Source of the DNA: Pontiella desulfatans | GTDB lineage: Bacteria > Verrucomicrobiota > Kiritimatiellia > Kiritimatiellales > Pontiellaceae | Assembly: GCF_900890425.1 (NCBI RefSeq) | Contig: NZ_CAAHFG010000001.1 | Location: 3,410,001-3,474,000 of the forward strand | Reading direction: 5' to 3' | Length of the DNA stretch: 64,000 bases | The notes under the pieces: model-generated | What the model saw: only the letters and a program-made list of their open reading frames with translations | Databases searched by the model: none | What the model was told of the DNA's origin: nothing | Position numbers and translations under genes: made by a program | In this document: positions 1 through 64,000 of the stretch, piece after piece | How positions within the stretch are numbered: the first letter of the stretch is position 1 | Layout of the letters: each line of letters opens with the position of its first letter

Positions 1-597
1 CACCAGTTCCGTACCGATATAACCGGGGCTGATGCAGTTCACGCGGACATTGTGGGGCGCCCACTCCACGGCCAGCGCCTTGGTCAGGTGCTTCACCCCC
101 GCCTTGGAGGCGCAGTAGTTGGCGATCTTCTGGGGCACGTTGATGATGGACGAGGACATGGAGGCGGTGCTGATGATGGAGCCGCTTTTCTGCTGGAGCA
201 TCACCTTGCCCGCCGCGCGGGCCGTCAGGAAAACCCCGTTGAGATTCACATCGATCACCTGGAGCCAGTCTTCATAGGAAATATCCTCGGCGTTGTTGAG
301 GTTGGCAATGCCGGCATTGTTGACCGCAATATCCAAACCGCCGAATTCGCCGACGACCGTCCGGACCATGTCGTCGACCTGCCCCGGATTGGTGACATCC
401 GTTTTCACGGCCAGCGCCTTCACGCCTTTTTCCCGGAGCTCGGAGCAGGTCTGCTCCGCCTTCTCCATATCCAGGTCGACAATCGCGACGTTGGCGCCGA
501 AATCCGCATACGCCAAGGCAATGGCTTTGCCGATCCCCTGCGCTCCGCCTGTGATGAATGCATTCTTGCCCGTCAGATCAAACAGCTTGATGCCCAT
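1..597 (-). CDS. Short-chain dehydrogenase/reductase (SDR), C-terminus beyond window edge
   Basis: Classical SDR oxidoreductase, NAD(P)-dependent, probably acting on a sugar or sugar-derived alcohol in the cytoplasm. The minus-strand frame starts at 597 (MGIKLFDLTGK) behind an AGGAAAGGAA Shine-Dalgarno. It shows the Rossmann TGGAQGIG motif near residues 16-23, the NNAG motif, a serine in STASMSS, and the catalytic YCASK pair. The frame is open at base 1 after 199 codons. The family is usually about 250 residues, so roughly the last 50 are missing. It lies just downstream of a sulfatase on the same strand, which suggests catabolism of a released sugar. The substrate cannot be told from the sequence. 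Confidence 0.9.
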   Translation of the reverse strand, partial: MGIKLFDLTGKNAFITGGAQGIGKAIALAYADFGANVAIVDLDMEKAEQTCSELREKGVKALAVKTDVTNPGQVDDMVRTVVGEFGGLDIAVNNAGIANLNNAEDISYEDWLQVIDVNLNGVFLTARAAGKVMLQQKSGSIISTASMSSSIINVPQKIANYCASKAGVKHLTKALAVEWAPHNVRVNCISPGYIGTELV

Positions 598-622
598 AAC
601 GTATTCCTTTCCTAAACGTTTC

Positions 623-2728
623 CTATTCCTTGGTGTATTCCGGATACTGCGCCAGCACTTCGGCGTCGAACCTAAAATCATCGACGACAACATGGCCCCA
701 GCCGTCCGTGGATTTATCTGCGATCTTGATATACATCTTCTTGCCGGTATAAGGCTCCAGGTTCCAACTCGCCTTTTGCATGGTCTGGCTATTCACGCCT
801 TGCGCCCGTTCGACCTCTTTTCCATCCTCGGCGCATAGGGCGGCATAGGTCATAGCGCCTTTTCCGCCGCCAATCCGGAACGTCATTTTTCCGCCCTTGG
901 GAATAAACAACGGCGAGACCACGACGCCGGTCTGCGCATCCATTCCCCTGTCCGCATCTGCCGCAGGTTCAAGCGTGGTCAGGTAATACTCGCCCTGCTT
1001 GTTGTATGCCTCGCCGTTCCGAAAAAATTCGGCACGGTTGCCAATGGGATGCCCAAAATGGCCTTCAACCACGTTCCAGGGTTCCAACACGCCCGATTCA
1101 AAATCGAACGATGCGTTTTTATCACTCGGCGATGCAGCGATTTTGGGTGCGGCGCCTGCCATTGAAGCCGTTTTCTTTTTGGCCGGAGCCGGCTTGGGGG
1201 GAGCGTAGCCGGCAAGCAACTCCTTCATCTGCTGCACCACTTCGGGATATTGGTTGTAGAGGTTGGTGGTTTGGCGCACGTCCGCGTCCAGATCGTAGAG
1301 CTGGGCGGGTGGCGCATCTTTCTTGATCCGCCCGTTTTCGATATCGCTGTTCACACTTCCGACAAAGGAAGCACACACCGCCCCTCCGGCGCCATGCGAA
1401 CCGGGACCGCCCCGGAACCCGCCCTCGCCTTGCGTCGGGATATACATCCACTTCCCTTTGCGAACAGCAAGATGGGAGGGCCTATGGGGGGAAAGCAGAA
1501 GCGTATCGCGCAGCGGGGCTGCCGGTTCTTCCAGTAGCGCGGGCAGGACATTCACACTGTCCGCAAGCTGTTCCTTTTCCACCGTCTGCTCCGTGAGCGC
1601 GGCGAAGGTCGCCAGCATATCCACATTGCAGATCAATTGATCCGACGTGGTGCCCGGCTCGATCCGGCCCGGCCATTTGGCAATGAACGGAACCCGGTGC
1701 CCGCCTTCCCATGCACCAAACTTGAACCCGAGCAGATCGCCGTTTTGACGATGGCCGTCCGCGAAGGCGGCCTGGCCGCCATGGTTGAACATGCCGCCGT
1801 TGTCGCTGGTGAAAAGAATCAGCGTATTCTCCGCAACGCCTTGCTCTTCCAACGCCTTCACGACCTCGCCGACCATCCAGTCCAGCTCGTGGATGAAGTC
1901 GCCATAAAGCCCGCACTGGCTGGTGCCCTGGAAACGGGGCGCCGGCGTGAACGGGTGGTGGATGTTCGTGGTCGCCAGGTAGACGAAGAACGGTTTGTCC
2001 TTGCGTTCCCTGATCCAACCGGTCGCCTTCCGGGCCAGGGTCGTCCCGATGGCATAGTCGTTGTAGCGTCCATGCGCCTCCGCCCCGCCGCCAAAAAAGT
2101 TGGAGCTTCTCTGGCCGGCCTCAGGCGGCAAGGGGGTTATGGGTGTCGGGGCTTCCTTGGATTTTCTTCCCAGATAAACGAGCGGGTCGTCCGGAACCAG
2201 ACCGACAACACGATCGTTCTCCACAAACACATAGGGACTGCAGCTGTTTACAACCGGAACACCAAAATAGTAGTCGAAGCCCAGATCCAGCGGACCGGGG
2301 CGCAACGGCTTGCTCCAGTCAACATTGCCCAGCCCGAACCCGAGGTGCCATTTGCCGAAGCAGGAGGTCTCATACCCCTTCTGTTTCAGGAGACTGGCGA
2401 TCGTCATCTTTTCGACATCGATCAGCAGCTTGCTGGTCGGGCTGCACGGCCCCCAGATCTTCTTGCGGGATGGGTATTCCCCCGTAAGCAGCCCATAGCG
2501 CGAGGGCGTGCAAACCGCCGATGCCGAATGGGCATCGGTGAACCGGCGACCCTGCGCGGCAAGCTGATCGATGTTCGGCGTCTGCACCTTGGTCGCGCCG
2601 TAGCACCCCAGATCGCCATAGCCAAGGTCGTCGGCAAAGATCAGAACAATGTTGGGTTGTTGCCCAGCGAAAGTAGCTAGCCCCGTTGCCAACCCAACCA
2701 CCAAAACACAACGCTTCGAAATATTCAT
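623..2728 (-). CDS. Secreted sulfatase with C-terminal beta-sandwich extension
   Basis: Type I formylglycine sulfatase that hydrolyses sulfate esters, probably on a polysaccharide, outside the cytoplasm. It has a signal peptide (MNISKRCVLVVGLATGLATFA), the metal-binding ADDLGYGD motif, the formylglycine site CTPSR (Cys about residue 73), GKWHLG and TSDNGG. After the sulfatase fold (to about residue 530) comes an Ala/Pro/Lys linker. A roughly 150-residue beta-rich domain follows (FDFESG...YNKQGEYYLTTLE...VDDFRF), of a kind also seen beside glycan-degrading enzymes, perhaps carbohydrate-binding. The start at 2728 is chosen because GGGGAG lies 9 nt upstream and the signal peptide begins there; an in-frame ATG at 2779 would put 17 odd residues before it. 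The deoC stop is 1 bp upstream, so the two are probably translationally coupled. Confidence 0.93.
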   Translation of the reverse strand: MNISKRCVLVVGLATGLATFAGQQPNIVLIFADDLGYGDLGCYGATKVQTPNIDQLAAQGRRFTDAHSASAVCTPSRYGLLTGEYPSRKKIWGPCSPTSKLLIDVEKMTIASLLKQKGYETSCFGKWHLGFGLGNVDWSKPLRPGPLDLGFDYYFGVPVVNSCSPYVFVENDRVVGLVPDDPLVYLGRKSKEAPTPITPLPPEAGQRSSNFFGGGAEAHGRYNDYAIGTTLARKATGWIRERKDKPFFVYLATTNIHHPFTPAPRFQGTSQCGLYGDFIHELDWMVGEVVKALEEQGVAENTLILFTSDNGGMFNHGGQAAFADGHRQNGDLLGFKFGAWEGGHRVPFIAKWPGRIEPGTTSDQLICNVDMLATFAALTEQTVEKEQLADSVNVLPALLEEPAAPLRDTLLLSPHRPSHLAVRKGKWMYIPTQGEGGFRGGPGSHGAGGAVCASFVGSVNSDIENGRIKKDAPPAQLYDLDADVRQTTNLYNQYPEVVQQMKELLAGYAPPKPAPAKKKTASMAGAAPKIAASPSDKNASFDFESGVLEPWNVVEGHFGHPIGNRAEFFRNGEAYNKQGEYYLTTLEPAADADRGMDAQTGVVVSPLFIPKGGKMTFRIGGGKGAMTYAALCAEDGKEVERAQGVNSQTMQKASWNLEPYTGKKMYIKIADKSTDGWGHVVVDDFRFDAEVLAQYPEYTKE

Positions 2729-2729
2729 A

Positions 2730-3437
2730 TCAATACGCTCCCCTGTTGCCTTCACTGGGAACACCGGCTTCCAGCTCATTTAGAATCGAGACCGCCGTGC
2801 GCACCCCGATCCCGAAACGGGTTACGCCGAGCTCGACCATTTCCAGGAGGGTTGCGAGATCCCGCACACCGCCGGCGGCCTTCACCTGGCAACGGTCGCC
2901 AACCGTCTTTTTCATCAGCGCCGTGTTGGCCAGCGTGGCGCCGGTTTCCGCCCAGCCCGTGCCCGTTTTCACAAAACGAACGCCGCAGTCCGCGGCAATC
3001 TGACACCCCTTCACCAGTTCCCCGTCCGTCAGGTGGTGGCATTCCATGATCACCTTGACCGGCAACCCGTCCGCCGCATCCACCACGGCGGAGATATCCG
3101 CCGCCACGCGGTCGAACGCGCCCGCCTTGAGCCACGGGATGTTGATGACCATGTCCAACTCGTTGCAGCCCATTTCGCGCAGCTCGATGGCTTCGGCCAC
3201 CTTTCCGGCGGTTGTTGCGCCACCGTCCGGGAAACCGACGGTGCCGCCAACGAGGATGTCGTCGCGGTCGGCCACGAGGTCGATCAGCAGCGGCGTGTGC
3301 GCCGGAAGCGCAAACACGCAAATGCAGCCATACCTTTTGGCGGTTTCGGCCATCTCGCGGATTTCATCCAGCGAGCTGTCGGCACGCACGCAGCTCAGAT
3401 CGATCATCCGGGCAATTTCTTTTGCTGATAAGCTCAT
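2730..3437 (-). CDS. deoC: Deoxyribose-phosphate aldolase family protein (DeoC)
   Basis: Class I aldolase of the DeoC/LacD-like family. DeoC cleaves 2-deoxyribose 5-phosphate to acetaldehyde and glyceraldehyde 3-phosphate in the cytoplasm. The 235-aa product has the family landmarks in order: VGFPDG, ELDMVINIPWLK, the Schiff-base lysine in FVKTGTGW, and the second lysine in VKAAGGVR. The start at 3437 has AAGGAAT 5 nt upstream. Its last codons contain the Shine-Dalgarno of the following sulfatase (start 2728), so the two form an operon. An AT-rich stretch at 3510-3545 upstream could hold the promoter. Inside a sulfatase cluster it may act on a deoxy-sugar phosphate other than deoxyribose phosphate; that is inference. 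Confidence 0.92.
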   Translation of the reverse strand: MSLSAKEIARMIDLSCVRADSSLDEIREMAETAKRYGCICVFALPAHTPLLIDLVADRDDILVGGTVGFPDGGATTAGKVAEAIELREMGCNELDMVINIPWLKAGAFDRVAADISAVVDAADGLPVKVIMECHHLTDGELVKGCQIAADCGVRFVKTGTGWAETGATLANTALMKKTVGDRCQVKAAGGVRDLATLLEMVELGVTRFGIGVRTAVSILNELEAGVPSEGNRGAY

Positions 3438-3577
3438 GGCGATTCCTTTTGATCGGCGATTCCGGGAAGGGCAAAAAACTCCCCGGGGGGCATGTCGTTG
3501 CCAGACCTTGAATTTTATATTTAAAACACTGTTTTTATATACAAACCCCGGTTCTCCCCGGCAATGATAAAGGTCCG

Positions 3578-5155
3578 TTACTTTCCGGTCGGGTTGAACT
3601 GCGCCGGCGTCATCCAGTGCAGGTCTTCCCAATAGTCCGTGTCGTTCGGCTGCGCCGCACCGGGGGTGGTGCGCCCGCGGGCAATGATTCCATTGATTTT
3701 TTGAGTCAAGAGCTGGACGGTTTCCGGATGTGCGGCGGCGATGTTTTTCGCCTCCGCCCGGTCCGTTGAAAGGTCGTAGAGTTCCACATCCTTTTTCCCA
3801 TTGGAAAGAACCAGCTTCCAGTCGCCCTCGGTGATGGCATAGCGATACTCCCCCCCGTTGCCGTGCGTAATCAGCGGCAGACGATCGTAATCCGCACCGG
3901 GATCGAGCAGCACCGTAGCGAAGCTTTGGCTGTCCTCCCCGGCAGTCGCCGGAAGTTCCGCACCAATCAGCTCGGCAAACGTCGCCATCAGGTCCACCTG
4001 CCCCACGGCCTTGTTCCACCGCCTTCCCGGCGCGGCAATCCCTGCGGGCCAGCGCACCAGGAACGGCACGCGATGGCCGCCTTCGTAGACCGACCGCTTC
4101 CCTTCCTTCAATGCGCCCCGGCTGTCGTGGCCAAACTCCTCGAGCCGCCCCTTCCACGATTTTTCGGGGCCGTTGTCGCTGGTGAAAACAATCAGGGTGT
4201 TTTCGTCGAGCCCAGCCGTTTCGAGGAACGCGAGGATGCGCCCCACATGATGATCCGTTTCGATCACAAACTCGCCATATGCCCCCGCCTGGCCTTTGCC
4301 GTGGAATTCGGGCAGCGGGCAGACCGGATAGTGCGGCGAGGTGTAGGGCAGATAGAGGAAGAACGGCTTGCCGCCCTTCGCATCGGCGGCCTTGCCGCCC
4401 ATCCACTCGATGGCCTTGTCGGTGAAGCGCGTCAGGCACTGGTTATCGATGAAGTCCGGCGCGATCTCAAAATTCGTTTTAACCGTGCGCGTTGGATCCT
4501 TGGATTTGCCGGGGCTGGTCTCGTAGGGCGGCATGATGCGGTAATCCATATGCCGGGGATTTTTCTTTTTGTTGGAATAGACCGTGGGCGGCACCTTGGC
4601 ATAGCGCCCTTCGAACCAGGCCAGAATGCCATAGTTCAACGATGCGGGAATGCCGTAGAAATAATCGAACCCCTTGTCCAACGGCATATCCTGAACCGGT
4701 TGCGACCAGTCGCGGTCATCCGGCGTCCCCGGAAAATCCATCCCCAGGTGCCACTTTCCCACCATCGCGGTGTGGTAGCCACGCTCCTTGAACAGGTTGG
4801 CCAGCGTCATCCGGCCATCGGCAATCAGGCACTCCCCTTCCGCGCCCATCACGCTGCGCTTGCGGGTGGTGCGCCACGGATAGCGGCCGGTCAACAGGCC
4901 GTAGCGCGAGGGGGTGCAGACCGAATCCGGGCTGTGGCCGCGCGTGAACGCAATCCCTTCGTTCGCCAGACGATCCATGTTCGGCGTCTGGAATTTTGCC
5001 TCCGGATTAAGCGCGCCAACGTCGCCGTATCCCTGGTCGTCGGTATAGATCACGATCACATTCGGCAAGTCCGCCGCCTGAACCGATGCGGCCAGGCCGA
5101 GAATCCATCCAACGGCCAACCCGTTCATTTTTCGTTTCATATCATCTGCCTTCAT
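3578..5155 (-). CDS. Secreted sulfatase (arylsulfatase A-like)
   Basis: Formylglycine-dependent sulfatase, 525 aa, with an N-terminal signal peptide (MNGLAVGWILGLAASVQA), TDDQGYGD metal ligands, the formylglycine site CTPSR (Cys80), GKWHLG and TSDNGPE. The full-length fold ends with the typical ELYDLSTDRAEAKNIA segment. The start at 5155 is preceded by GGAG at 7 nt; an ATG at 5140 is also possible. The neighbours on the same strand are deoC downstream (140 bp gap) and another sulfatase upstream (30 bp gap). The natural substrate is unknown but is likely a sulfated oligosaccharide, judging from the company it keeps. Confidence 0.93.
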   Translation of the reverse strand: MKADDMKRKMNGLAVGWILGLAASVQAADLPNVIVIYTDDQGYGDVGALNPEAKFQTPNMDRLANEGIAFTRGHSPDSVCTPSRYGLLTGRYPWRTTRKRSVMGAEGECLIADGRMTLANLFKERGYHTAMVGKWHLGMDFPGTPDDRDWSQPVQDMPLDKGFDYFYGIPASLNYGILAWFEGRYAKVPPTVYSNKKKNPRHMDYRIMPPYETSPGKSKDPTRTVKTNFEIAPDFIDNQCLTRFTDKAIEWMGGKAADAKGGKPFFLYLPYTSPHYPVCPLPEFHGKGQAGAYGEFVIETDHHVGRILAFLETAGLDENTLIVFTSDNGPEKSWKGRLEEFGHDSRGALKEGKRSVYEGGHRVPFLVRWPAGIAAPGRRWNKAVGQVDLMATFAELIGAELPATAGEDSQSFATVLLDPGADYDRLPLITHGNGGEYRYAITEGDWKLVLSNGKKDVELYDLSTDRAEAKNIAAAHPETVQLLTQKINGIIARGRTTPGAAQPNDTDYWEDLHWMTPAQFNPTGK

Positions 5156-5185
5156 CGCAATGCTCCATTTAGCCCATCATTCAAC

Positions 5186-7003
5186 CTACAGTGCTTCAAC
5201 TTCCGTAAAATAGGCTCCGCCCGCCTTCCCCTTCGCATCGTAGAGGAAGGTGACCAGCTCGGTCGGCCCGGCGGGAAGGTCGAGCTCAAAGACGACGCCT
5301 TTGCTGCCCGGCTCGACCGCGCACTCCTTTTCCAACCCGGCGATTTGCACCTTGGCGCGCACCGCCTCGACCTCGGAGCCCGCCTCCTTGGGCAGCTGGC
5401 GAAGCGTCAGGCGGTAGCGGCCGGACGTCTTCACATCGACGTGCCAAGGGCCCGTCACGCGCGGCCGCTTCTTGATGCTCGAAAAATTCCAGGGTGGATT
5501 CCCCTTGGGCATATACCAATCCTGCGAACAGAGCACCGTCGGATTCCCGGCAGGGTTTCCGAGGTCGATGCAAACAGGCGTCAGCCTGGGTTCGACGGAG
5601 TTCCAGTAGGGTTCATACAGCCCCCGCAACCGGGCCACCACTTCCGGATGCCCGGCGGCGACATCGTTGCGCTGGGCCGGATCCGCCTCAATGTCGTAGA
5701 GCTCGCGGCCATCGAGCAGGCGCCAGCGTTCCGTCATGACATACGAATCCGTCAGGGCCTCCGGAGCATGCGCAAAGAACGCGCCCCCATGATACTGCAT
5801 CACGAGGTGGTCGCGGTTCCACGGGGCATGGCCATCCCGCAAAAGGGGGCGCAGCGACAATCCGTCCGAACGGTACGAGGCGGGGAGTGCAACCCCGCAC
5901 AAGTCCGCGAGGGTTGGTAGCACATCGAAATGTGCGGCCAGGTTCGGAATATCGCGCCCGCCCTCCAGCCCGCCCGCCGGCCAGTGGATGAAAAACGGAA
6001 CCCGGTGGCCGCCTTCGTAGATCGATGATTTCTTTCCGCGCATCCCCGCGTTGTAGCCCGACAAGGCCTCGGAGGTCAGCCCCTTGAACTTGCCGCCGGC
6101 GGCCGTTCCATTGTCGGTCATGAAGATCAGGATGGTGTTTTCCGTAAGCTCCAGCGCATCCAGCCGTTCACGCAGCAATCCCAGGTTATGGTCGAAATTT
6201 GCGATCATACCGTAAAAGTTGGCGAACGGCGCCCATGCCGGATCGTTCTGATAGGGCGCCGCCCACTCCTTCGCGACCCGATAGGGACCATGCGGCGCAT
6301 TGGGCGCCAAATACAGGAAAAAGGGTTTCGACGCCGGCCCGGAAGCGTTTTCTTCAATGAACCGCAACCCCTCCCGGAAAAACACATCGGTGCAATAGCC
6401 CTCGAACGCTTCGAACGTTCCGTTCCGCTCGAACGTGTCGTCGAAATAATCGTTGCCCCAGTAATCCGACGCCTGCCCGATGCCGCCGCAGCGGTGCCAG
6501 ACCACATCCTGAAAGCCGCGGTCTTGCGGCCGATGCGGCGCATTGTCGCCCAGGTGCCACTTGCCGACCATGCCGGTGGCATAGCCACTGTCCGAGAAAA
6601 AGTCGGCAATGGTTTTCTCGTCCGTATGCAGCATCGTCCGCCCGCTGCTCGTGCGGTACGCCCCGTTACGCCCCGGATCACGCCCCGTCATCAGCGCACC
6701 GCGGGTCGGCGTGCAGAACGAACTCACATGGAAATCGGAAAAGCGCACCGCCTCGTCATGGAGCCGGTCGATATTCGGCGTCTTGAGCACCGGGTTGCCG
6801 TGGCATCCCATATCCCCGTAGCCCTGGTCGTCCGTCATGATTAAAACCACATTCGGCCGGGCCGCCCCTAGCGCGGCGCAAACGAGCAGCAGCATGGCCC
6901 AAAAAGGTTTCCAACGGTTGGAAAAAACGACCGATCGCTTTCCGGTGGCAGGGAAAACCCTTGAAGGCGCCCCCTCCCGGAACGGGATTTTTTTCTGATG
7001 CAT
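5186..7003 (-). CDS. Secreted sulfatase next to the element's left attachment site
   Basis: Formylglycine-dependent sulfatase, 605 aa from the start chosen here. It has a hydrophobic signal segment (WAMLLLVCAALGAA), MTDDQGYGD, the formylglycine site CTPTR (Cys97), GKWHLG, MTDNGTA, and a C-terminal beta-rich extension after about residue 480. The reading frame stays open back to 7207, but that part translates the tRNA-Gly remnant (QFVAGSSPVSRST is a tRNA T-arm read as protein) and is not coding. The start at 7003 has GGAGAG 4 nt upstream; 7015 is the alternative. Insertion of the mobile element 84 bp upstream has probably replaced or separated the original promoter. Confidence 0.92.
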   Translation of the reverse strand: MHQKKIPFREGAPSRVFPATGKRSVVFSNRWKPFWAMLLLVCAALGAARPNVVLIMTDDQGYGDMGCHGNPVLKTPNIDRLHDEAVRFSDFHVSSFCTPTRGALMTGRDPGRNGAYRTSSGRTMLHTDEKTIADFFSDSGYATGMVGKWHLGDNAPHRPQDRGFQDVVWHRCGGIGQASDYWGNDYFDDTFERNGTFEAFEGYCTDVFFREGLRFIEENASGPASKPFFLYLAPNAPHGPYRVAKEWAAPYQNDPAWAPFANFYGMIANFDHNLGLLRERLDALELTENTILIFMTDNGTAAGGKFKGLTSEALSGYNAGMRGKKSSIYEGGHRVPFFIHWPAGGLEGGRDIPNLAAHFDVLPTLADLCGVALPASYRSDGLSLRPLLRDGHAPWNRDHLVMQYHGGAFFAHAPEALTDSYVMTERWRLLDGRELYDIEADPAQRNDVAAGHPEVVARLRGLYEPYWNSVEPRLTPVCIDLGNPAGNPTVLCSQDWYMPKGNPPWNFSSIKKRPRVTGPWHVDVKTSGRYRLTLRQLPKEAGSEVEAVRAKVQIAGLEKECAVEPGSKGVVFELDLPAGPTELVTFLYDAKGKAGGAYFTEVEAL

Positions 7004-7086
7004 GGCACTCTCCATGGTGGAAATATCTTCTATTTTCAACCGTTGCGCCATCCCTTTTATGAGGGATGCCAAGAGCCATGGGAAAG

Positions 7087-7131
7087 TGGAGCGGGAGACC
7101 GGACTCGAACCGGCGACGAATTGCTTGGGAA
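7087..7131 (-). tRNA. 3' part of tRNA-Gly(CCC): left attachment site (attL) of the element
   Basis: On the minus strand the sequence ends in TCCA, preceded by acceptor strand CTCCCGC, a T-arm with GTTCGAGT, and anticodon-loop bases TTCCCAA (anticodon CCC). Upstream of the loop (7132 onward) the bases no longer pair with the 3' anticodon stem (GCAAT), and the 5' half of the tRNA is absent. This is the usual scar where a tyrosine integrase recombines at the anticodon loop. The integrase gene starts 145 bp away. The 5' half plus a second copy of this block should lie at the other end of the element; neither was found in this window. Confidence 0.85.
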
Positions 7132-7232
7132 TCCGGCACCGAACCTCAATTTTTATAACATATAACCAATATATACACCCCTTATTTCCACTTTGTTTCC
7201 ATTTCACCCTTGTTTCTCAATCACAGCCATCC

Positions 7233-7239
7233 TATATAT
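7233..7239 (+). promoter_or_regulatory. TATA-like box of the integrase gene
   Basis: TATATAT is centred 40 nt upstream of the integrase ATG at 7276, the same distance as in other genes of this element (9636, 24397, 27919). Confidence 0.4.
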
Positions 7240-7275
7240 CCAATTGTAATCAAACAGCAAAATGGGATTGGCATC

Positions 7276-8859
7276 ATGGGCTTAGTAATGCGGAAAACTT
7301 CAAAATGGTGGTATGGACGTTACAAAGTTGATGGCCGGGAATACGTAAAGAATTTACGCGTTGAGATTCGCGGCACTCGACCAGTATCGTTAAAAGATTC
7401 AGGTAGCGTGCATTTCGAGAATTCGCGAGGTGAAGCCCAAGCAGCCTTAGACAAACTTCTCGATGTTGTTCATTCGAGCAAAAGCGAGACCCAGTTAGCC
7501 GAGGCCATTTACGAAGCAAGGTCTGGGCAGAAGCTTAAAAGATATGCCGTCAAAGATATTACACAAATCTGGATCGATAAACCCAGGAAGAAGCCTCCGT
7601 CCGAACAACACAGCAAACAGGTTACCTCCAGACTTAATCGCCTGGTAAGTTATTTGAACACCCACTACCCCAAAATATCCCGAGTTGACCAGCTTCGCCC
7701 TATTCACATTCAGGCTTTTCTCGACAACTTGGAACAAAGTGGTGTGACAGCCGAAACATGGAACAAGTACTTGGTTCCGATCAAGACCGCATTGAAACGT
7801 GCAGGTGTTCCCGCTGCACGTGAAATACTTCAAAAAGAAACTGATACTGTCTCCCGCCACCCCTTTACGGTCGAAGAACTCCAGGCAATTTTTGAAGCTG
7901 CGAAGAAAACCGAACCCTTGATTTACACTTTGTCTGTCACTGCAGCCTGCACTGCTATGCGAAAAAAGGATTGCTGTTTCTTACAGTGGGACAATGTTGA
8001 TCTCGACGAAGGATTCATCACTGTAAAGACCAGCAAGACTGGTCAGGTTGTTGATATTCCTTTGGCCGATATTTTGCGCGATGAGATATTGAAACAACAG
8101 GGCAAACACCCTGAATACGTTTTTCCGGAAGCCGCCCAACTGTACCAAACAAATGCCAACGGAATTTCATATCGTTTCAAAAAGGTACTTGAAGTTGCAG
8201 GCTTCGACACCGGAAAGAATCGATCTCATACTGAACTCAAGAACGATCAATGCTCTTTGGAGGAATTACAACAAGCCATTGAGGTTTCATTTTCCGGCCA
8301 AAAGAAAAAACGCGTAAAATCCGTCGTATCGGTCTATTTAACAGGTATGGGCATTAAGCCTACCGCCAAAGCTACTGGATTCAGCCCTAGTACTGTTTCG
8401 TCCTACCTAAACGAATTGGAATCAGCAACCGGGAAAGCCATAATCCGAGGAAAAAGGCGCCCAATGGAAAAGATTCCAAAACCAACCAGAGGTGCGATGC
8501 GCACTAAACGTGAAAACGGCTTGAATAAAGCTTCCTTAAGAGACTTCCACTCATTCCGCACCACTTTTGTCACTCTTGCATTAATGCGAGGCATGCCTCT
8601 GGATATTGTCAGGAAGATAACCGGCCACCAAACCGCTGACATCGTGATGAAGCATTATTTCCGGCCTCAACGAGAACAGTTGCGCAACGCCATGCAGAAT
8701 TCTATGCCCGGCCTGTTGACATGTTCTACCCGTCAACTCAAAACACCAATTGATCAGGCTATAGAAATTCTTCGCACCTTAGACCTAAATGTCAGCCAAA
8801 ATGATCTCCAGGCAAAGATCGACAAGGCACTAAACCTCCTACAAGGCGTTTCAGTGTAA
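7276..8859 (+). CDS. int: Tyrosine-recombinase integrase with an inserted HTH-like segment
   Basis: Site-specific tyrosine recombinase that integrates and excises the element at the tRNA-Gly gene. From the start at 7276 the 527-aa product has an AP2-like N-terminal domain, a SAM-like core-binding domain (about 95-190), and the catalytic residues Arg229 (AMRKKD), a Lys near 254 (KTSKTG), His425/Arg428 (HSFRTT), His451 (GHQT) and Tyr461 (KHYF). Between the lysine region and HxxR lies an extra segment of about 100 residues (about 313-418) containing a helix-turn-helix-like part (ATGFSPSTVSSYLNELE). Most integrases lack this. The start was chosen over 7210 because the upstream residues are unstructured and overlap the att region. 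Confidence 0.93.
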   Translation: MGLVMRKTSKWWYGRYKVDGREYVKNLRVEIRGTRPVSLKDSGSVHFENSRGEAQAALDKLLDVVHSSKSETQLAEAIYEARSGQKLKRYAVKDITQIWIDKPRKKPPSEQHSKQVTSRLNRLVSYLNTHYPKISRVDQLRPIHIQAFLDNLEQSGVTAETWNKYLVPIKTALKRAGVPAAREILQKETDTVSRHPFTVEELQAIFEAAKKTEPLIYTLSVTAACTAMRKKDCCFLQWDNVDLDEGFITVKTSKTGQVVDIPLADILRDEILKQQGKHPEYVFPEAAQLYQTNANGISYRFKKVLEVAGFDTGKNRSHTELKNDQCSLEELQQAIEVSFSGQKKKRVKSVVSVYLTGMGIKPTAKATGFSPSTVSSYLNELESATGKAIIRGKRRPMEKIPKPTRGAMRTKRENGLNKASLRDFHSFRTTFVTLALMRGMPLDIVRKITGHQTADIVMKHYFRPQREQLRNAMQNSMPGLLTCSTRQLKTPIDQAIEILRTLDLNVSQNDLQAKIDKALNLLQGVSV

Positions 8860-8972
8860 TATATACGACCATTGAGTAATAGTCCCGATATGATCTGAAA
8901 GATTCCGCTCCGAGATCGGCTTATTGCCAGCGAAGTATTTTCAAGCCAACAACCTCTTCACAACTCAAGGCA

Positions 8973-9281
8973 TTACAGGCTTTCTTTACCGAGTGAAGAG
9001 CCAGATGTAATGATTTCAATTGCTGACAAAGGAATTCGCACAGCACCTCGAATATGCCGGCGTGGCAATTCTCCATCCCGCAGCATACGATCAAGGGTGG
9101 GCAGAGATATGGAAAGCGTTTTGGCGGCCTCTTTTCTGGTGAGTAATTGCTCTGGTGCATTTGGCTCCGGTTTAAAGCAGAGAGCATTTTCGAGTTTGGC
9201 AGGGGTAAGATCGGGGGCATATGGTCGCAGCATGGCGATGACTGCTTCCGCGATGGGATGGGGTATTGGAATATTCTGCAT
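8973..9281 (-). CDS. Excisionase-like helix-turn-helix DNA-binding protein
   Basis: 102-aa protein with a MerR/AlpA-type excisionase helix-turn-helix (LLTRKEAAKTLSISLPTLDRMLRDGELPRRHIRGAVRIP, residues about 48-85). Such proteins direct integrases toward excision or repress element genes. It faces away from the integrase and lies 113 bp after its stop. AGGAGA precedes the ATG by 8 nt. A TGGGAC motif lies 36-41 nt upstream of the ATG, so it may be part of the element's own regulon or be its regulator. Confidence 0.8.
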   Translation of the reverse strand: MQNIPIPHPIAEAVIAMLRPYAPDLTPAKLENALCFKPEPNAPEQLLTRKEAAKTLSISLPTLDRMLRDGELPRRHIRGAVRIPLSAIEIITSGSSLGKESL

Positions 9282-9314
9282 ATTCGATCTCCTATTGTTT
9301 CATAAATTCCAATC

Positions 9315-9328
9315 TTGTCCCATTTTTT
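9315..9328 (-). promoter_or_regulatory. TGGGAC operator-like motif, copy 1
   Basis: Read on the minus strand, AAAAAATGGGACAAG lies 36-41 nt upstream of the excisionase-like gene. It is one of five close matches (AAnARTGGGACR) in leaders of this element; see 24333, 25358, 29903 and 33987. Confidence 0.45.
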
Positions 9329-9330
9329 GG

Positions 9331-9636
9331 TTAATGCTCTCTAACCGTGGGTGCATTCCTGGTAGTTCGCAAGGCTGAAAAATCCGGGGGGCATCGTATA
9401 GTGATAAGCTCACTATTGGTATGAAGCGAGCAGTTGCTTCGCATGAAGTCTGGCATTGCCACGTGGGCATCGCCCGTAATACGGATGGGTAGCTGCGCAG
9501 TATTTCCACATTGGACGACAAGGCGGAAGGTCATTGGCGCAGAAACGTTGGTAACATTGTTTTCAAGCGCACCGTTGTTCCCACAGCCTGTCAGCACGAC
9601 CAACATAATCATAAGCAAACCAAGTATAGTTCTCAT
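9331..9636 (-). CDS. Small putative lipoprotein
   Basis: 101-aa protein with a type II signal peptide: MRTILGLLMIMLVVLTGC followed by GNNG, so Cys18 would be lipidated and the mature part exported. The mature domain is unrecognised and contains two further cysteines. The start at 9636 has GAGGTGA upstream and was chosen over 9666. A CCGAAGC-A-CTTATAAAG promoter-like element is centred 39.5 nt upstream of the ATG. Function unknown; entry exclusion or phage exclusion are possible roles for an element-borne lipoprotein, but nothing in the sequence proves them. Confidence 0.7.
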   Translation of the reverse strand: MRTILGLLMIMLVVLTGCGNNGALENNVTNVSAPMTFRLVVQCGNTAQLPIRITGDAHVAMPDFMRSNCSLHTNSELITIRCPPDFSALRTTRNAPTVREH

Positions 9637-9670
9637 ATCTCTCACCTCAGATTTTTTAAAAGGCACCGGG

Positions 9671-9685
9671 CTTTATAAGTGCTTC
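9671..9685 (-). promoter_or_regulatory. CGAA + TTATAAA promoter-like element
   Basis: Minus strand CCGAAGCACTTATAAAG, with the TATA part centred 39.5 nt upstream of the lipoprotein ATG. It resembles an archaeal BRE/TATA pair; no good -35 hexamer is seen. Confidence 0.45.
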
Positions 9686-9781
9686 GGTTAGAGGCAGGCC
9701 GAACAGATTGAAGGATCAATCAGTTCGAATCTTTTACCTGAAAAAATCGAGCTGTTTGACGAAAACGTCTGGTTGTGGAGT

Positions 9782-10147
9782 TCACTGCAAAGGGTAAAAG
9801 CGAATTACGTAGGGTCTTAATCCAAGTTTGTTATCATAAATTATGCCGGTGTCTACAGTAACTTCAAGGCCTTCCAGTTCTTTTCCATCAAAGTTATCCA
9901 GATCGCGGAACCATCCGATTTGCCTTAAGAACTGTTTGATGGGGGCTTGTGGTCCAGAAATGTTATCCATCGGAATAGCTCCGAAAAGTTCAGTCTTGAA
10001 GCCGTTGGTTTTTCTTTCCACACGAAGTGTGAAATTCAGGCACCGATGCTTCCTAAGAACCCCGCTGCGTTGGTTGAAGGTCGGTAAATGAACGACATCG
10101 CTTTGTATAAATTGGGCTCGGTATCTATTAGGCGTTAGGATTTTCAT
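9782..10147 (-). CDS. Hypothetical protein, coupled to the upstream gene
   Basis: 121-aa protein that I do not recognise. It is basic in the N-terminal half (FTLRVERKTNGFK), with an acidic patch LDNFDGKELEGLEV. There is no signal peptide or membrane segment. The ATG at 10147 overlaps the stop of the upstream gene in an ATGA arrangement, with GAGGGAT as Shine-Dalgarno, so the two are translated together and probably work together. A TTG at 10153 is less likely. Confidence 0.7.
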   Translation of the reverse strand: MKILTPNRYRAQFIQSDVVHLPTFNQRSGVLRKHRCLNFTLRVERKTNGFKTELFGAIPMDNISGPQAPIKQFLRQIGWFRDLDNFDGKELEGLEVTVDTGIIYDNKLGLRPYVIRFYPLQ

Positions 10148-10959
10148 AGACAATATCCCTCCCGTTCCTTGAACCTCTTGATTAATGAGATCACACGATT
10201 AACTATAGACAAAGCGCATCCCTCTTGTTGGATCATTTGACGCGCCTGTTGATGTCTTGGACACTCGGAATTGCAGGTGTAAATTTCTCGGCAAATATCA
10301 AATGGTTCATATCTATCCCAAGGTGCGGCTGCAACGATTGATTTCAGAAAGGTTTTTAAGTCACTGGCAAGATTACATAATACCACCTCGCGTGTATCCC
10401 TGCCTGAATCCAACGATAATTCCTCATGTAAAATATGTTGCATACACGAACTTCTCTGAGCTGAAGAATATGATGTTTTCTTTCTGGCATAGTATTCGCT
10501 ATATGCTTGCGGTTTACTTCTTGTTCGATTCATTAGATCGGCAAGAAGTTGACCGTTTCGGCTTATTGGACAATAGTGATGATATGTTTTGAAATGCACA
10601 GATTTATTTGCGCCGACGCGACTCCACCGTGTAGAGATTTGCCCTGCAACAACTATATCATCAAAAACAGCCACTAAATCCTCAAATGATTCCTCCCCTC
10701 CGTTGCTTGATTCGGCAGTATTATCAGGTCTGCTTGAATTTTCTGTTTTGGCATGAAACAATTTTTCGTCAATATACTCCCATGGGAGCGGCATCGGATC
10801 TACAAAATCATATCCAGGACACCTACCATTGTAATCAAGTGATACCAGTCCTGCAGAAACCACTCCATGGTTATTGCAATACAATGAAACCTGAGCCTGT
10901 TTTTCTACAGGTGTCCAATCATCGTGGCTATATTCTTCGTGAAGTTCATTGATATCCAT
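10144..10959 (-). CDS. Hypothetical Cys/His-rich protein
   Basis: 271-aa soluble protein without a recognised domain. It has scattered Cys/His clusters (LYCNNHG, YHHYCP, and CREIYTCNSECPRHQ near residues 226-240) that could bind metal, and an acidic Ser/Asn-rich stretch around residues 75-95. The start at 10959 is supported by AGGAGATG 7 nt upstream; the frame upstream of it is not protein-like. It is transcribed divergently from the DUF4384-like gene at 11108 with a 148-bp gap, and is coupled to the 9782-10147 gene. Lower G+C than the sulfatase flanks suggests recent acquisition. Confidence 0.72.
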   Translation of the reverse strand: MDINELHEEYSHDDWTPVEKQAQVSLYCNNHGVVSAGLVSLDYNGRCPGYDFVDPMPLPWEYIDEKLFHAKTENSSRPDNTAESSNGGEESFEDLVAVFDDIVVAGQISTRWSRVGANKSVHFKTYHHYCPISRNGQLLADLMNRTRSKPQAYSEYYARKKTSYSSAQRSSCMQHILHEELSLDSGRDTREVVLCNLASDLKTFLKSIVAAAPWDRYEPFDICREIYTCNSECPRHQQARQMIQQEGCALSIVNRVISLIKRFKEREGYCL

Positions 10960-11107
10960 TACACATCTCCTGTCATCTGCTGCAACTATCCCACAGCATC
11001 TGATGTGCAGCACTTGATAGTAGATTCGAGAACTCGATTTCATTTGTCCCAAAAAGTATTTGGAGCAAGGCAGAAGAAGGCGGATACTACTTCCCTGGAG
11101 GTTTGAC

Positions 11108-11953
11108 ATGACGAAAAGTATAGCAAAACGAATGATAGCGGATCTTAAGCAATGGTTCGTGATAAATTATCCAGATGAGGACAAATATCAGATATTGCTG
11201 AGAACGCTTAAATATGGAGGTTCTGATGATGAAGCATTTATTCATCCTTTCCCCCTGTATTCTGAGACGGACAATGCAAAGCCAAGCAGGGATCTGATAG
11301 ATGAAATGCAAGAACAGATGGATAATACTACATGTCCATTGAGAACCTCCGTTCGCTTGTTGCATGAGGATGGTCTGGGATTTGTAGTTTTAGGGACGGA
11401 AGCCGTTGACATGATCCTTAGACACAACGGGCTTTCTAATTGCCTACGGAAAGTTTATCTGACATTCGACAAGAATAAGTACGCCAAAGGAGATATCGCT
11501 CATTTTAGCCAAGGAGACATTCTTACGCTTGAGGCAAGATCACCGCTCAAGGGATACATGCATCTATTCCATATTGATACGAACCGTATTTTATCACCCA
11601 TCTATCCTGGCGAAGGAGAGATTAGTTCTTTGCAGGTAAGTCAGAATTTCCCTCAAGTATTAACTGATAAAATCAACTCACGCGTGAAGGCCGAAAGTCG
11701 GGGGGTTATCCCCACACCACTAAAATTCTATAATGTAGATACAGGCAGGGCTCGCATAGTTGCAGTTGTTTTGAAAGAGCAAGTACCGATGACCTGTTCC
11801 CACCTTAAGCAGCGCCTGCCACTTCCCAAGCTATACTCACACGAACTCAAGTACAAAGTCGGCTTAGACCATGTAAATTCGAGTAATGACTTTCTCAGTC
11901 TAGAGTTGGATCAAATCGCAATTGGTACATTGGATTATTACTACGAAGGCTAG
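11108..11953 (+). CDS. DUF4384-like protein
   Basis: 281-aa protein. The middle part (FSQGDILTLEARSPLKGYMHLFHIDTNRILSPIYPGEGE, split here only for description) resembles the DUF4384 beta-sandwich, with the pattern 'GD.l.l...GY..lF.id....l.P'. In other bacteria this is often joined to protease or kinase effector modules in conflict systems. The N-terminal 90 residues (KRMIADLKQWF...) are helical and unrecognised; by position they could be an adaptor domain. GGAGG lies 7 nt before the ATG. It is divergent from 10959, and the pair with the following gene (12097) may form a unit. The assignment is from pattern only. Confidence 0.6.
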   Translation: MTKSIAKRMIADLKQWFVINYPDEDKYQILLRTLKYGGSDDEAFIHPFPLYSETDNAKPSRDLIDEMQEQMDNTTCPLRTSVRLLHEDGLGFVVLGTEAVDMILRHNGLSNCLRKVYLTFDKNKYAKGDIAHFSQGDILTLEARSPLKGYMHLFHIDTNRILSPIYPGEGEISSLQVSQNFPQVLTDKINSRVKAESRGVIPTPLKFYNVDTGRARIVAVVLKEQVPMTCSHLKQRLPLPKLYSHELKYKVGLDHVNSSNDFLSLELDQIAIGTLDYYYEG

Positions 11954-12096
11954 CATCTTGCGGGCTGTTTTCTGCATATATAAAAACTGCCCGACGCGAT
12001 AATTTCTACACCATCATTTGACAATCCATGCTAAGGGTAGCCCCTCATCTCATCTGGTAAGCGGGACAAATATCCCCCTATTAGAGAGGTGTGGGC

Positions 12097-12819
12097 ATGT
12101 GGTTTGACGATGACAGCCAAAATGACTGGACTGATGATCGAGATGATTATAAAAATTCCAACAAGGAAGATAACGCAAATGATATGCTCGACAAAGCTCG
12201 GGAGATTGTAGCCGAGTTTTATTCATCCGGAGTATTTAATGAGCATGCGGAAAACAAGAGGCATGATGAAAACAATGAATATCGCACCTCCAGCGAAAAC
12301 AGAATGTCCGAGCAAATTCTGCAACTAGAAAAAATACTCGAAGAGTATGATCAGGCCTATTCTGACCCGTACAGAGATTTTGTGGAACTGGATGTATATG
12401 TCAGCCGCATCAAACTGATTGTCGAGTCCCTTAATGAGTACCGCTCAAAGCTGGATTACTACGAACGCAAAGAGCGTAAAATCCATGACCTCTACGATTC
12501 CGGCAAGATATCTGCCCAGGAAATGGATGACCGCCTGACGGAAACTGGATTCAGGAAGCAACGGGCAGGCACCAGAACCGAAATGGCAGGGCTTGGGATG
12601 ACCTATGATGATCTTGGCGAGATCAGCGACCGATTCAATCACTTGGCCATCGACTTCCAAATTGATGACGATGGCGACACCCGACACAAGATATACCTAT
12701 TGTTGAGATCCTTAGACCGTGAAAAGGCCATCTATCTTCTGGAGCAAGCCGTGATGGATGGAATGATCTCGCAGTCAACCGCCGGCTATCTGATGGAGCA
12801 TGCCCTGCGTGGAAGCTGA
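12097..12819 (+). CDS. Hypothetical acidic coiled-coil protein
   Basis: 240-aa, strongly charged protein. Its N-terminus is very Asp/Asn-rich (MWFDDDSQNDWTDDRDDY). The central long helix has coiled-coil character (about residues 70-140, ILQLEKILEEYDQAY and IKLIVESLNEYRSKLDYYERKERK), and the C-terminal part is helical. No known family. The ATG at 12097 has AGAGAGGT 6 nt upstream and is preferred to a GTG at 12091. A degenerate GCGGGACA motif lies 30-36 nt upstream. It converges on the gene at 12830 with only 10 bp between stops. Confidence 0.72.
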   Translation: MWFDDDSQNDWTDDRDDYKNSNKEDNANDMLDKAREIVAEFYSSGVFNEHAENKRHDENNEYRTSSENRMSEQILQLEKILEEYDQAYSDPYRDFVELDVYVSRIKLIVESLNEYRSKLDYYERKERKIHDLYDSGKISAQEMDDRLTETGFRKQRAGTRTEMAGLGMTYDDLGEISDRFNHLAIDFQIDDDGDTRHKIYLLLRSLDREKAIYLLEQAVMDGMISQSTAGYLMEHALRGS

Positions 12820-12829
12820 GGGAGGATCC

Positions 12830-13030
12830 TTAAAACCGGCGGATGATTGAAGCCAGCAATGAGAGGACAATGCTCAGCAAGAGACAGCTCACAATGGGCA
12901 GTGCCACATAGAGGTTTTCTTTCCTGATCTCGATATCCCCCGGCAGGCTACCAAACCAAGGGATAAATCGTTTGCAGATGAGGAATGCAACGAAGAACAC
13001 GATCCAGAATGCTATATGCCTACCATTCAT
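12830..13030 (-). CDS. DUF2905-type small membrane protein
   Basis: 66-aa protein with two transmembrane segments (HIAFWIVFFVAFLICKRF and YVALPIVSCLLLSIVLSLLASII) around the conserved loop GSLPGDIEIRKEN, which is diagnostic for the DUF2905 family. Function unknown. GGAGG precedes the ATG at 13030. It is the last gene of a run of minus-strand genes that starts at 16697. Confidence 0.82.
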   Translation of the reverse strand: MNGRHIAFWIVFFVAFLICKRFIPWFGSLPGDIEIRKENLYVALPIVSCLLLSIVLSLLASIIRRF

Positions 13031-13045
13031 TTCCTTCCTCCAATG

Positions 13046-13243
13046 TTAGTAGGTAAGATACCAAACCCCGAACAGCACCAACGCAATACCGATTAGAGGA
13101 GACATGACCGTCGTGGAAACCAACAATACAACCGCCAGAATACCGAGTCGGCGATATTCAGTCTCACCTTTTGCTTTGTGGCACAGCACAGCCATGCCAT
13201 CGCGAACTTTCTGCACATGATTTTTAAAATCCTGGATATTCAT
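13046..13243 (-). CDS. Small membrane protein
   Basis: 65-aa protein: an amphipathic N-terminus (MNIQDFKNHVQKVRDGM) followed by a hydrophobic region of about 30 residues (LGILAVVLLVSTTVMSPLIGIALVLFG), enough for one long or two short membrane passes. A strong AAGGAGGG Shine-Dalgarno lies 5 nt before the ATG at 13243, and a stop in the neighbouring frame precedes it. For these reasons I take it as an independent gene rather than the tail of the frame that is open upstream. Function unknown. Confidence 0.62.
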   Translation of the reverse strand: MNIQDFKNHVQKVRDGMAVLCHKAKGETEYRRLGILAVVLLVSTTVMSPLIGIALVLFGVWYLTY

Positions 13244-13254
13244 TTCAACCCTCC

Positions 13255-13441
13255 TTATGCCTTTCTTAAATAGCCGGCTTTTGCCATTTCGCGAAACTCC
13301 ATCAGCAGAGAATCCCGGTCGGCGATAAACCGATAGCAGCACATCCTCGATCGGCACTTCGATGCGTTCGTATCCCATACGCGAAAAAGCCGAAATCCTA
13401 TGATCCGGCTCCAACCATATCTTCAATCCATATAGCTTCAT
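13255..13441 (-). CDS. Small hypothetical gene with an apparent frameshift
   Basis: Starts at 13441 with AAAGGAT upstream and reads MKLYGLKIWLEPDHRISAF and on to IEDVL. After about codon 33 the original frame becomes unlike a protein (SVYRRPGFSADGVSRNGK). The +1 frame reads YRFIADRDSLLMEFREMAK-AGYLRKA and stops exactly before the Shine-Dalgarno of the next gene. This suggests a 1-base indel near 13340 (sequencing error, real mutation, or programmed shift). The alternative is one 131-aa fused frame, 13046-13441. Function unknown. Confidence 0.45.
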
Positions 13442-13445
13442 TTTA

Positions 13446-14921
13446 TTATCCTTTCTCCAGCAACGACTCGATCCGGGTCGCTGTTGATTCAACTCGCGCC
13501 TTGGCCTTTCCGATTTTCACTTCATCCAACTCCGACCGCACAGCCAACGTACGAACTTCCTGGTAGGCGATCATGCGCCGGAGGTCGTCGGTCTGGTCGA
13601 AAAGCGTTTCCACTTGTTCAATCAGCTCGATGTTGTCGCCCGTCAGGCCGGAAATGGTGTCGGTTTCCAATCCTTGGAGATCGATCTGTCCCCCAACCTT
13701 TTCGAGCAGTTCCGATGGAATCTTGCCGGGATGGAGCGACTCGACCCGCAAGGCGATGTAGGCCAGCGGCGTGATTTGCCCCGGCGCGTCGCACAGGTCG
13801 TTCCACGCCTTGAGCTTCACCATTTCCGACAGGTTCTCGCCGAGCAGGATTTCCGCCTTCTCGAACAGGTCGGTGGTGGTGAACAGGCGATAGACGGTTT
13901 CCACCCTTTGGAAGTTTCCGCCTTCGCTGAAATAGTCCGCCAACAGATCAAGGCAGACCTCCACCTGATGTAGCATTTCTTCGCGGTTGATCCCTTCGTC
14001 GTTCAGTCCCATTGGAATGCTCGACAGGATCACCTTCTTCGCGCTCTGCGCAAATGAAGGGAGGTCGTCGCCACGGATCGACTGTCGCGCCAGCTCAACC
14101 GCCCGGTTCGACAATAGGTTGCGATAGATGAAACCCAAGCGGCGGCCATCCAGCTTAACGCTGCCGTCCGTCTCCTTCATTACCAGCACCGCCAACCGGG
14201 AGAGGAATTCACCCAAGGACTGGAAATCCTTTTCCAATGATTGGAAAAGCGATCCCGCCTTCAGGAGAATTTCCCATATCTGCCGTCCGGCGATTTCCGT
14301 ATCCGCCTTGCTGACGGTCTTGGTTTCCGACTGCGGGCACCATTCGCCAATGCTCGGCGCGTCATCGCCATTGATATGGCGCAGCACCTTGATGCGGTCT
14401 TCCTCATCCATATCCAATGCTTCAGGCGGATAAAGGAATATGGCATAGCGCCCGATCAATGCGGCATCCATCGGCTGGGTGCCGTTGTATTGCCGTCCCA
14501 TTGGGTTCATGGCGCTCCAGACCCATTTGACCTCGGTCGTAAAGCCCATGATTCTGCGGGATCGGATAATCTCCAGCCACTTGGCCTGCAGTTCCGGTAC
14601 CGCGCGGTTAATCTCATCGATCAACACAAACTGTTTGTCCCATACGGTGACCGTACTCGGCACATATTCGACGCGCCCCTGCTTCAGGCTTTCCACATTC
14701 GGAAAACCCAAGACATCTTCAAACAACGCCTTGCTGGCATCGTAGGCCATGAACTTCCAGTCCAGCGCCTGCGCGATCTTACCCGCCGCATGCGTCTTGG
14801 CCGCGCCATGCGCGCCAACCATCAGCAGCGGATCACCCGTCAACAGCGAGGCCATTGCCAGGTTTTCATCTTCCAAGCTCCATCCATAGATACCCAGTTG
14901 TTCCAATAACTTAGTCTTCAT
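13446..14921 (-). CDS. MoxR-family AAA+ ATPase
   Basis: 491-aa MoxR/RavA-like AAA+ ATPase, a chaperone-type ATPase that typically works with a von Willebrand A (vWA) protein. Walker A GAHGAAKT lies at residues 36-43. Walker B FVLIDEINRA is near 96-105, a sensor-1 Asn occurs in SAMNPMG, and an arginine-finger region is present (ALIGRYA). The C-terminal half is helical. The start at 14921 has AAGGAG 8 nt upstream. It follows the vWA/metallopeptidase and zinc-protein genes (15028-16697) but is separated from them by a strong terminator hairpin and has its own leader hairpin, so its dose may be set separately. Confidence 0.9.
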   Translation of the reverse strand: MKTKLLEQLGIYGWSLEDENLAMASLLTGDPLLMVGAHGAAKTHAAGKIAQALDWKFMAYDASKALFEDVLGFPNVESLKQGRVEYVPSTVTVWDKQFVLIDEINRAVPELQAKWLEIIRSRRIMGFTTEVKWVWSAMNPMGRQYNGTQPMDAALIGRYAIFLYPPEALDMDEEDRIKVLRHINGDDAPSIGEWCPQSETKTVSKADTEIAGRQIWEILLKAGSLFQSLEKDFQSLGEFLSRLAVLVMKETDGSVKLDGRRLGFIYRNLLSNRAVELARQSIRGDDLPSFAQSAKKVILSSIPMGLNDEGINREEMLHQVEVCLDLLADYFSEGGNFQRVETVYRLFTTTDLFEKAEILLGENLSEMVKLKAWNDLCDAPGQITPLAYIALRVESLHPGKIPSELLEKVGGQIDLQGLETDTISGLTGDNIELIEQVETLFDQTDDLRRMIAYQEVRTLAVRSELDEVKIGKAKARVESTATRIESLLEKG

Positions 14922-14939
14922 TTTATTACTCCTTATAAA

Positions 14940-14955
14940 ACCCTGCACGCAGGGT
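14940..14955 (-). promoter_or_regulatory. Leader hairpin of the MoxR gene
   Basis: Perfect inverted repeat ACCCTG-CACG-CAGGGT, 10 nt upstream of the Shine-Dalgarno AAGGAG. It may protect the 5' end or control translation. Confidence 0.5.
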
Positions 14956-14964
14956 GTGTAGGCA

Positions 14965-15006
14965 CAAAAAAAGAGCCGACCCGGCATTTACGCCCAATCG
15001 GCTCTT
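14965..15006 (-). terminator. Intrinsic terminator between the zinc-protein and MoxR genes
   Basis: Perfect 9-bp stem (AAGAGCCGA at 14971-14979 with TCGGCTCTT at 14998-15006), followed on the minus strand by seven T. It sits inside the gene run, 21 bp past the 15028 gene's stop. Confidence 0.85.
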
Positions 15007-15027
15007 CACGATTTTGATATTTCATTT

Positions 15028-15411
15028 TCAGTCTCCGCTTGTCTCTCCTTCCTGCATTTTCTCCAGCATATCCACGACACCCGGTTCGACAAACGCCACC
15101 GGAGACGTCATCTCCACATTGAAGATACGTTTTGCGACCGCTTTGCGGATATGGGCAATGCGCCCGGTACGATAGGCATCCTCCGGCTTAATGGTGCCGC
15201 CGGTGAATTTGGACTTTTCGGGATCGCACTCAACCAGCGCGATATATCCCTTTTCCCACAGCTTCGCGTGCTCCGGGCACAAATCCCAACCCGTGACCGT
15301 CTTCCGCTCCAGCGTGTTTCGCAGGCGCTTATCCAACAGGATCGTACCCGTATCAAATGTCTGACCGCAGACCGGACAGACCTTTTGTTCCATTCCAACA
15401 TGGCTTTTCAT
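15028..15411 (-). CDS. Small zinc-binding hypothetical protein
   Basis: 127-aa protein with a CPVCGQTF motif (residues 12-19) and a second pair CPEH (about 46-49), together a probable zinc site. The rest is charged and helical, without a known domain. Its ATG overlaps the stop of the metallopeptidase/vWA gene (ATGA), with GGAAGGAG upstream, so it is co-translated with it. It probably belongs to the same MoxR/vWA machine as an adaptor or substrate; that is inference from position. Confidence 0.7.
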   Translation of the reverse strand: MKSHVGMEQKVCPVCGQTFDTGTILLDKRLRNTLERKTVTGWDLCPEHAKLWEKGYIALVECDPEKSKFTGGTIKPEDAYRTGRIAHIRKAVAKRIFNVEMTSPVAFVEPGVVDMLEKMQEGETSGD

Positions 15412-16697
15412 TTTATTGCTCCTTCCGTTATTTCATTTAGGTTCATGACTTCTCCAAACGGCTCCAGCACCTTTCCGTTGTTGTGGATCCCGAACAGAAT
15501 GGTCAGGATTCGGACTCCGGCATCATGCAAGGCCGTCTGGTTTTGTTCGCTCATCGCTGCATAGCCATCGGTAATGATGACCGCGCGTTTGAACTCCTCT
15601 GTCAGGATGGTCTGTGCAACGCAGTTGAAGTCGGTGCCATAGGTGGTCTCCACATAGCCGCGCATCAGCGCGTCCATGGTGATTTCCGCAACGGCATTGC
15701 TGAACTGGTAGACCGAACGGAGATTCCGTCGGTACCGCGCCAACAGGCCGCAGATTTCCGGCAACGACTGGTTCACCGAACCCGACACATCCAGAAATAG
15801 CGCAATGCCCTCGCGGTTGTTCTTCAGCTCCGGCTGGCGGTTACGAAAAAATCCTGGCCAGATATCCGCGCTCAGCAACACCATGTCGCGTCGGCACGGA
15901 TTGATCGGGAACGGCGACGTTGTACGGCGCATTTCCCGCTCCGAACAAAAGAAGGCATCCAATCGTTTGCGGGTGCTGTAATTGAGCAACAGTTCCTGCC
16001 TGATGCTCCGCTTGGTCTTAATGATCTCGACAATCATTTTCTTCAGACTGTCGAACATGCCTCCCGAGCAATCGCTGCTTCCCAGGATTTTCCTACCCAC
16101 TTCCTTACCAATGCCCTGCAGTTGCTCCGGCTTCCAATGATTGGAACCGCCACTATGCGAACCGATCAGGGTTGGACGGCTCGCCGATTGCGGTACCAGC
16201 ATTTTCAGGGTCTGGATCACCTCGCCCGCGCTGAGCACATCATGGTGCTGCCACTTGGGATAGAGGTGCTGGTACAGATAGCTGTACCGACTGTTGCGAT
16301 GCTTGCTGTTTGGCCGAAGGATTGATTCCAATCCCTGGACAGCATAGAAACGCTCGAATAACGATCCGCCGCCCGATGCCTTTGCATAGAACTGGCTGAT
16401 CAGCGCGTTGATGATCGCATCGCACGCAATGTTGCTGATCTGATCCGACTTATGGACAAAGTGCCCGAACGCCGGATGCAGGATTTCATGGAAGACCAGG
16501 CAGAACAGATCCTGCTCCGTCTTCACATGCTCCGAAACGAATTCCGGATTGTATTTCATATGCCCATCGGCATCGATGCATGCCGTTGGGATGCCGGGAT
16601 CGACTTCAACCGAAGCCACGATCCCCGCAACAAACGAATCCGCGCCCAACTCGCGCTTCATCATCTGCCGTACTGTTTCCAATGTAATTAGATTCAT
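15408..16697 (-). CDS. DUF2201-type metallopeptidase with vWA-like domain
   Basis: 429-aa protein of the COG3864 kind. The N-terminal metallopeptidase-like domain has an HEILH motif (His70-Glu71-His74) and a further His79. The C-terminal von Willebrand A-like domain has a metal-ion-dependent adhesion site (ALFLDVSGSVNQS, about residues 297-309). Such proteins are usual partners of MoxR ATPases; here the MoxR gene is two genes downstream. AAAGGAG lies 8 nt before the ATG. Possible roles are proteolysis or remodelling triggered by infection or stress. No partner with an effector domain is obvious. Confidence 0.85.
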   Translation of the reverse strand: MNLITLETVRQMMKRELGADSFVAGIVASVEVDPGIPTACIDADGHMKYNPEFVSEHVKTEQDLFCLVFHEILHPAFGHFVHKSDQISNIACDAIINALISQFYAKASGGGSLFERFYAVQGLESILRPNSKHRNSRYSYLYQHLYPKWQHHDVLSAGEVIQTLKMLVPQSASRPTLIGSHSGGSNHWKPEQLQGIGKEVGRKILGSSDCSGGMFDSLKKMIVEIIKTKRSIRQELLLNYSTRKRLDAFFCSEREMRRTTSPFPINPCRRDMVLLSADIWPGFFRNRQPELKNNREGIALFLDVSGSVNQSLPEICGLLARYRRNLRSVYQFSNAVAEITMDALMRGYVETTYGTDFNCVAQTILTEEFKRAVIITDGYAAMSEQNQTALHDAGVRILTILFGIHNNGKVLEPFGEVMNLNEITEGAIK

Positions 16698-17341
16698 CTG
16701 AATCTCCTTTCTGTTTGTTGTTTGGAAAACTTTTGACCGGATAACCCGCCGTCGCCCAAGGCTATGGCGTGGCTCGCTGGATGATCAGGATTCACGTCCA
16801 TCCGCGTTTATTGCCTCTCACTTCGTTCGTTGCCGTCGCTTTGCGCCTGCCTCTACCTTCGGTGGTCACGGTTAGAATTCTTTCGTGTTTTCAGTCCAAT
16901 TGATCGCTGTTCACTCTCAATTGTGTGGCTAGAAATAGATCTGCGTTATCCGCGTGATCTGCGGTTAAAAATAGCCCGCACAGTCCTTGTGTCCCCTGCG
17001 TTCTTTAGCGGTTAAAACACTTCTGCTGATGGGGAAATTAATGGTTTTAGAAATGCATAGCGGTCGCTATGAAAACGTCCTCCCTCGACGGGGAACGCGT
17101 TTACAAGACAAGGTACGGCAAGGCCGTAAACCTTCATGCGAATCCACTGTGTTCAGCCGGATAATCAGCATCAGTTCCTTCGCGGGATGACCGTTCAAGC
17201 AAATGGCATCAAACGGATTTCAATGATTTGAATAGTTTTCATATAGAACCTCGAATGGGTTCCGGCTTGATTTTTGATGGCCACGAAAATGCGCAGAAAT
17301 CACAAAGACACACGATCTACGGTTTCGGCCATAAATGAAAA
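16698..17341 (+). other. Non-coding region with degenerate phrase repeats
   Basis: No convincing gene. It contains stretches of the kind CTGCG-T-TATCCGCG-TGATCTGCGG (16938-16973) and TTGTGTCCCCTGCGTTCTTT (16987-17006), plus a reverse-oriented relative (GCGCAGAAATCACAAAGACA, 17292-17311). They look like the tandem-like 'CTCTGCG..CTCTGCGGT' intergenic phrases seen in many environmental bacteria. Their origin is unclear. Confidence 0.5.
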
Positions 17342-17369
17342 AAGGAGTAAAGGCATAATCGCCCTTACT
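17336..17369 (-). terminator. Intrinsic terminator of the 60-aa gene
   Basis: Stem GGAGTAA...TTACTCC with one internal mismatch, overlapping the stop codon at 17365. It is followed on the minus strand by TTTTTT. Confidence 0.8.
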
Positions 17370-17547
17370 CCTGGTTGTAGGTCTCGCGGTATTCCTGCCA
17401 GAACTCCCGCTCCCTAAACTGCTCCAGTTCGTCCCGGAGCATATTCAGGATTTTCGAGACATCCGCCCGGATGTCGCACAGGTGGCATTCCATCGCCGCA
17501 AGCTTTGTTTCGAGTGTATCGGGTACACTCTGATTATCTGCTTCCAT
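17365..17547 (-). CDS. Small coiled-coil protein, possibly leaderless
   Basis: 60-aa acidic, helical protein (LETKLAAMECHLCDIRADVS and so on), predicted to form one long helix or short coiled coil. Function unknown. It has its own terminator overlapping the stop. There is no Shine-Dalgarno before the ATG: instead the hairpin GACTAC-TTTTGA-GTAGTC abuts the start codon, and TTTATAAA is centred 26.5 nt upstream. That is the spacing expected for an archaeal-type leaderless transcript. Confidence 0.6.
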   Translation of the reverse strand: MEADNQSVPDTLETKLAAMECHLCDIRADVSKILNMLRDELEQFREREFWQEYRETYNQE

Positions 17548-17577
17548 GACTACTCAAAAGTAGTCGCAGTTTATAAA
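17548..17577 (-). promoter_or_regulatory. TATA-like box and start-codon hairpin of the 60-aa gene
   Basis: TTTATAAA at 17570-17577 is centred 26.5 nt upstream of the ATG. A perfect 6-bp hairpin (17548-17565) lies directly against the start codon. Confidence 0.45.
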
Positions 17578-17740
17578 TTTTTTGCAACTCTAGTTTAACG
17601 ATTATATTAACTGTTTACCAACCTGCTTATGCGAGCAAGGCAGAAATCCTGCGATAACTCCACTATTGGAAGCGCCAAGCAACCTAACCAATAACTAACA
17701 TTAAATTGTCGGAAATTAATTGAAGGGTGCAGCGATTTGG

Positions 17741-18478
17741 CTATTCCCGATAAACGTTCTCAACGAAGACGCTGTAATTATTCATAATGTCATGTTTAGT
17801 TTGCCAAATCGAACGTCCCCAAAGATTTGCCAGTTCACCAACCGTGAACTCCAGTTCATCCGGATACTTGATTTCAGGTGACCGCTTGGCCAGTGGGGCA
17901 TCGGTTTCCGTAACAACTCTACTAGAATCCATTTTCCCCACCAACATACGGCCCCGCTTAGACTGCATCATCTTCGCATTCACTGAAAAATATGCCCCGA
18001 TATTATGTGCCGATTTCAGCTCACTATCCGTTCCCGAAAACCAATGCAAAATGAATTTACCTTTGAAACCATTCAGTATGCTGAGGGCATCCGAGGCGGA
18101 TCGTCTCGTGTGCACAGAAAGAACCTTGTCTTCAGCGGCAGAACACATTTCAACAATTCGTTCGAAAACTCTTTTTTGGTGCTGTCGATCCCGCTTGTCG
18201 CTGGTCATGTAATCCAGCCCGACCTCACCAATAAATTTTGTTTTGGGAAGCAGTGTTTGGAAAAGATCTAGCTGATCTTTGTATTCAAACGCAAGCTCAG
18301 GGTGCAATCCAAGCGCCACATTCACAGAGCTGTATCCTTCAACCAGTTCACAGCACCGCTCAAATACAAAGGGAGCATTAGTCATCGCCAGCACCTGAAC
18401 CTGACTTCTGCCCATAACTGAAAGTATGGATTTGGGATCAGGAAACAAATCCAAGTGGCAGTGTGCATCAACAAACAT
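17741..18478 (-). CDS. qatD: QatD, TatD-family nuclease of the Qat defence system
   Basis: 245-aa metal-dependent hydrolase of the TatD DNase family: DAHCHLD (His6, His8), EVGLDY (Glu ligand), HWFSG and TETDAP (Asp ligand) in family order. TatD proteins are 3'-5' DNases. The gene is the last of four minus-strand genes (22617 to 17741) in the order KAP ATPase, unknown, QueC-like, TatD. That is the composition of the QatABCD anti-phage system. It starts 12 bp after qatC. Confidence 0.92.
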   Translation of the reverse strand: MFVDAHCHLDLFPDPKSILSVMGRSQVQVLAMTNAPFVFERCCELVEGYSSVNVALGLHPELAFEYKDQLDLFQTLLPKTKFIGEVGLDYMTSDKRDRQHQKRVFERIVEMCSAAEDKVLSVHTRRSASDALSILNGFKGKFILHWFSGTDSELKSAHNIGAYFSVNAKMMQSKRGRMLVGKMDSSRVVTETDAPLAKRSPEIKYPDELEFTVGELANLWGRSIWQTKHDIMNNYSVFVENVYRE

Positions 18479-18490
18479 ATAAACCTACCT

Positions 18491-19816
18491 CTATCGACCA
18501 GATCCTGTTAAAAAAACTGCCAACTCTTCCATTCCTCGTCTATATACATCAACAAATGATGAAACTTCTGACGGTTCAATCGATCCTGTCGATAGAACCT
18601 TGAAAATATCATTTTTCGGCGAATCAGTTTTATACCGTTCGACGGCCATCATTATCGCCCGGTAGTCGCGTCCTTTCCCTGTTGATGGATCAGGAGGACT
18701 CAATATCACATCGGTCAAATACTCAGCATCATCAAGATCGGTCTGATGGATTGCGGCTCGTCTCACCAGACACGGAAGGCAATGCCCGCATTGAATTCCC
18801 GGTGCCCTGCCTCCCCATCGGCTCTGCTCAGGGTGGGAGCATGAGACGGTTTTTGCGGTTGTAAGACAGAGCACAGCCTCATCAGCACACTCCTTCAGCA
18901 TTTCACCTTTGGTTTTATGCCGAAACGGCAGTTCCAGCGAGATGTCAAAACCAAGTAGTGATATCACTTCCTGAATCAGTATCATAAAGTGGGGGTGGGT
19001 AGTCCTAGTACTCAGACTGCCTGTTCTGGTTTCTGTCAGAGGAACATTAAGGGATATTAACCCGTTCTCTGGAATGAACAGAGTTGAAGACCCGGAATTA
19101 AGTGATCCCAATGCACATCCCATTGCTAAAAACAACAGGGATCGGGTCCTCATTGATTGTTCATAATTACATCCACGTATCGAGGGCTGGGTAACATTCA
19201 GCCTTAAGAACCTCTTGTCAGAAATGCCCATTTGGTTCTGCAGGATGGAAGCGACTTCTGCCTGGGCTGTGGATGTCACCCCCCCACCGCCATAGTGGCC
19301 GACAAACATAGGAGTGCGTCCTTCTTTCAATAAGTTAATTGCTCCAGCCAAAGAATCCAAACCGCCTGAGAGGAGACACACATCACTGCAGTCAATTTCT
19401 TCCGATGAAAGTTCTTCCTGTAGACTATATTCGCGTTTCCTAAATTCAAACTCCCACCGATCACCACTCAGAAAGTCCAGTGCCCTTTGCAGAATGGGGG
19501 CTGCGGCATTCCATTTTCCAGGATCGGCAACGGGAACGCAGATCCTGATCTCCCGTCCCCAGCAATTATCTGAATACATATCCCTGTTAATACAACGGTC
19601 TGCACTGTAAACAGTCATTGCAAAATGGAGCAAATCCTTTGCGTCTTCGGGTAACTGGACCTGGGTCAGTTTTTCTATATCACGGACAACATGCTGTGGA
19701 ACGGAGTATGGGCTGGAACTGTTGTCATAATCACAGAATATCCTTGGAGAACCTTCGCCTATGCCCGGCACATAATTATCATTCGGCCCTACTCGAGCTA
19801 TCGTATGCCACATCAT
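18491..19816 (-). CDS. qatC: QatC, QueC-like protein of the Qat defence system
   Basis: 441-aa protein with a PP-loop ATPase motif SGGLDS (residues 150-155) and a zinc site near the C-terminal third (CSHPEQS...CGHCLPC). It is similar to 7-cyano-7-deazaguanine synthase (QueC) but longer, with an extra N-terminal domain of about 140 residues. In Qat systems it is thought to modify a partner or nucleobase; the chemistry is not shown by sequence. The ATG overlaps the qatB stop (ATGA). It is an essential member of the four-gene set in known Qat systems. Confidence 0.92.
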   Translation of the reverse strand: MMWHTIARVGPNDNYVPGIGEGSPRIFCDYDNSSSPYSVPQHVVRDIEKLTQVQLPEDAKDLLHFAMTVYSADRCINRDMYSDNCWGREIRICVPVADPGKWNAAAPILQRALDFLSGDRWEFEFRKREYSLQEELSSEEIDCSDVCLLSGGLDSLAGAINLLKEGRTPMFVGHYGGGGVTSTAQAEVASILQNQMGISDKRFLRLNVTQPSIRGCNYEQSMRTRSLLFLAMGCALGSLNSGSSTLFIPENGLISLNVPLTETRTGSLSTRTTHPHFMILIQEVISLLGFDISLELPFRHKTKGEMLKECADEAVLCLTTAKTVSCSHPEQSRWGGRAPGIQCGHCLPCLVRRAAIHQTDLDDAEYLTDVILSPPDPSTGKGRDYRAIMMAVERYKTDSPKNDIFKVLSTGSIEPSEVSSFVDVYRRGMEELAVFLTGSGR

Positions 19817-20694
19817 GCTTCACCTCCGATTATCGAATAAGCCTCTTCGTAAAGCCCTTGGATGATGGCCTTGCCTTCGGAGCCAGCCCAATCCACGGCC
19901 AGAGGATCAATCGCCTCCATCTCCAGCTTAACCGCATCATTAACATAAGCCTTCACGTTTCTTTCAAGCGAGACTGCCTGAGCTTCTGATACAGCATTTT
20001 TCTCTATCGATATCCCAAGTTCCTGTAACCATTGCCGGTATATATATCCTGCTATAAACCTTTCCAGGGCTGAGAGGACATCCCCCGAGGATAAATGATC
20101 TAAATCATCGAGTTTTTCTGTGTTTTCGTAGATCAAAGAAAGCGCGTCCTCCATAGCCTGTCTAGCCAGGCTTTCATCAAAACCGGATGATTCGGGGGCG
20201 ATTGAATCCAGCAATTCTGCATATACCGTATCTACATCAGATCCGATCAGTCTGCTTAACCCCAGATTCTGAAGTGCGGCATTAACACCGTCCGATGCTA
20301 CACTTGACAGGAACCCTGTAATCCTTTGCGCGGCAGCACGTCCGGCGGATGCATTTACTGTTGCAACTCTAGATCCACCTTTGGCTTTCACATAAGAGCG
20401 GCCGGTCTGGGGCATTCCGCCACCGCCCCCTGGACCATCAGCCCGAACCCCTCGTGTCATACTGGCCTTGGCAGCCTGCCAAAGCGGAGGCGGCTCATTA
20501 GATGTGTCTGATCCCTCTATTTCAGGATTTTGAACATCCCCTTGGGGATTTTCATTCTCCTCACCTGATTCTTCCGGAGATTCCGGTTGTGAATCAGGAC
20601 TATTTGAGGATTCACCGTCTCCCGATGGAAAAGCCCAATCTGGTAGCAGGCTTTTTTTATCCCTGTTTCCCCCATATGAAGCAGAAGTACCCAT
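19813..20694 (-). CDS. qatB: QatB, Qat defence system component
   Basis: 293-aa protein with a low-complexity Ser/Pro/Glu/Gly-rich N-terminus (about residues 15-100), a Gly-rich stretch (RADGPGGGGGMPQTGRSYV), and a helical C-terminal domain. There is no enzymatic motif. The identification rests on position between the KAP ATPase and the QueC-like gene and on general resemblance to QatB. It starts 3 bp after the qatA stop and overlaps qatC by 4 bp, so all four genes are tightly coupled. Confidence 0.85.
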   Translation of the reverse strand: MGTSASYGGNRDKKSLLPDWAFPSGDGESSNSPDSQPESPEESGEENENPQGDVQNPEIEGSDTSNEPPPLWQAAKASMTRGVRADGPGGGGGMPQTGRSYVKAKGGSRVATVNASAGRAAAQRITGFLSSVASDGVNAALQNLGLSRLIGSDVDTVYAELLDSIAPESSGFDESLARQAMEDALSLIYENTEKLDDLDHLSSGDVLSALERFIAGYIYRQWLQELGISIEKNAVSEAQAVSLERNVKAYVNDAVKLEMEAIDPLAVDWAGSEGKAIIQGLYEEAYSIIGGEA

Positions 20695-20697
20695 GAT

Positions 20698-22617
20698 CTA
20701 TCCCTTCTTTCTTTTCCTTCGAGCTATCGCGACTTTGGCAATACTGCTCTCAGAGTCTGATGCAATAACCTGTTCAATGTACCTCTCATAAAGCTCCTGC
20801 CGGCCTGCTGCTTTGCACGTCCCCTCAAGCTTTAATATGATTTGCGGAGGTAATGCTTGTGCCGGAAAACTGGGGAGAAAAGTAAGCAATTCCCCGAGTA
20901 ATTCATGGCGCACACCAGTCCACTCAACAATCATCAAAAGCGGGGATTCTTCTTTTGAGTGATCCTCCGAATGCTTAGCTTTCTCTGCTAATTCTTCAAA
21001 AATGCTGGAAGCATCAACTGGGCTCACATCCTCCCCGAGCTTCAGCGCTCCCTCGCGGACAGCTTCACTCGGGCTAAGAATCTTCAGTAGGATTTCTCGG
21101 GCGACTGAACTCAACCTTTTTGCCGTATACGAAAGGGTACTAAGCGAATCCCGTGAAAAATAAAAGTATGGCCGCAAATCAATTCCGGCCAGTTTTGGTT
21201 CCAGGGTCAGCCATTCCTTAAACCAATCCTCTGCAAACAGGACTCCAAGCTCAGTATCCATTTTGATTTTATCAGCATTGCTTTTTGGAGTAGTTCCTGC
21301 GTTTCGCTCAGCGTCCTTTTTTTCAGCTTCTTTCCCTATGCCGGGTTGAGCCAATGCGTCCTCAAGGCATACAATTTGAGGTGGCACACCATTTTGCGAT
21401 ATTTGCCAACCAGCCAGCTTCTTGAAGGTTTCTGGACGCAGGTACTCAAGAATCATCAGCTTTGCCAATACTCGTTGTTGTATCTCTACTTCCCTTGATG
21501 CGGCCATCTTCAAGCGCATCATCAGCGTATTAAGGAAACGTTTGCACTGACGTGGATTGCCGTTCATCACATCCGCCAGTATAGGACTGATGCGTTCTGC
21601 AAGCGCCAATTCTTCCTTCAAAGGTTCTGGAACCTCTTCTAGAACTTCCGAAGCAGAAGACAGTCCGAATGATCGGCCTTCCTGAATGCTCTTCGGCCCT
21701 AAAGCCCATTCACAGACCTTTTCCAGATCACTATCAGATAGATGGGGGAGCGAGAATAATAAGGCTATATAGTTTTCTGTGTCGGTTTTGCTCATTGAAG
21801 GAACGCGGATCATGTACTGGATGAGTTTTTCCAGATAATCCCGTCCGACATCAGTCCGATCACCAGGAAGCTCAGGGAACCGGCTTCGAACAGCAAACCT
21901 TACAAGGCGTTCGTCAGCTCCTATGATAAAAGCACTGCCCGGGACAAAGAGAAACAGTTTGATAGCTTCTAGCGTTTCAATGATGGTATCGGGCAGGCAC
22001 CGATCCAGATCATCGATTACGACGACCAGCTTCTTGATTTTTGCCTCATTCAGAAAGGACTCAAAATTCTCCCGAAACTCTCTTATGCCTTTCCGCAAGG
22101 TGTGTTTTTTCTCATCCTCCAAAAGCGCAGAAACATCCTCTGGCTTCAAGTCCTCTATTTTTTCTCCAGCTTTTTTTGCTAGAGCAACGGCGTCGATACC
22201 GGCAACAGCAGACAGGCCAACCGGGCCTCCGGCAATAGTGGCAGCTCCATATTTGACGGCGGAACCAACGGCCCGAAACCAGTTCACCTTCCGGATAAGA
22301 TTCACCGCCAATACTTTTGCCCTGTTCCCCAAGGTCTTTTGCGATGAAATTTCGTCGATGATTGTTTCCATTAAGGCCGTCTTTGCATCATCGTATCCTT
22401 CAAACAGCCATCCATTGAATGATAGGAGAATGACATCACCCTGCGACTTGAGATCACGTTCTATCATTTGAATAACGCTGCTTTTACCGGAACCCCAGTC
22501 ACCGAAGATTCCTATCGTTGCAGGAAGAAGGTTATCGGAATTCACTATATCAACAGCTGAACACACCAGGTGCTGAACTCCCAAAAGATCTCTTTCTGAT
22601 TCATGATCAGGCCACAT
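20698..22617 (-). CDS. qatA: QatA, KAP-family P-loop ATPase of the Qat defence system
   Basis: 639-aa KAP NTPase. Walker A GDWGSGKSS is near residues 38-46 and Walker B LVVVIDDLDRC near 225. Between them lies the typical KAP insertion with a hydrophobic Gly/Ala-rich segment (VGSAVKYGAATIAGGPVGLSA, partial) that may touch membranes. It is the first gene of the qat operon. The start at 22617 has GGAGGAG 5 nt upstream; 22650 is in frame but lacks a ribosome site. In Qat the ATPase is assumed to sense infection or power the complex. Confidence 0.92.
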   Translation of the reverse strand: MWPDHESERDLLGVQHLVCSAVDIVNSDNLLPATIGIFGDWGSGKSSVIQMIERDLKSQGDVILLSFNGWLFEGYDDAKTALMETIIDEISSQKTLGNRAKVLAVNLIRKVNWFRAVGSAVKYGAATIAGGPVGLSAVAGIDAVALAKKAGEKIEDLKPEDVSALLEDEKKHTLRKGIREFRENFESFLNEAKIKKLVVVIDDLDRCLPDTIIETLEAIKLFLFVPGSAFIIGADERLVRFAVRSRFPELPGDRTDVGRDYLEKLIQYMIRVPSMSKTDTENYIALLFSLPHLSDSDLEKVCEWALGPKSIQEGRSFGLSSASEVLEEVPEPLKEELALAERISPILADVMNGNPRQCKRFLNTLMMRLKMAASREVEIQQRVLAKLMILEYLRPETFKKLAGWQISQNGVPPQIVCLEDALAQPGIGKEAEKKDAERNAGTTPKSNADKIKMDTELGVLFAEDWFKEWLTLEPKLAGIDLRPYFYFSRDSLSTLSYTAKRLSSVAREILLKILSPSEAVREGALKLGEDVSPVDASSIFEELAEKAKHSEDHSKEESPLLMIVEWTGVRHELLGELLTFLPSFPAQALPPQIILKLEGTCKAAGRQELYERYIEQVIASDSESSIAKVAIARRKRKKG

Positions 22618-23097
22618 ATTTCTCCTCCGAGCCAATTGAAACAAACACACTTAATCCGCATTCATAAAACATCTAAGTCACACACCAACAAAAAATAACA
22701 CCAACTAAACCGGTTGCATTTCCAATCAACAAAATCGTTCATATCACATCCCCCGATCAGTAGTACCTACCGCACCAACCTCCTCTCCTTTTCAGCAACA
22801 TCCGCAAACTTGATCGCCATTCCACGCACCCCGAAATCAACAGGTTTAATAAACGTGAAAACAATATCCGTTTTTCACCCCTCCATCCAGCGATTGCTTA
22901 GGAAAATCGCCGATTTGATGCGTTTGTGGTGGATTCCCCCACAACCACCAGGCACCCCCACCGAAAGGCTTAGTATTTTATACTAGTCTCTGTGCGGTTC
23001 ACCGAAACGGACTTCGGCGCAGCCACTGGAACAAGGACATGGTTTATAGCCTGATCCAATACAGCACGTCCGCACCCAACGGTAGTCTTTGATAAAA
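22618..23097. other. Non-coding region upstream of qat
   Basis: About 480 bases without a gene. It must contain the qat promoter (minus strand), but no clear box was found. AGTAT-TTT-ATACT (22972-22984) and a G/T-C/A-rich inverted repeat near 22926-22950 are the only visible structures. Confidence 0.5.
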
Positions 23098-23128
23098 TAG
23101 AAAAACCACCCCGATGCGGAGTGGTTTT
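23097..23128 (-). terminator. Intrinsic terminator of the ssb / radical SAM operon
   Basis: Stem AAAACCAC (23102-23109) with GTGGTTTT (23121-23128), with T-rich sequence following on the minus strand. It lies 28 bp after the radical SAM stop. Confidence 0.75.
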
Positions 23129-23155
23129 CCTGTGGAGATTCCAAGGGTTGGAGGT

Positions 23156-23941
23156 TTAGATATCCAGCCCGACCGCGTCGGGCATGTCGAGGCCGATGGC
23201 CTTCTTTATGGATTCCTTCCACTTTACCTGAGGGTTGTCCTTATAGGTTTCGTACAGCTCGTTGATGCGCTCCTGTGTAAAACACGCCAGTAGTTTTTCT
23301 GCGCGTTCCATGGCCTCCGCAGTACCGCAATTGATCGACACGCGCTGCTTCAGCATGTTGGGCAACCCGATCCAAATCGCGTCAGTCACATACGGCAATG
23401 TTGCTTCAACGACACCTTCGATGCGATTATCGAGCATAGGTTCGCAGGAGACGCTGGTGGCATAGCCCAGTTCATAGGCCGTTTTCAGAGCTTCGTTGCG
23501 CTTTACAAATATCGGCGCACCGGGTTCCCAAAACTGGAGAAGATCATCATTGGCAGAACCCATGGTGAATCGGAACAGAATTTGTTCCCGATATTTTTCC
23601 AGCTCACAGCAGAGCTCAAGAATGCAATCAGGATCAGACTTGCTGACGATCAACATCTGGTTGCCGACTTTGAGCATGCTTCGGAGAACCGTGATACACT
23701 CATCCAAATTCTCCATGGTGATATCATGCGTAGTCGGGAACATGATCGTTCCTTTTCGCTTCGCAAAACCCTTGTTTACCTTCTCCATCTGGATTACAGG
23801 CTTTTTCCAGTTTTCACGGGTTTTGCGCTTGTGGCGAATGGCCATCGCCTTTGCATAGCAATACTTGCAGTCATTCGGGCATCCGCTCTGGATGTTAACA
23901 TTTGAGGATGCCCACTCTTTTGTGCCGAAGATCGCGGTCAT
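23156..23941 (-). CDS. Radical SAM protein (SPL / Gp37Gp68-like)
   Basis: 261-aa radical SAM enzyme with the cluster motif CPNDCKYCYA (CxxxCxxC, residues 21-28) and a glycine-poor TIM-barrel body. The form resembles spore photoproduct lyase-like and phage 'Gp37/Gp68' proteins, which are common on phages and plasmids. Substrate unknown; DNA or tRNA repair or modification is plausible. It starts 2 bp after the ssb stop, so both are expressed together, which points to a DNA-related job. Confidence 0.82.
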   Translation of the reverse strand: MTAIFGTKEWASSNVNIQSGCPNDCKYCYAKAMAIRHKRKTRENWKKPVIQMEKVNKGFAKRKGTIMFPTTHDITMENLDECITVLRSMLKVGNQMLIVSKSDPDCILELCCELEKYREQILFRFTMGSANDDLLQFWEPGAPIFVKRNEALKTAYELGYATSVSCEPMLDNRIEGVVEATLPYVTDAIWIGLPNMLKQRVSINCGTAEAMERAEKLLACFTQERINELYETYKDNPQVKWKESIKKAIGLDMPDAVGLDI

Positions 23942-23943
23942 CG

Positions 23944-24291
23944 CTATTCGCCCTTTTCTTTCGGTTTATCCAGAAAGTTGACGGTTTCGGCAGTGACGAG
24001 CAGACGGGAGCGCTTTTCGCCTTCCTCGTTTTTCCACTCGTCCATTTTGAGTCGGCCTTCAACGAGTACGGCGCGACCTTTGCTGAGGTATTTGTCGCAC
24101 GTTTCGGCGAGTCCCGACCAGGTTTCGATGGCAACGAACGCGACGCGCTCCTGCTCCGTGCCGTCGTTATCCTTATAGTGCTCGTTTACCGCCAGCCGGA
24201 AATCGGCGACCTTGGTGCCAGACTTGAGGGTCTTGAGTTCTACGTCGGTGGCAACGTTGCCGACCAGGATTACTTTGTTGAATGACTTCAT
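23944..24291 (-). CDS. ssb: Single-stranded DNA-binding protein
   Basis: 115-aa OB-fold SSB of the bacterial type: NKVILVGNVATDVELKTLKS, then VADFRLAVNE, then TWSGLAETCDKYLSKGRAV. It lacks the usual long acidic C-terminal tail ending in DIPF; it ends LDKPKEKGE, so it may not recruit host repair factors in the usual way. The start at 24291 has GGAGGAC upstream. It probably serves replication or transfer of the element. A TGGGAC motif lies 42-47 nt upstream. Confidence 0.93.
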   Translation of the reverse strand: MKSFNKVILVGNVATDVELKTLKSGTKVADFRLAVNEHYKDNDGTEQERVAFVAIETWSGLAETCDKYLSKGRAVLVEGRLKMDEWKNEEGEKRSRLLVTAETVNFLDKPKEKGE

Positions 24292-24330
24292 ATTGTCCTC
24301 CATGGGTTGATGGTTTCAATTAACGCCCCG

Positions 24331-24361
24331 TTGTCCCACTTTCTGTCGAAACCTTTATAAA
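24331..24361. promoter_or_regulatory. Divergent regulatory region with TGGGAC motif and TATA-like box
   Basis: Between ssb (minus) and the zinc-ribbon gene (plus). GTCCCA at 24333-24338 is part of the shared motif. TCGAAACC-TTTATAAA has its box at 24354-24361, centred 39.5 nt upstream of the ATG at 24397. A bacterial reading TTGTCC-N17-TTTATA is also possible here. Confidence 0.5.
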
Positions 24362-24396
24362 GACCCGCGCCTCCCCCGTGACCAGAGGTGATAAAC

Positions 24397-24600
24397 ATGG
24401 CAAGAGGAAGGCCATTCAAGTGTCCGTACTGCGGATCAACCAAAAGCATTTCGAAGGGAATACGGTGGAACAAATCCGGCGAAGCCCGTATCCGGCAATG
24501 CAAATTGTGCCGGCGACGGTGGAGTCGGAGGGTGAACAAGAATGAGGAAGCGACGGAGGCGCTGCCGGTGGAGACCGAGCAAGAGGGCTTTCACTATTGA
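24397..24600 (+). CDS. Small zinc-ribbon protein
   Basis: 67-aa protein with CPYCGSTKSISKG and RQCKLCRRRW, a four-cysteine zinc ribbon of the type found at the N-terminus of IS1 InsA-like and other DNA-binding proteins, then a charged tail. It may bind nucleic acid as a small regulator. The start at 24397 (MARGRPFKC) has GAGGTGAT 4 nt upstream and was preferred to 24388. It is divergent from ssb. Confidence 0.72.
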   Translation: MARGRPFKCPYCGSTKSISKGIRWNKSGEARIRQCKLCRRRWSRRVNKNEEATEALPVETEQEGFHY

Positions 24601-24632
24601 GGCCACGTTCAGTTGCACAGGTGGATGAGGGA

Positions 24633-24878
24633 TTATTTCCCCATCCGCATGTACACCCATTTAGCAAAAATCACGAATGCAATGATGACACTGGTCGCAA
24701 TCAATCGCTGCAGAAATGTCATTTCCTGCTGAACCGGCTCATTGTATTGGGGTGGATGATGTTGATGTACCTGGTGTCCCGGTGGTGATGGCGGGGGTGA
24801 ATGTCTCCGCCCTACAGGCTGATGCCCGCTACAGGGAAGCAGCCTTTCCTCTATTCGTTCATTCTTCATAATACTCAC
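24633..24878 (-). CDS. Small C-tail-anchored membrane protein
   Basis: 81 aa from a GTG at 24878 (GGGGG 9 nt upstream), or 78 aa from the ATG at 24869. The N-terminal part is rich in Pro, His and Gln; one transmembrane helix near the C-terminus (LQRLIATSVIIAFVIFAKWV) leaves only a few basic residues after it. It lies downstream of the Pro/His-rich tail-anchored protein at 24917 and the HerA-like ATPase, so the three may form a membrane complex. Function unknown. Confidence 0.62.
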   Translation of the reverse strand: MSIMKNERIEERLLPCSGHQPVGRRHSPPPSPPGHQVHQHHPPQYNEPVQQEMTFLQRLIATSVIIAFVIFAKWVYMRMGK

Positions 24879-24916
24879 GTTTTTATACCCCCGCCCCTGC
24901 CAGGAGCGGACGGCAG

Positions 24917-25327
24917 CTATGTAAAGATCAATAGAGCAATCCAGATGAAAAAGAGACCCACGCCCAACATGATCATGTCCTGAAGATCCTCCGGGATTTG
25001 CCTGCGAGGCCGCCGATAATATTGATGGGGATACCGATTTTGATGGTTCGGCGGATATTGAGGATGTTGATGGGATATGTCATTTGTCTCGCGGTCAGGT
25101 ACCTCACCCGAATTCTGTTGATCCTGTGCATGTGGAGAACTGGCGTATGGAATACCCGGTTCGTCTGGATAGATTTCTTCTGGATCGTATCCAGGCAACG
25201 TCTCATTCCGAGCATCTGATGCGGGTGGCAATCCCTCCCCATCCTCATCCAATCCGAAATTTACTCCTACACTAATGGTATTGGGATTTTTGACCTTTAC
25301 ATGTTCCCAGCCTTTTATCGGTTGCAT
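24917..25327 (-). CDS. Tail-anchored Pro/His/Gln-rich protein
   Basis: 136-aa protein: an N-terminal short ordered part (GWEHVKVKNPNTISVGVNFG), then a low-complexity acidic and Pro/His/Tyr-rich stretch, then one C-terminal transmembrane helix (MIMLGVGLFFIWIALLIF) ending the protein. GGAGGTG precedes the ATG but lies inside a hairpin, so translation may be controlled. It follows the HerA-like gene by 48 bp on the same strand. It could tether the ATPase to the membrane; unproven. Confidence 0.68.
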   Translation of the reverse strand: MQPIKGWEHVKVKNPNTISVGVNFGLDEDGEGLPPASDARNETLPGYDPEEIYPDEPGIPYASSPHAQDQQNSGEVPDRETNDISHQHPQYPPNHQNRYPHQYYRRPRRQIPEDLQDMIMLGVGLFFIWIALLIFT

Positions 25328-25331
25328 ATCA

Positions 25332-25371
25332 CACCTCCTATATAGAGGTGTCGGTTCGTCCCATTATTTAA
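25332..25371 (-). promoter_or_regulatory. SD-sequestering hairpin and TGGGAC motif
   Basis: Minus strand: CACCTC-TATATAG-GAGGTG (25332-25350) pairs over the Shine-Dalgarno. AAATAATGGGACGAAC overlaps GTCCCA 25358-25363. TTAAATAA (25364-25371) is centred 40.5 nt upstream of the ATG at 25327. Confidence 0.55.
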
Positions 25372-25374
25372 GAA

Positions 25375-27372
25375 TTAGAGTTCGTTGGGATCGGAGAGAA
25401 ACCGTAGGTTGTCGGCGGAAATATTCCGCGACTTGAGATCGCGCAGGGTTTTGTGTTTTACGGATTCGGTAGTGCTGAAGCTGATGATTTCGTCAAATTC
25501 CAGTTCCAGCAGTTTCTGAATGTTGTCGGCGCCCCGCGATCCGGTCTCGATTTCAACGGCAATGCGTTTCCCGTCTTTTTCGGCATGCAGGTCTATGCAT
25601 TGGTTGTTGCCGATGGGCTTTTCCAGTTCAACCGTCCAACCGTCGCGGTCAAACTTTCGATGGATCTCGTTTTTCCAATAGTTGTGGATGAGGCCACCCT
25701 CTTTCCGTTTGGCCACCTCTACGCTGTTCCGCTTCATGGCTTCCCGCATGGCGGGTGTAAAATCCAACAGCACCACTTTTCCGGTTCGGGTTGGAATATC
25801 CACGGGCTGGATGACACCTTTTTGAATGAGCCCCTGTTTGGCGTGGTTTCCCCTTCTCCGGCTGATGCCCAAACGTGAATAGCGTTTGACGACTCCGTCG
25901 AATGGGTTTCGGTATATATCCTTCATGAGCTTTTGCTCCGTTTCAGTAAGAGAGGTTCCAGGTTCTTTCTTCCCTATTCTATGAATATGGGGAACATCCT
26001 TGGTTTGGTTGGAATCCGCTTTATCTACAGATTCCTGCATGGAATCGTTGGAACCGGTTCCATATTTTTCAATGAGGTGCGCGTCGGTGACGGAGCCCTT
26101 GTCGAGATCGACCTTGGGGATCTGAATCTCGAAGGGAAAAATGAAACGCGACTGGAGCTTTACGACGGCGTGGCCGATGGGAAGGAGTCCGAGCACCTCG
26201 CGGTGCTCCCGCGGTATCCGCATCATTTCGGCGAGGGAGTTGATGTCCTTGCTGTGTTTCATGTTGAGCGCAATGGTGCAGTAGGTATTACCGAGCGCCG
26301 GAACGGAAATCTGGCTGGGATGCTGATCGACCAGTACGATGGACTCGCCCATCTCCCTGATTTCACGAAGCAGGAGATCGATGACGGTTTCCTTGCCGGT
26401 GTTGGTGAGGATGTTGTGCGCCTCTTCGACGATGACGCAGTGCTTGAAGGTTTCCCTATCGGGTTCAAGCATCCGGCAGTGGTGGATCCAGACCATCAGG
26501 GTTTCGATAAGAAATATTTTTTCGTTGTGCGCCAGCGAATTGAGTTCGAGGCAGACGTTTTTATCGAGCAGTTCCTGTATACCGGATTGCGACTCGGTGT
26601 TGATGACGTCGGACACCTGTCCGAAGCAGAGACTCTGAACGGCACGCATGGTGGAATCGAGCCACATGGCCTTCCGGCCTTTGACCGGCATCTTTTCCAG
26701 AAACGCCAGCACATCCTTCAGGGTGGGAAACCGCTCGGGTTCGTTCGTGTAGCATCCATATTTTTTATAAACGGCATCGATGGCCTCCATAAGAATAAAC
26801 ATAACCCCCTCTCCCAAAAAGTAGGCGTGGGAAATGATCTCGATCAGCTTTTTGAGCCAGACCTTCAGATCGGTTCCCGGCGGTGGAATCAGCGGGTTGA
26901 AATACAAAGGATGAACCGGTCGGCCGACGGTGTAGATTTCCAGTGGAACATCGTGTGCCAGCAGGTCGCGGTAATTCCGTTTCCAGTCGAAAATCAGGAA
27001 GGGCTTTTTGTTGCGAACCAGCTCTTTGATGAGCAGGGCTACCGTATTGGTTTTCCCCGCCCCGCTCCGGCCAAAAATCGCCATGTGCTGGATGAATTCA
27101 TCTTCGCAGATTCCGAAGGGATACAAGGCCTGGTCATGTGCCAAAATCCGACCCAGTTCATACTGCCCACGGGCATTTTCTTCTGGGGGAATATGGAGCC
27201 CGTTTTCAACCAGTGGATTGACGCCGAATTTACGCTCGAGCTGAAGCTCCACCAAGGCCTCGATGTCGCGCTTGCCGGCGCTGTCGCTAAGCTGGTGCTG
27301 CCGCCAGATTTTCAGGGCTTTTGATTTGCCAATATAGTCTGACAGTTTCTTTAGTGATTCCTCAAAGGTCAT
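25375..27372 (-). CDS. HerA-like ATPase fused to a PD-(D/E)XK nuclease domain (module 1)
   Basis: 665-aa DNA-translocase ATPase of the HerA/FtsK superfamily. Walker A GRSGAGKT (101-108), a DWKRNYRDL segment shortly after, Walker B HCVIVEEAHNIL (about 315-326), and a glutamine in VDQHPSQ as sensor. A winged-helix-like linker (about 490-560) is followed by a restriction-endonuclease-like domain with IDLHAEKDGKRIAVEIETG (Asp and Glu-x-Glu, about 595-620). Archaeal HerA works with NurA in DNA end processing; a fused nuclease would make one self-contained pump-nuclease. It overlaps the upstream gene by 11 bp. A paralogue of the same design is at 34775. Confidence 0.88.
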   Translation of the reverse strand: MTFEESLKKLSDYIGKSKALKIWRQHQLSDSAGKRDIEALVELQLERKFGVNPLVENGLHIPPEENARGQYELGRILAHDQALYPFGICEDEFIQHMAIFGRSGAGKTNTVALLIKELVRNKKPFLIFDWKRNYRDLLAHDVPLEIYTVGRPVHPLYFNPLIPPPGTDLKVWLKKLIEIISHAYFLGEGVMFILMEAIDAVYKKYGCYTNEPERFPTLKDVLAFLEKMPVKGRKAMWLDSTMRAVQSLCFGQVSDVINTESQSGIQELLDKNVCLELNSLAHNEKIFLIETLMVWIHHCRMLEPDRETFKHCVIVEEAHNILTNTGKETVIDLLLREIREMGESIVLVDQHPSQISVPALGNTYCTIALNMKHSKDINSLAEMMRIPREHREVLGLLPIGHAVVKLQSRFIFPFEIQIPKVDLDKGSVTDAHLIEKYGTGSNDSMQESVDKADSNQTKDVPHIHRIGKKEPGTSLTETEQKLMKDIYRNPFDGVVKRYSRLGISRRRGNHAKQGLIQKGVIQPVDIPTRTGKVVLLDFTPAMREAMKRNSVEVAKRKEGGLIHNYWKNEIHRKFDRDGWTVELEKPIGNNQCIDLHAEKDGKRIAVEIETGSRGADNIQKLLELEFDEIISFSTTESVKHKTLRDLKSRNISADNLRFLSDPNEL

Positions 27373-27919
27373 CGTTCAAGACCCTCTTTTTCCTACGCTC
27401 GTCCGCATAGCCTGACCATGAGTCGAATATGTCGCCCAGAAGCCGGTTGGTATCCCGCCAGCAGGCCACCTCTTCGGCATGTTTTTCCTTGGCCAGCGAA
27501 TGAACCTGCTTTTCCAGCTCGGACTCGAACCGGCTGTGGATTCCATTATAGTTCGGCCAGTTTCGGAGTTCCGAAAGTATGCCGTGAACCCGCAGCTGTT
27601 CGTATTCCACATTCTTGAGAATGCCGTATGAGATCGCATGCCGCGCCCGCAGTTGCTTGACCAAAACATCAATGTGGTCGCCGTGCAAATGCAGGCGGTC
27701 GGACGTGAAGTCCAGCGGCTCGATTTCGTAGGCGTTCTTGCTGTTAAAAATCCGTTCGGTCAGCTCATCGGGATTCTTGAAAGGACTTTTGTCAGGTTTG
27801 ATTTCCTGGATGATCTCGAAGGCCGGCTGACCGGTTTCAACATGATAGTTGTATGCGTCTTTCTGGCGCTCCGCCTCGGCGTCATACAACGGTATTCCGT
27901 ATTTATCTTCAAATGCCAT
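27362..27919 (-). CDS. Hypothetical partner of the HerA-like ATPase
   Basis: 185-aa charged, helical protein (MAFEDKYGIPLYDAEAERQ...). It contains a segment rich in Glu/Arg/His (HSRFESELEKQVHSLAKEKH) that may form a coiled coil. No known family. Its stop overlaps the HerA-like start by 11 bp, so both are translated together, suggesting a physical partner. The start at 27919 has CGGAGAG upstream. A CCGAAATC-TTTATAAA promoter-like element is centred 39.5 nt upstream. Confidence 0.7.
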   Translation of the reverse strand: MAFEDKYGIPLYDAEAERQKDAYNYHVETGQPAFEIIQEIKPDKSPFKNPDELTERIFNSKNAYEIEPLDFTSDRLHLHGDHIDVLVKQLRARHAISYGILKNVEYEQLRVHGILSELRNWPNYNGIHSRFESELEKQVHSLAKEKHAEEVACWRDTNRLLGDIFDSWSGYADERRKKRVLNDDL

Positions 27920-27954
27920 TTTACCACTCTCCGGTGAGAGTAAATGGATTGGCA

Positions 27955-27970
27955 TTTATAAAGATTTCGG
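27955..27970 (-). promoter_or_regulatory. CGAAA + TTTATAAA promoter of the HerA module-1 operon
   Basis: Minus strand CCGAAATC-TTTATAAA (box 27955-27962), centred 39.5 nt upstream of the ATG at 27919. No convincing bacterial -35 is present. Confidence 0.5.
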
Positions 27971-28097
27971 TGCCGGAATCTTTTGTTTGGATGTTTTGTT
28001 CAAGGGTTTGTTTTATCTTCTATCTAAATCTATCTATCCAACCCTCAACAACTTACATCCCAAACAAAACATTCGTCTAAAAAACTAAACAAACACC

Positions 28098-28461
28098 CCC
28101 GACCCGCAGGGTCGGGATATAAATTATCCCACCAACGGTGGGGATTACCAATCCCCCCACCGGGGGCGAAGCCCCCGCACGCGCAGCGTGTTTCATCTCC
28201 GGCGCCGCAGGTGCCGGGAAGCCTCCCGCAGGGAGTGCGACTCCTGCCCGCAGGGCAGCCAGCCTCCATCATCACCCTCCCCGGCCTCAGGGGTTTACCC
28301 ATGTGGCCGGCCACTTCATTTTCCGCGTCAGCGGGGACTCATCAATTCCCGTCACCGACGGATCCAACCTCCCAAACACCCCCACCAAATCCACCATCCC
28401 ATGGTGCCTAAAAAACCAGCCTCCCCGGCATAGGGGATCCCCCACTTTCCATCCGAAGGAT
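28098..28461. repeat. Array of C(GNA)G triloop mini-hairpins
   Basis: Consecutive perfect or near-perfect hairpins with different stems. CCCGACCC-GCA-GGGTCGGG (28098-28116), CCCACC-AAC-GGTGGG (28128-28142), GGGGGC-GAA-GCCCCC (28162-28176), CACGC-GCA-GCGTG (28178-28190), CCGGCGCC-GCA-GGTGCCGG (28199-28217), CTCCC-GCA-GGGAG (28223-28235), CTGCCC-GCA-GGGCAG (28244-28258). Then come palindrome GTGGCCGGCCAC (28303-28314), CCGC-GTCA-GCGG (28323-28334), CACCAT-CCC-ATGGTG (28392-28406) and ATCC-GAA-GGAT (28451-28461). Seven loops are GNA closed by C-G, a form known to be exceptionally stable in single-stranded DNA. No gene was found in 27,971-28,529. Confidence 0.75.
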
Positions 28462-28529
28462 CCAATCCTCACTTTTCACTACTTATCCATTCTTCTTGCG
28501 AGGATCGCGAGCAGGAAGCCCCGGGGCAA

Positions 28530-28871
28530 CTAGCCCAGGGAACCGAAGCCGCCCCGAAGCTTTTCGGGGAGTGATTCGACCCATTCACCGAACCCCACGG
28601 ATTGTGTTGTCCGGTTTGCATACCTGCACCGGTACAATCCCTGTGGAGCCGGTTCGACCGTCATCAACCGCGCGATTTCCGCGGTCTGCGCTGTGCCTGC
28701 CATTTCGAGCAGGCCAGCCCTAACCTCAACTCTTTCTTCATCATCGAGTACGGGATGGATGCCATAGTATCCGAGCACGGACTCTTCGTCTTCCGCGTCG
28801 AATACATCGAACGGAAATTCACTCTGGATTCCGATGTATTCAAGGATCCGATTCACTTTCGTTTTGTTCAT
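28530..28871 (-). CDS. Hypothetical acidic protein
   Basis: 113-aa protein without a recognised domain (MNKTKVNRILEYIGIQSEFP...). It is acidic in the middle (FDAEDEESV, LDDEERVEV), soluble, with a C-terminal part FGEWVESLPEKLRGGFG. GAGAGG lies 8 nt before the ATG. Upstream is a leader hairpin with the GCAAAGAC loop shared by other genes of the element, and downstream is the mini-hairpin array. Function unknown. Confidence 0.65.
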   Translation of the reverse strand: MNKTKVNRILEYIGIQSEFPFDVFDAEDEESVLGYYGIHPVLDDEERVEVRAGLLEMAGTAQTAEIARLMTVEPAPQGLYRCRYANRTTQSVGFGEWVESLPEKLRGGFGSLG

Positions 28872-28888
28872 TTTAAAGACCTCTCGAC

Positions 28889-28904
28889 ACCCGTCTTTGC
28901 GGGT
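28889..28904 (-). promoter_or_regulatory. Leader hairpin, GCAAAGAC type, copy 1
   Basis: Minus strand ACCCG-CAAAGA-CGGGT, ending 17 nt upstream of the ATG at 28871 and just before the Shine-Dalgarno. Confidence 0.55.
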
Positions 28905-29177
28905 ATCTGATTCGTGCAGCCAATCAGGTAACCGGTAGGGGTCGAGTGGTGGTCGAACAAAACGGAATGAAGAGACCCTATCATCTCTGTATTCCTGTCC
29001 TTCTTCATGGCCGTCAGGCCTTTTCTAATCCGGGTCACCGACCCATCGGGGAAAAGCTTAAAATGGCGCTCGCGAGGAGCGAACGACTTTTATGGTTTTC
29101 AGGGGTGAAGCCCGGGACTTTTCCACCATCCCCAAGCCCATTCTTTCCGGCAACCCATTGCGCCGATCATCCTTTGT
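28905..29177. other. No gene recognised
   Basis: About 270 bases. A plus-strand open frame (28946-29179) has no ribosome site and an unnatural composition. Several short G+C-rich dyads are present, but none is distinctive. Confidence 0.4.
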
Positions 29178-29207
29178 AAAAAACAAAAACCGAAGCTAAT
29201 GCTTCGG
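29178..29207 (-). terminator. Intrinsic terminator of the 56-aa gene
   Basis: CCGAAGC-ATTA-GCTTCGG (29190-29207), overlapping the stop codon and followed on the minus strand by T5-G-T6. Confidence 0.85.
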
Positions 29208-29366
29208 CGCAAAAAACACGGGCGTGGTCAACGCCACATAATGGGCATATTGGAACTCGCTCAATGCGATCGACTCCCACGGCCGCCCCACCGGGCTCAG
29301 CCGTCTTGTTTCCTTGTCAAAGAAACACTCTTCGCCCTTATGCACGACTTTCGGCATTTTCTTCAT
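29196..29366 (-). CDS. Small hypothetical protein, 56 aa
   Basis: Starts MKKMPKVVHKGEECFFDKE and ends with FFAPKH before a TAG. The frame is supported by a Shine-Dalgarno (GAGGTGG) within a hairpin, a terminator overlapping its stop, and tight spacing (10 bp) after the 84-aa gene. It has a single Cys and mixed charge. Function unknown. Together with 29377 it forms a small operon that starts at the putative origin. Confidence 0.6.
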   Translation of the reverse strand: MKKMPKVVHKGEECFFDKETRRLSPVGRPWESIALSEFQYAHYVALTTPVFFAPKH

Positions 29367-29372
29367 GGCGAC

Positions 29373-29389
29373 CACCTCATAAAGAGGTG
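29373..29389 (-). promoter_or_regulatory. SD-sequestering hairpin, second copy
   Basis: Minus strand CACCTC-TTTAT-GAGGTG covers the stop of the 84-aa gene and the Shine-Dalgarno of the 56-aa gene. It is the same arms as at 25332-25350. Confidence 0.5.
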
Positions 29390-29631
29390 TCCTTATCGGA
29401 CATCACTACGGACTCGAAGGCTTTTCCAAGCAGCAACTGCGCTTTCGGAAGATCGTTCAACCTCAGGGTTTGTGTCCTCTGCCAGTCGCCCTTCTCATCC
29501 TTGTAGCTTCTTTCAAGCTTTACGCTGTAGCTCACGCTCTCTTCGCCGCTTTCATCCTTTCTGGTATTTTCCCAGACCGCAACGCTGATCGCGCCTGCAC
29601 TAAACTTTTCAGATGGTTTATTTCCATTCAT
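29377..29631 (-). CDS. Small conserved-looking protein, 84 aa
   Basis: 84-aa protein (MNGNKPSEKFSAGAISVAV, then W..N..., YSVKLERSYKDEKGDWQRT, then LNDLPKAQLLLGKAFESVV). It looks like a compact beta-alpha fold; I recall similar small proteins in archaeal and bacterial mobile elements but cannot name the family. The start at 29631 follows GAGG and a GCAAAGAC-loop hairpin. It is divergent from the orc1/cdc6 gene with the putative origin between them, so it may be part of replication control; that is inference. Confidence 0.65.
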   Translation of the reverse strand: MNGNKPSEKFSAGAISVAVWENTRKDESGEESVSYSVKLERSYKDEKGDWQRTQTLRLNDLPKAQLLLGKAFESVVMSDKDTSL

Positions 29632-29648
29632 TTTATCTACCTCGCAAA

Positions 29649-29664
29649 CTGCGTCTTTGCGCAG
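29649..29664 (-). promoter_or_regulatory. Leader hairpin, GCAAAGAC type, copy 2
   Basis: Minus strand CTGCG-CAAAGA-CGCAG, ending 18 nt upstream of the ATG at 29631. Confidence 0.55.
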
Positions 29665-29699
29665 CTTGTCGTCGGACAGGACTGACAAGCTTCGCTTCG

Positions 29700-29851
29700 C
29701 AGTGCGAGTGGATTTCCACTGGAGATCAACTTTCAGGTGCAGCTCCCGTTTTCGATCAGCAGATTTATAAGCGTAACTTTTCTATAGTAGTAGTTATTAC
29801 TAGAATAGGTATATGTATATATATACCTCCACCGGAAAATTACTCGCACCG
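29700..29851. other. Putative replication origin with inverted ORB-like repeats
   Basis: Two copies of CTCCA-N2-GGAAA-N3-ACTCGCAC-N-G face outward: one on the minus strand (29724 to 29700), one on the plus strand (29827 to 29851). The 102 bases between them are AT-rich (densest 29761-29826) and contain the dyads TAGTA-N5-TACTA and AGGTATAT-N6-ATATACCT (29807-29828). The core CTCCA-N2-GGAAA resembles archaeal origin recognition boxes as I remember them, and the initiator gene starts 86 bp away. There are no DnaA boxes. The region 29632-29936 has no gene. Confidence 0.75.
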
Positions 29852-29890
29852 GCGATCACGACCGCCACCACTTTCAAGGGGTGGATAAAG

Positions 29891-29908
29891 TTTAAATAGA
29901 TCGTCCCA
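29891..29908 (+). promoter_or_regulatory. TATA-like box and TGGGAC motif before orc1/cdc6
   Basis: TTTAAATA (29891-29898) is centred 42.5 nt upstream of the ATG. GTCCCA (29903-29908) is the element-wide motif, placed where it could block transcription start. Confidence 0.45.
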
Positions 29909-29936
29909 TTCCTTTCTTCTGAAAGGTGATTTTCCA

Positions 29937-31190
29937 ATGGAACTCTCTATACAATCCCAAATCAAACAACAGATCGAACAGGCCTGCCGCGACAGCATTA
30001 TTCTGAATCCGGAATACCTGGATGACGAACAGCTGTCCCGTGAAGGCCAGTTCCACGTACTTACGGATATCTTCAACGTCAACATCCGTAGCCGGGAGAT
30101 CAACGAGATCACACGGCATTTCGCGCCGATCTTCCAGAACGGCCATCCCATTCATTTTTCGGTGCTGGGCAAGACCGGCACAGGCAAGACCATCACTTTG
30201 CTTTATCTGCTTCAGGAATTCGCGGTGCTCTGCAAGGAGCGCGGCATACCATTCGCAAAGTACCATTTGGATCTGTGCTGCCCTGCACCGTGCTTTCGCG
30301 CCCTGAACAACCTGGGCTGCCTGATGCAGGCCAGCCGCTATTACAAACGGGGTATCAGTCTGGACGACCTCATGCATTCCATAGAGGCGAAGCTCGCCGA
30401 ACGGAAGGGATACATCGTGATCTTCATCGACGAGGCCGACAACATCCGAACCGATCCCGACTCGTTCTATAAATTCCTGATCAAGCGTCTTCCGCAGAAG
30501 ACGGAGGCGAAGATCATCCTGCTCTTTTCCTCAAACCGCCTGGGCTGGGCGGACAACCTTGATCCCCGGATCAAGAGCTGCCTGAAAATGCGCGAGCTTA
30601 TTTTCGACCCCTACAATGCCGGCGACCTGTTCAACATTCTAAACATACGGGTTCAAAAGGCACTGCGTGAAGGCAGTGTCGAAGAAGGCGTGCTTCAAAA
30701 AATATCGGCCTGTTCATCGCGTAACCACGGTGATGCACGAAAGGCCGTCAACCTGCTCAGTCGATCCGCGCAGCTTGCGGAAAAGGCGGGAACGTCCGTA
30801 ACGATGGAGCTGGTGGATAGTGCCAACGATGAAATTGAAAAGGACAAATACCTGGCAATGATCCGAACCGCGCCAAAGCAACTGCAGGCGGCGCTCTATG
30901 CGGCGATCACGGGCAAGGCCAAAGGAAAGGCCTTGCATACCGGCGACGCCTATATCGTATATGACCGGTTCTGCCACGAAACGGGCATCGCCCCGCTGAC
31001 CCAGCGGGCGTTCACCGACCTTTTGAGCGAACTGGACATGTACGGCTTTATTCGGGCGCGAACCGTGTCGCGCGGTCGTTATGGCCGGAGCAAGGAGATC
31101 TATGTTTCGCTGGAACCGCATATCCTGCACGCCATGAAACGAACCATTCTCCAGAATTTTGATCTATACAACGAGGTGACCTATGCATGA
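29937..31190 (+). CDS. Orc1/Cdc6-type (archaeal) replication initiator
   Basis: 417-aa AAA+ protein matching archaeal Orc1/Cdc6 along its whole length. Walker A GKTGTGKT (78-85), Walker B YIVIFIDEAD (159-168), sensor-1 SSN (198-200) followed by LDPRIKSCL, sensor-2 HGDARKA (264-270), then an alpha-helical lid. A winged helix (about 320-400) carries the typical LTQRAFTDLLSELDMYGFI and SRGRYGRSKEI strings. Such proteins bind origin boxes and load the replicative helicase in archaea; bacteria normally use DnaA or Rep proteins. AAAGGTGAT precedes the ATG. The putative origin is immediately upstream. The gene overlaps the next one by 4 bp. Confidence 0.9.
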   Translation: MELSIQSQIKQQIEQACRDSIILNPEYLDDEQLSREGQFHVLTDIFNVNIRSREINEITRHFAPIFQNGHPIHFSVLGKTGTGKTITLLYLLQEFAVLCKERGIPFAKYHLDLCCPAPCFRALNNLGCLMQASRYYKRGISLDDLMHSIEAKLAERKGYIVIFIDEADNIRTDPDSFYKFLIKRLPQKTEAKIILLFSSNRLGWADNLDPRIKSCLKMRELIFDPYNAGDLFNILNIRVQKALREGSVEEGVLQKISACSSRNHGDARKAVNLLSRSAQLAEKAGTSVTMELVDSANDEIEKDKYLAMIRTAPKQLQAALYAAITGKAKGKALHTGDAYIVYDRFCHETGIAPLTQRAFTDLLSELDMYGFIRARTVSRGRYGRSKEIYVSLEPHILHAMKRTILQNFDLYNEVTYA

Positions 31191-32329
31191 CAACCGATCC
31201 ATTCAATGGACTATTAGACCCGTTCGCCTGGTGGGATATCGGGCGAAGCTATGATAAATACAACGCGTTTTTCGACGTGATCATCTTCAGCGCAATCTTC
31301 ATTGCGCTGGCGCAGGCCATCCTTGGCCGTAGATTCCCTGGCCGCCCCGGTCGCGCGCTTTCCGCAGCACTCGGCATCTTCATGGGCGTCGGCCTGACCC
31401 TGCTCGAACAGCAGTTTGGCTGGAACCTGCGAATGGCGGGTGGTGTTGCCGCCGTCATCGTAATGATCATTTTTGCCATGCTGATGATGCCGTTCCTGCT
31501 CCAGTTCAACCTGAACAAGCGAACCGCAGGCACCCTCGTGTTCCTGATCCTGTATTTTATGCTGAAGGCGCTTAGCCCGGCATCCATGCAGTTTATCGAC
31601 CGGCACTTTCCATTCCTGCACCTGATCGCAGCCATTGCCGTGATCTATGGATTCTGGCTCATTATACGGCGCGTCCTGCCCAACGATGCCAGTGCGGTCT
31701 TCAATACCTCGGATGCCGGCATGGTGGCTCGGCTTGACCAACCGCGCGAAAAAAGCGAACTTCATTTGCTTAAGAAGACGAACCGCAAGGCGGTTCCCGA
31801 AGCAAAGAAGAACGCAAAGCAGATTGAGCACACCTTGCAGGCACTGAAAAATGAAACCCAAAAACCCAACCCAAGTTTCAAGCAGATAGCGCAAGCTACT
31901 GCCACCATCGCGCACCGGGCGGATTCAGCCGTGGAAAAAATCGATAAGCTACGGATTCTGGATCGGCGCCTGAGAAACTTTGACTGGCACGAACTCCAGC
32001 AGATGCGGAACTATTGCCGCGAGCTGGGCGAAGCGGATCGTGAAAAGCTAAAGCAACAGCTATTGCTGGAACGGAAGAAAATCCTCGAAGAACATGCGAT
32101 CGAACAAACCATTTCATCCTGCGAGAATCTTTATTCCAATCTTCGCAGCAAACTCGATGGCATTGGGCGGGCGGCGCTCGCCAAGAACAAGGCTGAAACC
32201 ATTGCGGACATCAACTCCGCGCTTCAGCTGGACAGCCAGTTGCGCGGCATGCTCGATAAATTGCAAAAAGCGGAAAAGCTCCTATTCAAACTTACCCGGA
32301 TAAAATTAAACGATGAGAAGAAAATCTAG
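31187..32329 (+). CDS. Multi-pass membrane protein with long coiled coil, coupled to orc1/cdc6
   Basis: 380-aa protein. The N-terminal half has four to five transmembrane helices (about 28-46, 57-74, 84-107, 114-131, 145-163). The C-terminal half is a charged helical or coiled-coil region (about 195-380, with KQIEHTLQALKNETQ and REKLKQQLLLERKKILEEH). The ATG overlaps the initiator's stop (ATGA), so it is translated with it. It could anchor the replicon or the DNA pump at the membrane, or be a partition-type factor; no family is recognised. It converges with 32326 and the two stop codons share CTAG. Confidence 0.75.
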   Translation: MTTDPFNGLLDPFAWWDIGRSYDKYNAFFDVIIFSAIFIALAQAILGRRFPGRPGRALSAALGIFMGVGLTLLEQQFGWNLRMAGGVAAVIVMIIFAMLMMPFLLQFNLNKRTAGTLVFLILYFMLKALSPASMQFIDRHFPFLHLIAAIAVIYGFWLIIRRVLPNDASAVFNTSDAGMVARLDQPREKSELHLLKKTNRKAVPEAKKNAKQIEHTLQALKNETQKPNPSFKQIAQATATIAHRADSAVEKIDKLRILDRRLRNFDWHELQQMRNYCRELGEADREKLKQQLLLERKKILEEHAIEQTISSCENLYSNLRSKLDGIGRAALAKNKAETIADINSALQLDSQLRGMLDKLQKAEKLLFKLTRIKLNDEKKI

Positions 32330-32601
32330 TTTGGACTCAACAGCCGGCATGAGATTGCCCGCCATTCCTTTCGGATATATTCAAGTTCCAGTTCGGCCTG
32401 AGCCCGCTCAGCGGGATCAAGAAAGCCGCTCTGTCGGTTTTCAATCGCCTTTATTCTATTCATTAGAAAATCCTGCTGCTGTCTTAGCTTTCGCCAGTCA
32501 GTAGACAGGGATGCTTCCGGGCATAAAGGATGGCTGCCGCTGGGAGTCAATTTTGCATGCATCTCCGCTAGGCAGTATCCAATATGCTGAAAGTCATCCA
32601 T
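32326..32601 (-). CDS. Small helical protein, possibly leaderless
   Basis: 91-aa protein (MDDFQHIGYCLAEMHAKLT...). It has a helical C-terminus of about 45 residues (RQQQDFLMNRIKAIENRQSG and AERAQAELELEYIRKEW), probably a helical hairpin. There is no Shine-Dalgarno. CCCGAAAGA-TTTATATA has its box centred 29.5 nt upstream of the ATG at 32601. An in-frame extension upstream overlaps the SprT gene in another frame and is not natural. Function unknown. Confidence 0.58.
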   Translation of the reverse strand: MDDFQHIGYCLAEMHAKLTPSGSHPLCPEASLSTDWRKLRQQQDFLMNRIKAIENRQSGFLDPAERAQAELELEYIRKEWRAISCRLLSPN

Positions 32602-32626
32602 TGCAAACAGGATCAAGGGAGCGATG

Positions 32627-32642
32627 TATATAAATCTTTCGG
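32627..32642 (-). promoter_or_regulatory. CGAAA + TTTATATA promoter-like element
   Basis: Minus strand CCGAAAGA-TTTATATA (box 32627-32634), with no ribosome site between it and the ATG at 32601. Confidence 0.45.
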
Positions 32643-32653
32643 GTGCCAATGTC

Positions 32654-33376
32654 CTATGCGGCCACAGGGCGTGGCGGGTGTTCAGCCGCCACGATTGCCA
32701 GCTCCTGGCCATTGCCACCAACCCGCTCGAACAGCTTAAAGCATCGCGAACACACCGCTTCGACTTCGATATTTCTATCCGCCCAAACCTCCTGTCCGCA
32801 TTCGCATCTATAGAGGATTTTTCGTAGCGGTTTTCTGATCGGTTCATCACTTTCACCCTCCACCATCGGGTGGTGCGGTGAAAACCCAAGCGCTTCTAGC
32901 TTCCTTCGCAAATCGGGCGACACGGCCAACGTTGCGCCGTTGCCCACCTGCGCATGAATACCGACGGATGCCGCCATCCCCACAAACTGGCTGTTGTGAT
33001 ACCGCTGACGATGGCCGACGTGCCCAAACAGGTGCTGGTACAGATGGATCATTTCATGCAACAGCGTCACGGCGACATCGGATTCGCTCCGGCCAAAATG
33101 CCGCGAGTTCAAATGGATTCGATGCTTCGCCCCAATCTCATCCCGGCCGATCCGGTAATACCCATACCGCACGATCAGATCCGCCCCTATCGAAATCACC
33201 GCCTTCGGCAGTTTGTCCGCAAAGAAGATACCGTTGAGTTGGTCATACAACACATTCATCCGATGCGCGATCCGGCTGTACGCCCAGCCACTCGCTTTTG
33301 TTTCGTGGTCACGGATGGCATCGATCACCTGCTCGGTCGCGTCATGCCCTCCATTCCGTTCACATGCTTCAGTCAT
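32654..33376 (-). CDS. SprT-like zinc metallopeptidase
   Basis: 240-aa SprT/Spartan-like protein. The peptidase core has LLHEMIHLYQH (His107-Glu108-His111) and a later GHRQRYHNSQF supplying the third ligand. The C-terminal zinc ribbon has CECG and CSRC pairs (about 203-222). Relatives cleave DNA-protein crosslinks; on mobile elements they may clear proteins from DNA. The start at 33376 (MTEACERNGG) follows GGTGAGA and a GCAAAGAC-type hairpin, and overlaps the upstream stop. An in-frame start at 33454 is less likely. Confidence 0.85.
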   Translation of the reverse strand: MTEACERNGGHDATEQVIDAIRDHETKASGWAYSRIAHRMNVLYDQLNGIFFADKLPKAVISIGADLIVRYGYYRIGRDEIGAKHRIHLNSRHFGRSESDVAVTLLHEMIHLYQHLFGHVGHRQRYHNSQFVGMAASVGIHAQVGNGATLAVSPDLRRKLEALGFSPHHPMVEGESDEPIRKPLRKILYRCECGQEVWADRNIEVEAVCSRCFKLFERVGGNGQELAIVAAEHPPRPVAA

Positions 33377-33905
33377 TCTTCTCACCCTGGCAGCCCGTCT
33401 TTTGCGGACTTGCTCCTGCCCGGTCGGGGCAAGGCGCCGGAAACGCCTGCTCATTCTGCTTCAACCGCCCTTCCAGCCATTTGATCAAGATCCGGATGCT
33501 TTCGTTGCAGACCGCGATGATATGCCGGTCAAACTTACGGGAGCCCCTGCCACACATCGCAGGCAGCCTGCAAAAATGCACGGGTGGATAGTAGCCCAAA
33601 TTGATAAAGCTCTCGCAGATTTCCCAGGTCATGTCCATGCCGCCGCCAGTTAGTGCCAAATAGTATTCGTCGTCCATCTGGATGATGGTTGTATTCACCA
33701 GCTTTGCCCTGAAATCATCCGGCACCTCGAAACTTTCGCCCAGCGGGTACATATAGTTCATCATCGGCATATACCGGTCTTCGTCTTCCTCACTTGTCAC
33801 CAGTGGAACTTCCCAATGCTCCATGTAGCCTTCGGAAAAATCAAAATCCTGCGGCTTGGAATCGATCAATTCGCAGCTTAGTCCCTCATACGTACATTCT
33901 TTCAT
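33369..33905 (-). CDS. Conserved hypothetical protein of mobile elements
   Basis: 178-aa acidic protein (MKECTYEGLSCELIDSKPQDF...). The string DEYYLALTGGGMDMTWEICE (about 79-98) resembles a hypothetical family carried by phages and plasmids; its function is not known to me. The last 40 residues are rich in Pro/Cys/Gln and overlap the SprT start by 8 bp. GAGGTGA precedes the ATG at 33905, behind another leader hairpin. Confidence 0.7.
   Translation of the reverse strand: MKECTYEGLSCELIDSKPQDFDFSEGYMEHWEVPLVTSEEDEDRYMPMMNYMYPLGESFEVPDDFRAKLVNTTIIQMDDEYYLALTGGGMDMTWEICESFINLGYYPPVHFCRLPAMCGRGSRKFDRHIIAVCNESIRILIKWLEGRLKQNEQAFPAPCPDRAGASPQKTGCQGEKND
33393..33409 (-). promoter_or_regulatory. Leader hairpin, GCAAAGAC type, copy 3
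   Basis: Minus strand GTCCG-CAAAAGA-CGGGC (one G-U pair), ending 16 nt upstream of the SprT ATG, inside the 3' end of the 33369 gene. Confidence 0.5.
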
Positions 33906-33923
33906 TTCATTTCACCTCGGCGA

Positions 33924-33940
33924 ACCCGTCTATCGCGGAT
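33924..33940 (-). promoter_or_regulatory. Leader hairpin, GCAAAGAC type, copy 4
   Basis: Minus strand ATCCG-CGATAGA-CGGGT, ending 18 nt upstream of the ATG at 33905. Confidence 0.45.
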
Positions 33941-33979
33941 TTGCTCGCAGCCCGGCCTAGGGCAAATCCCCGGATGGCA

Positions 33980-33994
33980 AAAAAAGTGGGACGC
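33980..33994 (+). promoter_or_regulatory. TGGGAC operator-like motif, copy 5
   Basis: AAAAAAGTGGGACGCC lies 48-53 nt upstream of the ATG at 34040. It is between divergent genes 33905 (minus) and 34040 (plus). Confidence 0.4.
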
Positions 33995-34039
33995 CTTAGC
34001 CATAGTTGAGAGCACATTAACCAAAGAAAGGAACCAACC

Positions 34040-34198
34040 ATGAATACTCCCTATGGAAACAACAGGCCGCTGGGCGGCAACAATACGCTGAACATCATGC
34101 GCAACAACCAGCAGCAGCAGATGGAGCAAATGCGGCGCATGCAGGAAGAACAGCGGCGCCGGATGGTGCGTGACCCTCATCGTCCGCACATGGGCTAA
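34040..34198 (+). CDS. Small Asn/Gln/Met/Arg-rich protein, 52 aa
   Basis: Reads MNTPYGNNRPLGGNNTLNIM, then a run of Gln/Met/Arg (NNQQQQMEQMRRMQEEQRRR), and ends RPHMG before TAA. AAAGGAA lies about 7 nt before the ATG. It is low-complexity, probably a single helix with a basic tail, and is the first gene of a plus-strand operon leading to HerA module 2 (10 bp to the next start). Too short for homology judgement. Confidence 0.6.
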   Translation: MNTPYGNNRPLGGNNTLNIMRNNQQQQMEQMRRMQEEQRRRMVRDPHRPHMG

Positions 34199-34208
34199 GG
34201 AGCATTCC

Positions 34209-34778
34209 ATGGGGCTTGCAGATATTTTGCGGTGGGTGGCCAACCGGCTGGATCCAAACAGGAACCAGCCCCCGCCCGCAATGCCCCGGCCAGCGCCGGG
34301 CAACCAGCACCAGGCGGGAGGTGGAGCATTCCACGTCCCGCCCGGCATGCACACGGTCTTGACCGAGGATCAGCAGGCCACGGTCGATGGCGTCCAGAAC
34401 CTGGAATACCACCGCCGCACGCTGCATATGAAGGACGGCAACAACGGAAAATACCGCGCCTTCCAGAAAAACTCACAAATCCTGGGCGGGTGCGGCTGTG
34501 TAAGCAGCAGTCCGATGGATGTCGCGTTCCTCTCGCAGGTCACCGGCCTGCCGGTCTGCAAGGATTGCGAAAAGCAGATCAACCGCATGCGCGCAATGAC
34601 GCGCAACGAGGAAAGCACCTGCAACCACAAAGTAGCCATACACGAACTCCGGCGTGTACCGGGTCACGGCTACATGTGCCCCTACTGCCTGGTTGAGTTC
34701 CAGAAGGAGGCGCGCAAGCGGCGGCTCCTCGGCATAGTCACTTTCTTTATACGACCATTAATGAAACTACCATCATGA
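34209..34778 (+). CDS. Zinc-binding hypothetical protein of the HerA-2 operon
   Basis: 189-aa protein: an N-terminal helix (MGLADILRWVANRLDPN), a Pro/Ala-rich linker, then several Cys/His pairs (GGCGCVSS, CKDCEKQ, CNHK, CPYCLVEF) that look like two zinc sites, and a hydrophobic C-terminal stretch (LLGIVTFFIRPLM) that may touch the membrane. AGGAG lies 6 nt before the ATG. The stop overlaps the HerA-like start (ATGA). It is probably an accessory factor of the ATPase. Confidence 0.72.
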   Translation: MGLADILRWVANRLDPNRNQPPPAMPRPAPGNQHQAGGGAFHVPPGMHTVLTEDQQATVDGVQNLEYHRRTLHMKDGNNGKYRAFQKNSQILGGCGCVSSSPMDVAFLSQVTGLPVCKDCEKQINRMRAMTRNEESTCNHKVAIHELRRVPGHGYMCPYCLVEFQKEARKRRLLGIVTFFIRPLMKLPS

Positions 34779-36805
34779 AAACTGAACAACCGATCCCGAA
34801 ATTGGATTCTCTGTTCCAGCAACTCCGCAAAGCGGGGCTGGATCGGATTCCGCATACCCACGATCTGATGGAATGGGCACAGATCGACCCCGACGATTCC
34901 TCCATTATCCGGCTATTGCAGGAAGCGCTGGAGGAGGAAGGAACAATCCTGCAACTCAATCCCGATCCGTTTCGCCCGACCATGCCCCACAACCAGCAGG
35001 AAGTTTCCGGCGACCTTCACCTGGGGTATCTGCCCCAAAACGGGTTCCCGTACGGAATCTCCATACAACAACTGATCTACCACCTACTCGTGCTAGGCCG
35101 CACGGGCGGAGGCAAAACGACATTGATCCGACATCTGCTGCATCAGTTGGTGCAAAATATTCCCGACATCAAACTCCTAATACTGGAACGCAAACAGGAA
35201 TATACCGACCTACTGAATCTATCCCCCGAACCGTTCCATGTGCTCGATGTAAAACGCCTGCGATTCAATGTTCTCAAACCGCCTCCGGGCGTCCCCCTGC
35301 ATATGTGGCTTTCCGTTTTCACACAGATGTTGACCAACTACATGGACATCCGCATCGCCAGCAGTGGGTTTCTACTGGAACTCGCACTTGATCTTATCGC
35401 CGATTCAGAAGGCTCCTTTCCCTCACTAAGAGATCTCCATAACCATATCAAAAAACAAAAATACAAACCTGCATCCACCATGGCACGGCATCAAGAAACG
35501 GTACTCATCCGTCTTTCAGCCCTGCTCAATATGCTGCCCGGCGTGTTCGACAGCGGAAACGGGCTGGATATCCGCGACATCCTAGCAAACCACACCCTGT
35601 TCCTGCTTCATGACATCCCGCACCTGGCCATGCAAAATTTCATGTTCAGCCTGATCATGGCGCAGGCTTTCTTCTACCGAACCATGGTGGAGGGGCATCA
35701 GCCCTCCCTGCGCAACTTGATGGTACTCGACGAGGCATCAGCACTGTTTCGCCGTAGTGATGAAATCAAGGAAAACGATTCCTACCTCTCCTACATGGTC
35801 TCTCAGGCACGCGGGTACGGTATAGGTTTGATTGCCGCTGGCCAGAGTTCAACCGACCTTAGCCACACCCTACTTGCGAATACCGGCACCAAAATCGTCG
35901 TCGGTGGCCTTGGTCGCTCAGAAGACGCCGACCTTTTCTTGCGCCAGCGACCCATTACATTGGAACAACGGCACCACGTGATGAGCCACCCGGATGTCGG
36001 ACGAGCCTTCAGTGCTGATGGTCGCTACCCCTACCTGCTTGAGTGTGGAATTAATCCGCCACCAAATAATGCTGCGCTTGATGATGCTGCATTGGAGCAG
36101 CACATTAGAAAAACAGTAGTGGATTTGAGAATCGCACCGCTACTGCCGCCACCTTCGCCCAAGCCAAACGCGAAGCCTACGGAGAAGAAGGAGATTGCCG
36201 ATGACTTGCTCCGTATTCTACTGGACATCCAATATACCCCGTTCCAACTACTCCGTGATCGCGCCAATAAATTGAAAATGAAACCCGTCGCCCTCCATGA
36301 CCAAATCAAAAAGCTTATCCAACAGGGCATGATGAAAGACCACCCGGTTCATATCAAACGCGGCTCGCCGCGCGATCTCTATGAAGTAACTGCAAAGGGT
36401 GCTGGATTGACTAAAGTACCGATCACTAAAATGAAAGGGCGCGGCGGTTACTTGCATAAATTCTATCAAATGAAGATCGCGGAATTCTGGAAAGCCAAAG
36501 GATGGAAAGTAGAGATAGAAGGCTTATGCGACAGCAAGAATGCAGACCTCGTCATAACCCACCGTTCCGATGGCACGGCCGTCGCCATCGAAATCGAACT
36601 CAACTTTGAAGCCAACCCCGACCATGTGATCCACAATATTTTAAAAGACCTTGAATCTGACCGTGTAGAAAAGGTGATCACCCTTGTACCGAAAAAACCT
36701 ATCCTAAAAAAACTAGAGAAGCTGATTAGAGACACGGAAGAATTGAGCGGCAAGATCGGCAGAATCGAACTGGCCTGCACCTACAACCATTGGGAGGACA
36801 AATAA
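34775..36805 (+). CDS. HerA-like ATPase fused to a PD-(D/E)XK nuclease domain (module 2)
   Basis: 676-aa paralogue of the protein at 25375. Walker A GRTGGGKT (108-115), an ERKQEYTDLL segment matching DWKRNYRDLL of module 1, LKPPPGVPLHMWL matching LIPPPGTDLKVWL, and Walker B NLMVLDEASALF (about 310-320). Glutamines sit in VSQARGYGIGLIAAGQSS. A winged-helix linker is followed by a nuclease-like domain with ADLVITHRSDGTAVAIEIEL (Asp, Glu-x-Glu, about 590-610). Start and stop both overlap the neighbours, so it lies in a five-gene operon with a zinc protein and two small membrane proteins. DNA pumping during transfer, replication or defence is likely; which of these is unknown. Confidence 0.88.
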   Translation: MKTEQPIPKLDSLFQQLRKAGLDRIPHTHDLMEWAQIDPDDSSIIRLLQEALEEEGTILQLNPDPFRPTMPHNQQEVSGDLHLGYLPQNGFPYGISIQQLIYHLLVLGRTGGGKTTLIRHLLHQLVQNIPDIKLLILERKQEYTDLLNLSPEPFHVLDVKRLRFNVLKPPPGVPLHMWLSVFTQMLTNYMDIRIASSGFLLELALDLIADSEGSFPSLRDLHNHIKKQKYKPASTMARHQETVLIRLSALLNMLPGVFDSGNGLDIRDILANHTLFLLHDIPHLAMQNFMFSLIMAQAFFYRTMVEGHQPSLRNLMVLDEASALFRRSDEIKENDSYLSYMVSQARGYGIGLIAAGQSSTDLSHTLLANTGTKIVVGGLGRSEDADLFLRQRPITLEQRHHVMSHPDVGRAFSADGRYPYLLECGINPPPNNAALDDAALEQHIRKTVVDLRIAPLLPPPSPKPNAKPTEKKEIADDLLRILLDIQYTPFQLLRDRANKLKMKPVALHDQIKKLIQQGMMKDHPVHIKRGSPRDLYEVTAKGAGLTKVPITKMKGRGGYLHKFYQMKIAEFWKAKGWKVEIEGLCDSKNADLVITHRSDGTAVAIEIELNFEANPDHVIHNILKDLESDRVEKVITLVPKKPILKKLEKLIRDTEELSGKIGRIELACTYNHWEDK

Positions 36806-37002
36806 TGGACTACTACCGTATATTCAAGATCGGACTCCTTGTGTTCGGCATACTGCTGCTACGCCAGTGGATGCCGGAGCTGTTCCAAAACGTCAGTGGC
36901 ATACTGCCATCATCCCGCCACAATCCGCAATACAACCTTTTCGCATGGATCATGATCTTCATCGCAACCGCCGGACTGATCCGGCTGCTGAACCGATTCT
37001 AG
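36805..37002 (+). CDS. Small two-pass membrane protein
   Basis: 65-aa protein with two hydrophobic helices (FKIGLLVFGILLLRQW and NLFAWIMIFIATAGLIRLL). The ATG shares a base with the HerA-like stop (TAATG), with GGGAGG upstream, so the two are translated together. It has no known family. It is the likely membrane anchor or pore partner of module 2. Confidence 0.68.
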   Translation: MDYYRIFKIGLLVFGILLLRQWMPELFQNVSGILPSSRHNPQYNLFAWIMIFIATAGLIRLLNRF

Positions 37003-37014
37003 GGAGCAAACACC

Positions 37015-37212
37015 ATGGACTGGAAAAACGTACTCGGACTTATCGGCCTGATCCTTCTGCTGGTTTACGGCCCCGATATTCTGGAGCAAGCACATACCAA
37101 CTCGCCCTTCACCCACTTCTCCCATCTTGGTACAGTGCCAAGTAGATTGCTCTCGCTAGGCGTTCTACTATTAACCGCCCTCCTTGCTATTAAGCTTTGG
37201 CGAAAAAAGTAA
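37015..37212 (+). CDS. Small two-pass membrane protein
   Basis: 65-aa protein with two transmembrane helices (VLGLIGLILLLVYGPDIL and LLSLGVLLLTALLAIKLW) and a basic end (RKK). AGGGAG precedes the ATG. It is the last gene of the module-2 operon, 12 bp after the previous stop. No known family. Confidence 0.66.
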   Translation: MDWKNVLGLIGLILLLVYGPDILEQAHTNSPFTHFSHLGTVPSRLLSLGVLLLTALLAIKLWRKK

Positions 37213-37667
37213 AGAACCCAGTTCGCCATAGCAAATTCAGGTCGGCCCGGTTTGATAGCGATACAAACTTCTCTAAAGCGACTCTCCGTTCGGGTCGCTA
37301 CGATGTTGATAGCGATTTAAACTTGGAACCCAAAAAGTTATGTTACTCCATGACAACATATTGAAACTAAACAGTGTGAAACTGGTTCAAATCGTTCAAA
37401 TCGACTCGCTTTTTTAACATTCATCTTGGACGGTAGTCCTGACAGGATAGCAGTACTCTTAGCCCCTCGCGCACCCCAACTACCCGAACAGCATTTGAAT
37501 ATCTCCATCCAGATTTTTCTGCTTCCAAATCCGGCTTTCGGGTCGCGCGGAATCCCCCAGTTCGATAAGTTTACAAATTCTTTGACTTCCCGAGAGGCAC
37601 GGAAACTTATCCGACGCCTTAACATATTGTCGGCGAGGTTGATTTGATTTATGGGGTGTAGGGATAG
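37213..37667. other. Non-coding region with direct repeats before the transposon
   Basis: About 450 bases without a gene. TTTGATAGCGATACAAACTT (37251-37270) and GTTGATAGCGATTTAAACTT (37305-37324) are a direct repeat. Between them is the hairpin AGCGAC-N11-GTCGCT (37277-37299). The rest is presumably transposon end and spacer; the IS boundary is not resolved. Confidence 0.5.
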
Positions 37668-38744
37668 ATGAACTGTTATTTGAGTATTTTTCAGGCCTTC
37701 ACGCTGCTTTTACAGGAGAGGTTTCGTCCACGATATGATGCCCGACTTCAACTCCTGACCTATCAGGTAAAAATGCTTCGATCCCGGATTGATGAATCCA
37801 AGATTTATACTACGCCGCAGGAACGAGCTGAACTGCTCCGATTGGGAGAGCAACTTGACCATGATATTTCGGATGTGATGCTGGTCGTGCAGCCTGCCAC
37901 CTACCGGGGCTGGCTGAGGCAACGTAATCCCAATCGAAAGAAGCGTGGAGCCGGCCGCCCGGGAACAGCCCAGGCCACCATTAATCTGGTCATGAGAATG
38001 GCAAGGGAAAACCTTGGCTGGGGCTACTCCAGGATTCTGGGTGAGCTGAAAAAATTCGGCATCCGCATTGGCCGAACAACGATTCAGGACATTCTTAAAC
38101 GGGAAGGTCACTACCCCGTTCCAGACAAGACCATCGGACACCCTTCCGGCAACTGGAAACAGTTCGTCGGATCGCACATGGATACATTGGTTGCGTGCGA
38201 TTTTTTCGCGAAGCCCGTCCTGACCTGGAAGGGATGGGTCGATGCCTACGTGCTGGTGTTTATCCATCTCGGAAGCCGGAGGGTTTTCATGAGCCCGGCG
38301 ACATTTCATCCACATGATGAATGGGCGTTGCAACAGGCGAGGAACGCCGCAATGTGGCTCGAGGACATTGGAGTCCGGGCAACCGGCTTGATCCGGGACC
38401 GGGACACCAAATACAGCTATCGGTTTGATGCATTTTGGAAAAGCGAGGGTATTGAGCCGAAAAAGATTCCTGTACGCGCCCCTATGGCGAATTCTTATTG
38501 CGAAAATTACATCGGGAAGCTTAAACACGAGTGCCTCAACCACTTTGTTTGTTTCAGCATGGATCATCTTGATTACATCAATAGAGAATGGCTTTCGTAT
38601 TACCACACCCAGCGACCACATCAGGGAACAGACATCGGCAACAACGTTCTTGATGCTGATTTCAGACCGGCTGAGACGGGTGAAGTCAAACAGGAAGAAC
38701 GTCTCGGCGGCATCATCTCTTGGTACTATAGAGAAGCCGCATAG
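37668..38744 (+). CDS. DDE transposase with rve integrase core
   Basis: 358-aa transposase. The N-terminal helical and helix-turn-helix part carries GWGYSRILGELKKFGIRIGR. The integrase catalytic core (about 165-300) has Asp (LVACDFF), Asp (LIRDRDTKY) and Glu (CENYIGKLKHE), followed by HTQRPHQG. This is the IS3/IS481-like rve class, of a single-frame type often seen in Planctomycetes and related phyla. It appears intact. Terminal inverted repeats were not identified, so the element's ends are left open. Confidence 0.88.
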   Translation: MNCYLSIFQAFTLLLQERFRPRYDARLQLLTYQVKMLRSRIDESKIYTTPQERAELLRLGEQLDHDISDVMLVVQPATYRGWLRQRNPNRKKRGAGRPGTAQATINLVMRMARENLGWGYSRILGELKKFGIRIGRTTIQDILKREGHYPVPDKTIGHPSGNWKQFVGSHMDTLVACDFFAKPVLTWKGWVDAYVLVFIHLGSRRVFMSPATFHPHDEWALQQARNAAMWLEDIGVRATGLIRDRDTKYSYRFDAFWKSEGIEPKKIPVRAPMANSYCENYIGKLKHECLNHFVCFSMDHLDYINREWLSYYHTQRPHQGTDIGNNVLDADFRPAETGEVKQEERLGGIISWYYREAA

Positions 38745-39175
38745 TTTCCCATGCGTCATCATTAGAAACAGTCCCCTCCCCGTTCTGAATGAACGGAAAA
38801 TTCAATACGTCCTGATTGCGCAATTTTGGCTGTTTTCCAAATTTTCATTCGTCGGCTTTACTATTTTCAGCACATTTACCGATTCGATTTTTGTTTCAAA
38901 CAGCTGCATTCATTCTAATTTCATTGGCTAAACTCGCTGCGATTAATTTCCGGACGGTGCAGGGCGGACATATGATCAGAAGGCGTGGCAACGAGAGTCG
39001 TTCTGCGGCTCCTGTGGGGAGCCGCTAAAGACGACACTGCGCCGGGATGAGCCATTACAGGTTGATCCCTATCCAGAGAACGCCCCGCCAAAGAAATTAC
39101 ACATTCCGTTGAACGGTATACGCCTCTTCCTCCTCCCCGTAGTCAGCTCGGGGGAAGCCTGATAATTTGTCGGGC
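38745..39175. other. Spacer between two transposons
   Basis: No gene. It contains the perfect hairpin GCGGCTCC-TGTGG-GGAGCCGC (39005-39025). Presumably it is made of IS ends and fragmented element DNA. Confidence 0.4.
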
Positions 39176-39505
39176 ATGGATACGAATGAAAGCAATGGAA
39201 TGGGGCGAGCCTCTTATACAGAGGAGGAACGCCGGGAGTTGATCGAAGAGTTCAATGGTGCCGGGCTAACTCAGGCGGCATTCTGCCGGGAATGGAATAT
39301 TAATCCGAAAACGCTGGCTCGTTGGTTGCGCCTTGAACGACAGGAGCAGGAACCTGCTTTTTACGAGGTGGAGTTGCGGCCTGATGCCGCCGAGCCGGAT
39401 GAGGTGCGGATCTGTCTGCCGAACCGGATTGAGGTGATGGTGCCGGTTGCATCGCCGAAAGAACTCGGTGCTGTTCTGCGGGAGGCGGCCGGATGTTTGG
39501 ATTAA
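39176..39505 (+). CDS. tnpA: IS66 accessory protein TnpA
   Basis: 109-aa protein with an N-terminal helix-turn-helix (YTEEERRELIEEFNGAGLTQ and FCREWNINPKTLARWLR), as in IS66 TnpA. It is required with TnpB for efficient IS66 transposition. The ATG at 39176 is preferred to a TTG at 39167. It overlaps tnpB by 13 bp. Confidence 0.88.
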   Translation: MDTNESNGMGRASYTEEERRELIEEFNGAGLTQAAFCREWNINPKTLARWLRLERQEQEPAFYEVELRPDAAEPDEVRICLPNRIEVMVPVASPKELGAVLREAAGCLD

Positions 39506-39867
39506 GCAACTCTATCCGGGTGTACCTGGCGGTGGAGCCGGTGGACCTGCGAAAAAGTTTTAACGGCCTTCATGGCGTTGTGCTGGATCGGTTGAATGAA
39601 GATCCGTGTTCAGGGGCGTTGTATGTGTTTACGAATCGTCGTCGGAACCGGATCAAGACGCTGTACTGGGACGGCACCGGTATGTGGGTGGCCATCAAGC
39701 GGCTGGAGAAAGGATGCTTTAGCTGGCCGAAGGGCGTTGCCGCGAACGAGAAGCTTGATCTCGCGCCCGAGGCGCTGGCGCTGCTGCTCGATGGAGTCGA
39801 TCTGAAACAGGGATCGTTTAAGCCGTGGTATCAGCGCTGCTTTTTTTTGCATTTTTCCTGCTCTTGA
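39493..39867 (+). CDS. tnpB: IS66 Orf2-family protein TnpB
   Basis: 124-aa protein with the family hallmarks VYLAVEPVDLRKSFNGLHGV, LYVFTNRRRNRIKTLYWDGTG and LLLDGVDLKQG. Length is normal for the family, apart from an unusual hydrophobic end (CFFLHFSCS) after KPWYQR. It is translationally coupled to tnpA. Confidence 0.92.
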   Translation: MFGLSNSIRVYLAVEPVDLRKSFNGLHGVVLDRLNEDPCSGALYVFTNRRRNRIKTLYWDGTGMWVAIKRLEKGCFSWPKGVAANEKLDLAPEALALLLDGVDLKQGSFKPWYQRCFFLHFSCS

Positions 39868-39906
39868 TGCCGCCATTTTCCGGTCGGTTTTGGTATAATA
39901 TACGGC

Positions 39907-41412
39907 ATGGAATTCAACCGGGAAAATTTTGATAAGCTGCTTGCGCAAAACACCGACCAGCAGGTTGAAATACGCCTTCTGCATGAGAAGGTCCGTTATC
40001 TGATGAATAAGATATTCGGGCGCAGCAGTGAAAAACTGACCCCGGACCAGATGGAACTGGCGTTTGAAGAGCTTCGCGAGATGCAGGATGCTCTCGACGA
40101 AGCCGAAGAAAAACTCGAAGAGCTCGACGAAAAAAAGGAATCCCGGCGCGGTAAGCGCAAACCGCTTAAAGAGCGTATCCCTGAAGATCTCCCGACCGAG
40201 CGCGTCGTTATCGTTCCGGATGAAGTGCAGGCGGATCCGCAGAGCTATAAAAAGATTGGCGAGGAAACCGTTGAGGAACTCGACGTTACGCCGACTCAAT
40301 ACTTCCGCCGCATCATCGTCCGCGAAAAATATATCAAAGTAGATGACCGCAACGTCGCACCGCTCATTGCTCCTGCCCCGAAGCGGCTGATCCCGAACAG
40401 CTATGCTTCCGCCGGACTGATCCGGAGCATCATTCTGAACAAATACTGTGACCATCTTCCGCTTTACCGGCAGGAGATGACGCTGAAATACCGCCACGAT
40501 ATTGAAATCAGCCGCAAAACCATGGGCAACTGGATGTATCTGGTCGCCGATTGGCTGACTCTGATTTATGAAGCGCTCCGCAATGAAATCCGGCAAAGCG
40601 GATACATGCAGATCGATGAAACATTCATAAAATACCAGGACACGGAAAAGGACCATTGTCCCAATGGATACCTATGGGCCTATCACAGTCCCGGGGCCGG
40701 CGTGCTGTTTGAATGGTTCCCGAGCCGGGCCGCCGAATGCCTGGATCCGATGCTCACCGATTATGAAGGATATATTCAGACCGATGGGTATGCCGCCTAT
40801 CCGGCGTGGCTGAACCGTCCGGAACATCAAAAAGAAAAAGAGACCATCATTCACGCCGCCTGCTGGGCGCATACCCGTCGGAACTTCGTGGAAGTGCCTG
40901 ACAACTCGAACGCCCGGAAAGTCGTAAAGCTGATCGCCAAACTCTACCGCACTGAAACAGAACTTCGAAACAATCCTGAACTTGAACGCGCGGCCTACCG
41001 CCGGAAACATGCGGCTCCGGTTCTGGATAAAATTAAAACGATCCTCGATAAAGAACAGGCGCGCCAGTTGCCAAAGAGCAACTTTGGAAAAGCCATAACC
41101 TATGCGCTTGATCGCTGGGAAGCGCTTAATCTTTACCTCGAACACGGAACATTCGAAATCGACAACAACCTGGTCGAGAACGCCATTCGTCCGACCGCGC
41201 TGGGCAAAAAGAACTTCCTGTTCTTCGGCAGCCCGAACTCCGGGCAGACCAGTGCCGTCATCTACAGCCTGGTGGAAACCTGCCGTAAACTCGGCCTTAA
41301 CCCCGCCGAGTATCTCAAAGACCTACTCGACGCCCTGCCGACCATGCAACAGTCCGAAGCTGCGAACTGGACACCTGCCCGCTGGTCCACCGCTCGCACT
41401 CAAACGGCATAG
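39907..41412 (+). CDS. tnpC: IS66 transposase TnpC
   Basis: 501-aa DDE transposase: N-terminal leucine-rich coiled coil (about 10-75), zinc-finger-type region replaced by a charged linker, then the catalytic domain with QIDETFIKY (Asp), TDGYAAYPAW (Asp) and NNLVENAIRPTALGKKNFLF (Glu), ending with the IS66 C-terminal segment. It appears intact and potentially active. Confidence 0.93.
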   Translation: MEFNRENFDKLLAQNTDQQVEIRLLHEKVRYLMNKIFGRSSEKLTPDQMELAFEELREMQDALDEAEEKLEELDEKKESRRGKRKPLKERIPEDLPTERVVIVPDEVQADPQSYKKIGEETVEELDVTPTQYFRRIIVREKYIKVDDRNVAPLIAPAPKRLIPNSYASAGLIRSIILNKYCDHLPLYRQEMTLKYRHDIEISRKTMGNWMYLVADWLTLIYEALRNEIRQSGYMQIDETFIKYQDTEKDHCPNGYLWAYHSPGAGVLFEWFPSRAAECLDPMLTDYEGYIQTDGYAAYPAWLNRPEHQKEKETIIHAACWAHTRRNFVEVPDNSNARKVVKLIAKLYRTETELRNNPELERAAYRRKHAAPVLDKIKTILDKEQARQLPKSNFGKAITYALDRWEALNLYLEHGTFEIDNNLVENAIRPTALGKKNFLFFGSPNSGQTSAVIYSLVETCRKLGLNPAEYLKDLLDALPTMQQSEAANWTPARWSTARTQTA

Positions 41413-41426
41413 CCGTTGTCAATGAG

Positions 41427-41870
41427 GTGATCGAAAAGACGCATACGTTGAACGAATTCTTAAGCGAGCTTGAACAACTGATGAAAACCCACCCGGTAAT
41501 CAGTGGCGTAAGTGCCGTCGGAATAGGCGTTGGATGCATCGCGGTGGCGCCGGTCCTTATTTCGATAGCAACCGGACTGGCATGGATAGGAACACTGATA
41601 ACCTCTTGCAGTTTTCTGTTGGCTGGATATGAAGAGCGGCGGAGTGATGCAGAAAAGGGAATAGCCCTCGGTTTATTGATACTCTGCGGAGCACTACTGC
41701 TTGTTATTGCCGCCTATCTACTGGGCACTCTCGGCATTGCCGGAGTGGCTGGTGGTGTCGGGATTGCTGGAAAGGCAACTGTTGAGGTCATCTTACGCAA
41801 GCGTATCGAAAGCCAGCTGAAAGAGAAATCCGCGTCCGAACTCATCGCCCTCACCCGCCGCCTAACCTGA
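41427..41870 (+). CDS. Membrane protein, N-terminus possibly altered by the IS66 insertion
   Basis: 147 aa from a GTG at 41427, directly after the transposon. Three hydrophobic segments (VISGVSAVGIGVGCIAVAP with LISIATGLAWIGTLITSCS, then LGLLILCGALLLVIAAYLLG) are followed by a glycine-rich piece and a basic C-terminus. There is no clear ribosome site, so the first codons may come from the transposon end; an ATG at 41481 is an alternative. The hairpin CCCGGC-CATCGT-GCCGGG (41873-41890) follows the stop. Function unknown. Confidence 0.55.
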   Translation: MIEKTHTLNEFLSELEQLMKTHPVISGVSAVGIGVGCIAVAPVLISIATGLAWIGTLITSCSFLLAGYEERRSDAEKGIALGLLILCGALLLVIAAYLLGTLGIAGVAGGVGIAGKATVEVILRKRIESQLKEKSASELIALTRRLT

Positions 41871-41985
41871 CGCCCGGCCATCGTGCCGGGTTGGCATGGA
41901 GCGCTTCGGGGGAAACTCTATGCCCAGCTTCGGTCAAAAGATCTGCTAATAGAAACTATTTTTGAACCCCATAAGGAGAATACCC

Positions 41986-42144
41986 ATGAATCGAAAAACC
42001 ATCACCAGACAGTTGCTGATCGCCGCACTCGCCTGCAGCGCCGGCACCATGTTTAAACTGCGTTGCACCCACTGCAAAGGCACCGGCTTCCATGCCAGCA
42101 CTAACGTCGTTTGCATCTTCTGTAACGGGAAGGGATATAAATAG
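41986..42144 (+). CDS. Small DnaJ-zinc-finger-like protein
   Basis: 52-aa protein: a hydrophobic N-terminus (ITRQLLIAALACSAGTMF) and then two CxxCxGxG-type knuckles (CTHCKGTGF and CIFCNGKGYK), as in the DnaJ central zinc domain. AAGGAG lies 8 nt before the ATG. It is a single-gene unit with its own terminator. It may be exported or membrane-anchored. Its role is unknown. Confidence 0.65.
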   Translation: MNRKTITRQLLIAALACSAGTMFKLRCTHCKGTGFHASTNVVCIFCNGKGYK

Positions 42145-42171
42145 TGAATGATGTTTTTCTAGGATATTCAA

Positions 42172-42209
42172 ACCGCCCTGGCATAGCGCCGGGGCGGTAT
42201 TGATTCTTT
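42172..42209 (+). terminator. Intrinsic terminator
   Basis: ACCGCCC (42172-42178) pairs with GGGCGGT (42192-42198), followed by TTCTTTTT. It ends the 41986 gene. Confidence 0.85.
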
Positions 42210-42640
42210 TTACCTATGCGTTATGCGGGTGGCAAAAAAGAGCGACTCCCCCCGGTCTGCCAAATATCGCGGAGGAGCCGCCAATACCCATATGCTTCGG
42301 CGCACATGCTCCCCTTTCCAATCTACGAGTTAGAGAACGGAACCAATGCGTCCGGTCGTACATACCCAAACCTTATAGCATTAGTTTATCTCCAGGTGAT
42401 TCAGGGTCGATAGTTAACACAGGGGATATGAAAATACTCATTTAAACGCCCACCACCATTCCTGATCCAAGAGCCTATTTTGGAACGGTGTTCCAAAGAT
42501 TGGATCCGGAATGGTTCGAAGGGGTTGACCACCCACTCCTAATGGATATCTTTCAGGCCCAATCCTCCGGTTTCATTCAATGTTTTCAGGCATTATCGCT
42601 ACGGATTAGTTTTCGGGGAGACCATGCTCTTCATATGCAA
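42210..42640. other. Non-coding boundary zone between element and sulfatase cluster
   Basis: About 430 bases without a gene. The right end of the mobile element should be near here, but no tRNA-Gly sequence or copy of the left attachment block is visible. The short dyad GGAACGGTGTTCC (42482-42494) is the only structure noted. Confidence 0.45.
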
Positions 42641-42641
42641 A

Positions 42642-42679
42642 CCCCCGCTTGTGCCCGAACAACCAGGCACAAACAGGGG
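42642..42679 (-). terminator. Hairpin after the LamG gene
   Basis: TTGTGCC (42649-42655) pairs with GGCACAA (42666-42672), extended by CCCC/GGGG. It is 24 bp downstream of the 42703 stop on the minus strand. The T-tract is weak. Confidence 0.6.
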
Positions 42680-42702
42680 CAATCCCAGTGAGACAACGAT
42701 TC

Positions 42703-44541
42703 TTATTCCACCAGCAGTTTAATGAACAGTTCGTCGTCCGCGGTTCCGACCGCATTGGTGTAGCTGCCCAGCTCTCCGCTCTCGTCGGTGATCGCAACGG
42801 GGCCGGTATTGGTTCCCCAACTGCCCTCGACCAGGTTGGTGTTTGTCAGCACATAATACTGCAGGGTGTTGTCGCCGACAATCGAGAACAGGTAGTCCCC
42901 GGAATCAAACGAAGGCTGCGTTCCGATATCGCCCGAATTGGTCGGATTTCCGCCAAAGACATATTCGCCCCAATCCGTGAGTTCATCGTTGTCCGCATTG
43001 GCGGATGGGTCGCCGGAAAGGTCATACTTATCGACAAACGCATCAAACCCGCTCGGATCGGCCGCGGCTGCAACCAGCAGCTCGGACTCACCCAGGGCCC
43101 GGGTGACTATGCGCACCTCATCCGTGTAGCGGACAGCCCTCTGGTTTGTATCGCCATTCAGCAAGAAAGAATTCGTTGTGTTATGAATGGAAGTCACCCC
43201 GGCAATGGTTCTCTTCGCGCTCAACAGATCCCCGCCATCGGTCAGGTTCTGGTAATAGAGCGTCACGGCTGTATTGCTCGCACCCGGTGTCGCGACGACT
43301 CCAATGTAATAATCAACCGATCCCGTAAAGGAGTTCGTCCCATCCAGCTTGGCCTGCGCGATCACCCAGTTGTTCGATGCAAGCGAAGCGTCCCATACCG
43401 CCAGCGTAAGCTCCCCTTTGCTTTCATTAATACTCACGCGCCACTCTTCATCCTTTTCGGCAACCGTTTGATACCCAATCCCAGTCGTTGGCGTTACGAA
43501 CGTTTCGAACGAAAAGGCGCTGGTTCCAAAATCGAACAGGTTCGTGTCAGCAACGGCCCAATGGTTCCCCTTGGCATTGAAATAGGAAACCCCGGCGTTC
43601 GTCACCCCGCTCTGGGGAATGGTCGGCAAATAAGAGCCTTCTCCGGATTCATTACGATCCACTCCCTTTGGAAAGTCGATGCCGCCTCCTCCGGAGGCCC
43701 CTGCAATCAGTTGCGTCAGATCCAACCCGTTTCCGCTGGAATCATTCGTGACGGCACCCGGCTCAAAACGCCAATAGCCGAGTTCGGGAAATGTCGCAAG
43801 CAACTCGAACCGGCTCAGCGCCCCGGAGCTCAAACGAACCTCATCCATATAGTCCAGCGACCTACTCACGGCATTTCCATTCAGCTCTAAACGTTCCGCC
43901 GAATTGGTAATAGAATTTATTCCGGCTATCGTTTTCACATCGCTCAGCAAATCTCCGCCAGCGGTCAGGTTCTGATAATAGAACGACACGACGGTATTGC
44001 TCACACCCGGTGCCACAACAGCGGCAACATAATAATCGTTCCCCGCCGTAAAGGAGGTCGCTCCATCAAATATTTTCTGCGCGGTCTTCCACTCTGAAAC
44101 ACCATCATATAGCGACAGCGTTAATTTTCCATTGGCTTGATTAATACCCATGCGCCACTCATCCACCTTTTCAACAACCGTTTGGTAGCCATTAGTTGTT
44201 GGCGTCACAAACGTTTCGAATGTGAAGGCATTGCTTCCGAAATCAAACAGGTTCGTATCAGCAACGTAAAAACGGTACGCCTGTCCATCCAGGTGAGCAA
44301 CACCATCATTCTCCGCTCCGGTCTGCGGAATAATCGACAAATAAGAACCGGAGCCGGAGGAAGGACGGTCTACCACCTTAAGATTGGTCGAGGTTCTCGT
44401 AAGAGTAAGCCCGTTCCCGCTGGAATCCGCCCAAGTGGCTCCAGGCTCAAAACGCCAGAATCCCACCGTACCCGCACTCAACTGCCCTGCCGCACATACA
44501 ACCAGCCCGAACAAGGCTGTCTTTATGAATAACGATCTCAT
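42703..44541 (-). CDS. Secreted protein with two LamG domains
   Basis: 612-aa secreted protein: a signal peptide (MRSLFIKTALFGLVVCAAG), then two concanavalin A-like LamG domains (about 25-235 and 240-450). Each starts with a GxWRFEPGA...DSSGNGL string and contains DTNLFDFGSNAFTFETFV-type and DYYVAAVVAPG-type strings. The C-terminal tail module is DNDELTDWGEYVFGGNPTN, then the closing ELFIKLLVE. It probably binds glycans at the cell surface or outside the cell. AAAGGAG precedes the ATG. It shares its N-terminal design with 52373 and the truncated copy at 56720. Confidence 0.85.
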   Translation of the reverse strand: MRSLFIKTALFGLVVCAAGQLSAGTVGFWRFEPGATWADSSGNGLTLTRTSTNLKVVDRPSSGSGSYLSIIPQTGAENDGVAHLDGQAYRFYVADTNLFDFGSNAFTFETFVTPTTNGYQTVVEKVDEWRMGINQANGKLTLSLYDGVSEWKTAQKIFDGATSFTAGNDYYVAAVVAPGVSNTVVSFYYQNLTAGGDLLSDVKTIAGINSITNSAERLELNGNAVSRSLDYMDEVRLSSGALSRFELLATFPELGYWRFEPGAVTNDSSGNGLDLTQLIAGASGGGGIDFPKGVDRNESGEGSYLPTIPQSGVTNAGVSYFNAKGNHWAVADTNLFDFGTSAFSFETFVTPTTGIGYQTVAEKDEEWRVSINESKGELTLAVWDASLASNNWVIAQAKLDGTNSFTGSVDYYIGVVATPGASNTAVTLYYQNLTDGGDLLSAKRTIAGVTSIHNTTNSFLLNGDTNQRAVRYTDEVRIVTRALGESELLVAAAADPSGFDAFVDKYDLSGDPSANADNDELTDWGEYVFGGNPTNSGDIGTQPSFDSGDYLFSIVGDNTLQYYVLTNTNLVEGSWGTNTGPVAITDESGELGSYTNAVGTADDELFIKLLVE

Positions 44542-44683
44542 CTCTATCTCCTTTTGTTTACTGTTATGTCAGCACGCTCCGATGGCGCTGCGCCTATCAT
44601 CCGAGCGTTCAAGGTAACAATGAAACGGAGCCGAAAACAGGAACGTTATGTTGAATGCGGGTGTTGATATGTTTATTTCGCTT

Positions 44684-46213
44684 TTAGTGCCTGCGTGAAT
44701 AGGTGCGGATTCTGGTTTGATCCAAAAGCTTCTGCATTTTCTCTGCGACTTCGGGATTTGCTTCAACCAGGTTGTTGTCCTCGTGCGGATCTTTTTCCAA
44801 ATCATACAGAGCTCTCGTGTTCTGGCTGGTTGTACCGGGAGGATCCATTTTTTTGTGTTTTATCGGAACCTCTACTCCTTCGATGTATTTCCAATTCCCG
44901 AGCGTAAGAGCAAAGGTTCCGGCTCCGCTGTGCGTGATGCAGGTTGCGAGCTCATCGCGATCAACAGGCTTGCCGTAAAAGGTATCCAAAACGCTCACAC
45001 TGTCCTCAGCGCCAAGCTCTTTAGCGGGGATTTCAATATTCAGCAGGTCGGCCAATGTGGCGGTCATATCCACCAGGCTTATTTTGTCGTCGTTCACCGC
45101 GCCCGCCTTGATATGATCCGGCCAGGAAACGATGAAAGGAACGCGGGTTCCGCCCTCGAGCGGATCCTGCTTTCCGCCTCGATAGATGCCGTTCACTTCC
45201 ATTCCTTGCTGACGCATTCTGGTGACTTGGCCTTTCAACTGCCAACACTCTGGAACCTCATAATCCCAGGTCTTGATTTCATCTGCATAAACACCCCCGT
45301 TATCACTCGTAAAGATGAACAAGGTGTCCTTGAGACGACCGCTCTTTTCAAAGGCCTTGTAAACCTCGCCGAGACTCCAGTCCAGATCCTGAATAAACTC
45401 TGCAAACGGCCCGGCCGCCAACGTGCCCTTAAAGCGCTTGGAAGGGGTAATGGGCGCATGCACCGCAGGAGCTGCAAAATACAAAAACACGGGCTTGTCT
45501 TCCGGCTGTTGATTGAGCCAGGCGACCGCTTTTTCCGTCAGGACATCCATGACCTCCTCATCGACCCGTTGCGGGGCATCCACGCCCATCCACTCTTTTC
45601 CGTATGGCGTCTTCCCTTCAATTTTCATCTTGTCGTAGGATCTGCGCCCGTACACATCATGGTTCTCCATATAGATTCCGGACAAATCTCCATGGTTGTG
45701 CGGAAGGCCGAAAAAGTAATCAAAGCCGATGGAAAGCGGCCCCCTCGTAATCGGCTTAAAATACCTTTCCGGATCGTTCCATTTCCCCTTTTTTTCACCA
45801 AAGCCCAGATGCCACTTCCCGATGACAGCAGTGTTGTATCCATCATCCTTCAGCATCTGCGGAAGCGTAAAGCGGCCTTCATCGATATACAGCGGGTCGA
45901 ATATATTTATGACCCCTCTTTTCAGCACGGTGCGCCAGCAATACTGGCCGGTAAGCAGAGCGTAGCGGGTTGGCGAGCACACCGCAGCCGGTGCATACGC
46001 CTGCGTGAACCGCATGCCCTTTTCCGCCAACGTATTAATATGGGGCGTTTTAAGCACCGACTCGGGGGTTCCATAGCAATTGGAACTGCCATAGCCATAG
46101 TCGTCTGCCAGAAAAATGACGATGTTGGGTTTCTTTTGTGCGGCGCCCGCTGCCACCGCAGCCAGTGCACCCGCGGCGATTACAACCCGTATTCCTTTTG
46201 TGGTTCTACTCAT
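44684..46213 (-). CDS. Secreted sulfatase (arylsulfatase A-like)
   Basis: 509-aa formylglycine sulfatase: signal peptide (VVIAAGALAAVAAGA), FLADDYGYG, formylglycine site CSPTR (Cys79), GKWHLGFG, TSDNGG and the closing LYDLEKDPHEDNNLVEANPE. All metal-ligand motifs are present. GGGAG lies 7 nt before the ATG. The architecture resembles N-acetylgalactosamine-6-sulfatase/arylsulfatase A types, but the substrate cannot be assigned. A 10-bp imperfect hairpin (44574-44606) lies downstream. Confidence 0.93.
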   Translation of the reverse strand: MSRTTKGIRVVIAAGALAAVAAGAAQKKPNIVIFLADDYGYGSSNCYGTPESVLKTPHINTLAEKGMRFTQAYAPAAVCSPTRYALLTGQYCWRTVLKRGVINIFDPLYIDEGRFTLPQMLKDDGYNTAVIGKWHLGFGEKKGKWNDPERYFKPITRGPLSIGFDYFFGLPHNHGDLSGIYMENHDVYGRRSYDKMKIEGKTPYGKEWMGVDAPQRVDEEVMDVLTEKAVAWLNQQPEDKPVFLYFAAPAVHAPITPSKRFKGTLAAGPFAEFIQDLDWSLGEVYKAFEKSGRLKDTLFIFTSDNGGVYADEIKTWDYEVPECWQLKGQVTRMRQQGMEVNGIYRGGKQDPLEGGTRVPFIVSWPDHIKAGAVNDDKISLVDMTATLADLLNIEIPAKELGAEDSVSVLDTFYGKPVDRDELATCITHSGAGTFALTLGNWKYIEGVEVPIKHKKMDPPGTTSQNTRALYDLEKDPHEDNNLVEANPEVAEKMQKLLDQTRIRTYSRRH

Positions 46214-46235
46214 CTTATTCTCCCTTAAAGTTGCG

Positions 46236-46346
46236 TTATTTTTTCTGCTTGAATTCCCCGAAGGCGTGCGGCAGGTCAGCCGAATACTTCCTCAGTTTTT
46301 TCTGCATTTTTTGAGCTGCGTAGCATATTCCGGATTCTTCGTCATT
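46236..46346 (-). pseudogene. Remnant of a sulfatase C-terminus
   Basis: Immediately after the stop of the 46347 gene, the minus strand reads KMTKNPEYATQLKK. After a frame change it reads AQKMQKKLRKYSADLPHAFG and EFKQKK before TAA. This is the style of a sulfatase tail (NPEYA..). It appears to be what is left of another sulfatase after recombination. Confidence 0.5.
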
Positions 46347-47843
46347 TTATTTAAGGTCATACTTCCGTCGTCCCGGCCGATTTAAGAGGTGTTGAACTCC
46401 GGTTTGGTAAAGTTCATCCGCCTGTTTCTGGCGCCAGGTTAACTGACCATCCATGGCTTCGACATACTGCTTATACACGTTCGGCTTCTTTTTCAGCCGG
46501 TCTTCATCGGGAATCGGCAGATGCTCCAACTGGGATTCCAATATCATCCGGGCGTTTCGGCTGGCCTCATCGGCCGTCTCAATTTTTTCAAACGTGAAAG
46601 GGTTCCCCGATGGATTGCAGCGCCAAAGCTGTCCCTGGGCATCCAGCGAATAGTCCCGATTACGAATCATCCGATGAAAACCCAATACATAACTGAAGAT
46701 CCACTCACGGCTATGCGCACGATCGCCCTCCAGCAACGGAACCAGACTTTGTCCATCCAGCACTTGCGATGGCAAGGCCCGATGGCCGGCCAACTCCAGC
46801 AAGGTCGGATATAGATCTACGCAATCGGTCAAACTTCCGGTCTCGCCATTCCATTTAACCCAGTTTGATCCCCCGGCTACAATAAAAGGTACGTGCGCAC
46901 CGATCTCCGAAGCGGCGCCTTTCCCGATTCCATAGGTTGGATTATCCGCCAGGAAAAAGATGACCGTATTTTCGTATTCACCCATCGCTTTGAGCTCGTT
47001 CACCAGCCGACCCACTGCCGTATCAAGATATTGTACATTGGACACCATGCCCGGCTCCGTTTTAGTGACCTCATGGTTGCCCGGCGCTTTCATCTCCGTC
47101 CATGGAAAATGAGTCAGATGGGCAGAATAATAGATAAAAAACGGCTTTTCGGTCTTTTTACTCCGTTGGGCAAAATCAAGGACAGCATCCCCGAGAATTT
47201 CCGGGCCGAAATCATCGGGTCCCGTCGATCGCAGCCGTCCATTTTCAATCACCATCGGATTCCATGTTGCTGATGGACTGTGCAGTTTTTTATGGGTCGG
47301 CGAAAATTTGTTTGAGTTCCACCAATACCACCATGAACCGGTATACTCCTTGATCCATTCCTGCTTCAGTCCATCACCGCCGATCAGTGAGCCGTACAGA
47401 AAATATTCATCCACCCCCCAGTCCGGATCCGCCGGAGAGGTCGGCAGATGCCATTTGCCTCCGTGAAACGTTGCATATCCGGATTCCTTCATCGCCCGGA
47501 AAAGAGTCATTTTTTCTCGAGGCATGGCATCGTACGTTTCGGTTTCAATATATGAGTTGCCGTAGGCGCCGTTGCGCAAACCATACTGACCACTCATGAT
47601 GGCCGCACGGCTGCTCACACACAACGGCGTCGCCCAGGCGGTCTTGAATTTAATCCCCCCCTCGGCCAACGCATCGATGTTCGGCGTCGATACCATCGTA
47701 TTTCCATAACAGCTCAGCTCATGCGTACTGCAATCATCTACCAGAAACAGGATAATGTTCGGTTGCTGGGTTGCCTGCAACCCAACCGGCATAAGGGTGA
47801 GCGCCAACCCCGCCAGCACCATTTTCTTTATCATTTTTCTCAT
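46347..47843 (-). CDS. Secreted sulfatase with atypical CVSSR active-site motif
   Basis: 498-aa sulfatase: signal peptide (KMVLAGLALTLMPVGLQA), FLVDDCSTHELSCYGN metal ligands, and the modified-cysteine site LCVSSR (Cys75), in which Ser replaces the Pro/Ala of the C-x-P/A-x-R consensus. GGKWHLP and LADNPTYG follow. It ends RRKYDLK. AAAGGAAATC precedes the ATG at 47843. A near-copy of the whole gene forms the N-terminal half of the chimera at 52771. It is expected to be active only if the maturase accepts CxSxR. Confidence 0.9.
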   Translation of the reverse strand: MRKMIKKMVLAGLALTLMPVGLQATQQPNIILFLVDDCSTHELSCYGNTMVSTPNIDALAEGGIKFKTAWATPLCVSSRAAIMSGQYGLRNGAYGNSYIETETYDAMPREKMTLFRAMKESGYATFHGGKWHLPTSPADPDWGVDEYFLYGSLIGGDGLKQEWIKEYTGSWWYWWNSNKFSPTHKKLHSPSATWNPMVIENGRLRSTGPDDFGPEILGDAVLDFAQRSKKTEKPFFIYYSAHLTHFPWTEMKAPGNHEVTKTEPGMVSNVQYLDTAVGRLVNELKAMGEYENTVIFFLADNPTYGIGKGAASEIGAHVPFIVAGGSNWVKWNGETGSLTDCVDLYPTLLELAGHRALPSQVLDGQSLVPLLEGDRAHSREWIFSYVLGFHRMIRNRDYSLDAQGQLWRCNPSGNPFTFEKIETADEASRNARMILESQLEHLPIPDEDRLKKKPNVYKQYVEAMDGQLTWRQKQADELYQTGVQHLLNRPGRRKYDLK

Positions 47844-47933
47844 CGTGATTTCCTTTAACTCGTTGTGATTTTTGCCGAATCGTAGAACCCCAAAAGGGGC
47901 ACCTTCTTCGTTTGCTCCAGTTGCGATTGGTGA

Positions 47934-49388
47934 TCACAAATCCAAAATTGATCTTTTCTTTTCCTGAACCATTTTCAGAAAATTTTTGACCATCGCCCCA
48001 TATTCCGGATGGCGGGCGAGATTGACATGTTCACCCGGGTCTTTTTCTAGGTCATAGAGCTCGACTTCATTCTCATTATCCAGCCACTGTATAAAATGGT
48101 AGCGTTCCCCCAAGAGGGAGCGTCCCTTTAGTTCAGGCTCCCGTTTTCCCCAGATGCTATATTCGTACTCTTTCACCGAATGCGACGGGTCATCCACGAT
48201 CGGCCGGAGGCTTTTTCCCTGCATCTTATGGGCGATATCGAGCCCGCAGTAGTCCTGAAGCGTGGGAAGCAGATCAATCAGACCAACGGGAGATTTCGTG
48301 GTCTTTCCGTTTCCGTTTGCGCCGGGAACACGGATAAAGGTCGGCACCCGCAGGCTTTCATCAAACAGGGAAAACTTAGCCCATAGAAAATGCTCCCCGA
48401 GATGGTATCCATGGTCGCTGGTGAAAACCACAATGGTATTGTCTGACAGCCCCTGCTCATCGAGGGCATCCATAATTTTCCCGAACTGCGCATCCACATA
48501 GGTAATACAGGCATGGTACGCACGAACAATCCCCGCCGCCCGTTCCGGATCATTTTCTTTCCACTTAAACCCATAGGTGTTAAAAAAAGAGTTTTTCGCA
48601 TGAATCGGACGGTTGTCCCAATCGGAGACCTCTTCGTGAACCACTGCGGCAGACGAGTCGGCATACATGTCATAATATTTTTCAGGACAAGTGTACGGGT
48701 TGTGCGGCTTTAGAAACCCGCAGGCAATAAAGAAGGGTTGGCCATCCTCTTTTCGCTCTTTCATCCAGGAAATGGCCTGCTCCGCACTCTGGGCATCGGG
48801 ATAGTATTTATCATCGGCAGGATGGGATTGATAAATAATTCTTTCGGACCATTTTTTGTCATTTTGCACGGGACAACGCATGCTGTATTTCGACGGGCCG
48901 CTTTTTTTTCGCTCCTCCTTCAAGCGAAACAGATGAAACTCGTCCCAGGACCCCTCCAGCTCTGGGTCTTGCCATGGGTTATGTGAAATCTTTCCGAGGC
49001 CTCCCGTCCAATAGCCGTTGTCGCGGAAAATCTGCGGCATAATCCGAACGCCCGGGCTGTACTGGAACATTTGGGCCTCGCCGGTGTCCTGCCCGACTTT
49101 TTCACAATAAAGTCCGGTCAACATCGATGCACGGCTCGGTCCGCACATGGGATACTGAACCACCGCCCGATGAAAGTTGAGGGCGCTTCTGGCAAATTTA
49201 TCGATGTTCGGGGTTTGAACATGAGAATAGCCATTGACCCCGACCCGGTTGGCGAGATCGTCACACATCACAAAAAGCACATTTGGGCGCTTCGTTGCAT
49301 TCTTCGCCTCGTCAGGGGATGAGGCCTGAACCGCGAACGACAATCCGGCGGCCATCATGATCAAACTACACAGCTTCAATTTCTTCAT
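47934..49388 (-). CDS. Secreted sulfatase of the iduronate-2-sulfatase type
   Basis: 484-aa sulfatase: signal peptide (KLCSLIMMAAGLSFAVQA), VMCDDLANRVG, formylglycine site CGPSR (Cys82), the subfamily-typical GLGKISHNPWQD in place of GKWHLG, TSDHGYHLGEH, and AKFSLFDESLRVP. This pattern matches iduronate-2-sulfatase-like (S1_7) enzymes acting on uronic or other 2-sulfated sugars. GGAG lies 6 nt before the ATG at 49388; the ATG at 49391 is equally possible. Fragments of a relative lie at 59126-59216. Confidence 0.9.
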   Translation of the reverse strand: MKKLKLCSLIMMAAGLSFAVQASSPDEAKNATKRPNVLFVMCDDLANRVGVNGYSHVQTPNIDKFARSALNFHRAVVQYPMCGPSRASMLTGLYCEKVGQDTGEAQMFQYSPGVRIMPQIFRDNGYWTGGLGKISHNPWQDPELEGSWDEFHLFRLKEERKKSGPSKYSMRCPVQNDKKWSERIIYQSHPADDKYYPDAQSAEQAISWMKERKEDGQPFFIACGFLKPHNPYTCPEKYYDMYADSSAAVVHEEVSDWDNRPIHAKNSFFNTYGFKWKENDPERAAGIVRAYHACITYVDAQFGKIMDALDEQGLSDNTIVVFTSDHGYHLGEHFLWAKFSLFDESLRVPTFIRVPGANGNGKTTKSPVGLIDLLPTLQDYCGLDIAHKMQGKSLRPIVDDPSHSVKEYEYSIWGKREPELKGRSLLGERYHFIQWLDNENEVELYDLEKDPGEHVNLARHPEYGAMVKNFLKMVQEKKRSILDL

Positions 49389-49493
49389 CATACTCTCCAA
49401 TTTAGTTAACTCCCTCAATGGGATAATTTTCTGTAAAACGAACAACCTTCATGCGTAACACCAGCCGGAACGAGCGAGAGGATCGGCCAGCCT

Positions 49494-52373
49494 CTATTCG
49501 AGGCCATTAATTACCGCGTTCGCAACGTTCGAAACGCCGTATCCCTGATTCAGGATCTGCTGATGCAGCCAAATGAAGCCACCTCCGCAATGATCCTTCC
49601 ATTCAGAAAGCTGCGCCTCAACCTCTGCGGGGGTTTTCCCTCCAGCATCATCCGGGTTGATCGACAGCCCGGGGATCACCTTGAGATCGCCGTCAAATTT
49701 GGTATTCCAGTCCTCAGGATAATTCGCCGCGCCCCCGGCATAACACTGCACATAAATCCGGTCGCACAGCCCCGGCTGGTAGGCTTCGAGCTGTTCGTAT
49801 ACAGGATTCCAAACGCCCTCCGGCCTCATATACGGGCAAAGCGTCACTTTATACCCCAAGACACTGAGCATTTTGCTGAACTCAACCATGGAATCCACGT
49901 CATAGTGCTCCTCGTCATCAAAGTTGATGGCATCGGCGCCCAGCACATCGCGCAACACCTTGAAAGACTGATAGAGCCGGCTGTCTTCGCCGGTGCCCTC
50001 GGCTTCGATCAATGCATCGATATTCGCAAAACTGGCATCCCCCCACGCACTCACCGAAAATTCAATCCGCTTGACGGTTGAGGGCGCCGTTTTCAGATCC
50101 AGCAGCTGCTCGATCCAATCCTTTTCGCCAATATAGCTGCCATACTGCGTGAGTTCGTTCTCGGATAGGTTGTAGTAGATTTCGCCCGATGTTTTTACTT
50201 TTGCACTCCAAAGCAAAAGGGTGTCGAATCCGGACGATTTCACCTCTGCAGCATTATTACCGTAACTGCCATACATGCTGCCACCGGCAAACAGCCCCAC
50301 TGGCTTTTCGGGGCCATCCGGGGTCTCGCGAATCTCCAACACCGGATCGTATGCCGACTCTTTGGACATCAATACCTGCTCATCCGGATCGCTGGTCATA
50401 AGTGCAAGCGAATAGGTTCCCGTCGAGGTGATGTGGCCGGAAAGATCAAAGGTGTTCCAACCCTTGGAAAAAGAATCCTTGCTCTTGATTATGTCGCCCG
50501 GAACCGGACGATTAGCCCATGTGATGGTGCTTTCATCCCACGCGTTATCATCAACCACACGAACCCAGACCGTATTGGAAACGGCTTGGGCGGCATACAC
50601 CTTCAGCCAAACCTCCGAAATCGAAGAGGGAACCTCATCAACGTCAAACTTCAAATAGGAGAAAAGTTTCTGTCCCGTCCCGGCGGTACGGAGCGAAAGG
50701 TTGGTGTTCGACCCATAGTTCGACGTGGTATTTTCCCCCGACACAAAGGAGTCGTCGACCGGCTTGAAAAGATATCCGAACCGGGGCACGGGATAGGTGT
50801 CGCTGCTTCCCGCACGGAAAAAGCCCGCCGCGTTGGTCATCGGGAACGTCCACTCGGCCAGGCTGACTCCACTGGTGACCGCCACATCCGACCACGCGCC
50901 GGAGGTCAGGCTCTCACGCTGCTGAACCGTCACGTACGCATCGGCAGACAGATTCGTTGCCCCGACGACCATGTTCCCTGAGTCCAATGCAAAAGAGATG
51001 TGCGGCACATTGAATCCTGCCGGCAGAATATCAAATTTCAACGTTCCAAGCCGAACCGGCGTCGATCCTTTCATCAGGGCAATCTGGTCGCCATCACGAA
51101 TCGGCATCGGATCCGAGAAGGTAACGACATTATTCGCGAGCATCATCCCTGCACCGGCCGTTCCCGCCGGAACATCATGATTCCGCATCCAGATATCGCC
51201 GCTGTATGCATCGACATCATTGAATAAATCAATTGCTGAAAGCACAAGGGTCTGATCCGCCCCCAAGGAGAGTTCACTCAGGTCAAACGTCAAAATCAGC
51301 GCCTCGGAGTCCTGAATATCGCCATTCGTTTTTGCACTCGTCTGAACTCCCCATCCCTGGCCTGACATCGTGTGGACTACATTTCCCGCGCTTTGCCCGC
51401 CGCCGCGCCATGTAAATGGATTAAACCTCGAAGCACTGTCATCCACAGCCTGGAGATTCAGCTTGATGATTCCCGAAACGCCCTCGGAATCCAGGAATGA
51501 ATCCTGCACGGAATCGATGAGCGGCAGCGACGTAGTCGAGGACTCCACCACAACGGAACCGGCCAGATTCGACCAGGTCAGATCAATCGAAGATGTATCC
51601 GCCCCATCGACCCGAAAGTCCGTCACCAGTGCGCCCTTGACCGGCAGCAAATCCGATGCGCTCACCACCCCGGAACTCAAACGAACCTCATCCATATAGA
51701 GCAGCGCCTGATTAGCTGCACTCCCATTCAACCGAAGATCACTCGTCAAATTCGTTACGCTGACATTAAAATCAGCAGTCGAGCTGAACAGCGTTCCTTC
51801 CGTCAAATCCTGATAATAAAAGGCGGCGGAACCATCGGGGCCTACAGAGACCCCGACATAATAATCTTTCCCCCCCGCAAAAGAGTCTGTTCCATTCGGA
51901 ACAAAACTTCTGGACACCCACCCCCCGGAGCCGTTATTCAACGAGAATTGCAATTTCCCGGTATCCTCACCAATCGTGACACGCCACTCTTCAGCCTTGA
52001 TCGCGACCACGGTCCATCCATTACTCAGAACCGGGGTCACAAAGGCCTCGAACGTAAAACCGGACGCACTGAAATCAAGCAGGGCATCATCCGCAACCGA
52101 CCACTGGTCCCCCTTCCCGTTCAGCAAAGAAACTCCGTCGTTCGTCTCCCCGCCCAGAGGGATGGTGGACAACATGGAGCCGGGGCCGCTCGCCGGGCGG
52201 CTTACCCCGGAAATCCGGGTCCCGGTCTGCCCGAGGTCGAGCCCGTTCCCACTGGAATCATTCGTAACAGCACCCTGCTCGAACCGCCAATATCCCACCG
52301 TTTCGGCTCTCAGCGCACCCGCCGCACTCAGCAGCAACCCGAATAAAACACTCCTTATCAACAACGATCTCAT
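49494..52373 (-). CDS. Large secreted LamG / DNRLRE-type protein with a C-terminal GH18-like domain
   Basis: 959-aa secreted protein. Signal peptide (SLLIRSVLFGLLLSAAGALRA), one LamG domain (about 25-235), a linker with a beta-rich domain (about 265-510), then a DNRLRE-type domain (about 540-690: VDDSFVSGENTTSNYGSNTN). The C-terminal 260 residues look like a TIM barrel, with ADAINFDDEEHYD (DxDxE-like) and RIYVQCYAGG, reminiscent of chitinase-like GH18 proteins. It is likely a glycan-binding or glycan-degrading surface enzyme. AGGAG precedes the ATG. The N-terminal part is nearly repeated in the truncated gene at 56358-56720. Confidence 0.83.
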   Translation of the reverse strand: MRSLLIRSVLFGLLLSAAGALRAETVGYWRFEQGAVTNDSSGNGLDLGQTGTRISGVSRPASGPGSMLSTIPLGGETNDGVSLLNGKGDQWSVADDALLDFSASGFTFEAFVTPVLSNGWTVVAIKAEEWRVTIGEDTGKLQFSLNNGSGGWVSRSFVPNGTDSFAGGKDYYVGVSVGPDGSAAFYYQDLTEGTLFSSTADFNVSVTNLTSDLRLNGSAANQALLYMDEVRLSSGVVSASDLLPVKGALVTDFRVDGADTSSIDLTWSNLAGSVVVESSTTSLPLIDSVQDSFLDSEGVSGIIKLNLQAVDDSASRFNPFTWRGGGQSAGNVVHTMSGQGWGVQTSAKTNGDIQDSEALILTFDLSELSLGADQTLVLSAIDLFNDVDAYSGDIWMRNHDVPAGTAGAGMMLANNVVTFSDPMPIRDGDQIALMKGSTPVRLGTLKFDILPAGFNVPHISFALDSGNMVVGATNLSADAYVTVQQRESLTSGAWSDVAVTSGVSLAEWTFPMTNAAGFFRAGSSDTYPVPRFGYLFKPVDDSFVSGENTTSNYGSNTNLSLRTAGTGQKLFSYLKFDVDEVPSSISEVWLKVYAAQAVSNTVWVRVVDDNAWDESTITWANRPVPGDIIKSKDSFSKGWNTFDLSGHITSTGTYSLALMTSDPDEQVLMSKESAYDPVLEIRETPDGPEKPVGLFAGGSMYGSYGNNAAEVKSSGFDTLLLWSAKVKTSGEIYYNLSENELTQYGSYIGEKDWIEQLLDLKTAPSTVKRIEFSVSAWGDASFANIDALIEAEGTGEDSRLYQSFKVLRDVLGADAINFDDEEHYDVDSMVEFSKMLSVLGYKVTLCPYMRPEGVWNPVYEQLEAYQPGLCDRIYVQCYAGGAANYPEDWNTKFDGDLKVIPGLSINPDDAGGKTPAEVEAQLSEWKDHCGGGFIWLHQQILNQGYGVSNVANAVINGLE

Positions 52374-52770
52374 TTCCAGCTCCTATTATTTATCAATCCC
52401 TGAAAAACAACGCATTGCAACTCACGCCGTATCCAGACATTGGAAATCCCGAAACGTTCACCACCAATCCAACCACAGCCGAACCAATGCAAACGTTTAC
52501 CATTTACTGTCTGCACAATAAAGCAAAATGTCCGCCAAACATATTTCGCAAGGCTGTTTGCCCCTGCCAGATGTAGACCAGCTTTTTGCTGCCCACCATG
52601 ATGCCGCATACGCAGCCAGCCCGAACAAGACTCTCTTGATCAATGATTTCACACTCTATCTTTGCTTTAAATATGGTGCAACACCGTCAAACGACCGCGG
52701 CCTTCATGCGTAGCGCCCGGCAGGAGCGAAGCTGTGCAGGGCGCAACATAAAGTTCGATGCCTGTTTACA
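52374..52770. other. Intergenic region with a decayed LamG gene start
   Basis: About 400 bases. On the minus strand from a GTG at 52652 the frame reads VKSLIKRVLFGLAAYAAS, clearly the signal-peptide start of the LamG family (compare MRSLLIRSVLFGLLLSAAG), and then becomes meaningless. The rest has no gene. Confidence 0.5.
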
Positions 52771-55700
52771 TTAGAAACTTGATTCCACTTCCAGCTTCAG
52801 GAACTGCTCGCCGAGGACATCCGTTGGAACACGGTTGGTGACCGTTTCGAAGCCGCTTATGCCATAGCCCGTGTTGGTGCCGACCACTTCCGCATCCGTA
52901 TTGGTGAAGACGCCTAAAACCAGGTCGGTATCGTTCAGCACGCGATAGATCAGTCCGCGCTCAGCCGCAGCATCGCGCTGGGCATGGACATAGTAGAACC
53001 AGCCGGCTTCAGTGCTTGCAACCGGAGCAATGCCGATATCGGACTCGTCATCCGGGTTGCCGTTGAGCGCGTATTCCGCCAGATTGTCGAGCGCGTCACC
53101 GTCCGGATTGTCGGTCAGCTCCAATTCGCTGCCCACTCCCGGATACGCACTCAGCCAGTCGGCATATCTCGTGGCCGGCGTGTCTTCGGTGACGGTGGTA
53201 TCAACCCGTTTCACCACGAATTTGGTGATGGAAAAGTCCGCCGCCTTCGCCGTGCCATAGCTATGGTTAAATGCAAAACCGACCCGCTGCACATCGGTAA
53301 AGCTGTGCGCGCCGTATGACCCGATCCCCCCGTCCGCAAATGCGAAGCTGCCGGACCCGTCCACCAGGTCGTAGGTTGCCCACTGCAAGCTGTCGGGATT
53401 CGTCACGGTAATCGTGGTTCCGTCCGGAGCGACGGTTTCCGACACATAGTATTGCGATGCCCCGTCACGTACAACCATACGCACGTCATAGCCAGTTCCT
53501 GTCGTAAAACCACCATCGACCTCCAGTGTAAATGAGGATTGGGAGGTAAAGACAACGGTTTGCATATCAAACCCATCCATAAAGTCCGCTTGATCCCAAA
53601 GCACCACCGCATCGATGATATAATCCTGAGGGTCAGTACGAGTCCAGGGGCGGAACCGCAGGTTTTGCTTGGCAGCACTTTCAGCTGCGATCAGATAATT
53701 GACTTGATCCAGACTATACTGGGACTTGCACCCGCCATACATATCGTGCTGATCGAGCGTACTATCAAACAACAGGCTCGTCAGACTCAGGTTGCGAACC
53801 TTGTTGGTATTGGTATCCACATCCAGACCGCCGTTTATGTTTACGTCCACTGTTGCCTGGATCGAATCAAAATTGATTAAGACCTCATCATCCTCCGGTG
53901 GCGGGAGAGCTATGGGCGATGCCCAGACCGTAGTGTAACCGCTGTTCACCGATCCATCCGTGTCGGCATAGAGCGCACTGTTGCCGGCACTGTTGGTCCA
54001 GGCCAGCTCCCAGTCAGTCGTCAGCATCGGCTGCCCATTGGTCCAGGTGATGACCCCATCGGCGACCAGGTCGCTGATCGTGGTTGTTTGATCACCCCAC
54101 TGGGTAAAAACGCCGAAGTCGGCAAAGTGCAATTCGGCATTGGGACCGGGATTGTAAACACCCCATTGGGAGCTCATACGAAGCTCACCTCCGGTCAGAT
54201 TATAGGTTGCGACGCCGTCGCCCGAATGACCGAGCCGTAATTGCGTTGCTTTAACAAAAGAGTCGGGGCCGGCTTGGTTAACCGTTCCGGTCGCCCCGTC
54301 ATAACCCACATACAGGAAGTTATTCACCAACGAAAGCGTTCCATTAACATCCAACACACCGACGGCATTCGTCGAGTATCCCACAACGAAAGCCTCGGCC
54401 GGATCAGGAGGAGTCGACGCCCTGTCGCCATCCGCCCTTGACCATTTACTTCCGATCACCATCCTACCGTTTCCTCCGTCTTTTCCGATAATAGTCGGGC
54501 CATCCAGGTTCAGCATTGCATCCCATAATCCAATATAGCCTCGTTCACCCGCACTGTTGGCTACATAGAGCCCGGTCACCGACAACTCAGTGCTGTAGTT
54601 GGACATCAAGACTTCCGCATTGTTCGCATCGCCGTCAACGCCAATTTCCAGAATCCCGATCGACGGAGAAACCGTTTCAATCCGGAGTTTCCCGTCAACT
54701 ATGTATCGGACATTATCATTGGTACCCGGCAGGTTGGTCGCGGCCACCCAACCATCAACGGGCCAATATTCCCAATTATTGGTTTCCGACCAGGTTCCAA
54801 GGGTTGAGGTGTATTGGTATGTTGCCGCTTGCGGCGGTATATACGCAGGTTTAAGGTCATACTGCAGTCGTTCCGGCCGATTTAAAAGGGATTGAACTCC
54901 GGTTTGGTAAAGGTCTTCCGCCTGTTCCTGGCGCCAGGTTAACTGACCGGCCAAGAATTCGAGATACTGCTCATATATGATCGGCTTCTCTTCCATCCGG
55001 TCTTCATCAGGAATCGGCAGATGCTCCAACTGGGATTCCAATTCCATCCGGGCGTTTTGGCTGGCCTCATCGTACGTCTCAATTTTTTCGAACGTGAAAG
55101 GGTTCCCCGATGGATTACAGCGCCAAAGCTGTCCCTGGGCATCCAGCGAATAGTCCCGATTACGAATCATCCGATGAAAACCCAATACATAACTGAAGAT
55201 CCACTCACGGCTATGTGCATGATCGCCCTCCAGCAACGGGACCAGGCTTTGTCCATCCAGCACCTGCGAAGGCAAGACCCGATGGCCGGCCAGTTCCAGC
55301 AAGGTCGGATACAGATCCACGCAATCGGTCAAACTTCCAGTCTCGCCATTCCATTTAACCCAGTTCGATCCCCCGGCCACAATAAAAGGCACGTGCGCAC
55401 CGATCTCCGAAGCGGCGCCTTTCCCGATGCCATAGGTTGGATTATCCGCCATGAAAAAGATGACCGTATTTTCGTATTCACCCATCGCTTTGAGCGCGTT
55501 CACCAGCCTGCCCACTGCCGTATCAAGATATTGTACATTGGACACCATGCCCGGCTCCGTTTTCGTGACCTCAGGGTCGCCCGGCGCTTTCATCTCCGTC
55601 CAGGGAAAATGGGTCAGGTGGGAAGAATAATAGATAAAAAACGGCTTTTCGTCGTTTTTACTCCGTTGTGCAAAATCAAGGACAGCATCCCCGAGCATTT

Positions 55701-56346
55701 CCGGGCCGAAATCATCGGGTCCCGTCGATCGCAGAAGGTCATTTTCAATCACCATCGGATGCCAGGTTGCTAATGGACTGTGCTGTTCTTCATAGGTCAG
55801 CGAAAATATGTTTGCGTTCCCCCAAAACCACCATGGACCGAAATATTCCTGGATCCATTCCTGCTTCAATCCATCACCGCCCATCAGTGAGCCGTACATA
55901 AAATATTCATCCACACCCCATTCCGAATCCTCCGGAGAGGTAGGCAGATGCCATTTGCCTCCGTGAAACGTTGCATATCCGGATTCCTTCATCGCCCGGA
56001 AAAGAGTCATTTTTTCCAGAGGCATGGCTTTGTACGTTTCGTATTCAATATATGTGTTGCCGTAGGCGCCGTTGCGGAACCCATACTGACCACTCATGAT
56101 GGCCGCACGGCTACTCACACACACCGGCGTCGCCCAGGCGGTCTTGAATTTAATGCCGCCCTCGGCCAACGCATCAATGTTCGGCGTCGACACCATCGTA
56201 TTTCCATAACAGCCCAGCTCATGCGTACTGCAATCATCGACCAGAAACAGGATAATGTTCGGTTGCTGGGTTGCCTGCAACCCAACCGGCATAAGGGTGA
56301 GCGCCAACGCCGCTAGCACCATTTGCTTTTTCATTTTTTTTCTCAT
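52771..56346 (-). CDS. Chimeric secreted protein: sulfatase fused to a duplicated structural domain
   Basis: 1,191 aa. Residues 1 to about 498 are a sulfatase almost identical to the 46347 gene: signal peptide, FLVDDCSTHELGCYGN, CVSSR with Cys76, GGKWHLP. At the point where that gene ends (YDLK-stop), this one continues PAYIPPQAATYQYTSTLGTW. From WEYWPVDGWVAATNLPG onward it runs, nearly identically, through the whole mature protein of the 56883 gene: a repetitive beta-rich (PEP-/autotransporter-like) region, an all-beta domain and the tail LDNLAEYALNGNPDDESDIG...FLKLEVESSF. The frame is intact throughout. The promoter and Shine-Dalgarno are copied from the 46347 gene. Confidence 0.88.
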   Translation of the reverse strand: MRKKMKKQMVLAALALTLMPVGLQATQQPNIILFLVDDCSTHELGCYGNTMVSTPNIDALAEGGIKFKTAWATPVCVSSRAAIMSGQYGFRNGAYGNTYIEYETYKAMPLEKMTLFRAMKESGYATFHGGKWHLPTSPEDSEWGVDEYFMYGSLMGGDGLKQEWIQEYFGPWWFWGNANIFSLTYEEQHSPLATWHPMVIENDLLRSTGPDDFGPEMLGDAVLDFAQRSKNDEKPFFIYYSSHLTHFPWTEMKAPGDPEVTKTEPGMVSNVQYLDTAVGRLVNALKAMGEYENTVIFFMADNPTYGIGKGAASEIGAHVPFIVAGGSNWVKWNGETGSLTDCVDLYPTLLELAGHRVLPSQVLDGQSLVPLLEGDHAHSREWIFSYVLGFHRMIRNRDYSLDAQGQLWRCNPSGNPFTFEKIETYDEASQNARMELESQLEHLPIPDEDRMEEKPIIYEQYLEFLAGQLTWRQEQAEDLYQTGVQSLLNRPERLQYDLKPAYIPPQAATYQYTSTLGTWSETNNWEYWPVDGWVAATNLPGTNDNVRYIVDGKLRIETVSPSIGILEIGVDGDANNAEVLMSNYSTELSVTGLYVANSAGERGYIGLWDAMLNLDGPTIIGKDGGNGRMVIGSKWSRADGDRASTPPDPAEAFVVGYSTNAVGVLDVNGTLSLVNNFLYVGYDGATGTVNQAGPDSFVKATQLRLGHSGDGVATYNLTGGELRMSSQWGVYNPGPNAELHFADFGVFTQWGDQTTTISDLVADGVITWTNGQPMLTTDWELAWTNSAGNSALYADTDGSVNSGYTTVWASPIALPPPEDDEVLINFDSIQATVDVNINGGLDVDTNTNKVRNLSLTSLLFDSTLDQHDMYGGCKSQYSLDQVNYLIAAESAAKQNLRFRPWTRTDPQDYIIDAVVLWDQADFMDGFDMQTVVFTSQSSFTLEVDGGFTTGTGYDVRMVVRDGASQYYVSETVAPDGTTITVTNPDSLQWATYDLVDGSGSFAFADGGIGSYGAHSFTDVQRVGFAFNHSYGTAKAADFSITKFVVKRVDTTVTEDTPATRYADWLSAYPGVGSELELTDNPDGDALDNLAEYALNGNPDDESDIGIAPVASTEAGWFYYVHAQRDAAAERGLIYRVLNDTDLVLGVFTNTDAEVVGTNTGYGISGFETVTNRVPTDVLGEQFLKLEVESSF

Positions 56347-56357
56347 CGTGATTTCCT

Positions 56358-56720
56358 TTAACTCGTTGTGATTTTGCCGGTCACAAAGGCCTCGAACGTA
56401 AAACCGGTCGGAGTGAAATCAAGCAGGGCATTATCCGCAACCGACCACTGATCCCCCGTCCCGTTCAGAAAAGCAACCCCGTTGTTCGTCGCACCGGTCA
56501 GAGGGATGGTGGACAACATGGAGCCGGAACCGCTTGCCGGACGGCTTACCCCGGAAATCCCAGTCCCGGTTTGCCCCAGGTCGAGCCCGTTCCCGCTGGA
56601 ATCATTTGTCACAGCGCCCTGCTCAAATCGCCAATAGCCTTCCACATCCGCACGCAACGGCCCCACCGCGCAGAGAAAGAACCCGAACAAAACAACCCTT
56701 CCGAATAACAACTTCATCAT
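56358..56720 (-). pseudogene. Truncated LamG gene
   Basis: From the ATG at 56720 it reads a signal peptide (MMKLLFGRVVLFGFFLCAV...) and the first 100 residues of a LamG domain nearly identical to 49494-52373 (GYWRFEQGAVTNDSSGNGLD). After FTFEAFVT it switches to GKITTS and stops. The switched part is the upstream region of the duplicated sulfatase (the same bases follow 47843). It is a broken gene created by the same rearrangement. About 120 aa; it might still be secreted. Confidence 0.8.
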
Positions 56721-56824
56721 TAACCATCTTATAACTGTTGGCTTGCGTGCATATTTATTAAAGTATCCGCATTCTTTACTGTCCGTGCTGTAAAGCAAAA
56801 TGGCCGCAAAAAATTTCATATATA

Positions 56825-56856
56825 ACGCCCGGTCGGAACCAGCCCGCACCGGGCGT
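56825..56856 (-). terminator. Terminator-like hairpin of the 56883 gene
   Basis: Perfect 9-bp stem ACGCCCGGT / ACCGGGCGT with a 14-nt loop, 27 bp past the stop. AAATTTTTT follows about 10 nt later on the minus strand. Confidence 0.65.
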
Positions 56857-56882
56857 CACATGAAGCTCGATCGCTGTTCACA

Positions 56883-58997
56883 TTAGAAACTTGATTCCAC
56901 TTCCAGCTTCAGGAACTGCTCGCCGAGGACATCCGTTGGAACACGGTTGGTGACCGTTTCGAAGCCGCTTATGCCATAGCTCGTGTTGGTGCCGACCACT
57001 TCCGCATCTGTATTAACGAACGTGCCGGAAACCAGGTCGGTATCGTTCAGCACGCGATAGATCAGTCCGCGCTCATCCGCATCGTCGCGCTGGGCATGGA
57101 CATAGTAGAACCAGCCGGCTTCAGTGCTTGCAACCGGAGCAATGCCGATATCGGTATCGTCATCCGGGTTGCCGTTGAGCGCGTATTCCGCCAGGTTGTC
57201 GAGCGCGTCCCCATCCGGATTGTCGGTCAGCTCCGATTCGCTGCCCACGCCGGGATACGCACTCAGCCAGTCGGCATATACCGCGGCGGGAGAGCTGTTG
57301 CTGACGGCGGTATCAACCCGTTTCACCACGAATTTGGTGATGGAAAAGTCCGCCGCCTTCGCCGTGCCATAGCTATGGTTAAATGCAAAACCGACCTGCT
57401 GCACATCGGTAAAGGTGTGCGCACCGTATGTCCCGATCCCCCCGTCCGCAAATGCGAAGTTGCTGGAACCTTCCGTCAAATCGTAGGTTGCCCACTGCAA
57501 GCTGTCCGGGTTCTCCACGGCAATCGTGGTTCCGTCCGGAGCGACGGTTTCCGACACATAGTATTGCGATGCCCCGTCACGTACAACCATACGCACGTCA
57601 TAGCCAGTTCCTGTCGTAAAACCACCATCGACCTCCAGTGTAAATGAGGATTGGGAGGTAAAGACAACGGTTTGCATATCAAACCCATCCATAAAGGCCG
57701 CTTGATCCCAAAGCACCACCGCATCGATGATATAATCCTGAGGGTCAGTACGAGTCCAGGGGCGGAACCGCAGGTTGTGCTTGGCAGCACTTTCAGCTGC
57801 GATCAGATAATTGACTTGATCCAGACTATACTGGGACTTGCACCCGCCATACATATCGTGCTGATCGAGCGTACTATCAAACAACAGGCTCGTCAGACTC
57901 AGGTTGCGAACTTTGTTGGTATTGGTATCCACATCCAGACCGCCGTTTATGTTTACGTCCACTGTTGCCTGGATCGAATCAAAATTGATTAAGCCCTCAT
58001 CATCCTCCGGTGGCGGGAGAGCTATGGGCGATGCCCAGACCGTAGTGTAACCGCTGTTCACCGATCCATCCGTGTCGGCATAGAGCGCACTGTTGCCGGC
58101 ACTGTTGGTCCAGGCCAGCTCCCAGTCAGTCGTCAGCATCGGCTGCCCATTGGTCCAGGTGATGACCCCATCGGCGATCAGATTGCTGATCGTGGTTGTT
58201 TGATCACCCCACTGGGTAAAAACGCCGAAGTCGGCAAAGTGCAATTCGGCATTGGGACCGGGATTGTAACCCCCCCTTTGGGAGCTCATACGAAGCTCAC
58301 CTCCGGTCAGATTATAGGTTGCGACGCCATCGCCCGAATGACCGAGCCGCAATTGCGTTACTTTAACAAAAGAGTCGAGGCCGGCTTGGTTAACCGTTCC
58401 GGTCGCCCCGTCATACCCCACATACAGGAAGTTATTCACCAACGAAAGCGTTCCATTAACATTCAACACACCGACGGCATTCGTCGAGTATCCCACAACG
58501 AAAGCCTCGGCCGGATCAGGAGGAGTCGACGCCCTGTCGCCATCCGCCCTTGACCATTTACTTCCGATCACCATCCTACCGTTTCCTCCGTCTTTTCCGA
58601 TAATAGTCGGGCCATCCAGGTTCAGCATTGCATCCCATAATCCAATATAGCCTCGTTCACCCGCACTGTTGGCTACATAGAGCCCGGTCACCGACAACTC
58701 AGTGCTGTAGTTCAACATCAAGACTTCCGCAATGTTCGTGCTGATAACGCCAATTTCCAAAATCCCGATCGACGGAGAAACCGTTTCAATCCGGAGTTTC
58801 CCGTCAACTATGTATCGGACATTATCATTGGTACCCGGCAGGTTGGTCGCGGCCACCCAACCATCAACGGGCCAATATTCCCAGTCATCGATGACCGACC
58901 AGGTTGCATTTGTTGAAGTGTTTTGGTATTCTACCGCCTTTGCTATCGAAGCCAGCGAGATCAACGCTGCCGCCATGATCCATACTCTTTTTACCAT
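56883..58997 (-). CDS. Secreted beta-rich structural protein (parent of the chimera's second half)
   Basis: 704 aa: signal peptide (VWIMAAALISLASIAKA), a repetitive region (about 40-340) with short beta-strand units (LEIGVISTNIAEVL, GLYVANSAGERGYIGL, FLYVGYDGATGTVNQAG) typical of autotransporter- or PEP-CTERM-like passenger repeats, then a beta-sandwich (about 350-590), and the phylum-typical tail with DNPDGDALDNLAEYALNGNP, ending FLKLEVESSF. It probably lies at the cell surface near the glycan-degrading enzymes. AGGAG precedes the ATG. About 2 kb is nearly identical to 52771-54780. Confidence 0.82.
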   Translation of the reverse strand: MVKRVWIMAAALISLASIAKAVEYQNTSTNATWSVIDDWEYWPVDGWVAATNLPGTNDNVRYIVDGKLRIETVSPSIGILEIGVISTNIAEVLMLNYSTELSVTGLYVANSAGERGYIGLWDAMLNLDGPTIIGKDGGNGRMVIGSKWSRADGDRASTPPDPAEAFVVGYSTNAVGVLNVNGTLSLVNNFLYVGYDGATGTVNQAGLDSFVKVTQLRLGHSGDGVATYNLTGGELRMSSQRGGYNPGPNAELHFADFGVFTQWGDQTTTISNLIADGVITWTNGQPMLTTDWELAWTNSAGNSALYADTDGSVNSGYTTVWASPIALPPPEDDEGLINFDSIQATVDVNINGGLDVDTNTNKVRNLSLTSLLFDSTLDQHDMYGGCKSQYSLDQVNYLIAAESAAKHNLRFRPWTRTDPQDYIIDAVVLWDQAAFMDGFDMQTVVFTSQSSFTLEVDGGFTTGTGYDVRMVVRDGASQYYVSETVAPDGTTIAVENPDSLQWATYDLTEGSSNFAFADGGIGTYGAHTFTDVQQVGFAFNHSYGTAKAADFSITKFVVKRVDTAVSNSSPAAVYADWLSAYPGVGSESELTDNPDGDALDNLAEYALNGNPDDDTDIGIAPVASTEAGWFYYVHAQRDDADERGLIYRVLNDTDLVSGTFVNTDAEVVGTNTSYGISGFETVTNRVPTDVLGEQFLKLEVESSF

Positions 58998-59125
58998 CTC
59001 ATTGCTCCTGTTGGGTTACATGCAGGCCCCTTGCCCGCTAATCCTTTTTCTATGGGATGGCATATTCCCAAAAGCGTTGACATCCAGCAACCCATACCTA
59101 ACGCACCCGTTGCGCTGGATTAAAA
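58998..59125. other. Spacer upstream of the 58997 gene
   Basis: No gene seen. It should hold the promoter of the 56883-58997 gene, but no convincing boxes were found. Confidence 0.35.
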
Positions 59126-59216
59126 GGCCAGAATCGATCTTCTCTTTCCTGAACCGCTCGCTGGAACTTTTTGACAATAGTCCTGAAACATCGGAAGCAG
59201 ATCAATCAGGCCACCG
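59126..59216 (-). pseudogene. Fragments of an iduronate-sulfatase-type gene
   Basis: The minus strand contains VKKFQRAVQEREDRF, matching VKNFLKMVQEKKRSI at the end of the 47934 gene. Directly next to it is a stretch matching about 48248-48292 of that gene, so roughly 250 bp between them were deleted. Not translatable as one frame. Confidence 0.6.
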
Positions 59217-59254
59217 GTTTTCAAAAAGTCTGTTCGATCTCCTTATCGGAATTG

Positions 59255-59394
59255 CTATTTTGCCGTCACGGGATCGGTGAGGAGTTGCGGGAGGGATTTC
59301 TGGAGGCGTTGCTTGTATTCCTCCCCGGCAAACGCGGCAAAGTTGAGGGATTTCCCGGCATACTCTTTCGGTATTACAAATGACGCCTCCATCG
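59255..59394 (-). pseudogene. C-terminal remnant of a second sulfatase
   Basis: The minus strand reads EASFVIPKEYAGKSLNFAAF and then AGEEYKQRLQKSLPQLLTDP, ending VTAK-stop. This is nearly the same as the last 45 residues of the 61980 sulfatase. Nothing of the upstream gene is left; the DUF3604 gene begins its stop just beyond. It is the scar of a lost tandem duplicate. Confidence 0.75.
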
Positions 59395-59422
59395 TAACGA
59401 CTCAAAGACAAAAGCCCGGGCT

Positions 59423-61858
59423 CTATGCCACAAACCAGATTGGACTGCTCCAAGCGAGTTCCTCGTCGTTCGTCTGGATGCGGGTGTAATACCAGACATG
59501 CTTCTCGTCGAGGGGGGCCTGATCGGTCCACGCCAACACCATCTCGGCTTTGCCGGGAGCGGCGCGGTGGACGATCTTGTTGTTGCGAAAAATGACGACC
59601 TCTTTGATCGCATCGGGAGCCACGGCTTTGACGAGGAACTTGATCGGGCCATTCGGGCGCTTGACCTTGTCGCCCATGATCGCGTTGCCGGCACTGAACT
59701 GGAGTCCCATCTTCGGATGGGACGTACCGAAGGTGTGGCGGGCGCGGATCGCTTCGAAGATGCTCTCGCGTGTCAGGTCCTGCGCCCACACACCGGCCTT
59801 GCCGGTGCCGCCGCCGTGATCGGGACTGGCGATGACCCCGATCACTATGCCCTTGGCCCATGCGTCCTGCAGGTAATTGCCTTTTACAGGTTCGCCATGC
59901 GGCGCCTGTCGCGGACAACCCAGATATTCGTAGGATTGACGACCCTGAAAGATCTCGGCCACAGGTTGCAGCCGTTCGTCGGTATACGTCCAGTCGGTGG
60001 GAGGATTGCCGCTGCCCTTGTGCTGCCCGTCGGCAAGCTGATGCGGGATAAAGATAAAGTCGGTGTCTTTGAGATCGTCCCAGACCTGACGCGGAGTCTG
60101 TTTGTTTTCGAACGAATCGTAGAACTTCGACTGATACGGATCCAGGAAGATGAGGTTTCGGTGGCCGTGGCCGCCGGAAGTCGGGCCTCTGCTCGATGTC
60201 CATTCCTGCGCGAGGAACGTGATGAACCGTTGGGGGTCGTGGTTTTGCCGCGTCTGTTCAGCATTGAGACTCCACTGCTGAGGATCAAAATTATACCCGT
60301 GGTCGGTAATCGCGCAGAAATCAAGTTGTTCGATGTCGCGCACGTTCGCATACAGGTCGTGCCCCGGAGGGTTAAAACGCCGGTCGCATACGGATATGTC
60401 GGTGTGATCATGCAAGTCGCCAAAGAACAGGGATAACTCGCCGGAGTGCGTCTTCCACGTCTGTCGCGGGAATGTAGCGTTGCAGAATTTCGACTTCGCG
60501 GGCAGCGAAAATTCCGTCGCAGGCATGGCCAACGGAACGAGGGTTAGTCTGCCGGGTTCCTCCGACGGCAATGTCTTGACTGCAATGCCGGATTTCCAGT
60601 CGCGGTATTTTCCAAGCGTGTCGTCCCACGTCCTCGGCAAGTCATCATACTGGGAACTCGCAACAACCTTGCCGCTCTTCGGAAATGCCAGCGGCACAGG
60701 CTGCCAACGCCCTTCCTGCGAGCTAAGCTTGATTATTTCAGACCAGCCGTCTTTGCCGTATGACCACAGCACCGGAGTCCATCCAGCCTGCTTTTTCTTC
60801 GCACCAAGCGTTGCCGACAACCAAAGCGCGCCGGACGCATCGAACCCGATGCGCGGCCGCATAAGGTGGCGCTTGGGGATGGAAACCCTCTCAAACATAT
60901 CTGTCGGCATCATAAGTTTTTCACTGTCAAGGCGTGCCACAACAACCCGTTGCTCGTCCAGAGCGTTCAGATTTATCTTCGGGTAGCTGTTCGCTTGCCA
61001 GGCCATCCAAACCTCAGTTCCGCGCACCGCCAAATGCGGGTGCCGCTCGATGCGGGCATCACGGGTCAACGACATTTCGGTTTGCCATTTGCCGTCGATG
61101 CACCAGACTCCGTAGATATTCGACTGCTCTTCACGATAGGAATCCCAGGCAGCAAAGAACCGGCCGTCCGGCAATGCAACGATCGTCGGGTTGTAACTGT
61201 TGGCGTCCGGTGCCGTGATACGTTGCGGAATTCCAACGTTCCCGTTCGTCACGCAGCATGCATAAATCCCGCGGTGCGTTCCCGCGTTCGATTCCCAGAG
61301 AATCCAGGTTGTGCCCTTGTTCGAAGCAACAACGGGCGACAAGTTGGCATTGCCCTCGCATGAAATCATCTGCAGTTCAGACTTCTTACCCGAGCCATCG
61401 ATGCGCGCAAACGCAATCTGCCATTTGTCCTTGATTTCAAGAGGGAAGACAACCGTGCAGCCGGAGGCTTCACCCGTCAGACATGGAATGCCAATGGCCG
61501 TCGCCCTGGACGTATCCAGTGAGCTGCAGTTGATGTGCCGACCGTTAACGACCCGATCGACCCGCACAAAACCGCGGCGTTTCGGGCGCGACAAAAACGC
61601 CATCCATGCCGTGCCCGCCGCATCACAGGCCATCGCTGGAAACTGCTCCACTTTTTCCGGCCACGACACGGCAGGCTGTGACCCTCCGGGCGCTGCAAAC
61701 AGCCCGCTCGGAACACACGTGAGTGCCCCCGTGGCAGCCATAATATTGAGAAACGACCTGCGCGACCATTCGGACATGCCGCCGTCGGCCGGTATATCAA
61801 GATCCTGACAGGCAGGATACTCTCCACTCGGTTGTTTAGATTTTTGCTCTGACTTCAT
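59423..61858 (-). CDS. Tat-exported DUF3604 (PHP-like) protein
   Basis: 811 aa. The twin-arginine signal (WSRRSFLNIMAATGALTCVP, about residues 31-50) marks it for folded export. A beta-propeller-like N-terminal half (about 60-480) precedes the DUF3604 domain (about 490-811). That domain has PHP-like metal motifs FGDLHDHTDIS and FCAITDHGYN, and later SPDHGGG. DUF3604 proteins are putative metal-dependent hydrolases often found next to sulfatases and glycan-degradation genes. The start at 61858 has GGAG 8 nt upstream; an ATG at 61963 is in frame but has no spaced ribosome site. Confidence 0.85.
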   Translation of the reverse strand: MKSEQKSKQPSGEYPACQDLDIPADGGMSEWSRRSFLNIMAATGALTCVPSGLFAAPGGSQPAVSWPEKVEQFPAMACDAAGTAWMAFLSRPKRRGFVRVDRVVNGRHINCSSLDTSRATAIGIPCLTGEASGCTVVFPLEIKDKWQIAFARIDGSGKKSELQMISCEGNANLSPVVASNKGTTWILWESNAGTHRGIYACCVTNGNVGIPQRITAPDANSYNPTIVALPDGRFFAAWDSYREEQSNIYGVWCIDGKWQTEMSLTRDARIERHPHLAVRGTEVWMAWQANSYPKINLNALDEQRVVVARLDSEKLMMPTDMFERVSIPKRHLMRPRIGFDASGALWLSATLGAKKKQAGWTPVLWSYGKDGWSEIIKLSSQEGRWQPVPLAFPKSGKVVASSQYDDLPRTWDDTLGKYRDWKSGIAVKTLPSEEPGRLTLVPLAMPATEFSLPAKSKFCNATFPRQTWKTHSGELSLFFGDLHDHTDISVCDRRFNPPGHDLYANVRDIEQLDFCAITDHGYNFDPQQWSLNAEQTRQNHDPQRFITFLAQEWTSSRGPTSGGHGHRNLIFLDPYQSKFYDSFENKQTPRQVWDDLKDTDFIFIPHQLADGQHKGSGNPPTDWTYTDERLQPVAEIFQGRQSYEYLGCPRQAPHGEPVKGNYLQDAWAKGIVIGVIASPDHGGGTGKAGVWAQDLTRESIFEAIRARHTFGTSHPKMGLQFSAGNAIMGDKVKRPNGPIKFLVKAVAPDAIKEVVIFRNNKIVHRAAPGKAEMVLAWTDQAPLDEKHVWYYTRIQTNDEELAWSSPIWFVA

Positions 61859-61979
61859 GTTTATTTCTCCTACAGATCTTTCATCTAAACAAAGGGCTTT
61901 TCGAGCCTGCTCCAGTTTGGAGTGATTAACCATTTCCATCCACTCCAGCAGTATCTCTTTCATCTCCTTGTTAGAATTT

Positions 61980-63794
61980 CTATTTCACGATCACGGGCTC
62001 AGTGAGGGGCTGCGGGAGGGGTTTCTGAAGGCGCTGCTTGTACTCCTCCCCGGCAAACGCGGCAAAGTTGAGGGATTTCCCGGCATACTCTTTCGGCACC
62101 AAAAACGACACATCAAGCGTTCCGGTTCCTTTAGCTTTAAGCACCTGCCGCTTAACCTTCTTTTGCCCGCTTTTCAGGGTTACATGGATTTTCTGCTCAC
62201 CGAGCTTCGATGGAATCCTGTGAGTAATCTTGACCGTTACGGTACTTCCGGCAACCAGCTGTTTCGGAGCCTCAAGGGTCAGGTAGTTACCCGCCTCTTT
62301 CGCGGGCACACGACCCGATGCTTGTTCCTTGGCAGAAGCCCACCCATAGCCTTGAGGAATTAACGGGGTGTCTCTCTTTTTACGGGGAGGAATCGGTTTC
62401 CATTCCGGAAGAGTCTTTCTCCAGTTGCCAAACTCCTCGTCCATGCGTTTTACAACTTCAGGATGGGCATCTGACACGTCTTTGGTTTCTTTTGGATCCG
62501 CGTTCAGGTCAAACAGTTGCCACTGATCCGTTTCAGATTTTCGATACAGGCGCCAGTCCTTCCAACGAACCGCCACCACATTACGGTGCGCCATGTCCGA
62601 GGGATCGCAGTTGAGCTGGAAGAGAAACTCATGAGCGACGCCCGTTTTTTTTCCCTGTAGATGCGGAATCATATTCACACCGTCTAGATTCCCGGGCACG
62701 GGGTGTCCCGAAACAACAGCAAACGTGGAAAAGAAGTCAAAACTGCTGTTCAGTCCGTCATACCGCTTACCTGCAGGGATCACTCCGGGATAGGAATAGA
62801 TACAGGGAACCCGCACCCAGCCAACCTGCTGCGTTCCGCCATGTTTACCCCCGGCATAGGGCGTTGAAGAACCACCTTCATCCAGATTTGCGCCGTTGTC
62901 GCTGGCAAACACGATCAGTGTGTTCTCCCGTAATCCATATTCATCCAGCACCTTGAGCAGTTTCCCAACCTGATCATCCACCGACACAATAGCGCCGGCC
63001 AAAAACCGCCGCACGCCCTTGGCGGTCGTGCGGTTGATATAGGATTCCGGCGCCTCCATGCTTGGCGAATGAACCGCGTTCGGCGAGAAGTAGAGGAAGA
63101 ACGGCTCATCCTTATGACGCTTGACGAAGTCAACCATCATATCGCCATCATAATCCGTCAGCCACTGGTCTTTGCCGTCCGGAGTTTTTACAAAAAAACG
63201 GGAACTTTGCTTATATTTTTTAAGCAGGGCCTTCGTATTCTTCACACCATGCTTAACCATCCGCTCTTCCAACGCCTTCAGCTCATCCGGCGAATATTTC
63301 TTCATCGGCGCATTTTTTCGGGTTTCATCGAATCCTACGGACAGGGGGCCCTGAGTGCTGTCACCCAGATCCCATTTGCCGATTTGCCCGGTCGCGTATC
63401 CTGCATCCGACATAAATTGCGCCATGGTCGGCCGGTCGGAGGGCAGCGGCTGGCCGCGTGCCATGCCGAACTTGCCGGAACGCTGGGCATACTCCCCCAT
63501 CATCAGGGCATGACGGCTGGGACTGCAGGGCGCACTGGCCACATGGAACGAGGTGCAAACCACCCCCGTCTCCGCCAGCTTATCAATGTTCGGTGTTGGA
63601 ATGTCTTTGCAGCCGTAAGGCCCGATATCGCCATATCCCAAATCATCAATAAAGAGCAGAACAACATTCGGCTTATTCCCGAACGCACCTTGCCCGGCCG
63701 CCATGGCGGCAGGCACAAAAGAAGCCGCGATGCCCGCCCCGCAGAGCAGAGCAACCCTCTTTAACGATTTCGCGCATTTCAGCCTGTTTTTCAT
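61980..63794 (-). CDS. Secreted sulfatase with GKWDLG instead of GKWHLG
   Basis: 604-aa sulfatase: signal peptide (VALLCGAGIAASFVPAAMA), FIDDLGYGD, formylglycine site CSPSR (Cys90), SDNGANL, and a C-terminal beta-sandwich extension (about 500-604). At the position of the conserved GKWHLG it reads GQIGKWDLGDS: the His that normally contacts the formylglycine is Asp. The other ligands are present, so activity may be altered rather than lost. GGAAG lies about 11 nt before the ATG, a rather weak site. The remnant at 59255 is a lost sister copy. Confidence 0.9.
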   Translation of the reverse strand: MKNRLKCAKSLKRVALLCGAGIAASFVPAAMAAGQGAFGNKPNVVLLFIDDLGYGDIGPYGCKDIPTPNIDKLAETGVVCTSFHVASAPCSPSRHALMMGEYAQRSGKFGMARGQPLPSDRPTMAQFMSDAGYATGQIGKWDLGDSTQGPLSVGFDETRKNAPMKKYSPDELKALEERMVKHGVKNTKALLKKYKQSSRFFVKTPDGKDQWLTDYDGDMMVDFVKRHKDEPFFLYFSPNAVHSPSMEAPESYINRTTAKGVRRFLAGAIVSVDDQVGKLLKVLDEYGLRENTLIVFASDNGANLDEGGSSTPYAGGKHGGTQQVGWVRVPCIYSYPGVIPAGKRYDGLNSSFDFFSTFAVVSGHPVPGNLDGVNMIPHLQGKKTGVAHEFLFQLNCDPSDMAHRNVVAVRWKDWRLYRKSETDQWQLFDLNADPKETKDVSDAHPEVVKRMDEEFGNWRKTLPEWKPIPPRKKRDTPLIPQGYGWASAKEQASGRVPAKEAGNYLTLEAPKQLVAGSTVTVKITHRIPSKLGEQKIHVTLKSGQKKVKRQVLKAKGTGTLDVSFLVPKEYAGKSLNFAAFAGEEYKQRLQKPLPQPLTEPVIVK

Positions 63795-63811
63795 CTTATA
63801 AACTTCCAGTT

Positions 63812-64000
63812 TTAGTGGTTTAAATTTTTCTTTTTCTTACCACCAGCCTTGGATTCCGATGCCCCTTTCGGATAGATTGAGATCTCCCATTGCTTGAGCG
63901 TTTTAAAATATTTTCCGGCGACCTCCGGATAGGCACCGGCCAAATCGTTCGACTCCGAGAGGTCTTCGTTCAAGTTGTAGAGGCGGACGGTATCCCCCTG
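63812..64000 (-). CDS. Sulfatase C-terminus, partial at window edge
   Basis: 62 residues visible before the stop at 63812. QGDTVRLYNLNEDLSESNDL followed by AGAYPEVAGKYFKTLKQWE is the standard end of a sulfatase, then a lysine-rich tail (KAGGKKKKNLNH). The rest of the gene is beyond the right edge. It is the upstream neighbour of the 61980 gene, 17 bp away, so they are likely co-transcribed. Confidence 0.8.
   Translation of the reverse strand, partial: QGDTVRLYNLNEDLSESNDLAGAYPEVAGKYFKTLKQWEISIYPKGASESKAGGKKKKNLNH

Follow-up and report, generated by a model that had tools for sequence, protein, structure and literature searches.

Replication initiators are thought to mark a boundary between the domains of life, with DnaA or Rep proteins serving bacteria, and Orc1/Cdc6 together with MCM serving archaea and eukaryotes. 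The stretch of DNA analyzed here (hereafter the window; 64,000 nucleotides, C1:3410001-3474000 of the 8.66-Mb, six-contig genome of Pontiella desulfatans, G000) carries an open reading frame that a preliminary description of the sequence had read as an archaeal-type Orc1/Cdc6 initiator inside a bacterial integrated element. This raises the question of whether the protein truly belongs to that family and, if so, what it would replicate in a bacterium.

Identity of the Orc1/Cdc6-family protein

The open reading frame is complete, with an ATG at 29937 and a stop codon ending at 31190 on the (+) strand:

29937..31190, (+): Orc1/Cdc6-family initiator, 417 aa (HMMs, motifs, structure matches, dN/dS)

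Every Orc1/Cdc6 landmark cited in the preliminary description was confirmed, namely GKTGTGKT, FIDEAD, SSN followed by LDPRIKS, HGDARKA, LTQRAFTDLLSELDM and SRGRYGRSKEI, and the AAA+ module has Walker A and B, sensor motifs and a Cdc6-type lid. The model searches suggested there gave scores above the cut-offs for TIGR02928 (238.7 bits, E 8e-71; curated cut-off 181.3), the Pfam Cdc6_C winged helix PF09079 (76.7 bits; cut-off 25.1) and Pfam Cdc6_lid (57.5 bits; cut-off 27). The top match among solved structures was Saccharolobus solfataricus Orc1-1 (2qby_A, E 1.8e-48, residues 51-397), followed by Aeropyrum pernix 2v1u_A, and the wing SRGRYGRSKEI is nearly the same as in crenarchaeal initiators (NRGRYGKTKEI, SRGRYGKTREV). 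A transposon helper ATPase of the TniB/ExeA type, an AAA+ protein with no winged helix, had been named as one way in which the assignment could be wrong; the Cdc6-type winged helix and the TIGR02928 score rule this out. Judged by its sequence, the gene at 29937-31190 is a genuine Orc1/Cdc6 (COG1474).

Membership of an archaeal and eukaryotic family is also what archaeal contamination or a chimeric assembly would produce, but the chance of this is negligible: orc1 is present at four loci over two contigs of the P. desulfatans genome (the other three 62-78% identical to the window's), the flanks are bacterial, and a fifth gene, 98% identical and syntenic, is found in the independent assembly JAROAZ010000001.1 of Pontiellaceae bacterium B12227. 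These further copies exclude a chimeric contig, about which the preliminary description had warned. We refer to the window locus as W, to those at C1:1583k, C2:528k and C1:3173k as A, B and C, and to the B12227 locus as D. Among 27 other genomes of the genus searched, one had orc1. The orc1 genes are under strong purifying selection, with dN/dS of 0.03-0.15 (0.034 for W-D, 0.043 for A-B, 0.105 for W-A and 0.146 for W-C); for two neighboring genes described below, dN/dS was 0.05-0.08 (HerA1) and 0.12-0.20 (the 380-aa gene), and though some ratios are rough (dS >1), all are well below 1.

tRNA-targeted elements carrying orc1

The following features lie at one end of W:

7087..7131, (−): attachment site with the 3' half of tRNA-Gly(CCC), sharing 45 identical bp with the intact gene (C1:3765598-3765642)
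7210..8859, (+): tyrosine recombinase (integrase), 53% identical to A's (Phage_integrase E 5e-17; PHROG integrase E 1e-42)
8973..9281, (−): helix-turn-helix protein, excisionase-like by position (HTH_17 E 1e-8)

A, B and C each end in a homologue of the window recombinase, giving a recombinase at one end in four of five elements; one end of D extends past its contig. In the four P. desulfatans elements a 3' tRNA fragment adjoins each recombinase, and the far side of the element carries that tRNA gene intact on the same strand. The tRNA is tRNA-Gly(CCC) for W (45 bp identical, 348.6 kb between copies), tRNA-Gly(TCC) for A (63 bp identical, 88.7 kb), tRNA-Met for B (107 kb) and tRNA-Tyr for C (460 kb). 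W, A, B and C are tRNA-targeted integrated elements, each with a recombinase and direct repeats formed by a partial and an intact tRNA.

G+C content drops at both ends of W and C, with 0.53 inside versus 0.57-0.60 outside, and A and B show little or no such step. In a relative (G001), only ~14 kb separates homologues of the left- and right-flank genes, with a 100% identical tRNA-Gly(CCC) between them, versus ~371 kb here, indicating that the island is absent there; this empty-site comparison covers the W island only. The recombinase, the 45-bp tRNA-Gly repeat, the compositional step and the empty site together bear out the earlier placement of the gene inside an integrated element. Of the flanking genes that had been called bacterial, those for the Qat system and the SSB do belong to the element, but the sulfatase at 5186-7207 lies beyond its end, in the host flank. 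D adjoins an intact tRNA-Tyr (B12227, G016), and its Orc1 is 98% identical to that of W at tRNA-Gly, so an almost identical orc1 module is found at different tRNA genes in the two species.

The element spans (89-460 kb) are upper limits for single elements, because C is composite and W possibly is. C (C1:2718857-3178488), the largest island, contains a second tyrosine recombinase (2832031-2833425, 54% identical to B's) and, immediately past it, a 3' remnant of tRNA-Tyr; we rejected C as one 460-kb element, and the arrangement suggests tandem accretion at one tRNA gene. An intact tRNA-Phe is located inside the W island at about C1:3757388, ~8 kb from the far attachment site, and W may be composite too. 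The span of B is supported by an accessory module, MoxR/VWA, near its intact-tRNA end. As an upper limit, the four att-to-att intervals come to about 1.0 Mb, or 11.6% of the genome. A third tRNA-Met 3' fragment at C2:496957-496994, 14.7 kb outside B, suggests that another small island or a remnant lies in tandem there. Among the best 150 scored sulfatases (of 555 candidates), 31 lie in the four islands, ~1.8x expectation.

Besides orc1, the window part of W includes these genes:

13446..16697, (−): accessory module of MoxR-like AAA ATPase, 127-aa protein and DUF2201/VWA protein, shared with B, C and D
17741..22650, (−): accessory module, Qat anti-phage system (TatD, QueC-like, QatB, QatA), 99% identical in D
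23944..24303, (−): bacterial SSB (Pfam SSB E 2e-32)
25375..27372, (−): HerA1, HerA/VirB4-class ATPase with C-terminal extension (DUF87; A-D conservation 77-93%)
27362..27955, (−): 197-aa protein overlapping HerA1, conserved in five elements
28530..28871, (−): 113-aa conserved element protein
29377..29688, (−): 103-aa protein, conserved in five elements
31187..32329, (+): 380-aa membrane protein overlapping orc1 (ATGA), conserved in five elements
32654..33454, (−): SprT-like zinc protein with conserved counterparts in A, B and D
34170..34778, (+): 202-aa cysteine-rich protein, upstream of HerA2
34775..36805, (+): HerA2, second HerA/VirB4-class ATPase (weak CedD and CedB model matches)
36805..37002, (+): small hydrophobic protein after HerA2; A and B homologues have two predicted membrane helices
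37015..37212, (+): second small protein, two predicted membrane helices

All five elements have HerA1 and its 197-aa partner, orc1 and the 380-aa gene that overlaps it, and small conserved genes in between; most also have SprT, HerA2 with the cysteine-rich protein, and the pair of small membrane proteins. Hydrophobic helices lie at 26-163 of the 380-aa protein, followed by a C-terminal half that is long and helical, and A's copy of the 103-aa protein has a distant relative near the Orc1 of G179. Two (+) strand open reading frame calls (29199-29588 and 29613-29888) are probably not genes, as they overlap the better conserved 29377-29688 on the (−) strand. HerA1 is 93% identical between W and C while Orc1 is only 62% identical, which argues that element modules recombine. 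The accessory genes differ, with Qat and MoxR/VWA in W and AbiE and Fic genes in A. The module of MoxR-like ATPase and DUF2201/VWA protein is present in W (13446-16697), B (C2:602392-605986), C (C1:3156604-3159834) and D, where it is 74-94% identical and lies at varying distance from orc1. For the Qat operon (17741-22650), the 99% identity between W and D compared with ~87% in the surrounding element points to recent exchange or replacement of a defence cassette. An IS66-type insertion sequence at 39116-40492 is 99.6% identical to a copy in C2 near 498-500 kb.

The predicted structure of HerA1 places it in the HerA/VirB4 fold class, with matches to DndH-C (Z 33), VirB4 (Z 29.7) and HerA (Z 28). 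Its best NCBIfam model was CedD, at 87 bits versus a cut-off of 600, and HerA2 reached 35 bits with the CedB model versus a cut-off of 700. Crenarchaeal Ced DNA exchange uses CedA, CedA1, CedA2, CedB and CedD (PMC11868833, PMC9905601). The Pontiella elements likewise have two HerA-class ATPases with small two-helix and multi-helix membrane proteins, and besides the CedD match of HerA1, the order of HerA2 then small membrane proteins recalls CedB with CedA1/CedA2; however, the scores are far below the cut-offs, and these genes are element-borne whereas Ced is a host system. We also considered the 380-aa protein as CedA/VirB6 and rejected this, having found no sequence or fold support, although at a model pLDDT of 68 the missing fold match means little. 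No relaxase was found among the element genes scanned, which were part of the gene set. Speculatively, both HerA ATPases and the two small membrane proteins, perhaps joined by the 380-aa protein, could form a minimal DNA-transfer machine similar to Ced or T4SS parts of archaea, and the elements may be conjugative.

Origin-like sequences upstream of orc1

The space between the 103-aa gene and orc1 in W contains three features that resemble parts of an archaeal origin:

29702..29724, (−): ORB-like box 1, CTCCAGTGGAAATCCACTCGCAC, archaeal ORB dyad
29760..29826, no strand: AT-rich stretch, candidate DNA unwinding element (76% AT vs 47% locally)
29827..29849, (+): ORB-like box 2, CTCCACCGGAAAATTACTCGCAC, orientation opposite to box 1

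Both W boxes carry the archaeal ORB dyad CTCCAGTGGAAA, and all five elements have two boxes of the form YTCCASYGGAARTYYACTCNCRCYGG in this interval. Relative to orc1, the minus-strand box comes first and the plus-strand box second in all five, at −214/−109 from the Orc1 start in W and D, −300/−111 in A, −809/−638 in B and −533/−399 in C. As the YTCCASYGGAARTYYACTCNCRCYGG consensus was derived from the Pontiella element boxes themselves, we also searched with the published archaeal ORB core TCCA[CG]T[TG]GAAA (Ori-Finder 2, PMC4164010). Ten sites were found in 1.222 Mb, and five of the ten lie within 1 kb upstream of the four orc1 genes, where 0.017 were expected; these matches are partly non-independent, two of them sharing one palindrome in C. 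The published core has no match in A, whose boxes fit it only loosely, as does the second box of B.

The AT-rich stretch between the boxes, for which AT content was computed in W, is 67 bp with 76% A+T. Opposed ORBs flanking an AT-rich unwinding element are the layout of archaeal origins (PMC6742236). The boxes lack the G-string tail and end in ACTCNCRC instead. Not all archaea have the G-string tail in their ORBs. In C, some boxes overlap the orc1 start. GC skew around orc1 shows no sign change and thus gives no hint of lasting origin activity in the integrated state, in which the islands are probably replicated passively. A further box-like match at ~26.95 kb of the window was discarded since it lies inside the HerA1 coding sequence, where it encodes PLEIYTVGR and reflects coding conservation. 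AT-rich strings (TTTAAATA, CGAAAGGTATAAATACC, CGAAAGGTTTATTAACC) precede orc1 at about 29883-29900 in W and also occur in L095, L131, L132 and L133; they are rare upstream of other island genes. By their letters they may resemble archaeal BRE/TATA promoters, possibly by chance.

Distribution of Orc1 and its likely role

Using HerA1 as a probe, we recovered further loci in the same phylum, and in G179, G378 and G402 (two loci) a divergent Orc1 adjoins the HerA1 homologue. These Orc1s are 23-25% identical to the window's, scored 122-137 bits with TIGR02928 in the three scanned (below the cut-off), and form a second clade of four with full support, whose hosts belong to other families of the same class. 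This clade has no RGRYG wing and no obvious ORB dyad upstream of Orc1, and the two absences go together, a consistent though tentative correlation. A profile of both clades found Orc1 in six of 388 phylum genomes (five genera, one class), a patchy presence that fits mobile elements. Shorter HerA1 relatives, ~30% identical and with no neighboring Orc1, occur at L137 (G016:C206) and L136 (G370:C47), and are perhaps parts of related elements with another replication module. We found no matches in 50,697 phage records, and all plasmid matches listed were archaeal; peptide-pattern scans of IMG/VR found none, a weak negative as the patterns were few.

The Pontiella Orc1s form one long-stemmed clade with at most 31.6% identity to the archaeal proteins compared. 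In a tree whose archaeal sequences came from plasmids and solved structures only, an analysis that the preliminary description had proposed, the Pontiella and second clades were distinct and both long-stemmed, falling among the archaeal proteins with no resolved position. On this archaeal sampling we rejected recent transfer from a named archaeal group, as the Pontiella clade stands on a long stem with no resolved archaeal neighbor. A second clade beside the same ATPase in other families, together with the long stem, argues against one recent import. That description had left the choice between a cross-domain replicon and a bacterial lineage of Orc-driven plasmids; an Orc-driven bacterial lineage fits better, though the word plasmid does not carry over: no free form was seen, and we infer replication from the ORB-like boxes, the identity of the gene and the selection on it.

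With a probability of roughly 0.7, we read the locus as the replication module of an integrative element that targets tRNA genes in bacteria and whose excised form would be replicated by an archaeal-type initiator. Recombination between the two tRNA copies, carried out by the recombinase, would release a circle, and Orc1 would bind the boxes via its winged helix and AAA+ module, distort or open the AT-rich stretch, and then recruit the host replisome; integrated elements would be copied passively. No recognizable MCM was found in the P. desulfatans genome, where the best PF00493 match was 30 bits (E 9e-7). This family model also matches in 14 of 14 bacterial control genomes, so such weak matches are most likely other AAA+ proteins, and helicase loading is left unexplained. 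The helicase would be bacterial DnaB or some element helicase, with conserved element proteins as adaptor candidates. We give even odds to the fuller proposal that Orc1 loads bacterial DnaB, directly or via an element protein, which would make this a complete archaeal-style replicon in large integrative, possibly conjugative, bacterial elements.

The missing MCM would also suit a protein that is not an initiator, and Orc1 could instead be a site-specific DNA-binding AAA+ regulator or a part of transfer or partition acting with the membrane protein and HerA ATPases. The overlap of orc1 with the membrane-protein gene in five elements, the Orc1-HerA1 neighborhood in distant relatives and the absence of a GC-skew switch point the same way, and boxes overlapping the orc1 start in C would suit autoregulation. 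We nevertheless consider this reading unlikely, as opposed paired boxes around an AT-rich stretch have the look of an archaeal origin, beyond what a repressor needs, and the wing is nearly that of chromosomal initiators. It is less likely still that these are old immobile islands in which orc1 is a leftover or has been domesticated as an accessory origin gene of the chromosome: the islands are large, C is composite with its second integrase and tRNA-Tyr remnant, most relatives are without orc1, and no free form was seen, but the orc1 genes are intact and constrained, the recombinases are intact, the attachment repeats of W (45 bp) and A (63 bp) are still perfect, and 98% identical Orc1s sit at different tRNA genes in two species.

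Read as a replication module, the locus resembles several known systems. It shares its protein family and domains with archaeal Orc1/Cdc6-ORB systems (S. solfataricus Orc1-1/oriC1, Thermococcales, haloarchaeal plasmids), and with their origins the TCCAGTGGAAA dyad and, next to the initiator gene, opposed boxes on either side of an AT-rich stretch; it differs in its bacterial host with no recognizable MCM, in the box tail, and in the long-stemmed, distant clade of its protein. Tyrosine recombinase, 3' tRNA repeat and accessory defence genes are shared with bacterial ICEs and tRNA genomic islands. In typical ICEs, replication depends on a relaxase, a Rep protein or some other bacterial function rather than on Orc1. 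Thaumarchaeal integrative-conjugative and cryptic integrated elements, some with Cdc6/Orc1 and VirB4/HerA-class ATPases and with no relaxase detected (PMC6563490), are alike in chromosomal integration and in these genes, whereas the Pontiella elements have a bacterial host, bacterial SSB and defence modules, and a larger span. Our literature search, of limited coverage, found no description of Orc1/Cdc6 elements in bacteria. Archaeal Orc1 plasmids and elements are already known; what appears to be new is that bacteria carry an archaeal-type initiator and origin boxes on the otherwise ordinary chassis of an integrative element.

A bacterial lineage that keeps Orc1 and ORB-type boxes without a recognizable MCM makes it testable whether an Orc-type start can work with a bacterial helicase, and what the minimal helicase partner for Orc-family initiation in bacteria is. 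The Pontiella Orc1 and its boxes also offer a mesophilic, bacterial Orc1-origin pair for biochemistry. Finally, the islands, with their defence systems, make up as much as about 1 Mb (11.6%) of a sulfatase-rich genome, and so bear on genome growth.
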